DNA from: Chamaelirium japonicum
Taxonomy: Eukaryota; Streptophyta; Magnoliopsida; Liliales; Melanthiaceae
Assembly: GCA_947650365.1 (NCBI GenBank)
Contig: OX393553.1
Span: 37,229,526 to 37,293,525, forward strand
Direction of reading: 5' to 3'
Length of the DNA: 64,000 nucleotides
A program made the position numbers and the translations under genes. This document shows, in pieces, positions 1 to 64,000 of this stretch (positions are counted from its first letter, which is position 1; each line of letters begins with the position of its first letter). Below the pieces are notes generated by a model. The model did not search any database and was not told where the DNA came from. It saw only the letters and a list, made by a program, of their open reading frames with translations.

Positions 1-684
1 TTTTATCAACATGATTGATCCTCAGCATATCATTCAATTATTTCAGGTTCTACTCATCATTTCCTGATTGAAATAGATTGTTGATTATTTATATTTTTTT
101 CTGTGTGTATGTGGTTGTGGGTGTTAGTTTCTGTTGAACCCACTATGTTCTAGTGAGATGTAGGAATTATATCTCTGATAAAAAAAATTATTTTAGTTTT
201 CAATATGGATTTTCTATGTTAGTTATACATATATCATTTATTTTTTATGCGAGTTCTGCCCCAAACACAGCTCTGGCCATGTATCCTTAAAGAACACCAT
301 AAGATTGTAAGGAAATCTTTTGCAGGCTTTTAATGGGAAGAAATGGGAGAAGTTCAACAGTGAAAAGGTGGCTTCACTTAAATATGCTAGAATCCAAAGT
401 AAAGCGGCGCTTATTACTCATTTCCAGAACTCAAGCTTGATGAATGAGGATAAACGGTGTCGTCCTATACTATTCCATACGGATGGCCCAAATGCAGGGG
501 ATCAGGTATTAGCCATCATACAATATTTTTGATGGGTCTTCTAAAATTAGAATAAATACACTCTAGAATATATATAAATAAATGATCTAGTGCTCACTTT
601 TGTGCACGGTTGGCCATGTTCATCATCGATCAAAGCCATCCTTTATCATCATGGACGACTGTGATCGATGGTGAGCACTAGATC

Positions 685-764
<80 letters not shown>

Positions 765-1686
765 TATAATGCTGCCTTTGCTTCTTCACCTAAGCTTTAG
801 AAAGAAGCTTAAATAATATCTTTCCTATTTCCTGCCATAAATGCAAGGCCTGTTTCTTCACCAGTTTATTACCCAGGGAAATATGTTCAGAATAAAAAAA
901 TGTCATCTATGTTATCATATTTTAGTGAGTCGCTATGGGGGTGTTTGGCATGAGGAACAGCTGTTCCGCTTGATCCTCATCCAGCACAGGGTATTCCTGT
1001 CAATTACCAATTCTGGTGTAAATTTGATGGTTCAGCATCCGGTTGGCAGAGAAACGGACGGAGCCGTTACTTTTTTGTTCCCAACTCTTCATTCCACCGG
1101 AACAAATGTTAGCCGTTACTTTTAAAATCAGGATTTGGGAATAGAAACGGCAGGTTCCAGAACGATGCCAAACACCCCCTATGTTTCTGACGTCCATTAC
1201 TCCTCACTGGATGTACCTTTGATTCCCAACCATCCAATTGAAATGTATTGATTTGGTTAATTCTTTAAAGTGTTTCATGACCCGTGCCTTCCTCTGAAGA
1301 ACAATCAATTTGTCCGTGGTCCACCTTACTATGATGATCCCCGGCTCAGTTTCAATAACTTATGAGGCTTCTAATATTGTTAAGGATGAACTGCTTTCCA
1401 ATTCATGACGACTCCGTATTGACCTCAACATTCTCTGGTCACCTGACAGCATATGTACCAGATTACCTTTCTGCTGTCCACATTAGTACTGGCTATTTCT
1501 GGGTGATGATTTCTAAGCATTTCAATGGTTTTCTTTTTTCAGGAACCCTTTCCTATGGGGGCCAATGTCCGATCGAGGCCGGGCAAATCGAGGACCGCTG
1601 GCGGTGAGGAGGTCCATCAGGGAAGCCCACCAAACTGCCTAAATGTAGAGGAATCCTCCAACGCACCGGACGACTCAGGAATCTGA
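1..1686 (+). CDS. Mei2-like RNA-binding protein, 3' part (C-terminal three exons)
   Basis: Three exons joined in phase 0: 1-46 (open at the window edge), 326-505 and 1543-1686. All splice sites are GT-AG and the stop is TGA at 1684-1686. They encode 122 residues. The first part reads through NMIDPQHIIQ and AFNGKKWEKFNSEKVASL to FQNSSLMNEDKRCRPILFHT and then EPFPMGANVRSRPGKSR. This is the highly conserved C-terminal RRM (RRM3) of plant Mei2-like (AML/OML/TEL) proteins, which bind RNA and act in meiosis and meristem development. The residues after RSRPGKS form a short acidic, serine-rich tail typical of the AML group. No break is visible. Everything N-terminal, including RRM1 and RRM2, lies left of the window. 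The last intron (506-1542) carries two MITE-like insertions and an AT microsatellite. The family call is firm; the exact paralogue is not determinable. Confidence 0.93.
581..687. mobile_element. Small fold-back MITE-like element in a Mei2-like intron
   Basis: A perfect 17-bp inverted repeat (AATGATCTAGTGCTCAC at 581-597, its reverse complement at 671-687) encloses about 73 bp, so the 107-bp unit can form a long hairpin. It is followed directly by an AT microsatellite. No target-site duplication could be assigned. Confidence 0.6.
687..760. repeat. (AT)n microsatellite
   Basis: Nearly uninterrupted AT dinucleotide run of about 70 bp inside the last intron of the Mei2-like gene. Confidence 0.9.
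937..1179. mobile_element. Tourist-like (PIF/Harbinger) MITE
   Basis: A 243-bp element with perfect 14-bp terminal inverted repeats (GGGGGTGTTTGGCA at 937, complement ending at 1179) flanked by TAT on both sides (934-936 and 1180-1182). A three-base duplication and a GGGNGTTTGG-type terminus fit the PIF/Harbinger superfamily. It has no coding capacity and lies in the last intron of the Mei2-like gene. Confidence 0.75.
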
Positions 1687-2220
1687 ATGACCCCAGCGGT
1701 TTTCACGGGCCTCTGACCTGTATAGCATCTGCTCCAGTTTTACCATCAATTTTGTTTTTCTGATGTCTACAGCTTGGAGAAATAGTTACAAAGCCTGAAG
1801 TTTTGGATGTGGGGCTTCAATTTTCCTGGTTTTACATACACCAAGTCTGTAACTGAGGTTGACGATGTACGAAGATTTTGAGATTTAGGTGGCTGTGCTA
1901 GGAGTTAGAAGAGTTATTTTAAAAATTGTACAGTACTTTCCAAAAGTGAGGCGATGTTTTTGAGGATTTTTTTTCTTTTTTGTGCATTTTTTGAGTTGGG
2001 TGTGGTTCCTTTTTCCTCTCTTTAAGCTGGGAAGGGTGACGAATGAGGCTTGGATCTGTTTCCTTAACCTGTCTCTGTAGACATCTATTTGTGAAGTTTT
2101 GTAGTGAGAGAATCTGTTTTTGTGTGTACCTTTCAATGTTAGCTTCTATCGAATGTGATGTTTATCTATTCTGGTGGTCGAATGTTCTTATAATTATGAC
2201 ATGTTAAGAGAGTATTTCTA
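1687..2220 (+). other. 3' UTR and downstream flank of the Mei2-like gene
   Basis: T-rich, non-repetitive sequence follows the TGA stop with no further reading frame, as expected for a 3' UTR. No clear AATAAA signal was picked out. It ends where Helitron A begins at 2221. Confidence 0.5.
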
Positions 2221-2624
2221 TCTATATAACATGGCACGTCGGTTATGTGTTGATTAGACAAAATGGAAGCGGACTAGGACAAGCTGACTGGACAAAAATG
2301 AACCGAATAGATCTAACTATTCGTTCAAAAATCAATGCACGATCTCTATTTTCTCGTCAACCAACTCTCTCCCCTTGGTTTCAAATCTTGATCCAATTAA
2401 ACTATACTAAATCCCTAAAATCTCGGCCTATTTAAACTATACTAAATCTGATCGTTCATCCCGTGATCGTTGTTCGCAACGACGGTTATAAACCCGCCTG
2501 CTGAAATTTTGGGTGTCCCTATGAATACCGGTGTTGTCAAAAGTGTTTTGTTGCCGAAGGCGTTTAGGTGTGTTGCCGCTGAAAGAGATCCGTTGCAGTG
2601 TCGACAGGCATAGGCATGCACTAG
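2221..2624 (+). mobile_element. Non-autonomous Helitron A
   Basis: It begins TCTATATAAC directly after an A (2220) and ends CTAG (2621-2624) directly before a T (2625), which is the A^T insertion site and TC...CTRR structure of Helitrons. It has no coding capacity (404 bp). The last 60 bp, with GTGTTGCCGCTGAA and a GC-rich stretch before CTAG, match the end of the next element. Confidence 0.7.
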
Positions 2625-2705
2625 TTTATATAACAAGGGATGTCGGTTTTTTACTGACTAGACAAAACGGAACTGCTGACTAGGACAAGCTGACCAAACA
2701 AAAAA

Positions 2706-2876
<171 letters not shown>

Positions 2877-3470
2877 TCATCTTTTTAATTCTCTTAATTC
2901 TCTCTTAAATTATCTATTTTCTATTCTACCTTCCCAGTACAATCACAGTTGTCCGGATTCCCTTCAAACTTTGATGGTAGTCCTCAATTTTTAAATTTTA
3001 TTCATGCACAAATCTCTTTCACCAAGCCCAGCCATGCATACCTCCTTTTTTTAGCTGACCAAGCATGCAATCCTATTTATTCTCTTATTTACTCCTCTTA
3101 ACCTTCTTACCATACAAACCCATACATGATAAGTCTTCCTCTCATGTGATCTCTCCCTCTCCCTCTCTGTCCCATGCAATCTAATCACAACCGAACAGCT
3201 CACCTAAGATCCCATTTGTTCTCTCCCCCCCCATTTATCTCCTCATTTCTCGCTTTTAAATTCCTTCCTTATATTCCCTCTCCTTCAATGTTCAAATTTG
3301 AAACCCATCCCAAAATACACCCCATGCATGCATGGAACCCATTCATTTTTTCCCTCACGTCTAGATCTAGAACCAAGATATGATTCTTCCTTTACCTCTC
3401 TCCCCACTCTCTATCTAAATCACAACCATTCATTGCACTTGATCACATCCGTGCAAAGTCCCGACTCTCC

Positions 3471-3750
<280 letters not shown>

Positions 3751-4380
3751 TTGTGATTTGGAGTAAGGGAAAGAAAGAAAAAAATCGCCAGAATTCACGG
3801 ACGGCAGATATGATTGTGATCGAGATTAAATGAGAGAGACGGTTAAGGAAAGAAAACAAAAGAAAGAATCAATTAGAGAAAATAGGAGAGAAAGGAGGGG
3901 AGATCAGGATCAGAGAGGAGAGAGAGACGATCGGAGAGGTAGAGAGAATCCGAGAGAGGGGCGACGTGCACAGGTTTTTTTAGGGGGAGAGAGATTCGTG
4001 AGGGGGGTGCGGACGTGTGTTCATAGGTTTCGGATAGCTGTGATCAATGCATGGGCTGAGGTGTCATAGAGAGGGGAAAAATCGTGATGGGTTCGGGTCG
4101 CCAGATTTTAAGGATGATCTTGAACGGATGTGATCAGGTTTGAGAGGGGAGGAGGGGTGGCTGCGATCAGGCTTGAGCGGGGGATCGGATAAAGTTGGGC
4201 TTGGGCTTCTCGGACGACTGCGAGTAGCCAATAGAGATTGAGATATGGACAGCTCGGACATGGGTTGTGTTCAAGGGACGGCTGTGATAAGGTCGGATAG
4301 AGAGGGAGTCGGATTGTCTCACGTGCATGCATGACTGGTTGGGTTTGGACGGTTGGTTTGCGTGCTTGATAAGGAAGGGG

Positions 4381-4405
4381 AGAGAGAGAGAGATCGGACA
4401 TGATT

Positions 4406-4467
<62 letters not shown>
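4381..4467. repeat. (GA)n microsatellite
   Basis: About 80 bp of GA dinucleotides in the right half of Helitron B. Confidence 0.9.
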
Positions 4468-4471
<4 letters not shown>

Positions 4472-5014
4472 CGGATGTGGGAAAATAAGGGGGGTAGCGC
4501 ACGAGATCTCTCCTTTCGTCACTCTCTTCGTCTCTCTCTCTCTTCTCCACGATCTCTCTCTCTAAGGGTGGTTGGTCGCGCGAAGGCGCTCGCTTCGTGC
4601 CAATCGACACGGGCATGTACCGGAGCAGGATCGTGGGATTTTAAATATGATTTTGTTGGGATTGTCAGTCCACCGGAGCAAGACCGTAGGAACTGGGTTT
4701 TACCGTCGACTGCGGCGGCTTAGGTGGCAGCAAATGTCCCAACCGCTGTTGGTGGTATCGGGGTTGTCGGTCCGTCGGGATAGGGCCGCTGTAAGCCGGT
4801 GTTGTCGCCGAAAGTAATTTATTACCGAAGGCGATCAGGTGAGTGCGCCGAATATGACGATATAGATGGTGATACCCGGGAATGTCTTGCCGCCAAAGGC
4901 GGCCCACTACATTATCGATAGGTGTGTTACCGCCGAAGACAGCTCGCTGCATTGCCGACAGGTGTGTTGCCGCCGAAGGCAGCTGCAGTGCCGGCAGTCA
5001 CGGGCATACACTAG

Positions 5015-5328
5015 TTTAAAAATAAACCATAAAAGGGTTGTGCATATTATTTTAGAGAGGATCACATCAGGCGTCCTGTAAGGTGGTGAGCCTGATGATG
5101 CATCTGGGCTGTCTGATGGGAGGTGCCTGTATTGGTATGAGATCATCTCTAACAAATGCAAGGGAAAATCTCTAATTTGCAGGTTTTACATACTCTAGTG
5201 GAAGAAAGGTTATGGCTGACAGAGGTACAGTTGAACTCATAAGCCACCCTCTTCTACAGTTCTAAGGTACATGTTTGCAAGAAGCCAAAGAAAACATATA
5301 CTACAGGAACGAGGCTAGAATTTAAGAG
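5015..5328 (-). other. Probable 3' UTR/downstream flank of the O-fucosyltransferase gene
   Basis: Unique-looking sequence between the Helitron end and the stop codon. No gene is seen in it. Confidence 0.4.
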
Positions 5329-8300
5329 TCACAATCTGAAGTCACAGAAGCAATCAGGCAATGCAGAACCCCTGCCCATCACCAATTCATACCTATGCTC
5401 CATCCACATCGCCTCCGCCAACTCCTCCCCGCTCATCCCCTTGGCGGCACAACTCGCGAAAGTCCTCCTGTTCAAGAACAGAGTCCTATTCAACCCCTTC
5501 AGTGCTCTCATGGCGGACACCATCTTGTCCATGTTCCCGAAATAAGTCGCCACATAAGCATCGCTGTGTACAGAAACATAGTAATCCAGCGCGGCTTTCG
5601 TGTTGCCATGCGCACGCGCAAGATCTCCACCACCGAGAAGAGAGGATTTGGTGTGCACATTGGTGTAGACAGATGTCAGGCCTTCAATCTCCATCAGTCC
5701 GTCTCCAGCTGCCAAGTAGATCGTCGTGTTCGTTGGGATGGCAAGAGCTTGAAGAATGAGTGCGGTTTCACTCGGCGTGAGGGGGCACTTCCCGCGGCTC
5801 CTCCACGCGCGGGCGGCGTCGCCCGTCCACGGCTTCCTGTCTCCGCGCGAAGCTTCTACGGAGTTTAATGCCGCGGAAGACAGATTGGGGTACTGGCATT
5901 GGCTGTAGGCGACCATGTCTGGTTCGAATCTGAGGTGAAGGGACAGGAAGGGTTTAGGAATGGTGTCGAGAAGCTCGGAGCCTTTGGCTTCCAAGGCTTT
6001 GTTGAGGCGCAGTGCCTTGTAACAGGCTTGACAGAGGGCTGCCTTCGCATAAAAAGGATATCTGCAACATCAGACAGAATATTTGATAAGAACAGGCCTG
6101 CTTCTCTCACCATTTCCCACCTACTGAATAACATAAGGGCAAATTACACTTGACCCCTTGAGGTTTATGCTTAATACACTTTACCCCCTGAGGTTTCTGA
6201 AACTACCCTTTACACCCTGTTTATTTTTTGATTCAAAACTTATTAAACACATGCCTTGTATAATCACGAACATATAATAAGGGGTATTTCATACTTTTGG
6301 GCATGTTATCATGATAAAATGATCATTGGAACTCAACATTCTAGTGGCAAATCTCAATTTTAAAGATTGTTCTATTATTATAACATGCCAAAAAGTATGA
6401 AATACTATTTATTATATGTTCACCTTTAGATGCGTCATATTCTTAGTAAATTTTTAACAAATAACATGATTAGCAAGGGACAAAGTGTAATTTTAGAAAC
6501 GTAGGAGGGGAAAGTGTAATAGGCATTAGGCCGGCCAATTAGGCCCTCCAAGAAGGGCACCCATCCCGGCCCGACCCGTCAAAGTCCGTATAAAACCCGG
6601 CCTGCCCAAAGCCCTGCCCGGACCTTCATTTTCAGTCACCGGGTTGGGCCCGGGCTTAGTGTTTTCCAGCCCGACCCGACGACAGTATATAAATATATAA
6701 TTATATATATAATAATTATATATATTAGTTTTTTTTATATAACTAAGAGGAGGGGGGCTCATGGGCTGAGGGGTTGACAGGATTGACCCAGATTGGAACT
6801 GAAACACCTCTCTCTCTCTCTCTCTCTCTCTCTCGCTCGCTCAATTGATTTGAAAAGGATTTCAAATCCGAGGCGATATAAGTTAACATTTTTTTTTTTG
6901 TTATCTCTCTCGCTCAAACCCTAACCCTAATATGAGCTTCAGTCCACCGACTACCTCTCTCTCTCTAGTTGTCTGTCTCTCGACTCGGATCGGATCATCG
7001 CCTCGATGCCTCCAAAGGATCGGATCATTACCTCATTTTTGTTCAGTTGTTTTACTTTGGGTTTTTTTTTTTGGTAAACACTTATGGTGGTGTGGATTTT
7101 GTTAGGTAAAGATCATATATTCTCTCTCTCTCTCTCTCTTAATTTCTCAACCCAAATCTGATTATTGGACTTATTTATCTCTTTTTTTTTTTGGCAAAAA
7201 TTTTAGGTAAATGTCAACTAATCTCTTCACTAGTTTGTTTTCTGTAAAAAGTTTGGATAAAATTTGTTTTTGGGTAAAAAATTTGGGTAATTATAGGCCC
7301 GGACCCGGCTTGAACCCGGACCCTTGAAGGGCCGGGGGCCCATGTTTACCTAAGCCCGGCCTAGGCCCGCCGGTATATAGAAGGGTCTGGCCTAGGCCCG
7401 CCGGTATATAGAAGGGTCGGGCCCAGGTTTACCTAAGCCCGGCCCGTTGACAGCCCTAATAGGCATAAACCTTAGGGGGTCAAAGTGTAATTTACCCATA
7501 TCATAAAGATTGCACTTAGAAACAACAGTCAATGTCGCGACTTGATAGAAATGACTGTCAACTGCAAACTGAATAAAAATATAAATATCGTGTGATTATT
7601 GCTAACATATAGATGGAAACATTACAAGAGTTAAGCATGTAAACTAAGACTGGTAATTTCACAGGGTTATAGGCTTCAAGATGATTGATCCATGAGGCAA
7701 TGTAACCAAGAAGAAAGTAACTATGAGATCATTCATTCATTGATTCCTGAGTACACTCAATCACCTTCCTTTAAATAGGCATTTTTGAGTTAACTGCAAG
7801 AAAAGACATGACTTAAGATGCAGGACAAGACATGACGGGAAGACGCTAGAAAATCCGCGATTTAACATGACTTTAAGATGCAAGAAAATCAATAAAAAAT
7901 AAGTTAAATGTTTTTAAAGAGAACGAACAAATAAAAATTTAATTGAACACCCCGGATATAAAATTAATTAACCTAATCCTAGACTCTTATCTAATCTTAA
8001 TGGAAGGAGGAGGAAGGAGATGGAGAGGGAGGAGGAGGACGAGGAGGAGAAGGACGAGGAAGGAGAAGGAGAGGGAGGAGTTAACTGGATTAGATCGTCG
8101 ATCAGAAAGGTTTGATCGGATTTTTTTATAACTTCCTTTTCATCAACTCGATTGTCTATGTTGCTACATCAGTCACTCAAATGGGGCCAATGGAGGGTCT
8201 TCTGCTGCATTGGTTCCATCTATTGGTCGCCCTCCTCCATCAATATGTCAATGGCTACATATTTAATCACTAAATCAACACTTGGTTTAATTTTGATTGG

Positions 8301-10680
8301 CGGAACATTTCTTATTAAGCTCCGTATCCAATCACCCCTGCCCATCATCTTCTTAAGCAACCGATAACCATATATTGTCATGATGAAGTCTGTAGGATTA
8401 TCGAGATGTAGCAACTCTTAGAAACCCGTTTTGATTGAAAATTGGTGCAAAAAAGTTGGATTGAAGAAAATTTCTGCACAAATAAGAAAAGGAGAAAGGA
8501 GAGAGAGAATAGAAGGGAAAAAAGTGGCTGCTGAATCCACAACCTGGATCGAGTTCATGAGCGAATAAATAACTAGAAAATAAGGAAAAAATAGTATAAC
8601 TCTTTCATATATTCATAAATTTCATGAGATTATACCACACAATCGCCCTACTTTATGTAGGGATTGACATGACATAGAACCTTCGAAAAAGACATGACTT
8701 AAGATGTAACAGAGTGATGTGAGACATGAATGCAGAAACAAGAAAAGATGTGACTTAAGACACAAGAAAAGGTGCAACTCAAATGCAAGAAAATAATAAG
8801 GTTTAAGTTTTTAAAATAAAATCCAGTAAATACAAAACAAAATTTTAAACTAAGTCTTGATCCGACAAAAAAAGTTAGTTTAACCTAAGCCTAGACTGCA
8901 TCTAACCTAATTCTAATCCTACAAGTTAGATCAAGATCAGATCTTCAATCTAATCAGGATAAATGAAACTTTTCAAGTAGCCTTGGTGAACCATGTTGTA
9001 AGAGAATATGAGAACTATTAGAAGACTTATGTTGCACTAACGCTACAAACCTGATGTAGTGTCAAAAATTGTGATCCCATAAATCGACCTGCTAGGCATA
9101 TGCGGGAATTCTATCTCAGTAGTTGTAGTTCAACACTGCAATCAACATAATAGGAATTGGACTTTCCCTCTCATTAGGTTTATCTTCTTCCTCGACTCAT
9201 TTCTATGTGTCCCCAAAATCATACAAATAGTTGTGTTGCCCTTTATGTAGGTAATACTTCTATAGGCTCTCTATTGGTATCTAGAGATTATCGAAACAAA
9301 AGTGATAATGTGTGCCGACCTTCACCCGCTTTCAAATGAAATTAAACCCCAATGAAGAACCCATTTAACCTATGGACAGTTGCTGTATAACTTAACACAA
9401 TAAATAATAGCAACACTAATCCACTTCTAAACATTCTAATAACAAACTAAAAGCAACACCAAAAATACAAAACATAACAAAAACAAATTCCTTAAAGCAT
9501 TCCCCCAGAATAAATATTTGTTTTTGCGTCAGTGGATTAGATAACCATTTAAAGCGATGCCCAACTCAAGACACACAAGAAGTAAAACAAACCCACATGT
9601 TAAGATACCAAGAGTGAATGGGTGAAAAGATGCCCTTTGCGATCATACTTGCAACTATTTCACAAAACATACTAAAGAAGCATGAAATTCTTACAAGAAG
9701 GCATCGAGCAATACCTATCTCTTCTTTGGCTCATTGCTGGTGTGATGGAGATATAGTGGTGTTCCAAGAGAGAGGGAAGAACCTCCTCGACGTAATCAAA
9801 CAGCCCTTTGCGTTTGCTGCAGTCCACTCTCAACGGTTCTCTCGACCCGATCTCCTCCGGCAACTCCTTCACCATATCTATGAAACCCTTTGTTTGTTGA
9901 ATGAAGTACTCCACATCAAACACATCCGCAAACCCACTGATCGAAACTTCCAATCAGTACGAGTACAGAACTAGGGCTTGGGCGCAATAAAGATGATTTC
10001 CACCCCATCCCATATAACTATACCTTGATTCATTCCAGTATGCAGCGACCTCGAACTTCGGCAAGACAAGGGTTGCGTTCAGAAGTCGAGCGATCCCGAC
10101 GCCATCACACAACTAGAATTCGCCACAACCATGGGCCTATCAGATCATCAACTTCCCAGAATTTGCGGGAGTGGGTAAAGGAAGGTCAATTTGAACTCCG
10201 GGACCTAACCCTAGATTAGGAAATACTCACATCGCGTCTCATCTGATTGAGGCCGCCGTAGCAATCGACCCTGATGTAGCCGTTGCTTCTCGCCGGCAGA
10301 GCTGCAGCATTTCAACACATAAAAACCAATGGAATCTGCTGCATTGGAGCCATTTGAGAATGATTCAGGGGTGAAATAACGAGCGTCTAAACCCAACAAA
10401 AATAAAAAAAAAATCAATGAATCTGGTTCCACTGACCTGTTGGAGCTCGATCCTTCCACCATCCGCATGGTTTCCATCCGACGGCCCTGCGGGCGCTCCA
10501 GATCTCCGATCTCGGCGGCCTTTTTAGCGGGAGATCGGAGCCAGAGAAAGGGAGGGGTGTGCCGGAAAACGGCGAGGATGAAGAGAAGAGGATCGCGGCG
10601 AGGAGGAGCACAATGAGGAGGAGGAGCGCAATGACAGGGGAGAGCGGTATCATGCGATGGCGCCATGGTTTCGAGGGCAT
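5329..10680 (-). CDS. Plant O-fucosyltransferase / GT106-like Golgi glycosyltransferase, complete
   Basis: Five exons on the minus strand: 10437-10680, 10231-10301, 10024-10112, 9715-9936 and 5329-6061. The phases agree throughout and the total is 1359 nt, or 452 residues plus stop. A type II signal anchor (about residues 10-32, MIPLSPVIALLLLIVLLLAA) predicts Golgi membrane location. Then come WSARRAVGWKPCGWW, NGYIRVDCYGGLNQMRRD, the LLNATLVLPKFEVAAYW segment, and FRVDCSKRKG-type and LLEHHYISITPAMSQRRDR motifs. HLRFEPDMVAYSQC is at about 251-264, with CPLTPSETALILQAL and GRGSALPDCFCDF near the end. These are the hallmarks of the plant GDP-fucose O-fucosyltransferase-like (DUF246) family, which includes the GT106 pectin rhamnosyltransferases, so the donor sugar cannot be fixed from sequence. 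The gene looks intact. Its 3.65-kb last intron (6062-9714) holds nested DNA transposons. Confidence 0.95.
6137..7497. mobile_element. MULE-like element with long TIRs, interrupted by a hAT-like element
   Basis: The left end GGGCAAATTACACTTGACCC continues through CTTGAGGTTTATGC. The right end is its near-perfect reverse complement, finishing at 7497. The 9-bp flanks ATAACATAA (6128-6136) and ATATCATAA (7498-7506) agree at eight of nine positions. Long inverted repeats and a 9-bp duplication indicate Mutator-like elements. Without the inner insertion it would be about 430 bp and has no transposase. It sits in the last intron of the O-fucosyltransferase gene. Related copies are at 41594-41843 and about 49105-49358. 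Confidence 0.75.
6527..7457. mobile_element. hAT-like non-autonomous element nested in the MULE
   Basis: A 931-bp insert is flanked by the duplicated AATAGGCAT (6518-6526 and 7458-7466), with imperfect inverted termini rich in GGCCCGG/CCGGGCC. Subterminal blocks of Pro/Gly-type GC-rich sequence, including a direct repeat of GCCCGCCGGTATATAGAAGG (7365-7420), surround an AT-rich core. No coding capacity was found. Confidence 0.65.
7498..9714. other. Rest of the last O-fucosyltransferase intron
   Basis: AT-rich intron sequence. Two diverged stretches (about 7790-7960 and 8680-8930) share AAGACATGACTTAAGATG and CCTAGACT/CTAATC phrases and look like an old direct duplication, possibly remnants of an LTR pair. 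No gene or intact element is recognised. Confidence 0.35.
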
Positions 10681-11760
10681 CGCACCGCTTGCGAACCAGT
10701 GGGATCAAAACCGCTCTGGCATCGAGGAGGGAGTGGGATTTAAGACGAAGATGGCTGTGGTAACACCCCTACTTTTGGGTTTTTTTGAGTAGCACCCCTA
10801 CTTTTAGATTAGACTGATGTATGCAATTTTTGGATTTTTTTCAGTAACACCCCTACTTTTAGAGAAAATATGCATTGGAACGGACATACCATGTCAGCCG
10901 TCCATCCCCCACACCCGATACACTATTAATATGTTACAATTCAATTTTCTATTTTAGCTGTTGTTATCCTGAGATTGATATTCAGTGCGACAGACATGCC
11001 ACATCAGCTGTGTATCCCTCACACCCAATGCACTATTAATATGTTGCAATTCAACTTTCAATATTTTTTAAAAAATAGATTAAAAAATAAAATATTTGGA
11101 AGGAACGGATCCAAAACTTTTAATTTAATAGCAACAGACTTATACGATAATTTAACTACCGTATAAAATAAAAACCATTTACTTACCGCGATACTACTCT
11201 ATAGTCTTTATACACAATTATGATTATCGTATAAAATCAAGACTAGCCGTTAGGATCTTTATACGATAATTAGACTGCCAGATAACTAGTCGTTGGTTTT
11301 TATAAAACAGTCAAACTAACGTATAAGGTTATACGACAGTCAAACTGGCATAGATCGAGGCACAATCAGTTAAACTGTCTATACGGTAATTGAGCTGTCG
11401 TATAAGTCTGTTGCTGCTAAATAAAAAAAATTGGATCCGTTCTTTCCAAATAAATTATTTTTTAATTTATTTTTTAAAAATTACTATTCATTTCTATTTT
11501 CTCCCATTTTTATGTTAAAATTTGAGTTACGCCCTAATTTTTAAAAATTTGACTTTACCCTCGATCTGTTACTTGACCGTGAGCGATCCATTAAAAGTGG
11601 GGTGTAAGTCAACTTTTGACAGGGGTTTATAAGTAATAAAAACCACACTTTCAAACAATCGCTCAAGGTAAAGCTCAATTTGCAGAAAATAGGGGTGTAA
11701 ATCAAATTTCAATATAAACGTGGAGATTTAAGTAAAAAAAATATTTATAACGATTTGGAT
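10681..11760. other. O-fucosyltransferase 5' flank filled by AT-rich repeat
   Basis: Upstream of the start codon at 10680 the phrase AACACCCCTACTTTT recurs at about 10762, 10790 and 10845. Sequence to about 11750 is AT-rich with the fold-back element listed separately. The promoter of the glycosyltransferase must lie within or beyond this repeat. No TATA box could be assigned. Confidence 0.35.
11062..11484. mobile_element. Fold-back MITE with TATACGATAATT tiling
   Basis: The left arm (ATTTTTTAAAAAATAG... then GGATCC then CAACAGACTTATACGATAAT) reappears as an inverted copy at the right end (ATTGAGCTGTCGTATAAGTC ... GGATCC ... TTTTTTAAAAATTAC). The arms are about 90-100 bp. Between them the motif TATACGAT/ATCGTATA recurs at least six times in both orientations, so almost the whole unit can fold. 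No protein is encoded and the superfamily is unclear. Confidence 0.6.
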
Positions 11761-12730
11761 CGTCTTGATTCCTGGGTGGCTCCATTCCCCTTGGTCTCAT
11801 CGGTAGGAGCTGGATTCAGCAGTGTAGATCAAGTTTCAACCGGGTTCATACATATACACCAGTAATAGCCGTTGCCCAATCCCACGATGGGGGGCAAGAA
11901 ATAGAGGTACCCAGGAATTAGTGGAGGCAAATAGACTCCGAAAACCCGACTCGAACCTGACAACATCGAATATGGGTACAAATTTGTACCCGAAACAAGG
12001 TTTAGATAGGGTATGGATACAAAATCTCTATTCGATTAACTTTCAGGTAGAGGTATGGGTACCTCAATGCCGATACCCTAAACCCGATTGCCCCTTTCTA
12101 ATTTGTGTATACTAGATAATACAGTTTGACTCCAAACTCATCATCATAAATCTAAAATCTAGCTAAACTCATATCCCTAACCAAACTTACTGCTCAACTA
12201 AAACTAATGTAATAAGAAACAAAAGAGTTTGTTAATATTGCATTGTGATACCTTGACTTATTTTCCTTAAGCAAGCATATATGATGGAGAAAAAGAGACA
12301 ATTGTACACCCAATTCATAGGTACCAAAAAACCCAAATCAAAATCCGAAACCCGATTGGGTATGGACTCTGCCACATTGACACGAGTATGGGTTGGGATA
12401 GATCCGACCCAAACCCAAACAATTGCGATCTCTACTAGGAATAAGTGCGATCAGAATCCAATCATTAAAAGGGATGAAGTGTAAATTGTACTTGAACCCC
12501 TTGAAGTTTAGCCCAAAATCACTTAACCAAGGAGCCACAAACTTGGGGACACTTCTCTTGTGGCGTTTCGATAGCTACTGCATCATGATCGGACAGGGAC
12601 CTACTTGCCTCATCTTATCCATGATCCTAACTGAGTTTGTAAAGTGTGTAGAGGTTAAGAGACACTTCATTGATAAGGATTAAGGAGAAACAAAATTTTT
12701 AATATTAAAAACTTTTGATGAGTAATAAAA
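11761..12730. repeat. Degenerate hAT-type MITE and related remnants
   Basis: Stretches rich in GGGTACCC, AACCCGAC and ACCCAAACCC (about 11900-12110 and 12320-12445) resemble ends of hAT MITEs. A segment at 12478-12535 with CCTTGAAGTTTAGCCC matches an end of the MULE MITE family seen at 41.6 kb. No gene is visible. Confidence 0.3.
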
Positions 12731-12749
12731 TAAAAATTATCTAAACACG

Positions 12750-13005
12750 TGCAATCCGACTCGACCCACCAACTTGCGCTATCCCAAGTTTAATCCGTGC
12801 TTGAAATTTTTTTCTTAGGCTGGCCTTGGGTTGGGAAGCGTAGGTTGAAGGTCGGGTTGGGTTGCAGGTTGAGGATTCTACAACTTGGGTTGCACCGTTA
12901 GGCCGAAACATTTAACAAGTACAAGTCTTATAAAAAGTAACTCCGGTTCAACGAGGTTGGACCCATCCGGTTCGGCCCAGCTCCACGACCTGCTCATGCC
13001 TAAAG
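12750..13005. mobile_element. MITE remnant immediately upstream of the DUF2301-type gene
   Basis: GGTTGGG/CCCAACC-type alternation and an end resembling TAGGCATGAGCAGGTCGTGG (reverse complement, finishing near 13005) mark a hAT-type MITE remnant. It ends about 90 bp before the start codon at 13094, so it is part of the promoter or 5' UTR. Confidence 0.35.
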
Positions 13006-13093
13006 CGATAAAACGAAGGGGCACATAAAACGCGGGGATGGCGATGTTACTGGCAGGCAACCATCGAACCTCCGATACACACCCCCAGTAACC

Positions 13094-13441
13094 ATGGCGC
13101 TCGTATCCCCGGCCCTCTGCGCTCCGACCGCCCCTCCACGGCCCAAAAGATCGCCGGTTAGCTCCCGCACCTCCTCCCGTCGTGGAGAAATCGCCTCCCC
13201 GAGCTGTAAATCAGCAAGCTCACCATCTTCTCCCCTCTCTTCTGCTCGGAGGTTTTCCGCGCATTCTGCATCCACTCCCTCTCCTCTCTCCCCTCTGAAT
13301 GCCTCAGAATCTAGGGTTTCGGGCCGGATCGGACCCGTGAGGTGCGAGGCTCTCGGGGAGGGATCCCAGCAATCCTTGGATCCGACGGTCTATCAAGGGG
13401 TCTACGGCCCATGGTCGGTCGAGCCGACCGACGTTCGCGAG
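13094..13441 (+). CDS. DUF2301-type gene, exon 1 (transit peptide)
   Basis: 116 codons ending GTTCGCGAG before donor GTACCA, phase 0. It encodes the transit peptide and the YQGVYGPWSVEP motif that precedes the membrane domain. Confidence 0.9.
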
Positions 13442-16400
13442 GTACCACCGGGTGCATAGCAATGTTTGTTGATCTCTACGATCTTTCCTTTTTGTTTGTT
13501 TCATTTGTTTTCTTGTTCAATAATGTAGTGTTTAAATTGCGTAATTAGTGTGGATCACCTTCTTCACTTTCGATGGAAAGTGGATTTGGAGGAAGTTTTT
13601 TCAGAGCAAGAGGAAGAAGTGGGAATCGATTTGCAAAAATCGATTGACGATAACGACAGCAATAACGATACTTAAATCACTGTTTAGAAGTAGTGGATTT
13701 CTTGTGAAAATCTCGTACAACTTTAACAACATGGTTAAAAAAACCAGCTGATACCCGTATGTGCGGTTTTGACCAGGATTGTACTGATACGACCTCTGAT
13801 CCCGATACCCAGTCGGTGCCACTAGTACGTATTGGTCCGTACCGGTCAGTAACTTTACGAACCAATACCTACAAGTCTTGGTGATTTTTTTTGTTGTTTT
13901 TTTCTTTTAAATAAGTCACAACCGGACTGGTCGGTACTTACTGGTCCGGGGCAACCAATACCTTAATTTCAAAGCTTGCTGAACTGTGATCAGGTCCCAA
14001 ACCGGATGTTATTATTGTATGCACTCGATCACATGGTCTAAGCCCGTCAAAATGTACCAAACTACTATATGGTTATTCAAAACTCTTAGTTTAGTACTCG
14101 TCAGTCGCTGCACGTAAGAATTCAAGTCTATCCTAACAGTTTTGTTTTTCAAGGATGAATTCCCTTAGACAACACGTCTAGTTGTACTAAATATCCATCG
14201 AACTGGTGGAAGATCTCATCTGACATGGTGATAAATACTATTTCAGTGTTATGCCACTACATTCATATGGTAGCCAACTTAGAAGCTCTTCGAAGCATTC
14301 TGCTACAAGCCTAGGAAGGACAGTTATAGGATGGACCTTCAGTTTTTCCATGATTAGCAGACGAACTTATCTGATTGTCATAAATGCTCTGCATTTAAAG
14401 GGAGTTTAGCATGATTGAAATTATTACTTATGTTTAATTTTTAATAAATTTTATTTCTGTTTTTTAGCTCTTAGATTTATTTTTGATCCTTACTAATTTT
14501 TTATTCTTTGCAAATCTTGTAGATCCATATCTCTGATTAAGCAATGTCCACAACTTTACGTTATAACCAGAGACCTGGGTGTTCAATTTAGTCTTTTTGT
14601 ACATGTTTTGGAGTGACTCGATGAGACTTATTGATGTGGGAGCATCTGCACCACCCTTGCATCTCGCCGCACCAGTAGACTGCCTCTGTCATTTGGACAT
14701 CCTAGCACGCATCTCAAAGAGCAAATTCAACATAAAATAATTAATTTTCGGATTAATTATTAGGGGTAATTTAAATTATGGTTTTTTTTTCTCTTTATTT
14801 ACTTTCTAATTTCGTATGACTATTTATGGGTAATTTTAAAATAGGGGGTATGATTGATTAGGAAGTTAATTAGGTGAGATTTGGTTTTAAATTCAAAAGA
14901 TTGTGAGCCCACGTTATTGGGGACGACAATTATCTTGTTTTGGTTATTTAAGGAGGGTCTATCTTCTTTTTTAAGAAGCGAATTATGATGAATGAATGAG
15001 AGTTTTCAGTTTCCCGCGATAGAAATCCCTCTCCTTCTCCCCCCTTGGTTTATCCGCGTGAGAGACGTTCGGTTTCTCCCTCCCTTCGTCTGTGCGTGAA
15101 GCAACCTCTTCCTCCTCCTCTTTGTGTGTTTCTCTATCTATTAGCAAAGGCGACGATCCCGTTCTGCATAAAATTTGGTATCAACGCTTTTCTTGGCGGA
15201 CTCTGTTTCGTTAGGCGATCCACATCATCGTCTCCTTCACCGCCATCTCCGTGTTCAATGTCCTAGCAACATCCTCGTCATTTGAAGTCGTGGGGCCCGC
15301 TCCACCTCATTTCTCCGGTTAGCGAAGGAAGACCCAAGTCACCCAATAGCTCGCTTTGTTTGTGGAAAAAAAGAGAGTTGTTGTTCATAATAAAAAAAAA
15401 ATGGTAAAAGAAGGGCATACCTGTAGCCGTCACCGTGCTACCCTCTCCTCTTCTTTGTTATCATATGCCAAGAGGAAACAGGAAAAAAATCTCATACCTA
15501 ATGGCTGCCTCTTCAATCCGCATCCCTCTCGTACTATTTTCTTCCACTTGTAGCCAAGAGACAAAGAAACCCTAGCCCAAGTTTACCCTTTTACCCTCCA
15601 CTTTTTATGCTTTATCCTATTAAACCTATCTACCTAAAACCTTCAAATTCAGATCCGAGGGCTCAAAATCAATTCCTTAGTTGAGCATGTATCCAGTTAC
15701 AACTAAAGTCTAGATCCAACTCAAATTCGGATCCAAACCCGAATAGCCTAACCGACCCGACAACTTTGTGGGGTCGTATCTTTTGATTTGTTCATAGGAT
15801 TTGGTCGGGCCAAATACCAAACATTAACGGTTTTTCGAGGTCCAGTCATCTTAGCACTCCAGAATTATGACTCCGCACATGGCTGCGATGTCTAATTGTT
15901 GTGATAGGTCCCACTGTAATCCTTACTCTTCATTGTCATACCATAGTCATTACTATTCACCTAAGCATCTCGATCATCATCTACTATATGCAAAAAATTA
16001 TGGTCCTCATGCATCCCATCGTACTATCCCCTACTCCGATGTCTTCAACCTAACAAAGTATGAGCGTTATGTCCTCATACCTCCCACCCCTCTGGCGGAG
16101 CTTTATTCGTCACGCATTCGTGAGCGGGCTTATGCTCTCAACGTGTCCGCTGAGCCCTTTCTCCAGTGGTTCCTCCTGCTCAGTATCATCTGTTCAGGCT
16201 ATCATGAAAATTATGAGCGTGCTCATCATGTGTTGGACATCATTGAGTATATGCTCCAAGTGAAGCAATGAGAGAACAAGCAAGCAGAACACCAATAATG
16301 GCAGGATCGGTTCCAAGCTTTGCTCAGAGGCCTTGAATATCAGTGCGCATCTCTACCACCAACTGTGCTTTCTGTGGATCTCGTGCCACATGTCCAGCCT

Positions 16401-19400
16401 CTACATCCAGCAGAGGCACGAGGGGTACTTGTACCGCCGATTGAGCTCCCACCTTCAGTGATACTGTCACTCTGTCAGTAGAGTCCCCATCTACAGCAGA
16501 GTTGCCACCCACAGTTGTCTCCAGTGGGTTAGTCCTACGTCATCAGGTTGACTTCATCGGGAGTCGGGACTGACCGCATGCTAGCAGTTACAATTATCTT
16601 CCAGCACTACTTGGGGTATATTCGTGCATGATCATGTCATCAGCATTGGGCAGCTTTTCTCCGATTCTCGGCTCCAGTTTGACAACCGCAACCTGCTCTC
16701 ATAAGACCTGGGAGAAAATTACAAGATTGTATGACATCTTCTGAGCCTCCACCATCAATTGCTAAACTCGATGTCGAGTTCTTTCACAGCCAGGGGGTAT
16801 GATGCGGGAGCATCTGCACCACCCGTACATATCGCCGCACCAGCGAACCACCTCTGTCATCTGGCCAGCCTAGCATGTATCTCAAAGCGGGAATTCAAAA
16901 TAAAATAATTAACTTTTGGATTAATTATTAGGGGTAATTTAAATTAGGATTTTTTTTCTTTATTTACTTTCTAATTTTGGATGGCTATTTATGGGTAAAT
17001 TTAAAATAGGGGATATGATTGATTAGGAAGTTAATTAGGTGAGATTTGGTTTTAAATTCAACAGATTGTGAGCCCACATTATAAGGGACGACAATTATCT
17101 TGTTTTGGTTATTTAAGGAGGGCCAATCTCCTATTGTAAGCAGCGAATTATGATGAATGAATGGGAGTTTTCAGTTTCCCGCGATGAGAATCCCTCCCCT
17201 TCTCTCCCCTCGGTTCATCCGCGTGAGAGACGTTCGGCTTCTCCCTCTCTTCGTCTGTGCGTGAAGCAACCCTCTCCCTCCCCCTCTTTGTGTGTTTGTC
17301 TATCTATTAGTAAAGACGATGATCCCGTCCAGCATCACTTATCATTTGGATATGTTACGGACACCAAGAATTTCCATTTTAACTAAGTTATCATTGCCTG
17401 AAATTGTTGGAAAGGATTACATTAGAGACATTTACTGTAATAATAAGAATTTCCATTTTAACCATTCTTTTGCTTATTAACACTGATTTAGAGGATCTTT
17501 AGGAATTTTGTCTTTTTCGTAGGTCTCAAGTTAACACCAAGTAGATGGGATATGGCTTGATGGTTATGGTTATGGTATGGACCCTTGGTAGGTCTCAAGT
17601 TATGTTTTCTTGTCATCATGTAAGTTCCAAGTCTTTTTAAGTAGGAGATCTAGTGGTGTATGGTGTTTCTTGATGATTAATGAAATTGGTGTTACTTAAT
17701 TTTCTTCTTCCCTTTCTATTCCCTTGTAGTCTTTATTTTCTTTGGTTGGGTTGGAGGTTCGCCTCAAGTTGTTTGTGCCGTGTGATTAGATCGACGGATC
17801 TAGTGACACTGTAATGTTTATGTCATTACCCTCGAACTGCAAGTTGTTTGATACTTATGAGCTGGTCCAGGTTGTTTGTCTTTAGATTCGGTTACCATTC
17901 ATACGAGATCAATTATTATTTTATTTGTCATTTCGTTTTAGTAAGAAGATTGCACTCAGGGTTTTAAATCTCGGCCGATACCGGTACGTACCGGCCGGTA
18001 CGTACCGGTTTTGGCCGGTTCGAGACCGGTACTGCATCCGATCCCGATACCTGGCCCGTATCGGCCGGTACCGGTACGTACCGGTCCGTATCGGCCGGTT
18101 CAGGCCGGTACAGGCCGGTACCGGCCGGTACGGACCGGTACCGACTGGTTAAATTTTTTTTTTTTTTGGGTTTTTTGGGTTTTTTTTAGATTTTTTTTCT
18201 CAACCGGTATCGGTCCGTACCGGCCGGTACCGGTACGTACCGGCCGGTACATACCGGTTCGGGGCCGACCGATACCGCGACCGATACCGTGATTTTAAAC
18301 CTTGATTGCACTGTGATAATAATCACGTGGTGGATTTTAATATCAGGTAAAGGATTTTATTATGAAATTTGCTTTATGTGCATTAATAATAGCCAACCAT
18401 AATAGTGATATTTGCCTTATATACCGCTCATTTAACAAGTAAGCGACACTGTATCCAAAATATATAAGAGTAAACAATAATACATGCTACAATGCCGGTA
18501 TATGAAACTCTAAAAAAAATGCTGGTATATGGATTATGACTGTTTTTGGCCAATTATCACAATAATAAGTATTCTATGTAAGAATTTGCATAAAGGTTAT
18601 CTTCATTTCAAGATTTTGTCGTGTATTCTGCATTTACCTTTTGAAGTTTTACCTGATCACTTTAAAAACTTTCTTACAGGTGATCTTATATAGGTGTGGA
18701 CTAGTAACAGCTGCTGCATCATTCGTAATTGCTGCTTCTGTTGCTCTTCTTCCTGATGGCAATATCTTGGGGGATATTATCAAGCACGATATTGACTTCT
18801 TGTATGCTGTTGGAGCAGGAGGGCTAGGATTATCATTGTTCTTGATTCATATTTACGTCACTCCTATTAAACGCTTCCTTCAAGCATTATGGGTAATCGG
18901 TGTTTTTGGATCTGTTGGAACATATATCTCCCTTGTTCGACCTCTTGATGAGAGCTTGATACAGTATGTCATAGATAACCCAGTTGCTGTATGGTTTGTT
19001 GGGCCTCTCTTTGCAGCATTGACTGGTCTTGTCTTTAAAGAAGGTATATACCATAGCTTTTATATATAATTACCTTCCAAGATATGGTAGTCTTTATCCA
19101 GAGTTATATACATTTTATTGTGATTGACTTCTTTATCTACCTCTAAGACCATAATATTATGTATAAGTTGGATGACAATTGTTTTTTCCCGCTCTTTTTC
19201 TTTTGGGGTCCGGGTTGGGGATGGGGGGGTGAGAGGTATGCTATTCTTGTTTACTATTACCCGCCTTATAGGGAAAACCTGTAATTTTTCTTTTAGTTAA
19301 TGTGATGGTTATTAAAGTTCTAAATTCTTTATTCAAGTAACTTTGTAGCTTTCATTTCTATGAACTAGGAATAATAGGACCTAAGCAACATGCCATAATC

Positions 19401-20588
19401 CATATATTTGTAGTTGAATTTAATAATACTTCTCAATTCAGTCCTTTTGAGGCATGCATTCTCTCTATGTCAGCCTTTTCTTTATGATCCGTTTGACACA
19501 AGTTGGAGCCTCAAAGGTCTACACCTTTATTCCCCATGAATTGAATGAGATTCATATAAAGAGAGAGATGAGTCACTGGTACTAATCACTTTGAAATGAT
19601 TATAGCCTATAATGAGAATGGACACCTCATTAGGTAAGCTGTTGTATCATTGATTCCCATGATGGGATAGTACGTCTCTTACTAATGGAATGGTTGATTC
19701 CAGGTCAATGTGCTAGTGCATGAGATACATTGATAGATCATGAGTAACCCAATAATGATTGTATACTGTCATGTTTATTAGGGTTCTCAATACTTATACA
19801 GTTGGCATACTCTTAATCCGGAGAGACTAGTAAACCTCGACCTTGAGCTCAATCGCTTTGATTTATTAATCAGTGAGGTCCTATGGATCAACATCTGGAT
19901 ATCTTGGCTGATTTAGTCTATGTATCAAGGAACCCTAGATCTCAAGATAGAATCCACCCTTCGATGAGGAGTTAATATCCTCATTATCTGATCACGGTTT
20001 TGATCATTGATAATCTGCACAGTCATCATCAGTGAATGATTCACTAGGATGCAAGATGATCAAGTGGGTGTGATTAAGTCTAATGGAATAAAAGAAGCAG
20101 CATTGATTTTTTGGACAGCTCACCTTGCGTGAACCAATGGTGACTATGGAATATGGATATATATTGGTGGAGGGTTATAATTGTAAATATATAAGATTAG
20201 GATTGTTTTTGTAATTGGAGTGTGATCATCATCATGTTGTGGGATTTATGATGACTAACTCGGGCTCGGATCACGACTAAAAGAGTTTTGGTCGGTGTGG
20301 TCGAGACCAAGTTGGAGTGAATTTACCAGACCCTGAGTGATCCTAATCCTAGTCAATGATAACTCATAGATGATCTATTGATCGTGATGAGAGGCCTAGA
20401 TTATGTGTATGAGATATGCATAATTTACTATTTGTACCCGTAATGTGCATGTGACATATGAAGGTGGGGTACATATTGGTAAAAGAGGAATGAGAATATC
20501 AATGGGATGAGATCCTATTCAAATTCGATTTCAAATTCAAAACACACAAAAGTGATAAGGATGAGGAGGGTGTGGGAGGGATTTAGAA

Positions 20589-20625
<37 letters not shown>

Positions 20626-23600
20626 CCATCTGTGAGAGGGGAGAGGAGGAAACCTCTGCCCCTCCCCATCTTGGGAAAACCATGAGCAGGGGGGAGGCTT
20701 ATTTTGGTTATAGATAAATGAGGGGGAGGGGATTTCAGGTGGATTGAGCTCTCATACTTCCTCATGTGGATTTGGATTTGAACGATGCATAATTTAATTC
20801 GTCGAAGAACACTTGAGGAAAAATAAGGGTTTCTTTTACCAAAATTCAGATTTGTGATTTCTCTCCCAAAAATCCCTTTTAATGAGATTAGGGTTTCATA
20901 GAAGACGCATAGGAGCCATTAGATCAAGCAGAGGGACCCCGTGTTATGAAGGGGATGGATAAGGCTCCATGAGGCTAAACAGGCTGAAAGGCTTCCGTTT
21001 TAGTATAGTGTTGCATATCAACCCGTGTTATGCAAGGGATGGATACTATGGGTATGTTGCCGCTCATGAGATTTGGTCTTACGAAGGGGTCTCCATAGCC
21101 GTCCGATGGCATGAATTGCACTTGACCCCAAGTTTGTGCTCATTGCTTCATTTTCTTGTCAGAAGAGGGATCCACGTGGCACCATACAGCCCAAAATGTG
21201 GTGGCACCCATTTGATAGTTTTTCGTTTTATATATTAGTGTTAGATAAATAGGTGGCAGCTCCGATCCTTATTTTAATTATTGTTTTCCTCTCTAGGGGG
21301 AGGTTCCACATGGCACCAATTATATTATAGTATTGGCCAGTAAGAAACCCGGGTAATGCCCGAATGAAGTTGATGCATGCCATTTAGCACAGACGACATC
21401 ACAGCCATCCAAAAAAGTGTGCAATCTAGACGATTCGCTCATCCATGTTGATTTACTTGTTAGAGAGAGAAAGAGAGATAATACTAATGATTTTTCTAAT
21501 TAACATCAAATGACCATTAAATACCATTGAATGGGTATTTATCATCTTTATAGTAGGTTTTTAATAGGATTTATGGGAGAGAGCCACATTCACACACGGG
21601 AGAAGGATTCTGGCTCTTCAAAAATGGTCCACGTGTTGAGGGCTCCATTTTAGTATTAGATATTAAATTATATTAGATCTATGCTACAATATAAGGCGGA
21701 ATTTAATTTATTTTTTTTTTAGATTTTCCCATGTAGCCTAAGTTGCTTGTATTAAGTGTCCGATGTTATCGGAGCCGTCCATGGAGGGTATAGCTGGTTC
21801 CTTTTTTTTGAGTGGTAAATTAATATATTAAAACAAGAAGGGGAGTTACAGACCACAGCTTAACTCAGGACGAGCAAGCAGAAACAAAGGCAAAAGCTCT
21901 AACAAATGAGCAACAGACATGCTCATCAAGTGAGCAACACAGACCAAACAACTGATGAAGCCATGATAGCATGCTAAGCACTTGCTTCTCTGGCTAGCAA
22001 ACAAACACTCACCAAGAGTAGCACAAAGTCAAGCCAAATCAAGAAGAGGTAAAGAGGCGAGGAAGATTCGTCGAAGAAGGTTTTCTCGATTCTGCGATTC
22101 CGCAAATAACACTCGAGGAAAATAAGGGTTTCTTTCACCAAAATTCAGATCTGCGATTTCTCTCCCAAAAATCCCTTTTAATGAGATTAGGGTTTCATAG
22201 AAGACGCATAGGAGCCGTTGGATCAAGCAGAGGGACCTCGAATCTATCCCGTCCAAAGAAGGAAAGGAAAGAGAGAGAGGGAGAGAGAACGGACCGGACG
22301 GATGGGCCGTCCGCTCCTGCCCGCGAGCACACATCCCGAGGAGAACGTGCCGAAGAAAGGAGAGTGTGCAGCTAGGGTTAGGGTTTCTGGGTTCTCTTGG
22401 CCTCCTTTTGATCCCATCCATCCATCCTGGAGGATTTTTAATCACGTCTATTGATCGCGACTTAAAGTCCTTTTAATCTCATCCCTTGATGAGACCCATC
22501 CGATGATGCCTATTTATTTTATTAATTAGCCACTTAGCAAAGTTGGTGCGAACACAACTCTCGCACCTGAGTTAGCTTACAATAGAAACGATCATAACTT
22601 TTGATCCATACATCCGATCGACATGAAACAAAAATGAAAGAGCAATAAATGAACTAATTATTTTTCTGATCAGCTGCATCGATTTCCGTGCACAACTGAA
22701 AACAACAATCAGCTTTTCTGCATGCATCAATTACTATATACAAGAATTCCACGTTGAGTAGGACTCATATAATTAATTAGGAACCCTTTTTGAACTATGA
22801 ATCCTGATTCCTAATTGTGGATTCTAGGGAACCCCTTCTTTGTCTTGCTCCTTGATCATTTGTGATGGATGACTACAACTTCAGCAACACTAGCTGCGAA
22901 AACCCAAACTGTTGCTCGAGCTACTCTAGAATTACATATCTGATGACTCTGAAGTCTGAAAATAACATAAGAGCTACCAAATTACTAGTCTAGCTACACA
23001 CAGTATATGAGGGCGGCCTCAAACACATTTCAAGTTCATAAAAGAGAAGGTACCATGGAAGGCTTTGTGGGTGTGTGCTTGTGCGCGTGTTTGCATACAT
23101 GCGTCCATAAGTGTGCGTGCATGTGTTTACTTGAAGGGAGTTTCCATTTAGCGCGACCTAGATAAGAATCAATTGTGAAGTAGGAGTGGTAAAGCTAGTC
23201 CCATATAATTGATATTCTTGTTTTTGCCTTTGTAACCCCATTTCATTTGGAAGCAAAATCTCTTCAACCGACATGATTGGATCGGTTGACGGATTTGTAA
23301 ATTTAAAACCGGCCTAAACCGAACCGAACCGAACCAACATATGCATATATACATATAATATTCATTAAATATACCATATGTCCTCATATGCCCTTGCTAC
23401 TGACAACCTTTGCAATACTATCGGATGATTCACAATCAGTTAAACATCTTATTTAGGCGAAATGATTTGACAACAATTATTATTTTTTAAGTAGAAACTA
23501 GGTCCTAATAGAAGAAAAAAAAATCCCAATAAGCATATGAGCCAAATCCCAAATCGATCATCCAATCCAATCCAAACCAACTTTAATTGGATTGGTGATG

Positions 23601-26600
23601 CAGACATCTACATCGAGCCGAGCCCACGGCGCTTGTACCAGCACAGGAGGCGCCATCTGAGCTTGTGGTTGTGATCGGCTAAGAAGAGCCCACCCCAGTT
23701 ATTTGCATTTATTTTGTCTTTTAGTATTTCCTGCTTTGAGTTTAGTCCCACCTCGCCTGCCGGCTATCTGGGTTAGTTATTGTAAGCCTATATAAAGGCT
23801 CCTCTTTGTTCCTTTGTAGGCACTGAATAATAAAATAAAATTTTTGGTTTCCTCCACTTTGTATTGAGAGACTAAGGGCAAGGCGTGTGAAACCCTAACC
23901 CTAACCCTAACCCTAAGCCTAGGTGTGTGAAACCCTAGGTCAGAACTAGAGGTGTGAAACCCTAGTCTGTTTTACCTCCCATCTTCCCATCAGCTCTCTT
24001 CTCCGTCTCTCATCTCTCCCCTTTCTCTCCGTCCACACCCCAGTGCCACCCACCCCTCCTCCCTGCACGCTGCTCGCGCCCGCCAACAACCCGATCCCCC
24101 CCCCCACTCCTCCCGAGCCCCATCCCTCCTCCCCTCTCCCTGCGCCCCAGCCCCCTCCCCTCCCCGCGCTACAGCCTCGACCGACCCCTCCTCTTCCCTG
24201 CCCTGTAGTCCGCCCCCAAACCCGACCTCACCCCTCCATTTCCTTGCCCCGCGCCCAGTCATCGGCCCACCTCCTCCTTTCCCTTCCCCCCCTGTCCCAG
24301 CCCGACCCCGACCCCCGCCTCCCCTCCCCACAGCCCACGTCCAGACCCGCCGCCCCTCCTCCTCGCGACCCGCGCCCAACCACCCCGCCTCCCTCTCCAC
24401 CTTCCGTCTCCCTCTTCCTTGCGGCTCGTGCCTGACCACCCCTGCCTCCTCTCCTCTGCCCAACCCGCACCACCCCGACTCCTCTGTAGTCTCGCGCCCC
24501 CCGCACCACCCCGACTCCTCTGTAGTCTCGCGCCCCTCTAACCTCCCCTTTGCCCATCCCTTTTCCCTCAGTCTCGCAACCAACCCCAACCCAACCCGAT
24601 CCCACTCTGTTCCAAACCCGTGACCCCGATTCCATCATCCTCGGTTGACCCGGACGCTAATCACGGGTTCGATTGAGGGCGCTAACGGCTGACCCGGACG
24701 CTGATCACGGGTTCGATTGAGGGCGCTGACGGCTGATCCGGACGCTGATCACGGGTTCGATTGAGGATGCTGACGTCTCCCCGGATATTTGATCACCATT
24801 TTCGGAGTTCCTGCTCGATTCGGGTTCCTGAGACCAAGCGTGATCCTCAGTAGATACGTCTCTTCCTAGTAGGGTATTCCCGGTAATTCTATTAATCGGG
24901 TCTCCAGCATCTTATCTGTGCTGACTGCTGTCCACCATCGTGAGGTTGTGCATCCCCACCTGCCTGTTAAGTTCATTAGTTCTCGATATTGCGAGACGGA
25001 CTTTTGCCGCTTAATTTAAGCATTGTTTATTTTAATTCTTGGAACCAAGACCGAACTGCCCGATGCTAGTAGTTTTCTTTTAAAACCCATTATTCCCTAC
25101 TGATAGCTTGAACTTAAATTTCCTGCCTGAAACTTTTAATTTATAATGAACACCGCTAGTACAATTGAACTACTGATTTTCTGTTCACCTGCATCGTTTT
25201 GCATCATTTTGGTATCAAAGCATGGTCGTAGCTAGATCATTCGCATTCCGCACCTGGTCCCGTATCTTGCATTCATCTGGTTAGTTCTTGTGCATTAAGG
25301 TAATATAAAAAAAAAATTTGCATCATTTTGTGGATTGTCATTGCATGCCAACCCGTAGGGGTAGGCCATACCTATTAGGAGAGTTGAGTAAGTCTGACAG
25401 TTGCAATATGGATCCCGAGGCACTGACTAAGGCACTTGTCGAGTTAGCTCAAAGTATAGCAGCGATCAAGGTTCGAAATCTCCATTTCGGTGGAAATTTT
25501 GACCTTCTGGATATGGAAATATTTCGTGGAAATATTTCGACAGTGTGGAAATATTGCATTTTTACAGAAATGGTGGAAATATTGCTTTTTCGAAGGAATT
25601 TTTTAATGAAACTCTAGATAGTCATAAATCAAGCATAGATACACACTTTGGAACACTCAAATAATATTTCTACCCTGTTTAGGGGGGTAGAACTTCACAT
25701 ATCATGTATTCTATGCAGGCGCTGCTGATTTTTATGCACACTGTACAGATACATCTCACTCGGGGGTTTAAAGATATGATATCCAAAGTCCAAACAACGC
25801 AAAATGATATTTAATAATATTGATTAACTTACATGAACAATTATAAGTTTATAACTAAGCTGGAATAATATATATACATTATTTTCATCACGAAGAAGTA
25901 AAAATAATCATTCATCATCACTTGTCCATGTAATGACATCATTATCAGTATTTTCTTCTTCACTCGTAGTCCATGTAGGTACATCATCATCATCCCTTGC
26001 CGGACCAGCTCCACTACCGCTTGCACTGGCATCATGAGCAAACTGTGTCGGCATCCATCCTCTCTCAGCTCGCTCCCGCTGAGAGTGTCTCGAATCTAAG
26101 ACCGCCTGTCGAAACTGAGCCTTCTCCTCTTCTGTCTCAATATCTAGCGGGTACTCGATATCATCTGAATGACTCCTTGTTGATAGAGTGTTGGTATGTC
26201 GGGAGTCTCGGGACTTCTCGATCCGTCCCTTCTTGGGTTGCCTAGGGGTTCGATGTTGAACTCCTTTGTCTCCGCTTCTCAATAGATTGCGCATGAATAC
26301 TCTGACTTCAAGCGGAGCCTTCAAACACTCTGCTACATCGGGGAAACAGCCGGCGATGTGCTGTTTCAATCGTGTAACACCTCCACTTCCGATCTGTTTG
26401 CCACAATATGCACACTGTGACTTCTGTTTCTTTGTGTCCAAGGGAAAACCGTGCTGCCACCCTATGTCTTTTAACCCAGAATCTCTATGCGGAGGAGGTT
26501 GGGAGGCCATCTGTAAATGATAATAATTAATAAGTAATATTGAACTATAAAAGAAGTCTAAACTGATGAACGAGTGAACGACTAGCCATCTTATAAGAAT

Positions 26601-29600
26601 AGTTGGTTGAAAATACAGACTATATATCCAAAAGGACCAAAACCCAAAAGTACATAAGAAATTAAGAATACATCATCAAAATTCTAATGAAACATCAAAT
26701 CTACTGCCAAAATGATCGGCGGCCCGGCTCATAATCATTTCTTGGATTTCGCCTCTGGTAAATGGATGCAAGATAATCTGTACAATAGTGTTGCCATGTC
26801 ATATACTGCTGGTGCCACTGTATAAACTCTCTCACATATTGCTCATACTCTGGTCCTGACACCCCAACCAAATATCCAATCACCGGATACTGTGTATATA
26901 AAGCGATGGTGACCCCTCCATCTGTATGGGGATATACAACTGCACTTTCAGTTATCGGATGATCATATCCATATGGATACAGTTGATATCCCTGAGGCTG
27001 AGGCTGAGGCTGAAGCTAAGAGCCATAAGAACTACCGCTCTAGTCACGATATCCATATGGAGAGTAGAAAATCCCTGACCATAATTGTATCCACCGTATC
27101 CGCCACTGGTCGTGCTTATCTCATCAAACTGAGACGATAATGAGTCAACCTCTTGGCTCCGATGAGTAGATGTGGAGCTATCTCTATCAGTCTGTCTCGG
27201 AGCACCTCGTCTACGCTCATAATGTCTTGCCCTCTTCTGTCGTGGATCAGCATGATCACGATCCTGAGTAGCATATTCAAACCGATCTTCTCCAGTAAAT
27301 GGGCTTAATGGTCTCTGTGATCCCGAAGCACCACCACCACCACTGCCTCCACCGCCACCGCCACCGCCACCACCACCACTGCCCCCATCGCCACCACCAC
27401 CGCTAGGAACATCATCACTACCACTATGACTATCATCAGAATCCTCATCGGTGCTACTGCTACGAGCCTGCGTCTCTAGGTCTGCAATATCTATACCCAT
27501 CTGTGAGGCGATGTATAGGCTCGGTCTACCTGAGGGGGTGTCCATAGCTGGAGATCCCAACTCCTTAACCCACTCATATAATGGGTCCTCCTCTGCGTCT
27601 CCAGAAAAAATATCGCTAAGATCGATCGGTCCCATGTCCCTGTCCTCTCCTTCTTTCAAATTTCTTATCATTATTCGTAAATTATAGTGCACGCGTACAA
27701 GTTTCTCCAACCTCTCATGCCCCAGCCTGTTCCTTCTTTTAGTGTGGATCAACCCAAACGTGCTCCAATTACGTTCACAACCGGATGATGAAGCGGTTTG
27801 TGAGAGGACTCGGACGGCAACTTGGCGTAGATTTGGGGCCGAAGTGCCATAAGTTACCCACCATTCAGCTACATTAATAAAAAAAATATCACTAAGTAAA
27901 TCTTAACAAATAAAAAAAGTGTTTATGATTTTTATTCATGATTTAAGTGTTTGACCTGGTTGTGTTAACTGTCTCCCACTTATTGCAGCTGGTATCGCGA
28001 AGCTACCCATCGCATCCCTAAAGATCTTCAACTACAAGATTGAGGGAATTAAAGCTTTAATGAGAAATACTCAATTAAAAGCTTCATCTCATAGAAATTA
28101 AAATGTGTAATCTATTTACAAGATTACCTCACTAAGACAGATCGCTTGTTCATTTGGATCTGATACTAACTTCGCAACTACATCTTGAATCCCTTTGAAT
28201 CAGGTCATCTCGAATTCCAAGATCGAGATTATAGTGATACATCGGATTCAAATAAAATGCTACAAAAAAGATTAGATAATCATCACAGTTATAATGATAA
28301 GCTCTAATTATACCACGTTAGGGATAGATTCTTACCAGCCTTATGTAAGGGATGTTGTAGCTGTGTTGTCCACCTTTTCTCAATGATCTTTAATATCCAA
28401 TCATGAGAACGATTGGTTTTCAATTGATCTTTCATCAGATCAATAGCACGATGCATATATCCCATGGTGGGCTTCTTATCTCCATCCACCATCCGCAATA
28501 CTTTCACAATAGGGTCGAGAATATCGACAACTTCACGGACTTTAATCCAAAATGCAGACTGCCCAACCAAGTCCTCAATATTTACACCAGCATGTCGCCC
28601 CTGATATTGCAGCCACTCTGGAGAAGTAAACATTGCCCTAAGACTATCTTTCTTATCGAGCAAGCTCTGTAGGGCTATATAGTTGCTTGCAAATCTAGTG
28701 AGACCCTGTCTCACAATATCCCCCCCACACTTCTCCCTCATCATAGCAAGCACATAACTATGATTATAGATGAAGTTTGTTATTGTTCTCGCCATCTGCA
28801 CCAGATTCTTTACTTTACTCTTCTTTCCAATATCCTTAAGCATCAAATCTATACAGTGAGCAGCACAGGGGGTCCAGAACAAGTTATAGCCACTTGTTTC
28901 CATGAGCTTTTTTCCAGCTTTCAGATATGCACTACCATTATCAGTGACAATCTGCACCACATTCTCTTTTCCTACCATATCTACAACTTCTTTCATCAAT
29001 TCATACAAATATTGATGATCCTTTATATGTGCAGACGCGTCAACTGATTTAAGAAAAATCGTTTTTCCGTCACTGCATGCCATAAAATTGATTAGTGACA
29101 TGCGCGTGGGACCTGTCCAACCATCACACATGATAGTAACACCATATTGTGGTCATTTCTTCTTTAAGTCCCCCATGTATTCTCGGAGATCGTCATCCTC
29201 CTGATCAAGAAGTGGGTTCATCAACTCATATGCACTTGGACGTTTCACTCCTGGTCCACACCTACCAGCCTCATCAAGCATCGTCTGGTAAAAGGGATTA
29301 TTAGCCACTGCATTAGGTGGCAAACCCCCGTAGTGTACAAATCTAACAATGAACTTGTGCAGTCTAGCCTTAATCCCCTTCTTATTTACTACTTGTGGAA
29401 TTGTTGGTTGACTCGTGTCCTGCCCTCTGCAAGCATATGGATCAAAACTTGACCGTGAAGACTTGCTTTGCCTCATAGACATTGAGCGCCATAAGCTACC
29501 AATACCCTTCCCCCCATGGCTAGTACCTCGAGTACCTGAACTTCCTCCGGTCTCACGTACAGAATGACCAAAATCAGGTCTCGTACGCTCTATCATTTCT

Positions 29601-32600
29601 CTCTGATCCCGTTCCCACTGTTCGGCACGGGACATATGACTTGCCTCTCTAAAGGCTGGATCATCATCGTCAGAGTTCTCTTCAATACGGATAGGGGCAG
29701 CCAAAGTCTCTCTGAATTGCTCCTCAGCCCTCCGCTTATCCAATGTCTTATCCTTACTTGTTCTGAGCACATCACTCATTAAATCTCTAACCTCTTTTGG
29801 ACATTTTGTACACTTCTCTACATTTGGAAAACCTCCAGCTAAGTGTTGTTTCAGTCTGGCTACCCCGCCACCCTTTAAAATCTTTTGGCAATAGTTGCAC
29901 TGTGACTTTGACTTATCACCAGCTACTGCAACACCGTGTTCCCATCCAATATCTTTCTTTCCCATTTTACTGTAAGTCTGTAAAAATGATATTAATTTAC
30001 AAGTTAATTCATGTTACTTTAATAGTCAACAACTCTAACCAAAATCTCTAGATTATGGGGACTACAGACTAGACACACATACACAAGTGTATGTGCCGAG
30101 CTTTCCCTACTAGAGTCTTGATTAGATGATTACGGTGATCCTATGAGTGTATGTGCAATAACAATAAGGTATCAAGATATATTCGACTTTAGATATCCAA
30201 TTGAATAGTCTAAGGCGCAACGGCTAGATCAGTTCCGGATCGGTGGAGGAGCACTAGGCTCTCTTAAATACCACCTTTCTTAGACAAACTTTTCTTAGAC
30301 ACCGTCAATCAATAGAATATTCAGTGGAAATGTTACAGTCGATTATATCGAGAAACCTAAGTGCAAGAAGTGTTCTAAATAAAGTCGTTTGATCGTTTCT
30401 ATCGTTATAACTCTTGAATGTTTATTTATTTTAAGATTTTATCTAATATTTATATTTTATCTAATATAATTTATAAATGAAAGTTCACCTTCAATGTGTG
30501 ACGTGTCTATCTATTTAGATTTTATAAAATATGCAGAACGCATAATAGATGTTAATTTTTTATGCGATGAGTTTAAGATTGCAAGCTCTATTGTTAATAA
30601 TGGATCCGTAAATAGAAATAACACATACGGACATACCTTTGTTATAAGATTTCTTACGAGTTATGACTCAAGCAGTCAAGCTTTCACTTCTATGCTTCTA
30701 TTCAAGGGCCAATGCTCACAAGCGTTTGCACCTTTGTACAGCCAAAACAAAAGAGAGTTAAAAGCCCGATAGCATCTAATGATCTAAATAACCAAAACAC
30801 TAGCTATTAGCTTAAAAATATCCACCGAAAAATAATATTTTGAACCGATATCACCGATAATACTTCGCAACCGGCCTTCGCACGGATAGCAATGCATGCA
30901 AAATACAATTAATGCATCGGTGTTGTGATCGAATTGCTTCAAAATTATGAGTTAAATTTTGATGATAATAAACTATTTTTATGCATAATTATGTTCCACA
31001 GATACTTGGATATTTAGAGCATTGATACCCTAAAGAGAGGCCTTATCTATCAAAGAATCCCAATTTCAACCAAACTCAAAGTGCATCCTACTATGGTCCT
31101 ATCAGTTGAGATAATATAGTCCTATGAATCCCAATTTCAACCAAACTCAAAGTGCATCCTACTCAAAGGGGTTTCCTAGATCGATCTAACCAGGAGGTCT
31201 GATCGGGCTCCCCGAAGAATTTCAGTCCTTTGACCGTCCAACCGGTCTAACACAAATTTTGATCGGTTTTATTTTAGAATGATCAAACTCTAGAGCATAA
31301 TCAAGATCGGTTTGGTTCTAGATTTAGGGTTTACAGATGTATACATTGAACCCGTCATATTAAAAAAAATCGATCAGTCAGATTTTAGATATATGTCTAA
31401 TTCCATTTTTTTACATAGTTTTCTGGGAAACCTTTTCAAACTTGTACAAATATATCAACAAAGTTTTGAAGAAAATCCGTTTATAAATTCTTTGATTAAA
31501 CATTTCGGCAAGTATGAATGATTAAATCAAGCAAATAAATAAATAAGATATGTGAACAAGCGTACATATCTGTGTTCTCATTTTGGGTTTCTTTTACAAA
31601 CTGGTGAGCACTAATTTGCATAGAGTGTGTGCAAGTTGCAATCTTGTGCAACCTTGTGCGTACCTCTAAGTGCAAGTCAGTGTGCACTGTGCACCACATA
31701 GGCCATAGGGGCTTGTGCGTAGTGCGTACAGAACCCAGTTTTTGAATTTTACAAAAACCAGTCTCATCGTTTTTGAATTTTACAAAAACCAAGTCACAGT
31801 AAGGAATAGGGAGAGAGGAAGAGAGACGGAATTCGTACCTCTAAGGAAGACGGAAGTGGGACTGTGTGAGTCGTGTGACTCACTTCGGCTTCGGCTTCGC
31901 CTTCGGCTTCGGCTTCGGGAGTGGGAGAGGGAGGGAGTGGGACGAAGTCACTTCGGCTTCGGGCCTTTGGCTACGGGAGTGGGAGAGTGAGGGAATGGGG
32001 GGGGGACTGTGGTCTGTGGGAGGAATGGGAGGGAGGGGCTTTAAATAAAAAAAAAATTCGGGCCAAAAGGGTTCGGCTTCGGGAGTGGGAGAGTGAGGGA
32101 ATGGGGGGAGGGGGGAATGTGGTCTGTGGGAGGAATGGGAGGGAGGGGCTTTAAATAAAAAAAAAATTTCGGGCCAAAAGGGTTCGGCTTCGGGAGTGGG
32201 AGAGTGAGGGAATGGGGGGGAGGGCTTCGGGAGTGGGAGAGTGAGGGAATGGGGGGGAGGGAGGGGCTTTAAATAAAAAAAAACTTTCGGGCCCAAACAA
32301 AAGACTGAATGACCGAAACCAGAGCTGCTGCAGTGGCCACCGAAAGTGAAAGCGAAGCAGGGAAACAGCTGGCCGGATTTTTCGGGCCAAAACAGCGAAA
32401 CAACGAAACCGAAGCGATATTTCGCGATATCTCGCGTGAGATTTCGCGAAATATCGCGACCGGGCGAAAATTTCGCCAGCTACAGCACGTGGGGTGGGCC
32501 CCAGCTGTCGGAAGAAGATTCCGTTCCGCGATATTTCGCGTGATATATCGCGAAATATCGTCGATATATCGACGCCACGTGTCGGTTTCTGCCGCGCCCA

Positions 32601-35600
32601 CGTGAAAATGGGCCCCACCTGTCTGGCGAAATAAATACCCCTAATATCGACGAGATTTCGCGCGATATATCGCGAAATATCGTCGATATTTCGCGCCAGC
32701 TGACACGCCACGTGAGATGGGACCACTGTCAGCCGATATTTCGAGATATTTCGCGTTTCCATAAATCTCGCGAAATTTCGAGCGATATTTCGCGATTTTT
32801 TTACATTTTTTATTCCGCTCGATATTGTTGCGGGATTTCGTACCGGGCTTTTGATTTTCCGAAATATTTCGCGATATTTCGCGAAATATTTCGATTTTTT
32901 GATCTATGGCAACGATGAACCAGAACCTCGCCGATTGGCAACGCGACACCAATGCTTGATTTGACCGGCTGGATCAAGCTCCACCTCAAACCCCACCACC
33001 CATGAACCCTCAAGATTTTCGGCCACCCTGGCAGAACAATCAAGACCCGGATGAACAATATCTTCGGAGCATCAGGTTAGAGGTGCCCTCTTTTGATGGC
33101 AGGCACGACCCCTAATTCTTTTTGGACTGGCTCCAGTCCATGGACCGATACTTTGCCTGGTACCTGAACCGCGGAAACTGCGATTCGTTGCCATGAAGCT
33201 TAGTGGACCTGCCTGCCAGTACTGGACCAATGTCGAAGCTTTAAGAGTCGCTCGAATCCAAGATCCCATCGACACTTGGGCCGCAATGAAGAATGAACTG
33301 AAGGGAAAATACGTGCCTCCGTCATATTAAGTTCGTCTATTGGATCAATGACACCAGTTCACCCAAGGCAATAAGTTCGCCAAGGACTACGTCGCCAAGT
33401 ACGACGAATTTTTGACTCGCTGCAACGTCCTGGGGACTGAAACCCCTATCCAGGTCCTATCCCGTTTTCGGTCAGGTCTGAGAGAAGACCTGAGGAATGA
33501 ACTCCTTGCATGAGATGTTACAGAGCTAGAGAGAGCCTACGCCTTAGTTCAAGATCTTGATAGCATTAAGTCCAACCACTCCCATCGGGGCCCAGATTCC
33601 CGAAGCAATGTCCCTCGGCCCTCCTCGAGCAACTACCCAGTCCTACCCTAACCAATTCCAAACAAGAGCTGATACCCCGGGTGATGTGATCCGACTTGGG
33701 CCCAAGCCCGTTGACCCACCCGAAGGCCCATCCTAGCCTGCCATGGATGAATAAGGCAAGATATCTCTTATGATATCTTTTACAATCTTTTTTTAATTTG
33801 AGATCTTTATTTTAGGCAAGTTGTTAGGATACTTATTGGCTTTTAAATTTGTTGCCATCTTTATCTTTTCTTTTAGCCTATTTAAAGGCCTCCATTGTAA
33901 CCATTGAAGGGAAGATGATGATGAATGAAAATTGATGGCGGATGCCTTCGTTGGTTCATAGATTTGAGTCCCTTACCTTGTATCCTGATGGATTTCAAGT
34001 CCCCTCTCATCTGAGTTTCTAATCTTTTCTTCTCTGTCACGGTTCTTATCCCCTCCGCCACTTCCCTCTCGGTGATTCCGTATCACTAGTTATCCTTTTA
34101 CAAAGAAAATACAAAAAGATTACACCGCCTCCATCTAACGCTCTTCGACGACGCGCGCCTGCATCAAGTAGGTATCAGAGCTCCGGGCTTCGTGGTGTTT
34201 CCATACCACGAACGATCTTCGCTTCGATCGTCGTCGTCCATCGTCATCGTCGCCGTTCCATCGTCACCATCGTCGCTGATTCGTCATCTTCTTCTGGTAC
34301 GTCGCCCTACAATCCCACCAAAAGAAAAAAAAAAGAGATCAGATCTGTTGAAAAAAAAGAAAAAGTGATCAGATCTGTTGAGAGAAAAAAAAAAGAGAAA
34401 GGAAACCTCCTTCAACCGCTACCAACCCCTTTGCTCGCCCACGCAACCACCACAAGCCACCCGCGAACCCTTCTCCTTTGCCGCCCGCCCGTCCACTGCA
34501 GGCAGCCCCCTTCCTCTCGCTCCACCCGCTAAACCGCCACCTCTTCCCGTGCTCCCGCGCACTCCGCAGCCATAAAAAAAAAAAACCCACACAGATCTGC
34601 CGTAGATCTGTGAAGACAAAAAAAGGAAAGAAAGAAAAGAAAAGGAAAGAAGAAGAAAAAGAAGAAGGAAAGGAAGAAAAAGGAAAAGAAAGAATAGAAG
34701 GGAAGAAAAAAAAAGGAAAGAAAAAAAGAAAAAAAAAGAAAAGAGAGAGAACCGTACCTGATGTGCAGCCGCTGCTGTGCTGCTTGCTGCCCACTGCTGC
34801 CGCCCTTTTCCTCTGCCCTATTTGCAAACAAGGGCCCAAACAAACCCTAAGCTATATCCCCCTTTAATCCCTTCCTTTACCTCTCATCCACACCCTTTGA
34901 TATCCATCCAAAGGCCACTAAATACAACCAATTCCCACTGTTTTTTTTAAAAGACCAATTCAGCCTACAACTTAAATTCCAGATCCGACTTTCATTTTCG
35001 GATCCAACCCGTTTACAAAACAGACCCGTCAAGACCCTACAACTTCAAAACCCCATATCTTTCTCATTTTTCATCCGATTTGAATGTTCTTGGTACCGAA
35101 TCGAAGCCATTTCCGAGCCTATGCATTCATACCATCAGCAGAAATTTTTGGCAAATCAATAATTACAGATTTTCAGATTTACCCCTGGACCACACTTCCA
35201 CCATTGTGACATGGATGCCAAGATGCAAGGGTTGGTTCGTTGTCATCAAGGGAGCAACTCCGTCTACGAGTACACTTCAGCATTCTATCGGCGCATGATT
35301 CGCTATGGTTTGTCAGAGAAAGATCTCATGGCAGTGACAGTATGTTAGAGGGCTCCGCTCCAACATAAAGGGCCAACTTTTATCTAGATCGTGAAGGGAT
35401 CTGGACGAAGCCTATGAGATAGCTTGTGAGATTGAATGGGAGCTACAACAAATGACCTTACCTCTAACGACTTCCTCAGATGGGTCGCCACCTCCAGTAT
35501 CTCTAGTGGAGCCTCCACCACCTACAGAGCTTCCTCCAGTTGTATCTTTGGTAGATCCATCACCTCCAATACCACCACCAGCAGACGAGCTCTCCCCTCC

Positions 35601-38600
35601 AGAGGATCTTCTGCCACCTGCCATGCTACCATCTACTGCGGATTCTTTCGAGGTGGTCTCCCTAGCCGAGCCTCAGCAGATTGATTTTCTTGGGCTAGAC
35701 CGACTTTTGGTGCCTATAGTGTTTTGTTCAGCTCTACCTCCATTCAGGCGAGCCGATGTTCGAGCAACCGCAGCGGTCTGATATTACTATCCGACTCGGT
35801 TGTCTACCCCAGTACCGCTGTGACATGTGTTTCCCGATCGACGACAGTGATACCTTCTCATGGGACCTCGGTGATGACTTCGGTATAGTGAGACATCATT
35901 TGTTGGGCCTCCACCATCAGCTCCTGACGACAGAGACCACATCGACGAAGGCCTCGATGCTGACTGCACCTTACCGTATGAACTCGAGGGCGAGTTCTTC
36001 GCAGCGGAAGCGAATGATGTGATCCGACTTGGGCCCAAGCCCGTTGACCCACCCGAAGGCTCATCCTAGCATGCCATGGATGAATAAGGCAGGATATCTC
36101 TTATGATATCTTTTAGAATCTTTTTTTTATTTGAGATCTTTATTTTAGGCAAGTTGTTAGGATATTTATTGGCTTTTAAATTTGTTGCCATCTTTATTTT
36201 TTCTTTTAGCCCATTTAAAGGCCCCCATTGTAACCATTGAAGGGAAGATGATGATGAATGAAAATTGATGGCGGATGCCTTCGTTGGCTCATGGATTTGA
36301 GTCCCCTACCTTTTATCCTGATGGATTTAAGGCCCCCTCTCATCTGAGTTTCTAATCTTTTCTTCTCTGTCACGGTTCTTATCCCTTCCGCCACTTCCCT
36401 CTCGGTGATTCCGTATCACTAGTTATCCTTTTATAAAGAAAATACAAAAAGATTACACCGCCTCCATCTAACGCTCTTCGACGACGTGCGCCTGCATCAT
36501 CGGGTCAAGGCATTGATAAAGACAACCGAGGCAAAGGCTCCGAGAGGGACTTCTCCAAAGTCAGCCCTCTCATAAAGTGCTATAAATGCCAATGCTACGG
36601 TCACGTGGCTGCCAACTGCCCAAGCCCTGTCAAAGTCAACATTGTTGATGGCACCTCCATTGAAGCGGTAAACCCAGGAGAGGCAGAATTCATCTATCAA
36701 GCTGAAGGAGATGGAGACTTTGATGACGATGATGATGAGGCAGTTCTGAGTTGCCTTAGACAGATACCTTCTCCTACTATGTCAGTTGTCAGGTGCGCCC
36801 TGTCTCAACCCAAGAGTCCAGATGACTGGAGACGTAGCGCCATTTTCCACACTTTCACTAAGATTGGGGATAAGAACTGCAAGGTCATTGTTGACAGCGG
36901 CAGTTGCATCAATGCTGTGTCATCAATCGTGATCTCCAAAGCAGGACTCAAAGTCATTCCCCATCCGCGTCCCTACCAAGTGTCCTGGATCAACTCCACT
37001 GTTATGGAGGTCAAGCAAAGATGTCTAGTGCCCATAAAGTTCAACGTCTACCAGGACAAAATCTGGTGTGATGTCCTGACCATGGACGTGGGTCAGATTT
37101 TTCTGGGACGACTTTGGCTGTTTGACATGTGTCTATTTGAGTATGAGGGTAAGAAAGTGAAACTGATTCCCTCCCAACCTAAGAGTAGTCAGACCGAGCA
37201 AAATTCAACCCTAGACAGGGAGGCTCTCAAAAAGCATGATTTGGCCCTAGTCGTGGTAGACTGGTTCTCTGGGATACCTAATTTCCTACCTTGCTCCAAA
37301 ACGTCTGATACGTTCCGAGTCGCTAAGATATTCTTTGACGGTGTCATCAGATTACCTAGGCTGCCTAAGACCGTTGTGTCCGATAGGGATGTCAAAGTCA
37401 CCAGGTTCTTTTGGAAGACCATGTGGCATAAATTGAGAATCAAGCTTCAATTTTTCACTGCATTCCATCCTCAAACCACTGGTCAAACCAAAGTTGTCAA
37501 TCTGAGTTTGGAAAATCTCCTGCGAACTCTAGTAGGTGAATATGTTGGGAGTTGGGATCTTAAACTGCCCATAGCCAAGTCTGCATGTAATACATCTGTC
37601 AATAAAACCACTGGCATGCGTCCGCATGAAGTCGTGCATGGTTTCAAACCTTGTCAACTTATAGATCTCATTCCCATGAGTCCATGATTGATTATCGTAG
37701 TGTCTCAGAGTCTGCATCTGCATTTGCATCTCTTATGCATGAATTACATAAGGAAATCAGTAGCCAAATTGAACAAAGTAATGCTGGCTATAAATTACGA
37801 GCCGATGCGCGGAAACGACTTCAAATCTTCAATGTGGGAGATTACGTGATGGTCCGGATTCGTCCGGAACGGTTTCCTTCGGGAGCTATTAAGAAGCTAC
37901 ATGCAAGCAGTGCAATTCCTTTTCGGGTTCTAAGAATTAAAATGGCTAATGCTTATGTTATTGAATTGCCTATGGGTTTTGGCATCAGTCCCATCTTCAA
38001 TATTGAAGATCTAATGGCTTATAAGGGCCCATATTTTAACATTAGAAATCCGTTGATAGATGAGCCTACCCTGGACTCTGCCTCTGAGAGCCCCTCCTTA
38101 TCTCCACTCCCAAAAATTCCCCCAAATGATACAGCAAAAGGCATTGATAAGATTCTGGATGGCGAGATTGTCTCTAGTCGGGACGGTGGAATCCGGCGAT
38201 ACCCGATTTGCTAGAAAGGAAGGCCCCCTTCTGAGGAGCCTGGATTGAGCGTCAGGGACCCCAGCAGATGGACCTAGATCTGCTGGAGCTGCACGAGAGG
38301 CATACCGAGCCTTACTCGACAGGGTCGAGTTCTCTCACCCCAGGAGAATGATGCAGACATCTACATCGAGCCAAGCCCGCGGCGCTTGTACCAGCACAGG
38401 AGGCGCCATCTGAGCTTGTGGTTGTGATCGGTTAAGAAAAGCCCACCCTAGTTATTTGCATTTATTTTGTCTTTTAGTATATCCTGCTTTGAGTTTAGTC
38501 CCACCTCGCCTGTCGGCTATCTGGGTTAGTCATTGTAAGCCTATATAAAGGCCCCTCATTTTTTCTTTGTAGGCACTGAATAATGAAATAAAACTTTTGG

Positions 38601-40026
38601 TTTCCTCCACTTTGTGTTGAGAGACTAAGGGCAAGGCGTGTGAAACCCTAACCCTATCCTTAGGTGTGTGAAACCCTAGGTCAGAACTAGAGGTGTGAAA
38701 CCCTAGTCTGTTTTACCTCCCATCTTTCCATCAGCTTTCTTCTCCATCTCTCATCTCTCCCCTTTCTCTCCGTCCACACCCCAGTGCCACCCACCCTTCC
38801 TCCCTCTCTGCTCGCGCTCGCCAACAACCCGATCCCCCCCCCACTCCTCCCGAGCCCCATCCCTCCTCCCCTCTCCCCGTGCCCCAGCCCCCTCCCCTCC
38901 CCTCCCCGCGCTACAGCCTCGGCCGACCCCTCCTCTTCCCTGCCCTGTAGCCCGCCCCCAAGCCCGACCTCATCCCTTCCTCTCCTTGCCCCGCGCCCAG
39001 TCACCGGCCCACCTCCTCCTTTCCCTTCCCCTGTCCTAGCCCGACCCCGACCCCCGCCTCCCCTCCTCGCAGCCCACGTCCAGACCCACCGCCCCTCCTC
39101 CTCGCGATCCATGCCCGACCACCCCGCCTCCCTCTCCACCTTCTGTCTCCCTCCTCCTTGCGGCCCGCGCCCGACCACCCCTGCCTCCTCTCCTCTGCCC
39201 AACCCGCACCATTCCGACTCCTCTGTAGCCCCGCGCCCCTCCAACCTCCCCTCTGCCCATCCCTCCTCCCTCAGCCTCGCAACCAACCCCGACCCAACCC
39301 GATCCCACTATGTTCCAAACCCGGGACCCCGATTCCATCATTCTCGGTTGATCCGGACGCTGATCACGGGTTCGATTGAGGGTGTTGACGGCTGACCCGG
39401 ACGCTGATCACGGGTTCGATTGAGGGTGCTGATGGCTGAACCGGACGCTGATCACGGGTTCGATTGAGGATGCTGACGTCTCCCCGGATATTTGATCACC
39501 ATTTTCAGAGTTCCTACTCGATTCGGGTTCCTGAGGCCAAGTGTGATCCTCAGTAGGTATCTCTTCCTAGTAGGGTATTCTCGATAATTCTATTAATTGG
39601 GTCTCCAGCATCTTATCTGTGCCGACTGCTGTCCACCATCGTGAGGTTGTGCGTTCCCACCTGCCTGTTAAGTTCATTAGTTCTCGATATTGCGGGACGG
39701 ACTCTTGCCGCTTAATTTAAGCATTGTTTATTTTAATTCTTGGAACTAAGATTGGACTGCCCGATGCTGATAGTTTTCTTTTAAAACCCATTATTCCCTA
39801 CTGATGGCTTGAACTAAATTTTCTGCCTGAAACTTTTAATTTATAGTGAACACCGTTAGTACAATTGAACTACTGATTTCCTGTCCACCTGCATCGTTTT
39901 GCATCAATTGGATTCCAATCTCAAATCGGTTTGAAAATCCTCAAAACCTATCAAGGTTGGATTGGTTTGGGTTTTGCCTAAATACCTTGGTTTCGAACCG
40001 ATGCACACCCCTAGTGGAAAAGTTCC

Positions 40027-40061
<35 letters not shown>

Positions 40062-42210
40062 CGCCCCAAAAAAAAAAAAAAGATTCAGCGGAAAAGTTGA
40101 TACAACTATTTTTCAACTTCAGATTAGATGCAAACGCAATCTTAGAGTCGATTGTGTATCAAGCCAAGAATTTTCCTAACTAACTTCTTTTATTTGATCC
40201 TTTGGATTGAGCAGGAAAATACAACTTTAAATATGATTTTTAGCGATGGATTTTTTTTTCTCTTTTTTTATTAAATGAGTTTGAAGGTATTTAGTAAAAG
40301 GTTTTATTTATCCAAGCCTGACCCATTGGTCCAGATTCAACTTTTGTGAGTTTCAATTGTTGCATTGGTCTGGTTGTGATCTTTGTCTCTGATGCATCTA
40401 TAGCCCTTTTGTGTAATATTTATTATGGACAATATTACTACATTTCCCCGTCAATCTTGATGCATAGTGGTCTTATGACACGAATATGTACTACACAGGT
40501 CTCTGCTATGGAAAATTGGAAGCCGGTGTCCTGACATTCATCATCCCTGGACTACTACTTGGTCATCTGGTGCGTTTCTTTCGGTGACCTAACTCAAAAC
40601 TAATTGATCATTAAATTTGTTTGAGTAAATGAACATTCGTTTAGCTGAATTCGCCACATGTAAAGCCGTTCAAGGAAACTAATCTAGGTCCATTGGTTAA
40701 ATGTGTATCTAGTCCTTATATTATGGTTAAATAGTGCTTCAAAGTTCATGCATCCGGAATACTTGAACCGATCGTATCCATCCAAAATCAACAAGAGTCG
40801 TGCAGACTATTATAGGTTAGGTTTTGCTCCTGAGCTGGGTCTAATTCACATGTAGGGCCATATCTCCTTAGCTAACTTCATTGAATTCTTATAAATTCAC
40901 GCTCTTGCTCTCTCTACTCTTACTCTCTTCTACTCAAATCCTTCAACAGAAATCTGCAACGAGTGCTTACTGCGGCACAAGTTTGGTGCTTCACCAGTAT
41001 GAAACCTGGGCGATGCCCAGGACCCATTCAAGCATCCGATGTATAATAACTGGTCGTGATTCACACCTTCGACGGATTCGACTTGTGGAGTATAGAACCC
41101 GGCGATGTTGGGGCTCCATTCAGTCATCCGATGTATAATAACTGATCGTGATTCGCACCTCTGATGAAATCGACTCGTGGAGAATAGGGGGCTTCACATG
41201 GCACGACCTTGACTCCACTTGGCGAGACCACGGTACTAAGCTCCGTTTTAGTATTATAGCATAGATTAGCATGAGGAATGTTCTTAGTGATCTCCTAATT
41301 TTCCTTGAACACTGAGGAGAGATGTCTGAGTAGGCACATATTAGGGATTTTTGATGGTGAAATCTCAACCACATGCATATGCTCATGTAGGATGCCTTTG
41401 CCTATGCAGCTATGCTCATCATTTACGGACCATGCCTAGATAGTTCAGTGTCTACCATCAAAGGACTTACACCCGTCAGGGCTGCCCTAAAGGAAAGAAA
41501 GAGTGGGAGACAGAGAAGGATCTCTTCAAGACCTCTCTTTTCCTTTTGAATTGAATTTCCGTTTTAACATTAAAATCTACTTCTTATTTTTATGGGCAAA
41601 TTACACTTTACCTCCCTAAGTTTAGCCCAAAATCACTTAACCCCCCTGAAGTATTTTTGTTCCAAATCGGTCCCTATAGTTTGAAATGTTAGATACTCCC
41701 TTTTGTCAACTACTAAATTTCCTCTTTTGGTAATTTCTGTTTACTTAAAACATAATTGAGAAGGGGCAAAATGTAGTTTATTAACCATAGGGAGGTTAAG
41801 TGATTTTGGGCTAAACTTCAGGGGGGTAAAGTATAATATACCCTATTTTTATTTTGTGAGGATAGAACAGACTGTCCTGATTATGGATGGGATTATTTGG
41901 TATGAACAGACAGGATTAATGGATAATGGGCAAAGCTAGGTTTGCTGGGTTTGTGGATGGCTCTCTTTGTAGTATTTGCGGCGAGGAAGTTTCAGCAGCC
42001 TATTAAGGTTCATATTATCCACGAATTACAGTTTTTGATAAATAATTTTGCCTTCCGCTCCGTTTTGCTGATTTTATTTTTCTTTAATTTGTTTTGTTGA
42101 AGGATGACATTGGGGACAAGTCTGTCTTCATGTTCAATGCTCTCCCGGACGGGGAAAAGCGGGCTTTGCTTCAGAAACTTGAGCAGCGGCTGGATGAGAA
42201 GATCGACTGA
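13094..42210 (+). CDS. DUF2301-type predicted plastid membrane protein, giant gene with apparent frameshift in exon 4
   Basis: Five exons with GT-AG introns: 13094-13441, 18680-19043, 40499-40569, 41910-42007 and 42103-42210. The expected product is about 329 residues. ATG at 13094 lies in a good context (AACCATGGC). Residues 1 to about 60 are Ser/Pro/Arg-rich and lack acidic residues, as in a chloroplast transit peptide. After VYQGVYGPWSVEPTDVRE come about six hydrophobic helices, including GAGGLGLSLFLIHIYVTPIK and AGVLTFIIPGLLLGHL. The C-terminus contains SVFMFNALPDGEK and LLQKLEQRL. The arrangement matches the DUF2301 family shared by cyanobacteria and plastids, whose function is not established. 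Intron 2 is 21,455 bp of nested transposons. Exon 4 is 98 nt where 99 are needed: GGGCAAAGCTAG reads into a stop, so the allele may be broken, mis-sequenced, or rescued by an internal acceptor. Confidence 0.9.
13442..14631. other. DUF2301-type gene, intron 1, left part
   Basis: Non-coding AT-rich intron containing an old hAT-MITE copy (about 13730-13975). No other gene is seen up to the LTR element at 14632. Confidence 0.5.
13730..13975. mobile_element. Old copy of the CCGGTAC-rich hAT MITE family
   Basis: Contains GGTCCGTACCGGTCAGTA and ACCGGACTGGTCGGTACTTA blocks around a T-rich core. This is the same layout as the well-preserved element at 17957-18304 but diverged. The boundaries are approximate. 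Confidence 0.45.
14632..17337 (+). mobile_element. Non-autonomous LTR retrotransposon (fossil)
   Basis: Two LTRs of about 540 bp, at 14632-15171 and 16800-17337, start TGATG(T/C)GGGAGCATCTGC. They are flanked by the 5-bp duplication CTTAT (14627-14631 and 17338-17342). TGGTATCA at 15176 fits a tRNA-Met primer site and AGGGGGTA precedes the right LTR. The 1.6-kb interior has no recognisable gag or pol domain. The LTRs differ by roughly 7-9% by eye, suggesting a few million years at the usual grass-calibrated rate. It lies in intron 1 of the DUF2301-type gene. Confidence 0.85.
17338..17948. other. Intron 1 sequence between two elements
   Basis: AT-rich intronic sequence. AAGAATTTCCATTTTAAC occurs twice (about 17367 and 17447). 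Nothing else is recognised. Confidence 0.4.
17957..18304. mobile_element. hAT MITE built of CCGGTACGTACCGG palindromes
   Basis: A 348-bp element with termini CAGGGTTTTAAATC and (complement) CAAGGTTTAAAATC, flanked by a perfect 8-bp duplication ATTGCACT (17949-17956 and 18305-18312). The 8-bp duplication and CA(R)GG termini indicate hAT. Both arms are almost entirely overlapping palindromes of the CCGGTAC/GTACCGG type, separated by a T-rich spacer at about 18148-18200. No protein is encoded. Confidence 0.85.
18313..18679. other. End of intron 1 of the DUF2301-type gene
   Basis: AT-rich intron end leading to acceptor TTCTTACAG at 18671-18679. No repeat or gene is seen. Confidence 0.6.
18680..19043 (+). 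CDS. DUF2301-type gene, exon 2 (membrane helices 1-4)
   Basis: 364 nt, entered in phase 0 after TTCTTACAG and leaving one base (G) before donor GTATAT. It encodes VILYRCGLVTAAASFVIAAS through VWFVGPLFAALTGLVFKEG, giving four predicted transmembrane helices. Confidence 0.92.
19450..20806. repeat. LTR-like or unclassified repeat sequence
   Basis: Long non-coding sequence with features of a retroelement LTR, such as a CT run at about 20585-20626 followed by a transcribed-leader-like GGTTTC region. Termini and a partner copy could not be fixed. No gene is seen. Confidence 0.35.
20807..20938 (+). repeat. LTR-like module, copy 1
   Basis: About 132 bp (from AACACTTGAGGAAAAATAAG to CAAGCAGAGGGACC) nearly identical to 22106-22238, in the same orientation. 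Confidence 0.7.
20939..21336 (-). mobile_element. Cluster of Helitron end fragments
   Basis: The reverse strand shows repeated 5'-like ends (CTATACTAAAACGGAAGCC near 21005; a TATAATTGGTGCCATGTGG-type end near 21325) and 3'-type hairpins such as CCCGTGTTATGCAAGGG near 21020. Several truncated members of the small Helitron family appear abutted here. Confidence 0.5.
21337..21660 (-). mobile_element. Small non-autonomous Helitron
   Basis: On the minus strand it begins TCTAATACTAAAATGGAGCC (ending at 21660, preceded by A) and ends with hairpin CGGGCATTACCCG plus TTTCTTACTGG (CTRR at 21337-21340). The interior matches the Helitrons at 45.2-45.8 kb in reverse orientation (AATGGTCATTTGATGTTAAT, TCTCTAACAAGT). 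Confidence 0.7.
21661..22105. other. Repeat-derived intron sequence
   Basis: Contains a T-run followed by GAGTGGTAAATTAATATATT (about 21800-21830), the look of a reversed LINE tail, then unclassified sequence. No open gene. Confidence 0.3.
22106..22238 (+). repeat. LTR-like module, copy 2
   Basis: Second copy of the 20807-20938 module. Outside it the two sites diverge at once on the right. Confidence 0.7.
22239..23595. other. LTR-like continuation and hAT-type flank
   Basis: 22239-22750 reads like an LTR leader (CATAACTTTTGATCC...). 23180-23595 carries AACCGAACCGAACC and AATCCAATCC motifs of an older hAT-type repeat into which the Ty3 element inserted. No gene is found. Confidence 0.35.
23789..23796 (+). 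promoter_or_regulatory. TATA box of the left Ty3 LTR
   Basis: TATATAAA inside the LTR, about 190 bp from its start. The same octamer sits at 38542-38549 in the right LTR. Confidence 0.6.
23891..23920 (+). repeat. Telomere-like CCCTAA repeats within the LTR
   Basis: Four head-to-tail CCCTAA units followed by GCCTAGG. The right LTR has a shorter, degraded version at about 38645-38660. Confidence 0.8.
24649..24776 (+). repeat. Three tandem 47-bp units in the LTR
   Basis: The phrase CGGACGCTGATCACGGGTTC with GATTGAGG recurs three times (about 24652, 24699, 24742). The right LTR has the same triplet at about 39354-39480. Confidence 0.85.
25908..26510 (-). CDS. Stand-alone BED zinc-finger protein carried by the hAT element
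   Basis: A 200-residue reading frame with no interruption. Residues about 14-60 form a BED finger: KDIGWQHG, then CAYCGKQIGSGGVTRLKQH with the Cys2 pair and the ARLKQHIAG-type His region. That is the same layout as the finger at the start of the neighbouring transposase. After it comes a basic stretch (RQPKKGRIEKSRDSRH, nuclear-signal-like), a charged middle with IEYPLDIETEEEKAQFRQA, and a very acidic tail ending TWTTSEEENTDNDVITWTSD. There is no hAT catalytic or dimerisation domain. The gene is in the same orientation as the transposase and about 190 bp beyond its last codon. A regulatory or accessory DNA-binding role is inference. It could instead be the detached 5' exon of a second transposase whose other exons were lost. 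Confidence 0.75.
   Translation of the reverse strand: MASQPPPHRDSGLKDIGWQHGFPLDTKKQKSQCAYCGKQIGSGGVTRLKQHIAGCFPDVAECLKAPLEVRVFMRNLLRSGDKGVQHRTPRQPKKGRIEKSRDSRHTNTLSTRSHSDDIEYPLDIETEEEKAQFRQAVLDSRHSQRERAERGWMPTQFAHDASASGSGAGPARDDDDVPTWTTSEEENTDNDVITWTSDDE
26701..29965 (-). pseudogene. hAT-superfamily transposase, degenerate
   Basis: Exons on the minus strand: 28336-29965, 28128-28259, 27956-28031 and 27868 to about 26701. An N-terminal BED finger (KSQCNYCQKILKGGGVARLKQH) is followed by a basic/acidic linker and a DUF659-type catalytic region (MCDGWTGP, VTDNGSAY, CAAHCIDLML). The hAT dimerisation domain follows (SGCERNWSTF, LIHTKRRNRL), then a Gly/Ser-rich tail with a run of about 20 glycines and a PQPQPQ/YPYGY tail ending RRSFWQ. 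Damage: an in-frame TGA at 29153-29155 just before the catalytic region, a one-base shift near 28200 in exon 2, and two stops or shifts near 27000-27060 in the tail. Splice sites are otherwise good, so it decayed recently. Confidence 0.88.
29966..31865. other. hAT internal non-coding region upstream of the transposase
   Basis: AT-rich sequence 5' of the transposase start codon (minus strand). It holds TTCAACCAAACTCAAAGTGC repeated at about 31067 and 31136, and TTTTGAATTTTACAAAAACC twice at about 31740 and 31769. No further gene is seen. Confidence 0.5.
31866..32290. repeat. TTCGGC microsatellite and 111-bp tandem modules with a TATA-like core
   Basis: (CTTCGG)n at about 31882-31920 leads into three tandem units of about 111 bp, of which the third is shortened. 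Each has TTCGGGAGTGGGAGAGTGAG, GGAATGGGAGGGAGGGGC and TTTAAATAAAAAAAA (about 32040, 32151, 32269). The module lies about 2 kb upstream of the transposase start on its strand. Confidence 0.8.
32380..32905. repeat. hAT subterminal palindrome array (TTTCGCGAAA type)
   Basis: About 500 bp in which CGATATTTCGCG, TCGCGAAATATCG and TTTCGCGAAATAT occur more than 20 times in both orientations, up to the element's right end. The left end has only a few related GGAAATATT motifs. Such clustered short motifs next to termini are typical transposase binding sites in hAT elements. Confidence 0.75.
32909..33681 (+). pseudogene. Ty3 gag remnant
   Basis: Sequence right of the hAT insertion encodes a gag-type region (PSFDGRHDP, then DWLQSMDRYF-like and LDRYFAW-like motifs, and QFTQGNKF/VAKYDEF-like segments). 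It is broken by several changes and cut by the nested LTR element at 33682. Confidence 0.75.
33682..36499 (+). mobile_element. Non-autonomous LTR element nested in the Ty3 element (fossil)
   Basis: Two 485-bp LTRs (33682-34166 and 36015-36499) start TGATGTGATCCGACTTGGGC and end GCCTGCATCA. The flanks CCGGG and TCGGG are a 5-bp duplication with one mismatch. GGTATCAGAGC after the left LTR fits a tRNA-Met primer site. The 1.85-kb interior has only a short gag-like trace (about 35225-35450) and no pol. The LTRs differ at roughly 4% of sites by eye, perhaps 1.5 million years. Confidence 0.88.
34330..34760. repeat. Purine-rich low-complexity tract
   Basis: AAAGAAAAGG-type sequence in the leader of the nested LTR element. 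It gives Lys/Glu-rich or Phe/Ser-rich frames that are not genes. Confidence 0.7.
36500..38214 (+). pseudogene. Ty3 gag zinc knuckle, protease and integrase remnants
   Basis: CYKCQCYGHVAANC is the zinc knuckle and VIVDSGSCINAVSS the aspartic-protease site. Further on, VVDWFSG, VVSDRDVKVTRFFW and FHPQTTGQT belong to the integrase core. VGDYVMVRIRPERFPSG and AYVIELPMGFGISPIFN form the integrase C-terminal region. The reverse transcriptase and RNase H segments normally lying between protease and integrase are not seen. Broken. Confidence 0.88.
38349..39906 (+). repeat. Right LTR of the Ty3 element
   Basis: 1.56-kb partner of the left LTR with the same TATATAAA, C-rich segment and 47-bp triplet. 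It ends GCATCA followed by the ATTGG duplication. Confidence 0.9.
39912..40027. other. Right flank of the older hAT-type repeat
   Basis: AACCGATGCACACCCCTAG at about 39996-40014 resembles the terminus of a hAT MITE whose other end may lie near 23185, left of the Ty3 element. Confidence 0.35.
40028..40081. repeat. 33-base poly-C tract followed by poly-A
   Basis: An uninterrupted run of 33 C (40028-40060), then GCGCCCC and 14 A. Lengths in the read may be inexact for a homopolymer. Confidence 0.85.
40082..40498. other. End of intron 2
   Basis: AT-rich intron sequence leading to acceptor CTACACAG. Nothing else is seen. Confidence 0.6.
40499..40569 (+). CDS. DUF2301-type gene, exon 3 (helix 5)
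   Basis: 71 nt: GT completes the glycine codon begun in exon 2, then 23 codons LCYGKLEAGVLTFIIPGLLL-GHL, ending before donor GTGCGT. Too short for simple reading-frame searches. Confidence 0.88.
40570..40993. other. Intron 3, left part
   Basis: Unique AT-rich sequence. No repeat or gene is recognised. Confidence 0.5.
40994..41265 (-). mobile_element. Small Helitron with internal duplication
   Basis: The minus strand begins TCTATGCTATAATACTAAAA (at 41265, preceded by A) and ends with perfect hairpin CCTGGGCATCGCCCAGG, TTTCATACTGG and then T. An internal unit of about 98 bp (CATCCGATGTATAATAACTG onward) is duplicated at about 41034 and 41132. Confidence 0.8.
41594..41843. mobile_element. MULE MITE
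   Basis: A 250-bp element ending GGGCAAATTACACTTTACC / GGTAAAGTATAATATACCC (inverted), with a perfect 9-bp duplication TATTTTTAT (41585-41593 and 41844-41852). The interior has AAGTTTAGCCCAAAATCACT and its complement as subterminal repeats. It lies 66 bp upstream of exon 4 of the DUF2301-type gene. Confidence 0.88.
41910..42007 (+). CDS. DUF2301-type gene, exon 4 (helix 6), apparent 1-nt deletion
   Basis: The acceptor is TATGAACAG. It starts TGLMDNG and, in the next frame, continues KLGLLGLWMALFVVFAARKF and QQPIK to the donor. 98 nt are present where 99 keep the frame. A second AG at 41934-41935 would restore the frame while dropping about nine residues. Confidence 0.85.
42103..42210 (+). 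CDS. DUF2301-type gene, exon 5 (C-terminus)
   Basis: 36 codons including TGA: DDIGDKSVFMFNALPDGEKR, then ALLQKLEQRLDEKID. The preceding intron is only 95 bp (42008-42102). Confidence 0.9.
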   Translation, partial: DDIGDKSVFMFNALPDGEKRALLQKLEQRLDEKID

Positions 42211-42301
42211 TATCAGTAGCAAAATTTTGTCACCTTTTTATTTTTTTTTTCAGGTTCATATTAATTGTCGGAAACAGTGGTTCTTGTAACTTGTAATATA
42301 C

Positions 42302-42307
42302 AATAAA
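42302..42307 (+). promoter_or_regulatory. Poly(A) signal of the DUF2301-type gene
   Basis: AATAAA lies 92 bp after the stop codon, in a T-rich 3' UTR. Confidence 0.6.
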
Positions 42308-42361
42308 ATGTATTTCTTATCACTTTGTTCCTCACCCGACCCCTCGACATTGAGTGATTTA

Positions 42362-42713
42362 GAGCATCTCCAACGGGCTCCTAAGATCCGCTCCTTCGCT
42401 CGAAGTGACGCGCAAGAGGAGAAAACCCGGCTCTAATGGACCCCTACGTCGCTCCCAAATATTATTTTCTGGTAGCTTGTTCATCACAATTGACAAGCGG
42501 ATTCTCTCGTTATCGTTGGTCCCCATTACACAGGTTCTGCACTATTTTTGTCGGAGATCAGGTCAGGGCGCAATGGGCAGCCCCACTAGAGAAATAGGGA
42601 AGGCTTGCGGGTCTGTTGGAGAGCTTTTCAATCTCTACTTCCTACTTTGCATTCGTGGCAACTAGGAGCTCCTAGAATAGGGGACGACACGTAGGAGTCT
42701 ATTAGAGATGCTC
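42362..42713. mobile_element. MITE with GAGCATCTCC termini
   Basis: Ends GAGCATCTCCAACGGGCTCC and, inverted, GAGCATCTCTAATAGACTCC, spanning 352 bp with no protein. This terminus is widespread among plant MITEs; no target duplication could be assigned. It begins about 55 bp beyond the poly(A) signal of the DUF2301-type gene. Confidence 0.65.
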
Positions 42714-42742
42714 TTCAATTAAATCCATGTCTTCTATGTATT

Positions 42743-43690
42743 TTTTTTGGTAACCTGATTGCACTAATATGTCAAACGATTACATCAGTGTTTAGACACT
42801 CAGTGGGTATAACATGGACTATAATCATTCCGGACATGCCGCATCACTTCTGGAGGAAAATTGGAGTTCTAAAACCTGGAGGAGCATGTCGTTCGTGCAG
42901 ACCCAGCGAACCAATCAGCCACGTAGTTTTCTTCCCGGTAGATGTGTGATATCCGGACGCTCACAAAAGACTGGATCAGATGCTTGCAGTTGGCTATAAG
43001 AAGGGACGAGATAATATCTGTAGACAATTGGAGAGTACGCATTGAGAGTCTCCTTCGATCCATAGTGCATGCCCAGAAAGAAAAATAGAGGCTGCGAGCA
43101 GACCTTCCTAGATACCTCTTGTTTTCGCCACCTGCACAGAGGCCGTGATTAGAGAGACAACACCAATAACCAAAAGAGGCCCATTATGATCACGGATAAC
43201 CAAGGTCGTGCCCGCCGACATAGTCATTTGATCCACCGAACCATCAAAATTCAATTTATGTTCCTGTAATTTTGGGGGAATCTACCGGACAGGGATTGCA
43301 TCCATCCTATATGGGATAGGCAGTTGGCACAAGTCTGCAGGAATCAAGTTAGCAGAACAAAAGGAATTAAAATCTACATTGATTGATTCGAAAGTAATAT
43401 GGACTGCCGGATTTATCAGGTCAAATAAGGTTTTGTTCCTTGTTTTCCACATGAGCCAAAGTGTATACCTGACAGTCTTGTTGTACCTTGCACCTTGATC
43501 TTGAGTATGGCTAAACATAAGGCCAAACTCAGTGACAGAGTTGGGGATTAGTGTCATGAGGACCATAGTGCTAACCCACATCCATAGTTGGCTAATAGGA
43601 TGACATAGGAAAAAGTAATGGTTCAGAGATTCATCATTCGCCAAACAGATCATGGGGTGAACCCTAGACCTAAAAGGCATACCCCTCAGT
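42743..43690 (-). mobile_element. 5'-truncated L1-type LINE
   Basis: On the minus strand the C-terminal region of a plant LINE ORF2 is recognisable. A zf-RVT-like part (CLANDESLNHYFFLCHPISQ, LWLMWKTRN) is followed by an RNase H domain (HKLNFDGSVDQ, VIRDHNGPLLV, ADWFAGSA). It ends in an A-rich tail (T run at about 42743 on the plus strand). The reading frame has stop codons at several places, for example just before KLQEHKLNFDGS at about 43280. No reverse transcriptase core remains. Confidence 0.75.
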
Positions 43691-45187
43691 TGGCTTCAAA
43701 TTTTTATTTGTAAGCCACTCTCCTCTAAACTAAACCTAAAACCTAAGATCTACATGACATGTGGTGAACCCTAGACCTAAACCGAAGCCGGACTCGGCCT
43801 GCTGATAAAACCGGAGTGGCTCGTGGTGATTGGTATCTGTACGCATCCGGGCTGCATCCCAATGACCAAAACCATCTGGGCATACTTTAGATTAGATTTC
43901 ACTAAAGCCTCTGTTAATTGTAAATTATTATAAGTAAAGGTACAGGATTGAACAATGTTTTGAAAGTATATACCAAAACGGATATTGACAATTTAGTACT
44001 TTTCTAACAAACCTTAACCAGGTGAAAGTACAAATATATCTCTAAAATTCTAATTAATGGGTGGGTGGTATGCGCACGACGGTGGTGGGGCTGGCGCGGG
44101 CGGGAGGTGATGGCTGGCGATGGGTCGGTGGCAGACGACGGTAGTCAGCGGGTGAAGGTCGGCAGGGGTGGTGACCGGCGGTGGGTCGCCGGCGATGGGT
44201 CGTTGGCGGAAGATGCTGGTCAGCAGGGGGTGGTAGCCAGCGGTGGGTCGCCGATGGTTGGCATGGCTGACGGATGGAGGTGGGGTGGTAGCCAGCAAAT
44301 AGTGGTTGTCAACCGCCTGCGGTGGGCCGTCGCCGACAGGGGTGGGCGGTGGGTGGTGGTGGGTGGGGTGGTGGCCTGTGATGGTGGCCTCCTTCTAGGG
44401 TTCACACCATGACCTATAGTTAAAATCAAGGATAGTTTTGTCAATTCACTTATCAAACAAGGTCCTCCAACTTAAAATTATGTCATGTTTCAAAATTTCT
44501 TTAAAACAAGCGATAGTTTACAAAGTTTGGGAGTCTGAATTGGTCAAACACCCTAAATTATAGGGGAAATGGGTGTTAGGTCCCATAGAACATATCATAT
44601 TAATGGACATGACACTCACAAGATTCCTTTAAGGGGAGGTCCCAAATCCTTTTCATAAACTCGAAATTGACCCCCTCCCTTATCCCCCTTTTCTGTTCTT
44701 GTTGGAGCTACCCGCTACCGCCGCCGAACCGAACCTAAACCATGAAATCACTGCTTGCCATCGCCAAAGCTACTCGCTGCTAAACCTAAACGTAACCCTA
44801 AACCCAAGATCTATGGGCTATGGGATAAACCCTAGACTTGGGATTTTTAAACTAACCCTAATCTTAACCTGTGATCAAATGGTGGTGGTTTCTCGTTGCT
44901 GCTGCTCGTCGTCATCGCTCCCTGCGGCGACGAGTAGCTGCAACTCGTCGGGGTCGAGCTTGCCACTGTTGTCTCGCTGCCGTCGCTTGCATGCTCGAGA
45001 GAGATGGTAGAAGGAAAGGCCGAGGGTAAGATTGGATTTCTGGAAAAAATCCAAGGACCTTTCGTTAGTTAAAATATTTAGATGGCCTGGGTGTTAAAAA
45101 ATTTTCTCTGTCATAGATTAATCACCCATTATCCCAAATTATATTCAGAGTTTTGAACATGAGATTCAATATGAATCTATATCTATA
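43691..45187. other. Intergenic repeat-rich sequence
   Basis: 44050-44400 is a degenerate G-rich minisatellite (GGTGGTGGGT, CGGCGGTGGGTCGCCG). 44680-45010 is GC-richer with Arg/Ser-like frames of no recognisable family. No gene is supported. Confidence 0.4.
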
Positions 45188-45493
45188 TCTATATACTAAA
45201 ATGGAAGCCACTCTCCCGTGTTGTGACTCATGGACGTCTTTTAAAGAGCTAGAATTCTTCTTCTGTGTGTTAACGCGGCTCTTTTTTAAATCCATTTAAA
45301 AACTTATTATAAAGATGATAAATTTATATTTAATTGCATTTAATGGTCATTTGATGTTAATCTCTATTTTCCTCTCTCTAACAAGTGAATCACACTCACT
45401 TTATATTTCACACTTCTTCGAACAGTTGCGATGTCGTCTTCGCCAAATGGCTTGCATCAAGTACATTCAGACATTATCTGGGTTTTTTATTAG
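45188..45493 (+). mobile_element. Small Helitron, tandem copy 1
   Basis: Begins TCTATATACTAAAATGG and ends ATTATCTGGG...TTTTATTAG (mutated CTRR). It abuts copy 2 head-to-tail. Confidence 0.7.
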
Positions 45494-45495
45494 TA

Positions 45496-45787
45496 TCTAT
45501 ACTAAAATGGAAGCCTCTCTTCCGTGTTGTGACACATGTACGTCGTTTAAAGAGCTAGAATTCTTCTTCCGTGTGTGAACATGACTCTCTTTTAGATCCA
45601 TTTAAAAACCTACCATAAAGATGATAAATTTTTATTCAATGGCATTTAATGGTCATTTGATGTTAATCTCTCTCTCTCTCTAACAAGTGAATCACACTCG
45701 CTTGAGATTTCGCACTTCTTAGAACAGTTGTGATGTGTCTTTGTCAAATGACGTAAACATTCGGGTATTGTCTAGATTTCTTACTAG
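45496..45787 (+). mobile_element. Small Helitron, tandem copy 2 (best preserved)
   Basis: Begins TCTATACTAAAATGGAAGCC after A (45495), and ends ATTCGGGTATTGTCTAG then TTTCTTACTAG before T (45788). 292 bp with no coding capacity. Same family as the minus-strand element at 21337-21660. Confidence 0.8.
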
Positions 45788-45789
45788 TA

Positions 45790-45860
45790 TCTATACTAAA
45801 TTGGAACCTCCTCTCCCATCCACGTGGACCTTATTCAATAGTCGTTATTGATCGACAGAC
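45790..45860 (+). mobile_element. Small Helitron, tandem copy 3 (5' fragment)
   Basis: TCTATACTAAATTGGAACC follows copy 2 after TA, then homology fades within about 70 bp. Confidence 0.55.
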
Positions 45861-46158
45861 TGTAGTCGGTAGATTAAGACTATGAAAGAAAAATAATCAA
45901 TAGTTGTTCGATGGGGGGAACGTCAGCATTTAAAACACTACCATCATTTTCGTTCACAAATGAATCGCAATCGCTGACATTTTCTTCACCTAAGATATTT
46001 GTTTTGGTATGATCTTCTTTAGAACCCAACAAAAGAACCGTACCCCACCTCTCTCTCCTCCGATTCTGTCTTCTCTTTCTACTCCGGTGGAGAGACTCCA
46101 ATCCTCTGATCTCTCTCTATAACCCACCCGCCACCCGACCCACCCCGCACCCCCATCA

Positions 46159-46194
<36 letters not shown>

Positions 46195-46514
46195 CCAGTC
46201 AGACCGTTTTGATCGGATGGAGAAACCTTGGGAGGAACGTACACTGTCACAATTGCTTCAAAACTATAGTAATGCCAAACCCTAATTTCTAAATGGTCTC
46301 CATTTTTTAATGACAGGTTGTTTTCGTCTATATGGTTTCGAAGGAACAAAGGGCGGTACCTAAATCGTCATTGATATATTTGATAAGTTTTCCGGAACTC
46401 GTTTTAGATTCAAATTTTTTATTGAAAATCTTAGTTATTGTATTCCATTTATTGGATATTTCAACCAGTCTACGTTCTTGGTGAGTTAATAACAAACCAA
46501 TAAATGCTTGTTTC
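45861..46514. other. Intergenic sequence with a CT microsatellite
   Basis: (CT)n at about 46161-46190. Surrounding frames on the minus strand resemble no known family. No supported gene. Confidence 0.4.
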
Positions 46515-47630
46515 TGCTAGATACCCTCACATCTCAAAACACGGATTGTAAGGGGGAGGACCACATATGATATATAAAGCGGGCGATAGGTGCCCCCTTT
46601 ACCGATGTGGGACCAACTAGTAGACTTCCTCAACACCCCCCTCAAGCGGAGCACGTAGAGCGAGGCATAATCGGACGGGACCGCACCCCGAGGGAGATGG
46701 TGAACCCAGCTTTGATACCATGTTAGATACCCTCACACCCCAAAACCCGGGTCGGACGGGGAGGTCCATAGAGGGTATATGAAGCGACTGATGGATGCCT
46801 CCCTCACCAATGTGGGACTATCCGTTAACACTCCCCCTCACGCAGATAGGGGTGAGACTTGAGCGGGTCTAACCCGAACCCAAACCGGAACTGCCCAACC
46901 CAAACAATGAACAAACATGGGCAAAGCTAGTTAAAAACTTGGATGCGTTTGGACAAAAAAAGACCAACCCGATTTTAATTTGGACGGCTTTGTCACCGAT
47001 CTTCCCAACCCAAGGAACCCGAGGAAGTGGCACACTAAGGTTGAATGCTTTGGTAGTTTTTTTTTTATGGAAAACAAAGACTGTGTGTTTGATGTTGAAT
47101 ACTAAGAATTCGTTTGAAATATGTGAGGAAATGGGTTGAATTTTATGTGTTTTGCAATCCAAAGATATTTTTTATCCAATTCAAAAATCTGTAGGTTTCT
47201 TTTTTCCTATTTATGTGCACAAGCATTTCTAATTGGGCAACCCGCCCAACCCGCCTATTATTTTGCAAATTGGGCAACCCAAGCAACTTGAGCAACTAGA
47301 ATGGGCAAGCACGGGTTGGGCTTCCACGGACAAAATGGGTTAAGGTTTGTGCAAGTCGGGTTGGGGATGGGCAGACCCTTAAACCCACCCAAGTCCCACC
47401 CGTACACGAGGAGCATGCATGGTAAGGATCCTCCCACGCAGAGCACGCGTGGCAAGGCACGATCGATGGAGAGCATCCGGAGCAGGAGCAGGAGCAGGAG
47501 ACGGGCTAGCTCTTATACCATGTTAGATACCCTCACACCCCAAAACCCAGGTTGGAAGGGGAGGTCCACAAGGGGTATATAAAGCGACTAATGGGTGCCT
47601 CCCTCACCGATGTGGGACTATCCGTTAACA
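46515..47630 (-). mobile_element. TRIM retroelement with three LTRs (fossil)
   Basis: Three related LTRs lie at 46515-46635, 46721-46830 and 47521-47630. On the minus strand each runs TGTTAACGGATAGTCCCACA ... to GAGGGTATCTAACA, and two are followed by the primer-site motif TGGTATCAAAGC or a close variant. Between them are interiors of about 85 bp (46636-46720) and about 690 bp, the latter enlarged by an inserted hAT-type MITE. A purine tract GAGGGGGAG precedes LTR starts. No proteins are encoded. It lies 270 bp downstream of the Sec14-type stop codon. Confidence 0.82.
46846..47380. mobile_element. hAT-type MITE inserted in the TRIM interior
   Basis: AGGGGTGAGACTTGAGCGGG at one side and CCCATCCCCAACCCG-type sequence at the other, with many AACCCG/GGGTTGGG repeats. 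The ends are approximate and the duplication was not resolved. Confidence 0.45.
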
Positions 47631-47899
47631 GTTTCCAAGTGAACCAGCTTTCTATGTGATTCTTATATAGCTTCCGATGAATTTAGGTGAGGGGTTATCT
47701 GAAAACACAATGCAGATAAATCACATAGGTTTGGAAGTGAGGCAGCAGGATTTGTTTCATAGACACCAGACACCACAGACGTTAAGAACTTTTTATTTCG
47801 TAACTTCAGTCGGATAGCAAAGCATGAGCTTAGTACTCTGATGCTTTACCTAAAAGAGAATTTCGACTTACAAGTAGATTGAGGTTAAGTGGACGAATC
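47631..47899 (-). other. 3' UTR of the Sec14-type gene
   Basis: Unique sequence between the stop codon and the TRIM LTR. No gene. Confidence 0.5.
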
Positions 47900-48007
47900 T
47901 TATATCGGGATCAGAGGCAGCTTTCCACCATAGATCTCTGGGAGCTGGCTCTCGTCAATGTCTTCCATCAATGTTGCTTTCAGGTCCTTATCCTCAACAA
48001 AGACAAA
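47900..48007 (-). CDS. Sec14-like gene, last exon
   Basis: 36 codons including TAA (47900-47902). Acceptor CTTGTGCAG, then FVFVEDKDLKATLMEDIDES, QLPEIYGGKLPLIPI. The EIYGG motif is the conserved end of the CRAL-TRIO domain. Confidence 0.9.
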   Translation of the reverse strand, partial: FVFVEDKDLKATLMEDIDESQLPEIYGGKLPLIPI

Positions 48008-48096
48008 CTGCACAAGCACAAGGTTCATCAGAGATCCAAGGCAAATGACAACAATTCTAAATCTCAAGCTGTGGATTTATTTGTTCTCATCTTTTG

Positions 48097-48175
<79 letters not shown>

Positions 48176-51100
48176 GAAATCTCTCATTAGGGCAAGAGCC
48201 AAATATATATACATAATACAAGTATCTCTAAACCCCCCCCCCCCCCCCACTCATTGTGGATTATACACCATAAGTTTGCTAAGTAAGAACCGGAAGAGCA
48301 GAGCTGGGTGTGACTTCATAAAGAAACCAGCAAGCTACTCATTGGAGACCTAAGGGAGAGAGTACGAGCTTCATACTACTTTCGAGAGAAGCAATAATCG
48401 AGCTCGATGTGTTTCAACCTCTCGTGGAAAACCGGATTGCTAGTAATCTATAAGGCACTCCGGTTATCACAGTGAACAGATGTAGGCCCAAAAATCTCAA
48501 CTTTTAGATCCTCAGGAGACGTCGTAGGTGAATAATCTCCTTGGTGGTGGAGGTCATGGCTTGAAACTCTGCCTTGGTGCTGGAAAGAGATACAACCTTA
48601 TGCTTCTTGCTTCGCCACGAGATGAGTCTCCAAGAAACATGTAGTATCCAATAGTCAAACGGCTAGTGGTCGGATCCCCAGCCCAATCAGTATCAGAGTA
48701 GGCACGTATAGCCAGAGGTAAAGTCGAGAACAAGACGAACGATTGAGTGATGGTGCCTCGAATGTACCGAAGAATTTGCAAAAGGGCAGCACAGTGAGCA
48801 GAGCGAGGGGCCAAAAAAACTAGTTGACGATGCTGCATGAGCAATGTCGGGCCTGGTGATATAGATGTAGATCAATTGACCAATGATCTGAGAGATGATC
48901 GTCATCTGTGGGTCAGAGTTTCACATGAAGCTCGAGTGTGGAGCAGAGGCGGAGCCAATATAGGCCCAGTGGGGACAGCTGCCCCCACTGAGATTAGCAA
49001 AAAAAAAAAAAAAGTAATGCTATTTGTACAGTTTCTGTCAACAACACGTTGATAATCCACCAATGAAGTGGAGTTGGTTCAGAGATCTGATGGGTCTGAT
49101 TTGTCAATGAGTAGTACACTTTGCCCACTGAAGTTTAGCTGAAAGACACTTAACCCCCCAATAGTTTAAGAACTACATTTTAACCCTTTCAATTAAGTTT
49201 TCATCAGATAAAAGATTACCAAATGAGAAAATAAAATAGTTGACAAAAGGGTGTATGCTAACATTTCAAACTTTAGGGAGCCATTTTGAACAAAATGAAT
49301 TGAGGGATTTAAATATTTTTGAGCTAATTTTAAGTGGGTAAAGTGTAATTTAACCCCCAAAAAAATCAGTGTTCGTCTCTCTCGTTCGTCCCACGACTAT
49401 CTCACGGTAGCCTTGTAGAATCTCACGACTCGAATTGTATTCTCCGAGACTTCGTTCCTGTCCACTCCAGCCATCCTTTGTCCGAAACCTGTGGCCGACG
49501 ACACGATCGGCAAGTGCGGCCCACCTGTAGCGTCGACTGAAACCCTACTCTCTCTCTCTCTTTCTCTTTCTCTTTCTCTCTCTCTAGATAGTTATTCACG
49601 ATTTTTTGTGTAATATTTTTTTCAATGGGAGATTTTTGCGTGCCTATGAACTGAAAGCGAAATTTTTTTGTAGTCCATTCAAATCCTTTGTTAGTAGAAA
49701 TTGGATAAAACTTTTAAAACCAAGCAAAGGCCAGGTTGCCCCCACTGGAGTGAATTCCTGGCTCCGCCACTGGTGTGGAGTGTCAGCGGAGAAAGTATTG
49801 GAAATAGCAACTCGACTAAGGATGTCAACAATGTACTACTAGGAGAAGGAATATCTTTTTATCAGGAAAAGATCCCAATATATATACAAGAGGTATGAGT
49901 CCCATGCGCAGTGGAATGATGTATAACCTAATAGATACTACAATCTCTAACAGAACCAAAACTCTTCAGGGAATGTAGGGAGTGAGGTGCCATGTATTAG
50001 CTCAAACAAGCAGTACATTTATATAAAAAGCAAAGTTTTTCTCCAATAAAGCTCGAGTGAGAAGGAGAGCACAAGTTTTCAAAAAAGACTACCTTCTTCT
50101 TGGTGTTCTTGTCGATAAATGGGTATACAATTTTCCACGCCTTCATGAAGAGATAAGGCACGTGAATTAGAAATACTTTGCCAAGCCTTTCTGGGTAGTA
50201 ATTCTGCCATGATTGGATGAGAGTTTCACTATCATTTGTCATCAGAAAACATAAACAAATATTTCTGAATTAAAACAAGAAGTGGCTTCATAAAATAAGG
50301 TCAAATCTGTGTTCTTGTCGTCATAGTCTATAATAAAATAAGGTCAAATCTGTGTTCTTGTCGTCATAGTCTATAAACTATAACTAGGGCCCATGCGATA
50401 TGCATGCCTGTTCAAACAACAGGTCCAAACAGAAGAATTTTTTTTTCAAGGAACATGAGATTTCAAATTCCCAGATAATAGCAAGAAGCAGCATGGGAAA
50501 ATTCCCTTTCACTCTATCAAAAGAGCAATAACTAAATTATATTATAAATTTTGCACTAGCATGCATTTCAAGTTATTTAATATCTAATTTTTCAGTTAAC
50601 TAAACAAGAACAACAATAATGTAAGAAAGCATGGAGAGAAAAAGTTGGAGAAGGAAAGAAATCACTTCAAAATATTATTTTGAATCTTTCCAAGACCAAA
50701 CTACCAGTCTCACTTTTTTAGGCTGAGTATTCTCTTGAAGATTTAAGGAAGGTTAGACCTACATCATCTCATCTCAAGGAGATCGCCGCAGCAAGGGGAC
50801 TTCACCACATCGCTTGAGGAAACTCTTCATCATCGGTCACGTTCATAGGTCCTGACTCGATCATTGATACAATATGCCTTAACAAAGATCCTTAAACAGC
50901 GGTTTTCTACACCATTAGATGCAATTAACGAGGCTGGTGAATATCCAAAATAAGGTTTCCATTGTTTGCTTTTTGTGAAGTCATGATGATTGGCCTTCAA
51001 GGGAGAAGGGCCGGTTTGCCTTTATGATTTCATTCTCCAAATGATGGATCAGGTGCTTTTTATATTAAGGCCATCGGTTTGGTCCCCAAGGGAGACTTTC

Positions 51101-51956
51101 TTTTCTGATTGGTTCCACAGTCCAACATGAGGAGATTACATTCCTTTGTTAAACGAAATCTAATTGGCTGATTCTTAATGCAATCATGTTGCACCCCTGC
51201 AAGGGAATTTCAGGTTATGATTTTGTGCGTTGTCCAAGTGCCGATTATGGCCCTTTCATAATCCCTTGCATGCACAGCCCCAATGTATGTATGTTGAATA
51301 ATCATGGAGCATTCCTAAACCAGGTGACCTCTTTGGACTTGACTCAATCTAACAGGAATCAATACCAACTTGGATAAAACTGAACCTCTTAAATGAGATT
51401 AATAATTTTATCTAGTCAAATGGAGTGCTTCCTGATTACATTCTTGTAATTATGTTAGACTCGACTTTTCCCAAGCTAGTTTAATAAATTAAATGGGTAA
51501 ATGATCGGATCATAATCATTAAATCGTCATGTTTGGACTCACATGATTGAACCTAAAATGAGACCAAATAGAACAAATACATATACACCATACATACACG
51601 CCATAGTATGAAGTTTCTTGTTTAGTTCTTCATATCTCTCTCTCTCTCCTAACATAACCTGACTTGTTTGAACAAAATGGAGGCTGAATAATTATCATAG
51701 TTGAACCAAACCGACCAGTTTGGACTTGATCCCTGTTTGATTGGACTAAACTACATATGGTCTGACTTGTATAGAACCAGCCCCAATGGCATACATGGAT
51801 TTGTGCGGGTCGAGTAAGCACTCTCACAAGGCATGCAGTAGGATTTAAAAGGATAACAATTAACTCAAATTATAGTATTTTTGCCTTTGCTTATTTTATT
51901 AATGCCACACCCTGATTAAAATGTTTTCATCGGGCTCCAAGAATGAATTGTCAATT

Positions 51957-52015
<59 letters not shown>

Positions 52016-53847
52016 TCGAACGAACACCACACGTAAGGGAGGGGCAAGGAAAAGTATCTTCCCCTTTCGAGTTCTGTCCCTTCCCAATCTTGTTTCCCTT
52101 AGGTTGGACCCACAACCGTTCTATGAGGGCACCCCGATAGGTGCATCGCATTCCGACCGACTGTACACTCCATCGGATGCCTGTGGGCCCAACCGAAGGG
52201 AAATACTAACTGCAAAGGAGTTGAACTCTCCCCTCTCATCCTTATTCTGTATTTTATACTTATGAAACAGGAACCCTCTTATAATCTAAGTATTATGTAC
52301 AAAAAAGAGGAACCTAACATCTAGATATCTGGTGCCCTTCATTCCTTCCTACCATGTAGTCTCTTCTGATGCTATAACTAATTAAAAAGCTCCGATCAGC
52401 GGCTTGATTAGAGAATTAGATTAAATTGGAAAAGTCGATCTCTTGTTTCTTCAAATAACTACACATATGAGTACAAAAATTACCAAAGATATAATTATTA
52501 TTAGATGTAGAGTTACTATTAGTCCCACCTTAGTTATGGTATTGTAATGGTGTGCGTTCTCTCTCTATATAAGGAGAGGTAGTCTTATGTATAATCCGGT
52601 GACTCTTAAGTCAATTCGCAATGAAAGATCTTGGAGATCTACACTTTTTCTTGGGGATGCAAGTGATTCGAGACTTCACCTCGATTGTACTTTGTCAAAC
52701 TCGATATGCACTACAACTTCTTGAGCGCTTCGGTCTATCATGCGTTAAGCCAGTTAAAAGTCCCCTAAAAGCCGGCCTACAGCTTTCAGCCGCTGACTCG
52801 GATCCTCTCCCTAATTTCTCTGTCTATTGCCAAATAGTGGGTTACCTCCAATATCTTACTATGACCTGTCCGGATCTTGCCTACGCCGTGAACCATGTAT
52901 GTCAATTCATGCAAAAGCCATGGTCCTCTCATTTGGCGGCAGTCAAGCGCATTTTCAGGTATGTCAAATGAACTCTCTCCTATAGACTTCAGTTCACCCG
53001 GTCCACGAACTTGAAGCTCCGCGCCTTCTCTGATGCCAACTGGGCAGGGTGCCCAGACAGCCACCGATCTACCACGGGGCTAGGCAGTTTTTCTCGGGCC
53101 AAATCTACTCTCCTGGGGTGCCAAGAAGCAAGCTACAGTTTCACAATCTAGTGCCAAGGCGGAGTATCGAACTCTTGCTTCAACAACTGCTGAAATTCTT
53201 TGGTATCTTCATATTCTACGACAGCTTCGCATTCACCTATGAGATCCACCTCGGTTACTCTGCGACAACATCAGTGCGCTTCATATGTCCAAAAACCCTG
53301 CTTTCCATAGTCACACTAAACACATTGATCTTGATGTTCACTTTATTCATGATCATATCATGCGAGGTGACATCTCTATTTCTCATATTCCCGACAAAGA
53401 TCAAGTCGTTCACATCTTCAGAAAATTGTTGCCCGGCCCACAGTTCCTTTGGCTTCGAGACAAGCTCAACGTGCGAGCCCGTGAGCTTGAGGGGGGCTGT
53501 GAAGACCTACTATGCCGATGTCAGTAGGTTGTCATCCATCGCTGATGATAGCATGACATCATCCGTCCACACAACCTGGAGGACCACCTGATGCTACCAT
53601 TACAGCCTCAAATTGAGAAACAAATTTTCTCTCTGTCCATGCCTATAATCCTGTAATTAATGCTGCACAAATCATGAGATTGATTGTAATTACTGATGCA
53701 CAAAATCATGGGATTGATTCCCTCTGTACAAAGATTGTATAAATAAATGAATACTACCAAAGGCTATATTGAGCCTTTCACCCGTCTCTGTGTCAATCTT
53801 TACAGGGATATGCCCTGGGGGACATGGAATGATTTGCACCCCAACCC

Positions 53848-53916
<69 letters not shown>

Positions 53917-55019
53917 ATGCGCCTCCTCCCTCGCTACCAAAACATCCAAGTCTCCCCCTTTGATGCCACAGTTGGATTCATACACCGCCATCTCCACTGG
54001 ATTTGTGGGTTAGGGGTTTTTTTTTTTGTAATTGTTGGATGTGGGCCAATAATATCATGCCACGTCCTTATGGCATAGCACGGGCTACACCTTGGGGTGC
54101 AGCCAAGTATTGTTCACTTTCTTTGGGCTCAAATATCTATTTTCTTACAAGCCTTTTCCTCTTGACAAATGTCAATTTCATGGCAAGTTGGTTTTATTAT
54201 TTTGGAGATCACATATGCTATCTTCTCTTCAAGCAAGCTCCTTTTGTTATATAAGTTCATAAATACGAGCGGGTCCATCCCAAAACCATACAAACACATT
54301 TCACAAGCAACAAAAAAAATATATAACAGCACTGATAACCACTAACGAAGTAGTAGTTTTGATGGAAACAAACCTGCATGATATCGAGAGCTGCAAGGTA
54401 TGCACGAATGTCGCAGTTTGAGTATCCCCAACCTTGAAGATCTCCAATGCAAGTGAACTTCTCCTGACCTCTAGGCATTCTGCATATCCAATTGGAGCCG
54501 GACAGGTCTCCGTCAACTTTAGAATATTCAATTAATTGTGTTGATGTTACATCTAAAATTCAAGTAAAGGAAGTACCCAGAACATAATTTGTCGAGAAGG
54601 TACACAGAGAATCCTGTCACAATGAGAAATCTGCTGTTAGTGAGGTATAATATGTGATATTTCCACTGGATCTTAAAAAGAAAAAAGAAACATTATCTTG
54701 AGCAAAAACTCCTATTCAAACCTCGTAATCTCTAAAACATATGGAATGGGATGAACTTACGCTTAAACTCGTCCATATCTCTCTTGGAGTGGCAATGCTT
54801 AGCACCAAAGGCAATCAATATAGGGCACCGCCTCTTATCATATCCCTGCATAAATACCTTTTTCTGAGCAAGCTCATTCTGGATTTCTGATTCAGAGATG
54901 AAACCATTTGGCACAGCTTCCCGTCTCCATTTGAGGTAATTCAGGAATAGGCTTGAAGCCTTTTGGATGTCTAAATCACGCGCACGCAGAAATCTTCTGA
55001 GCATAAGATCGTCTTCCGC
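47900..55019 (-). CDS. Sec14-like / CRAL-TRIO lipid-transfer protein, N-terminal exon(s) not found
   Basis: Five minus-strand exons, all in phase with GT-AG borders: 54761-55019, 54577-54613, 54374-54479, 50093-50203 and 47900-48007. They encode 206 residues plus stop. The CRAL-TRIO N-terminal part is AEDDLMLRRFLRARDLDIQ through FLNYLKWRREAVP. The lipid-binding lobe has FMQGYDKRRCPILIAFGAKH, GWGYSNCDIRAYLAALDIMQ, NYYPERLGKVFLIHVPYLFM and WKIVYPFIDKNTKKK. It ends FVFVEDKDLKATLMEDIDES, QLPEIYGGKLPLIPI. Family members bind and exchange phosphoinositides or other hydrophobic ligands. The first exon, normally about 30-50 residues, was not found up to 55920, where a young copia element begins. It may lie beyond 61194, outside the window, or be lost. 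No break is seen in the five exons. Confidence 0.92.
48008..48354. other. Sec14-like last intron with GA microsatellite and C-run
   Basis: (GA)n at about 48102-48171, then a run of about 15 C at 48233-48249. No gene. Confidence 0.8.
48355..48943 (-). mobile_element. Ty1/copia pol 3' fragment (fossil)
   Basis: The minus strand shows RT/RNase H segments (YITRPDIAHA, LLQILRYIRGTITQSFV, IRAYSDTDWAGDP, IGYYMFLGDS) closely resembling the whole copia at 55.9-61.2 kb. Broken by several changes and interrupted at 48944 by a hAT element. Confidence 0.82.
48944..49772. mobile_element. hAT element with CAGWGGCGGAGCC termini
   Basis: Termini CAGAGGCGGAGCC and (inverted) CAGTGGCGGAGCC, with a perfect 8-bp duplication GTGTGGAG (48936-48943 and 49773-49780). 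829 bp with no transposase. The interior contains a MULE-type MITE. It lies in the last intron of the Sec14-like gene, within a copia fragment. Confidence 0.88.
49105..49358. mobile_element. MULE MITE relative nested in the hAT element
   Basis: Ends with ACTTTGCCCACTGAAGTTTAG at one side and GGGTAAAGTGTAATTTAACC at the other. These match the 41594-41843 family, more diverged. Boundaries are approximate. Confidence 0.55.
49781..50092. other. Sec14-like intron, right of the hAT element
   Basis: Residual intron or copia-derived sequence. No gene was found before exon 50093-50203. Confidence 0.4.
50093..50203 (-). CDS. Sec14-like gene, penultimate exon
   Basis: 37 codons from NYYPERLGKVFLIHVPYLFM to WKIVYPFIDKNTKKK, phase 0 at both ends; acceptor CATGGCAG, donor GTAGTC. 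Confidence 0.9.
50291..50376 (+). repeat. 43-bp tandem duplication
   Basis: Two identical head-to-tail copies containing AAGGTCAAATCTGTGTTCTT and GTCGTCATAGTCTATA, just beyond exon 50093-50203 in the intron. Confidence 0.9.
50384..50420 (-). mobile_element. Helitron 3' terminus (partner end not found)
   Basis: The minus strand reads hairpin CATGCATATCGCATG, GGCC, CTAG then T. The 5' end could not be placed. Confidence 0.4.
50421..52600. other. Sec14-like intron, middle part
   Basis: AT-rich non-coding sequence with (GA)n at about 51959-52013 and a TATATAAGGAGAGG promoter-like stretch near 52567 that looks LTR-derived. No gene is supported. Confidence 0.45.
52615..53803 (+). mobile_element. 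Ty1/copia pol 3' end plus LTR (fossil)
   Basis: RT and RNase H pieces (MKDLGDLHFFLGMQV, CQIVGYLQYLTMTCPDLAYA, LRAFSDANWAGCPDS). Then a purine tract GAGGGGGGC and an LTR-like segment from about 53500 (TGTGAAGACC) to about 53803 (TTTACA). It belongs to another copia lineage than the element at 55.9 kb, and is broken several times. It is in the intron between Sec14-like exons 50093-50203 and 54374-54479. Confidence 0.78.
53804..54373. other. Sec14-like intron end with CT microsatellite
   Basis: (CT)n at about 53850-53912, otherwise unremarkable intron sequence. Confidence 0.7.
54374..54479 (-). CDS. Sec14-like gene, exon with MPRGQEKF
   Basis: 106 nt: one base completes a Gly codon, then 35 codons MPRGQEKFTCIGDLQGWGYS-NCDIRAYLAALDIMQ. 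Confidence 0.9.
54577..54613 (-). CDS. Sec14-like gene, 37-nt micro-exon
   Basis: Two bases finish an Arg codon, then FSVYLLDKLCS and GG to the next exon. Found by family continuity between FKR and MPRGQEKF. Confidence 0.82.
54761..55019 (-). CDS. Sec14-like gene, first recognised exon
   Basis: 259 nt, phase 0 at entry (acceptor TATTCAG), leaving one C. It encodes AEDDLMLRRFLRARDLDIQK to RDMDEFK. Confidence 0.9.
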
Positions 55020-55924
55020 CTGAATATAGCAGCACCAAAATATTCACCCACTTATCAAATTTCAGAAGTGAGAACTCAAGCATGGAATCAGATGAATACA
55101 TTACTGTTGACGAGAATCTACAAATCCAAACTCCAAAGAGATAAATGGGAATTTCAGGCATACACATTACAGAGAACTACATTGAACAATAACCATCCAT
55201 TGGAATAGCAAAACTTAAATTTCATAGAGAAGATTTTGAAGTTTCCAAATGTTAAATTTTGTCATGCAGCACAAGTGGAAAAACATCCAATGATAAGGGG
55301 GTCATGTATTATCGGAAGAGCTAAATGCCATACCAAATCTCAAGAACAAAATTATAAACATTAGGATCGCTGATTTTGTAAAGTTGAGACGTAATCTTTG
55401 TGTTCAAGTTGTACTATGAATATCAACCAATATTCAAGGCTATCATCATAAAGATATGCCAAATAAAGGGAACCACATTAAATGTAGGCTCCCATCATTT
55501 AAAGAATAATTTGAGTATTAAAATCTCTTGATAACGAGCTTTGGAACACATCAACTCATTCAGATTAGCTTATTCATGCATCATTCTACAATCATCTGTG
55601 AGATTAGACGGATTTTCCCATCTGATGTTAGGTCTAAGATATGGTAGCTTCTTCTGGGAGTTTATTTAGGTAGAAAATGACATCTTCCTCAAATACGAGG
55701 AAGAGACAAAGAAGCAATATGAACTTCTGATTCTCCCATTTCTTAAACCTAATATGTCATCCTTAGATTTCTGGTTGCTGACACTCGTTGAAGTAAGAAA
55801 CTTGTATGGTTTTGTATGCCAATAATAACAAAGAAGATTGAATCCTACATCCGCTACATTATATTGTCTATTTATGTCAGAATATTGAATAGGATAGTTT
55901 AAATTCTCAGAAATCCATTATATG
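55020..55924. other. Sec14-like upstream intron
   Basis: AT-rich sequence without a recognisable exon. Ends at the copia insertion. Confidence 0.5.
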
Positions 55925-56053
55925 TGTTAATGTAAATGTAATGGGTCGGGTTTACTGTATAGTCGGGTCGGGTTTACTGTACATATATTGGGCTTGAGTC
56001 CCTCAATGGAATTATTCAGTTCCTCTCCAAACCCTAGCCGTCGTCTCCTAACA

Positions 56054-56648
56054 TGGTATCAGAGCGCTAGGGCGACGGCTGCACCTCCTCCGGTCTCCCT
56101 CCTTCCCGCCGGCTACACCTACTCCGTCCGGCCCCCCTTCCGGCCACCTGCACCGGCCCCCCTTCCGGCCCCATCTCCTCCACCGGCCCCCCTTCCGGCC
56201 ACCTGCACCGGCCCCCCCTTCCGGCCCCATCTCCTCCACCGGCCCCCCTTCCGGCCACCTGCAGCCCCCGCCTCCACCCCCGACCTCCTGCAGCCCCCTC
56301 CACCACCGACCCCCCCTCAGCCCCTCCTCTACCCCCTTCCGGCCACCGATACCCCCTGCAGCAGCCCCCGCCTCCACTTCCGGCCACCGAAACCCCCTGC
56401 CGCCCCTCCTCCACCCCCCCCCGACCTCCTCTGAAGCCCCCCTGACACCCCCTGCAGCCCCCTCCTCCACCCCGACCCCCCTTCCGGCCACCGATACCCC
56501 CTGCAGCAGCCCCCGCCTCCACTTCCGGCCATCCGAAACCCCCACAACCCCTCTTCCGGCCACCGATACCCCCTGCAACCCCCTCCTCCACCCCCGATCC
56601 CCCCCCTACAGCCCCCCCGACACCCCCTGACACCCTACAACCTCCTCC
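56054..56648 (+). repeat. C-rich tandem leader of the copia element
   Basis: About 550 bp of CCCCCTTCCGGCCACC and CCCCCTGCAGC-type imperfect repeats between primer site and gag start. On the minus strand it is strongly G-rich. Frames through it give Pro- or Gly-rich nonsense. Confidence 0.85.
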
Positions 56649-59600
56649 ATGGCCTCTCCAGCCGTACCGTCTGTCGTTGCGATCTCTCCACCGCTAAAGG
56701 CGGTTGCGTTTCAGTTGTCGTCGGCCAGCGACTGGCCGGACTGGTCCCTCACCGTCGAGGCCGCCCTCTCCAGTCGTGATCTGTGGGGTCACATCACCGG
56801 CGATGATCCTCCTCCCACTGACTACTCCGGCTCGTCCTCTGTCACCAGCAGTGCTGCATCTTCTGCAGCGACTGCTACCACGGCCGTCACCGTTGCTGCT
56901 CTTACATGGCGCCGCCACGATCAGGCAATCCGGGCGTACCTCCTGGACTCGGTTGCTCGTCCGCTCCTTGCTCCCATCGGCCGCCTTCCGACTGCGCGCG
57001 CAATGTGGGAGTATCTCCGGGACCGTTTTCTCCCACGCGGCGGCGCCCGCCGGCATCAGCTCATCTACGACTCGCAGTCTGCCCGTCAGGGGGAGCGTAC
57101 CATTCAGGAATTCTTCAGTCAGATGAGTGCCTACTGGCATGAGCTGGACTCACTGATTCCGGAGCGGTGTGACTGCCCCCGCTCCCGGGACTTCCAGCGC
57201 TACCTCGACGAGGGCCACCTGCACCAGTTCCTGGCAGCACTTCGACCAGACTTTGCTCTCATAGCCGCCCAGCTCCTGCACCGTGAGCCCCTCCCTCGGC
57301 TCGAGGATGCCCTACTTGCCTTGGTCGACGAGGAGACCCGCCTTCAGACTCAGGGCGCTCGTGCTCCTTCACTTGCTCCTAGCTCCGACTCTGTCCTGGC
57401 AGCCGGGTTCTCCGATGAGACTGTTTTTTGTCACTACTGCAAGGAGCCCGGCCACATGAAGCGCGAGTGCCCTACACGTCCTCCACGCAACCCCCGCTGG
57501 GGTCCGGATGAGAGATCCCCCCGCTGGCCTTCGACCTCTCGCGACGATCGACGCGGCGGTCGAGGTGGACGGGGCCGAGGACGTGGTTCGTCTTCCTTTC
57601 GCCACTTTGGTGGTGCAGCGGCTACTGCAGAGGCCTCGCCGCTCCCTACTGCTCCCACAGCTCCTTCGCCGCCTGAGCCGGACCGTCTTCAGCGCCTCGA
57701 GGAGCTCCTTCTTCGCCACATAGCCTCCACCGGCTCCGCGACTGCGCACGGCTTGTCTGCCACCTCTGGTACTACTGCTCCATGGATCTTCGATTCGGGT
57801 GCCTCCTGTCACCTTACTTTTGACTCCACTGTCCTCACGGACTGTTCGCCCACTACCACCCACCAGGAGGTTCGCACTGCGGATGGGACTCTCGTCCCTA
57901 TTCCGCAATGTGGCTCCATCACCACCACCTCTGACCCTTCTGGTCGCCTGACCCTATCCCATGTCCATCATGCCCCCCGTCTTAATATTAATTTGATTTC
58001 CATCAGTTCTCTTTGCGACTCTGGCCTGACTGTCACCTTCACCCCTTCTGTTTGTGTTGTGCAGGATTCGCGGACGGGTCAGAGGATTGGGCTGGGCCGT
58101 AGGGCAGGAGGACTCTACCAGTTGGACCATCTCCATGTGTCTTCAGTTGCGTCTGTCTTGTCTGTCACCTCTGATGCCGACCTGTGGCACAGAAGGTTAG
58201 GTCATATATCGAGTGATCGACTCAAAAGCGTATTCCGTTCGGGCGCTTTGGGTCGAGCGTCTTTCTCCCCCCTCTCTGTCTGTACGGGTTGTCGACTGGC
58301 AAAGCATCTAGCTCTTCCTTTTTCTACTAGTACTTCCCAGTCTAATGCTTTATTTGATTTAGTTCATTCGGATATTTGGGGTCCTGCTCCTGTTGCATCT
58401 CTATCTGGCTATATGTATTATGTTTGTTTTATCGATGACTATTCTAGGTGCACCTGGGTCTATCTCATGCGTCATCGGTCTGAAATTCCCCACATCTTTA
58501 GGCGATTCACCACTATGATACACACCCAGTTTGGTCGGCGAATCAAGACCTTTCGGTCTGATTGTGCCAAGGAGTATCTCTCCTCTGAGATGCGTGAGCT
58601 TCTTCAGTCTCACGGCACTCTTCACCAGCAGTCCTGTCCCCACACCCATGAGCAGAACGGCGTTGCCGAACGCAAGCATCGTCATGTCCTTGAGACTGCA
58701 CGAGCCTTGCTTCTCTCTGCGTCTGTCCCTCACTCCTACTGGGCTGAAGCTGTCATGACGGCTGTTCACCTCATTAATATCACTCCGTCATCTGCTCTGT
58801 CCGGTGCCACCCCTCACGAGCGCCTTCACTCCAGTCCACCTGATTACTCTCTTCTTCGCACGTTTGGCTGCACGTGCTTCGTTCTTCTTCCTCCCCATGA
58901 GCGCACCAAACTTTCTGCGAGGTCTGTTAGGTGTGTTCACTTGGGGCTCAGTCGTGAGCATAAGGGGTATCGCTGCTATGATCCCTTAGCTCGTCGGATC
59001 CGTGTCTCCCGTCACGTCTCCTTTGTTGAGGATGTCCCGTATTTTGCTCCTGAGTCTCGGGATCTTTCCTTGCCTACTTCGTCATCCTCCTCGCCCTCCT
59101 CACATCTCCACATCCCTGTTCTACCCCCGGTTTCTGTTGCCCCATCCACGCCTACTACACCATCACCACCACCTCCTCAGTCTCCATCGCCACCACCACC
59201 ACCACCTCCTCAGTCCCCCACGCCACCTCCACCACCACCCATTACTCGTGTCTATGTACGTCGGTCTGCAGCTCCCCCTCCGGAGTCGGTTCTCCCTGGT
59301 ACTCCCTCGCCTGATGCTGCTGCTCCCTCCTCCCCGGTCGTGGATCCTGCTCCTGTTCGGCGCTACCCAGCGCGCGAACATCACCCTCCTGCCAGATACG
59401 ACTACTCTCCTGACAGGTTCGGTTACTCTGCTTTTCCCACTGACTCTCCTGACTCCTCTGGTTTCTCTGCCAGTGTCTCCTATTCACCATCCTTTCAGGC
59501 CTTTCTTACTGCTCTTCACACTCATCGGGAGCCCCAATCGTACCGTGAGGCAGCATTACATCCAGAGTGGCGGCAGGCCATGTCAGTTGAGCTTGAGGCA

Positions 59601-61052
59601 TTTCAGCGGACCCAGACCTGGGAGTTGGTGCCTTGTCCCCCCGGGGTGGTGCCTGTTAGCTGCAAGTGGATCTTCAAGGTCAAGACTCGACCTGACGGAT
59701 CCATTGAGCGGCACAAGGCTCGCCTCGTTGCTCGTGGCTTCTCCCAGGAGTATGGGATTGACTACGAGGAGACGTTTGCTCCAGTTGCTCGGATGACTAC
59801 TGTGCGCACCCTCTTAGCTGTGGCAGCTGCTCGAGGGTGGCCTCTCCATCAGATGGATGTCACCAATGCGTTTCTTCACGGTGATCTCTCCGAGGAAGTC
59901 TATATGGCTCCTCCTCCGGGCACTTCAGTTCCTCCAGGACACGTGTGTCGGTTGCGCCGGGCCATCTATGGGCTCAAGCAGGCTCCTCGTGCCTGGTTTG
60001 AGCGCTTTCGCAGTGCAGTTCTGGCCGCCGGGTTTGTTGAGCGTCACTCCGACTATGCCCTGTTCACTCGCTCCTCCAGTCAGGGCATTGCAGTTCTTCT
60101 CCTCTACGTGGATGATATGATCATCACTGGGGATGACAGTGCCACCATCGCCTCTCTCCAGCGGCACCTCCAGAGTCAGTTTGAGATGAAAGACCTGGGC
60201 TCTCTTCGCTACTTTCTGGGTCTTGAGATTGCCCGGTCAGCTCGTGGTCTGTTGGTCTCCCAGCAGAAGTACATCTCCGACATTCTTACTGATGCTGCCC
60301 TCACTGACACACGTACTGCTGATACACCCATGGAGCTCAATTTGAAGCTCCTCGCTACCGATGGTGAGCCGCTCCAGGATGTCTCCCGCTACCAGAGGTT
60401 GGTTGGGATGCTTGTCTATCTCACCATGACCCGGCCAGACATTGCCCATGCTGTTGGCATTGTCAGTCAGTTTGTTCAGGCTCCACGGTCAGTACACTAT
60501 GCAGCTGTTCTTCGGATTATCCGCTACCTCCGAGGCACCATCACCCGTTCACTCCTGTTTCCCTCCACCTCTCCGTTGGTACTGCGCGCCTACTCAGATG
60601 CAGATTGGGCAGGAGATGCAGACACTCGTCGATCTACTACAGGATACTGTGTGTTTCTGGGTGACTCACTGATTTCATGGCGCAGCAAGAAGCAGGAGTC
60701 TGTTGCTCGCTCCAGCACCGAAGCCGAATACAGGGCTATGGCTTCCACCACCGCCGAGATTGTCTGGCTTCGACGTCTTCTGCTTGACTTGGGAGTGGTG
60801 ATATCCGGGCCGACCCCTCTCTTCTGTGACAACCGGAGTGCTATTCAGATTGCTAGCAATCCGGTCTTCCATGAGCGAACAAAGCATATTGAAGTTGATT
60901 GTCATTATGTTCGCCAGGCGTTTATCGATCACATCATCTCCCTGCCTTTCATTCCCTCATCGGAGCAGACTGCTGATTTTCTGACGAAGCCACTGACGAC
61001 TGCTCGCTTCCGACATTTTCTAGGCAAACTCTCGGTTCATGATCCACCGTGA
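56649..61052 (+). CDS. Copia gag-pol polyprotein
   Basis: A single 1467-codon frame. Parts in order: gag with a zinc knuckle (CHYCKEPGHMKREC, about 261-274), aspartic protease (WIFDSGASCHLT, about 379-390), integrase (LWHRRLGHISSD near 511, CTGCRLAKH, then a FIDDYSR-to-NGVAERKH core), a Pro-rich linker (about 830-900), reverse transcriptase (CKWIFKVK, LLLYVDDMIITGD near 1150) and RNase H (AYSDADWAGD near 1314, STEAEYRAM). This order, with integrase before reverse transcriptase, defines Ty1/copia. Codon third positions are strongly G/C, unlike the AT-rich surroundings. It appears undamaged; whether it is expressed is unknown. Confidence 0.95.
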   Translation: MASPAVPSVVAISPPLKAVAFQLSSASDWPDWSLTVEAALSSRDLWGHITGDDPPPTDYSGSSSVTSSAASSAATATTAVTVAALTWRRHDQAIRAYLLDSVARPLLAPIGRLPTARAMWEYLRDRFLPRGGARRHQLIYDSQSARQGERTIQEFFSQMSAYWHELDSLIPERCDCPRSRDFQRYLDEGHLHQFLAALRPDFALIAAQLLHREPLPRLEDALLALVDEETRLQTQGARAPSLAPSSDSVLAAGFSDETVFCHYCKEPGHMKRECPTRPPRNPRWGPDERSPRWPSTSRDDRRGGRGGRGRGRGSSSFRHFGGAAATAEASPLPTAPTAPSPPEPDRLQRLEELLLRHIASTGSATAHGLSATSGTTAPWIFDSGASCHLTFDSTVLTDCSPTTTHQEVRTADGTLVPIPQCGSITTTSDPSGRLTLSHVHHAPRLNINLISISSLCDSGLTVTFTPSVCVVQDSRTGQRIGLGRRAGGLYQLDHLHVSSVASVLSVTSDADLWHRRLGHISSDRLKSVFRSGALGRASFSPLSVCTGCRLAKHLALPFSTSTSQSNALFDLVHSDIWGPAPVASLSGYMYYVCFIDDYSRCTWVYLMRHRSEIPHIFRRFTTMIHTQFGRRIKTFRSDCAKEYLSSEMRELLQSHGTLHQQSCPHTHEQNGVAERKHRHVLETARALLLSASVPHSYWAEAVMTAVHLINITPSSALSGATPHERLHSSPPDYSLLRTFGCTCFVLLPPHERTKLSARSVRCVHLGLSREHKGYRCYDPLARRIRVSRHVSFVEDVPYFAPESRDLSLPTSSSSSPSSHLHIPVLPPVSVAPSTPTTPSPPPPQSPSPPPPPPPQSPTPPPPPPITRVYVRRSAAPPPESVLPGTPSPDAAAPSSPVVDPAPVRRYPAREHHPPARYDYSPDRFGYSAFPTDSPDSSGFSASVSYSPSFQAFLTALHTHREPQSYREAALHPEWRQAMSVELEAFQRTQTWELVPCPPGVVPVSCKWIFKVKTRPDGSIERHKARLVARGFSQEYGIDYEETFAPVARMTTVRTLLAVAAARGWPLHQMDVTNAFLHGDLSEEVYMAPPPGTSVPPGHVCRLRRAIYGLKQAPRAWFERFRSAVLAAGFVERHSDYALFTRSSSQGIAVLLLYVDDMIITGDDSATIASLQRHLQSQFEMKDLGSLRYFLGLEIARSARGLLVSQQKYISDILTDAALTDTRTADTPMELNLKLLATDGEPLQDVSRYQRLVGMLVYLTMTRPDIAHAVGIVSQFVQAPRSVHYAAVLRIIRYLRGTITRSLLFPSTSPLVLRAYSDADWAGDADTRRSTTGYCVFLGDSLISWRSKKQESVARSSTEAEYRAMASTTAEIVWLRRLLLDLGVVISGPTPLFCDNRSAIQIASNPVFHERTKHIEVDCHYVRQAFIDHIISLPFIPSSEQTADFLTKPLTTARFRHFLGKLSVHDPP

Positions 61053-61194
61053 GTTTGAGGGGGAGTGTTAATGTAAATGTAATGGGTCGGGTTTACTGTA
61101 TAGTCGGGTCGGGTTTACTGTACATATATTGGGCTTGAGTCCCTCAATGGAATTATTCAGTTCCTCTCCAAACCCTAGCCGTCGTCTCCTAACA

Positions 61195-62010
61195 ATATGA
61201 AAGCATAAAAATCTGCAATATAGTGGTACAAGGAATTGTCATGCCACTCTTTCCTTCACATCTCAACCAAAAGTTCAAGCCAAAGCTTAAGACTTGATAA
61301 GCATAATCAAAGACATGGTTAGTAAGTTGACAATTTAGTACATAATACAGACCAACTTTGCAGTATATGTGACCTAAATTATTCAACAAATACCATTCCA
61401 AGTTTCCAACATCATAAAACCAAAGTTGATGAGATAAATGAATCGCTGACATCATAAAGGCCCATTATTATTTTGTAATACCTTGGAATCATATTACTGG
61501 AAAAGTCGAATATAATGAGGGTAAGACAATGTGCATGATGGTGAAGTGAATAGACACTTTAACTTTGTTGTGTGATCACTGCATGCCTTAGACTTGTGTG
61601 AAGTTTGTAAGACAACAATAAAGTCCATTATATTGTATGGATTAGAATGCTGGATGATGACGATGGTCTGTTGCATGGTTTATGGCAAGTTTCTAACACG
61701 ACATCGTTGTAGACTATACTTCTCTGTTTATAAAATTCTAACCAAACAAAAATTATGAACGAATAATTTGTAATAAAAGCTTGAAGGACTAGTGTTCTTT
61801 GATTGTTAAGCAGTGGGGATAGAAACCATTTAAAGGAATCTCTGGAACCATTTGAAATGCTATTGCACTAAATCGGAAACATAAAAACATATCCCATGTG
61901 GTGCTTTAATTTTTCATGTGACGCCAAGCAAGGCCCACTTGGGACCTTGATTTGCTTGCCTCAAATGAACATTTGAGAGAGCACTTACTCTATCTTTGGA
62001 TTACTATAGA
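61195..62010. other. Sequence right of the copia element
   Basis: AT-rich, intron-like or intergenic sequence. The missing first Sec14-like exon was looked for on the minus strand and not recognised. Confidence 0.4.
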
Positions 62011-62015
62011 GCGAA

Positions 62016-62600
62016 CTGTCGAACAAGAGCCCACGGGCAAAATATGGCAGTCAGGAGCCCAAAGGGGATCATTGAATGGGAGCCCAAAGGCAATCTATCA
62101 ATCGAGAGCCCAAAGGCGAGCTAAAGTTGGCAATGCCCACATGTGAGCTAACGAATAGGAGCTCACGAGCGAGCCAATGATGGCGACTCCTACGAGCGAG
62201 CTAACAGACGGAAGCCCACTAGCAAGCTAATGAATAGGAGCCCATGGGTGAGCCAAAGACGGCGATGTCAAAGGACGAGCTAACAGACGAGAGCCCGAAA
62301 GCAATATATCAAACAGGAGCCCATAGGTAAGTCAAAGATGGCGACGTCCAAAGGCAAGTTAATCGGACGAGAGCCTACTGGCGAGGAAACGAAACGGGAT
62401 CCCACAGATGAGCCACAGATGGTGATGCCCATGAGAGAGCTAATCGGATGGGAGCCTACACGAGAGCAAACGAAACGGGAGCCCACGGGTGAGCCACATA
62501 TGGCGACACCCATTGGCGAGCTAATCAGACGAGAGCTCATTGGCGAGCAACCTAAACGGATGGCCCAAATGCCTGCGAGAGGCCAAAGGCCACACACGAA
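62016..62600. repeat. Minisatellite, about 81-bp units of a 27-bp theme
   Basis: About seven degenerate units with GAGCCCA(C/T)GGGTGAGCCA, GGCGA(C/T)GCCCA and GAGCTAATCGGACG. Because the unit is divisible by three it leaves frames of about 100 codons open on both strands. These are not supported as genes. Confidence 0.8.
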
Positions 62601-63300
62601 CTACTCAGGCGAAAGCCAACGGGCTAACTAGAGGAGCCGGATCCCCAAAGACAACGGGAGAGACTGCGCTCCACTCGGCCCTAGCGGCTAGCGACAATAG
62701 TTGATTTACGCACTCCGCCTACTCTTCGGTCTAACTCGTGCCATTGGTATTATGCTCGATACCGATACAGTCGTGGGCGTCCTCGTAGGAGCTAAACGGA
62801 TCCCACAGACGATGTCATTATATCGGAAAAAATATCGGCTAGCTCGCATTACGAGACGCGTGATACCAACGACCAGATAACGGATGCAAAGCATTTACGT
62901 GGAAAAACTCTCCCCCATCGCGAGAGGGGAAAAACCACTGGCGAGGTAGATGAATCCACTATAATCTCAAAATTGGTACATATCATTGTCTGTTTGGTTC
63001 TTTTGCCTCTCAAACGTAAAATGATGATTAGGGTGTACCAAACTGTGCTAGTCGATAACGTAGGGCCGATCGTCGGATGGCATCTCTACGACAGCCGACC
63101 GAGGTGCTCGCTGATACGAGCTCTCCCCAGGAGTCCCTGCACACAACACAAATACATGACATCTCATCGCCTCTCTCCGAGCATGCAGGCCCTTCTAATA
63201 TACAGGCACACATACATATCCACGGTATCCACCTACAGATATATGCACACACACGCACCCTCAGATACCTGATCTTTACCCTCGAGATCATCAGGGACCT
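62601..63300. other. Unclassified sequence between two minisatellites
   Basis: Contains GGAAAAACTCTCCCCCATCG and GTGATACCAACGACCAG (about 62861), the latter resembling a reversed primer-binding motif, so it may be part of a larger LTR element running out of the window. No gene is seen. Confidence 0.35.
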
Positions 63301-63302
63301 CC

Positions 63303-64000
63303 ATTGTCGCCGCTCAAGGAAGGGGGGAAGGGGCCGGAGCCGCACCCTCCCCCGCTACTGCCCGCCGGCAAAAAAAGTAAGGGGGAAGGGGCCGGGGCCA
63401 CGCCCTCCCCCGCTGCTAGCCTGCTGCCCACCAGCCAAAGAAGATAAGGGAGGGGACTGGAGCCGCACCCTCCCTCGTTGTTGCCCAATGATCAAAGAAG
63501 AGAGGGGAGGGGAGCGGAGCCGCGCCCTCCCCGTTACTGCTTGCCGACCAAAAAGGAAGGGGGGGAGAGGGGGCCAAAGCCACCCCACCCCTATAGGATG
63601 CCCATCGCCAAAAAGAGGAATGGGAGGGGGTCGGAATCACCCCTCCCCTGTTGGATACCCGTCGATTGAAGAATAAGAGGGGAGGCAGATCCGGCCTCCC
63701 CCTCACCTTGGTTGTTACTAGGATATGAGAAGAGGAGGGGATGGGGCCGAGCCACCCCTCCCCAGTGCTGTTGTGCCTGAAGACCGAAAGAGGAAACAAG
63801 AGGGGGGGCTGAAGCCACCCCCTCCAATTGTGCGCCCCTCGATTAGGAAGAAAGGGGGAGGGGGCCGGAGCCACGCCCTCCCCTTTCTTGTGTGCCCATC
63901 GATAGAAGGGAAGAAGAAAATGTAGAAGCTTAAGAGGGGGGCACCCCCTCCCCTTACTGTGCTTACCGGTCGAAGGGAGAAGGGGATGGGGGCCGGATTC
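63303..64000. repeat. GC-rich minisatellite, about 60-bp units, continues past the window
   Basis: At least 11 units carrying GGGGCCGGAGCCACGCCCTC and GCCCATCGA(T)..AAGA. The phrase CC(A/G)C(G/C)CCCTCCCC recurs at about 63340, 63400, 63463, 63520, 63580, 63640 and onward. Open frames of 150-200 codons on both strands follow from the near-multiple-of-three period. Confidence 0.85.

Follow-up and report, generated by a model that had tools for sequence, protein, structure and literature searches.

The window, that is, the whole stretch of 64,000 nucleotides that was analysed, carries a hAT element with two genes on the minus strand (25467..32908; 7,442 bp). The 5' end of the element lies at 32908 (CATAGATC...) and its 3' end at 25467 (...GAACCTTG). 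The flanks read at the element edges, GCAGCGAT on the left (25459..25466) and GCAACGAT on the right (32909..32916), border these exact ends and form an 8-bp target-site duplication (TSD) with one mismatch. A perfect 8-bp TSD, as found in hAT elements, was present in 22 of the 24 copies examined, the other two being the window copy and copy A01, which has none.

The copies fall into two subfamilies, A and B (about 75% DNA identity), which have the same layout; in subfamily B it was seen in all three copies. The termini of hAT elements are short inverted repeats of the CARGG type, and repeats of this kind were found in the copies, including B2 and the A-type ends. They are perfect in B2 of subfamily B, which has CAAGGTTC at both ends. 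The A-type copies start with CATAGATC, CACGGTAC, CATGGTAC or CATAGTAC and end with CAAGGTTC, and because of this difference the inverted repeats of the window copy are imperfect.

The hAT element is itself nested in another element, being enclosed by two repeats of about 1.6 kb that are 89.7% identical. It is solely because of these repeats that the host element is named an LTR retrotransposon; a long gag frame was not found in the flanks joined across the insertion, and the right flank was interrupted by stops when translated in the expected frame.

The transposase gene and the BED-only gene

The upstream gene is an ordinary hAT transposase with four exons, all on the minus strand. Exon 1 (28336..29965) encodes the BED finger, the start of the catalytic region and DUF659, and has one in-frame TGA. 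It is followed by exon 2 (28128..28259), with 132 nt in the window copy versus 131 in other copies, by the 76-nt exon 3 (27956..28031) and by exon 4 (26701..27868), which encodes the hAT C-terminal dimerisation region and a low-complexity tail and has a deletion of about 50 bp compared with other copies. The several breaks noted in a preliminary description of this locus turned out to be mostly the three introns, which stand at identical places in all 15 full-length copies; the stop in exon 1, the 1-nt length change in exon 2 and the deletion in exon 4 are true lesions. All six GT/AG sites are intact in 13 of the 15 copies; A11 and A20 each have one altered site. After splicing, seven of the 12 A-type copies (the window copy is among the 12) and one of the three B-type copies (B2) have an uninterrupted frame, which five A-type copies (A02, A04, A08, A10 and A16) combine with all splice sites. 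Since uninterrupted transposases exist in other copies, the earlier suggestion that the small gene had outlived the transposase does not hold for the family.

In the Pfam analysis, one piece of the window transposase was assigned to zf-BED and the next one to DUF659 (E 1.4e-41), and the C-terminal piece had no hAT-C match. Meanwhile, the uninterrupted B2 transposase contains zf-BED (E 4.3e-6), DUF659 (E 7.6e-50) and Dimer_Tnp_hAT (E 5.9e-13) in one protein, i.e., the hAT superfamily domain set (BED, DUF659 and the dimerisation domain) is present in one transposase. The motifs CDGW, DNGS, CAAH and CERNW, which may correspond to the catalytic acidic residues and the C-x-x-H motif of hAT transposases, are visible in the B2 protein by eye.

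The BED-only gene (25908..26510, minus strand) encodes 200 amino acids, and 190 bp separate the transposase stop (26701) from its ATG (26510). The order, the shared strand and the distance of about 190 bp were thus correctly recognised before, as was a 200-residue BED-finger protein with an acidic tail. The protein consists of a BED finger (residues 18-52), a predicted helix (127-151) and a disordered acidic C-terminal tail, in which a W-T-S-acidic motif is repeated; this motif recurs in both subfamilies. The sole Pfam family above the cut-off was zf-BED (E 1.9e-7). In the AlphaFold model (pTM 0.35), 10-residue blocks of the finger reach a mean pLDDT of 90, the helix is less certain and the tail is disordered. 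The search of PDB sequences with the protein gave no match up to E 1, and the Foldseek search of the model against PDB gave none at E 0.001; the best one (E 0.31, to BIR domains) was considered uninformative.

Residues 12-169 of the BED-only protein can be aligned to the N-terminus of the transposase, and the fingers of the two proteins are homologous. With 43% identity to this N-terminus, the BED-only protein is a diverged paralogue and does not come from the transposase frame by truncation. The alignment could also be expected if the gene were the 5' exon of another transposase, decayed or nested. This reading was rejected and is hardly tenable: each of the 24 copies followed through the 3' end stops about 440 bp (subfamily A) or 350 bp (subfamily B) past the normal position of the BED-only stop, so that the frame does not run into hAT catalytic exons as the preliminary description had considered. 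Moreover, A and B share the position of the stop (it is lost in A07), and the gene is under the purifying selection described below.

Gene pairing and sequence constraint among the copies

A transposase match in the same genome was counted as paired if a BED-only match was listed downstream of it in the same orientation. The genes are nearly always paired: among the matches listed, 45 of the 49 transposase matches with at least 85% identity had BED-only downstream, usually at 1.8-2.0 kb. The same was true of 28 of the 40 listed matches with 70-84% identity. Queries with the 3' end showed BED-only sequence at 78 of 80 termini, so the alternative that other copies lack this gene does not stand; transposase matches were found at 47 termini among the matches listed. 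Chance is excluded by 150 scored genome matches together with a frame conserved between the subfamilies.

For the A versus B comparison, dN/dS was 0.185-0.220 in eight pairs of BED-only genes (bootstrap limits about 0.11-0.34) and 0.160-0.168 in five pairs of transposase genes. As this check, proposed earlier, indicates, the BED-only gene is under purifying selection between the subfamilies. Between A11 and B2, identity is 56% in the intergenic sequence, 87% in the final 15 bp ahead of the ATG, 88% in codons 1-85, 73% in codons 86-200, 50% in the 3' UTR and 88% in the adjoining 3' subterminal region (25467..25716, minus strand), which contains four ATATTTCCA motifs. As the gene adjoins this conserved 250-bp end, it might be a passenger kept in cis, with a low dN/dS left by an older function and no function in the element. 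The ratio of change within subfamily A is laxer (0.47 for full copies and 0.28 for derivatives, both from small counts), as a passenger would have it. However, the 3' UTR between the gene and the conserved end has drifted and the gene has not, and we regard this explanation as very improbable.

The transposase is missing from nine of the 20 A-type copies, which retain the BED-only gene together with a donor-like site and a 5' end resembling a promoter; in all nine sequenced A-type derivatives, the gene has a TATA-like motif and a site of donor type upstream. Its retention may partly be a matter of geometry, as no more than 1.05 kb separate it from the 3' end. Derivatives without it exist as well (a 1,072-bp copy in the A17 flank and terminus L060). 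The gene is broken in A04 and A10 despite their uninterrupted transposase frames, and one BED-only frameshift is common to three copies (L053-L055), which indicates that the protein is dispensable in cis. In a related family (51% identity, one copy read) there is a single gene, so such a protein is not required for hAT transposition in general. This one relative suggests that the second gene is derived rather than ancestral.

In the P element, the transposase gene gives rise by truncation to the KP protein, and internally deleted copies keep this DNA-binding product. Internally deleted copies of the present element likewise keep a DNA-binding gene, and a self-limiting repressor of this type would occupy the subterminal repeats and compete with the transposase, the derivatives acting like KP elements. 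Such a role would suit a protein that has the DNA-binding part alone, without the catalytic and dimerisation regions, whose finger is homologous to that of the transposase and whose gene is present in many copies where the transposase is absent. Nevertheless, the parallel drawn before with a truncated product fails, as BED-only is a separate, paralogous gene that is constrained and present in full elements too. Its constraint over the A-B divergence is more in keeping with a gene from which the element benefits, and a pure competitor would need no acidic tail motif, which both subfamilies have. We therefore consider a repressor rather unlikely.

Subterminal repeats and candidate expression signals

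Repeats occur at both element ends in both subfamilies. The 5' subterminal region (32309..32908, minus strand) contains the motif ATATTTCG/CGAAATAT 14 times per 600 bp and has a CpG observed/expected ratio of 2.08; in B2, the motif occurs 12 times and the ratio is 2.09. In the six copies in which it was counted, the motif did not occur in the interior. In six copies from both subfamilies, the ratio was 1.9-2.2 at the 5' end versus 0.6-0.8 in the interior. A CpG-rich end of this kind could be the target of an anti-silencing factor that binds the dense 5' non-coding repeats and either strips DNA methylation from this end or prevents it. VANC proteins are described as binding short motifs that are often repeated in tandem within the element encoding them (PMC5735166). 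However, the high ratio is a consequence of the repeat motif itself, and a VANC-like function seems to us distinctly unlikely.

Pattern matching in the window copy revealed three TATA-like TTTATTTAARGC motifs followed by a C/T-rich leader (32038..32277, minus strand) and a candidate 5' UTR splice donor TTAGAG|GTACGA (31837..31838, minus strand). Of 21 A-type copies, 17 have this donor pattern or a second one, and all nine derivatives are among them; both are missing from A07, A08, A12, A16 and the three B copies, and a GTAAGT site was spotted by eye in B2. The candidate splice acceptor TCATTTACAG (26511..26520, minus strand) stands immediately before the BED-only ATG. The AG ahead of this ATG is kept in 22 of 24 copies (A04 and A16 lost it) and in 18 of the 20 that were sampled systematically. 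By these motifs, one 5' promoter may serve both proteins, with a leader exon spliced to either the transposase ATG or the BED-only ATG.

Proposed function and comparison with known systems

The BED-only gene would have arisen from a copy of a transposase N-terminus before the A/B split and gained an acidic tail. The finger may bind the subterminal repeats and the tail may recruit something else, which would make the protein a transposition factor that binds the element ends, an activator of the repeat-adjacent promoter, or both. In this way, it would assist the element as TnpA does for En/Spm. Since selection has preserved the gene and many shortened copies carry it, it probably serves the transposon as a helper or regulator and is not a leftover. 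With moderate confidence, we favour an element-encoded accessory DNA-binding factor that assists its two-gene hAT element, TnpA-like beside TnpD. The earlier idea of an accessory or self-regulatory factor is partly supported, in that the gene belongs to the element, is nearly always paired, is constrained and is kept in many copies without the transposase; a helper is more probable than a repressor.

More tentatively, a plant hAT lineage could have arrived independently at a two-component system resembling En/Spm or VANC, in which a BED domain, once duplicated, was turned into a dedicated activator or anti-silencer acting on the CpG-rich subterminal repeats of the element. 'Helper-only' derivatives, which lack the transposase but still have the promoter, the leader donor and the BED gene, would then have spread as carriers of this regulator, so that the regulator, not the transposase, would be the most constantly kept part. 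We offer this scenario as a possibility of which we are doubtful.

The hAT elements are usually regarded as one-gene transposons, in which the transposase itself contains the BED finger. A conserved BED gene standing alone would mean that DNA binding has been separated from the transposase, as in CACTA elements, and would offer a natural route from a transposon to host ZBED/CGGBP-type regulators. One genome holds uninterrupted two-gene copies, a single-gene relative and BED-only derivatives, and their coexistence makes the helper, repressor and anti-silencer readings separable by experiment.

The element shares with the hAT transposons Ac, Tam3, Hermes and Tol2 the BED, DUF659 and hAT-C transposase, the 8-bp TSD and the subterminal repeats, but differs from them in having a second, separate and conserved BED-only gene. 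BED domains of Hermes are described as binding the left-end subterminal repeats (PMC10368747). The available parts of two plant hAT surveys (PMC6027215, PMC2528002) do not mention a second hAT gene.

En/Spm is reported to encode two proteins, one binding subterminal repeats and one being a putative transposase (PMC2613891). The present element resembles this TnpA/TnpD pair in having two element proteins, the DNA-binding role being proposed only. Alternatively spliced transcripts give both En/Spm proteins, and the present element has motif-like splice sites suggesting such splicing. However, the transposase superfamilies are unrelated. Membership in En/Spm was rejected, as CACTA termini and a tnp2-type transposase were not what we found: the transposase and the ends are of hAT type, which limits the comparison to the way of working.

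VANC of VANDAL elements is likewise an accessory gene of a plant DNA transposon and is described as targeting the non-coding DNA of its own element, where repeats are dense (PMC5735166), but it is another protein of another superfamily. The TET/JBP-carrying hAT7 transposons of Puccinia fungi, as described, also combine a hAT element with an accessory gene, which, however, is a dioxygenase, and their TSD is 7 bp (PMC12730594). Finally, the hAT-derived CGGBP and ZBED proteins are described as a stand-alone hAT N-terminal DNA-binding part (PMC8097297), like BED-only; they are host genes, whereas BED-only lies within mobile copies with TSDs.

Layout of the element and state of its transposase gene

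The hAT element occupies positions 25467-32908 on the minus strand of the window (G000:C5:37229526-37293525 in the 1.52-Gb genome of 3,253 contigs) between the flanks GCAGCGAT and GCAACGAT. It is enclosed by direct repeats of ~1.6 kb (23596-25206 and 38349-39906; 89.7% identity), which we read as the LTRs of an older retrotransposon with the hAT element nested inside. From 5' to 3', the element comprises subterminal repeats, a presumed promoter and leader, the four-exon transposase gene, a spacer of 190 bp, the separate BED-finger gene of 200 codons (BED-only), and a 3' end with repeats.

The 10-kb stretches at the 20 best-scoring further BED-only matches (A01-A20, of the window's subfamily A) and three copies of subfamily B (B2 and B3 among them) were compared. 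Three transposase introns were found at identical positions in 15/15 full-length copies, and all six GT/AG splice sites were intact in 13 of these (A11 lacks one acceptor and A20 one donor). The "several breaks" of the preliminary description are therefore real only in part: the window transposase has lesions, namely one TGA, an exon 2 that differs in length by 1 nt and a deletion of ~50 bp, and the three introns are family-wide. The spliced frame was uninterrupted in seven of the 12 A-type copies (A02, A04, A08, A10, A11, A16 and A20), five of which also kept all six splice sites, and was interrupted in the window copy, A01, A07, A09 and A12. Among the three B-type copies, only B2 had an uninterrupted spliced frame with all six sites kept.

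Pairing and persistence of the BED-only gene

Both genes were present in 11/20 A-type copies of the first set and in 3/3 B-type copies; the other nine A-type copies (derivatives) contained BED-only without the transposase. Of 20 BED-only matches sampled systematically from lower ranks, 14 had the C-terminal tail of the transposase at most 900 bp upstream. For the reverse search, the transposase catalytic region was used as the query, the best 144 of 2,349 candidates were scored, and a match was considered paired when a listed BED-only match lay on its strand at 0.5-8 kb downstream. Among these best 144, BED-only was paired with 45/49 transposase matches of at least 85% identity (window counted), which extends the gene pairing first described in the window to other copies. 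The proportion was 28/40 at 70-84% and 1/13 below 70%; 42 rows lay outside the count, of which 41 had about 49-51% identity and one had 62%.

One of the ~51% rows, locus L052 (G000:C6:5493960-5501260), has a transposase frame of the BED/DUF659 type, and the 3.1 kb that follow its last long transposase frame held no BED-only match. The second gene therefore looks like a derived trait of the A/B lineage. The ~51% family (identity in the catalytic part) includes about 40 rows of near-equal score, most with long open frames; it is apparently single-gene and looks recently amplified.

A complete BED-only frame was present in 16/21 A-type copies (199-200 codons), a proportion raised by the choice of these copies as the top-scoring matches to the BED-only protein, and in 3/3 B-type copies (200-201 codons). 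The frame was shortened in A04, A06, A10 and A12, and its stop was missing in A07. Three further B-type copies (L053, L054 and L055) have one BED-only frameshift in common, and of the three transposase matches listed for them two are free of stops, suggesting the spread of a lineage without the full-length BED-only protein.

The 3' termini were searched using the last 250 bp of the element for the A type (best 40 of 2,502 candidates scored) and a corresponding B-type query (best 40 of 2,977). A listed BED-only match was found at 39/40 A-type and 32/40 B-type termini, and a listed transposase at 23/40 and 24/40, respectively; an unlisted transposase need not be an absent one, as copy B3 has such a gene. 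Nine termini had no listed BED-only match and were read directly: seven retain the whole or most of the gene in a damaged frame (L059 only to codon 163), one retains only the last 27 codons, and one has none of it. BED-only sequence was present at 78/80 termini of these two best-40 sets, which miss short or old derivatives because only the best 40 were scored and the query lies <200 bp from the gene. A derivative of 1,072 bp without BED-only, with a target-site duplication (one mismatch), was seen in the A17 flank.

Copy A06 (L014) has two successive element 5' ends, one from position 5538 of the copy and one from 6752, with identical 8 bp in front of each. The 5' end is separated from BED-only by DNA that has no match in the reference element, and the homology of BED-only begins again close to its ATG. 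The A-type copies carry two diverged 5' ends (window type and A03 type, about 70% identical) on near-identical 3' parts, suggesting an exchange of ends between subfamilies.

Origin and conservation of the BED-only protein

Residues 12-169 of the BED-only protein align to transposase residues 2-144. Because a further alignment gives 43% identity with the transposase N-terminus, compared with 76-79% between the window BED-only protein and its B versions, BED-only is, by sequence comparison, an old paralogue of a transposase N-terminus. In the predicted model, the finger is the confident part, followed by a helix (127-151) and a disordered tail. The tail contains a repeated acidic W-T-S-type pattern in both subfamilies, which we take to resemble acidic activation domains. 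A third, decayed BED-only lineage lies beside copy A03 (L011), near 9243-9812 on the opposite strand, with 36% identity over its length and 58% in the finger.

The dN/dS analysis proposed for BED-only in the preliminary description bore out its conservation across the A-B split, giving 0.185-0.220 (8 pairs, dS 0.60-0.66; bootstrap limits about 0.11 to 0.34), with 0.160-0.168 for the transposase (5 pairs, dS 0.83-0.89); every pair includes B2, and the pairs are non-independent. The BED-only values were 0.10-0.12 for codons 1-85 and 0.23-0.27 for the remainder. Within subfamily A, full copies gave a non-synonymous/synonymous rate of 0.47 and derivatives one of 0.28, from small counts in a sample biased to intact frames.

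At the DNA level, BED-only is a conserved island between A11 and B2. The identity was 86% in the transposase tail, 56% in the intergenic region, 87% in the last 15 bp before the ATG, 88% in BED codons 1-85, 73% in codons 86-200, 50% in the 3' UTR and 88% in the last 250 bp of the element.

Element ends and the possible role of BED-only

The motif ATATTTCG occurs 14 times in the 5' 600 bp of the window copy and 12 times in B2, and no interior occurrence was found in the six copies counted. In the 3' 300 bp, ATATTTCCA occurs four times in both the window copy and B2 and twice in A16. The CpG observed/expected ratio was 1.9-2.2 at the 5' end versus 0.6-0.8 in the interior (six copies). A TATA-like TTTATTTAARGC motif was matched in 21/21 A-type and 0/3 B copies; in B2, CTATTTAAA was read by eye in its place. 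One of two donor patterns follows this motif in 17/21 A-type copies, including 9/9 derivatives, and neither was found in the three B copies. In both subfamilies, a candidate acceptor, TCATTTACAG, directly adjoins the BED-only ATG, and the AG before the ATG is kept in 22/24 copies and in 18/20 of the systematic sample. The match of derivatives A03 and A06 to the full element restarts at this candidate acceptor or a few bases from it, and an AG is kept in front of the ATG. These putative promoter, donor and acceptor sites are pattern resemblances.

The best-supported reading is that BED-only serves the element as an accessory DNA-binding factor. The duplicated BED protein would be an end-binding partner at the subterminal repeats and could regulate the presumed promoter adjoining them; a leader shared by the two proteins and the recruitment of other factors may also be involved. 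Alternatively, and less probably, BED-only may act as a KP-like repressor or a VANC-like anti-silencing factor.

Two known systems offer parallels to an accessory DNA-binding factor. The BED domains of Hermes bind left-end subterminal repeats, and an assembly with enough BED domains has been proposed as needed in cells (PMC10368747). In En/Spm, TnpA is a separate subterminal-binding protein alongside TnpD, and both are required (PMC2613891). A search of literature by title and abstract start, mostly outside subscription journals, returned no account of a hAT element that carries a second, conserved BED gene. The hAT elements described from Puccinia have an accessory gene of another kind, TET/JBP (PMC12730594).
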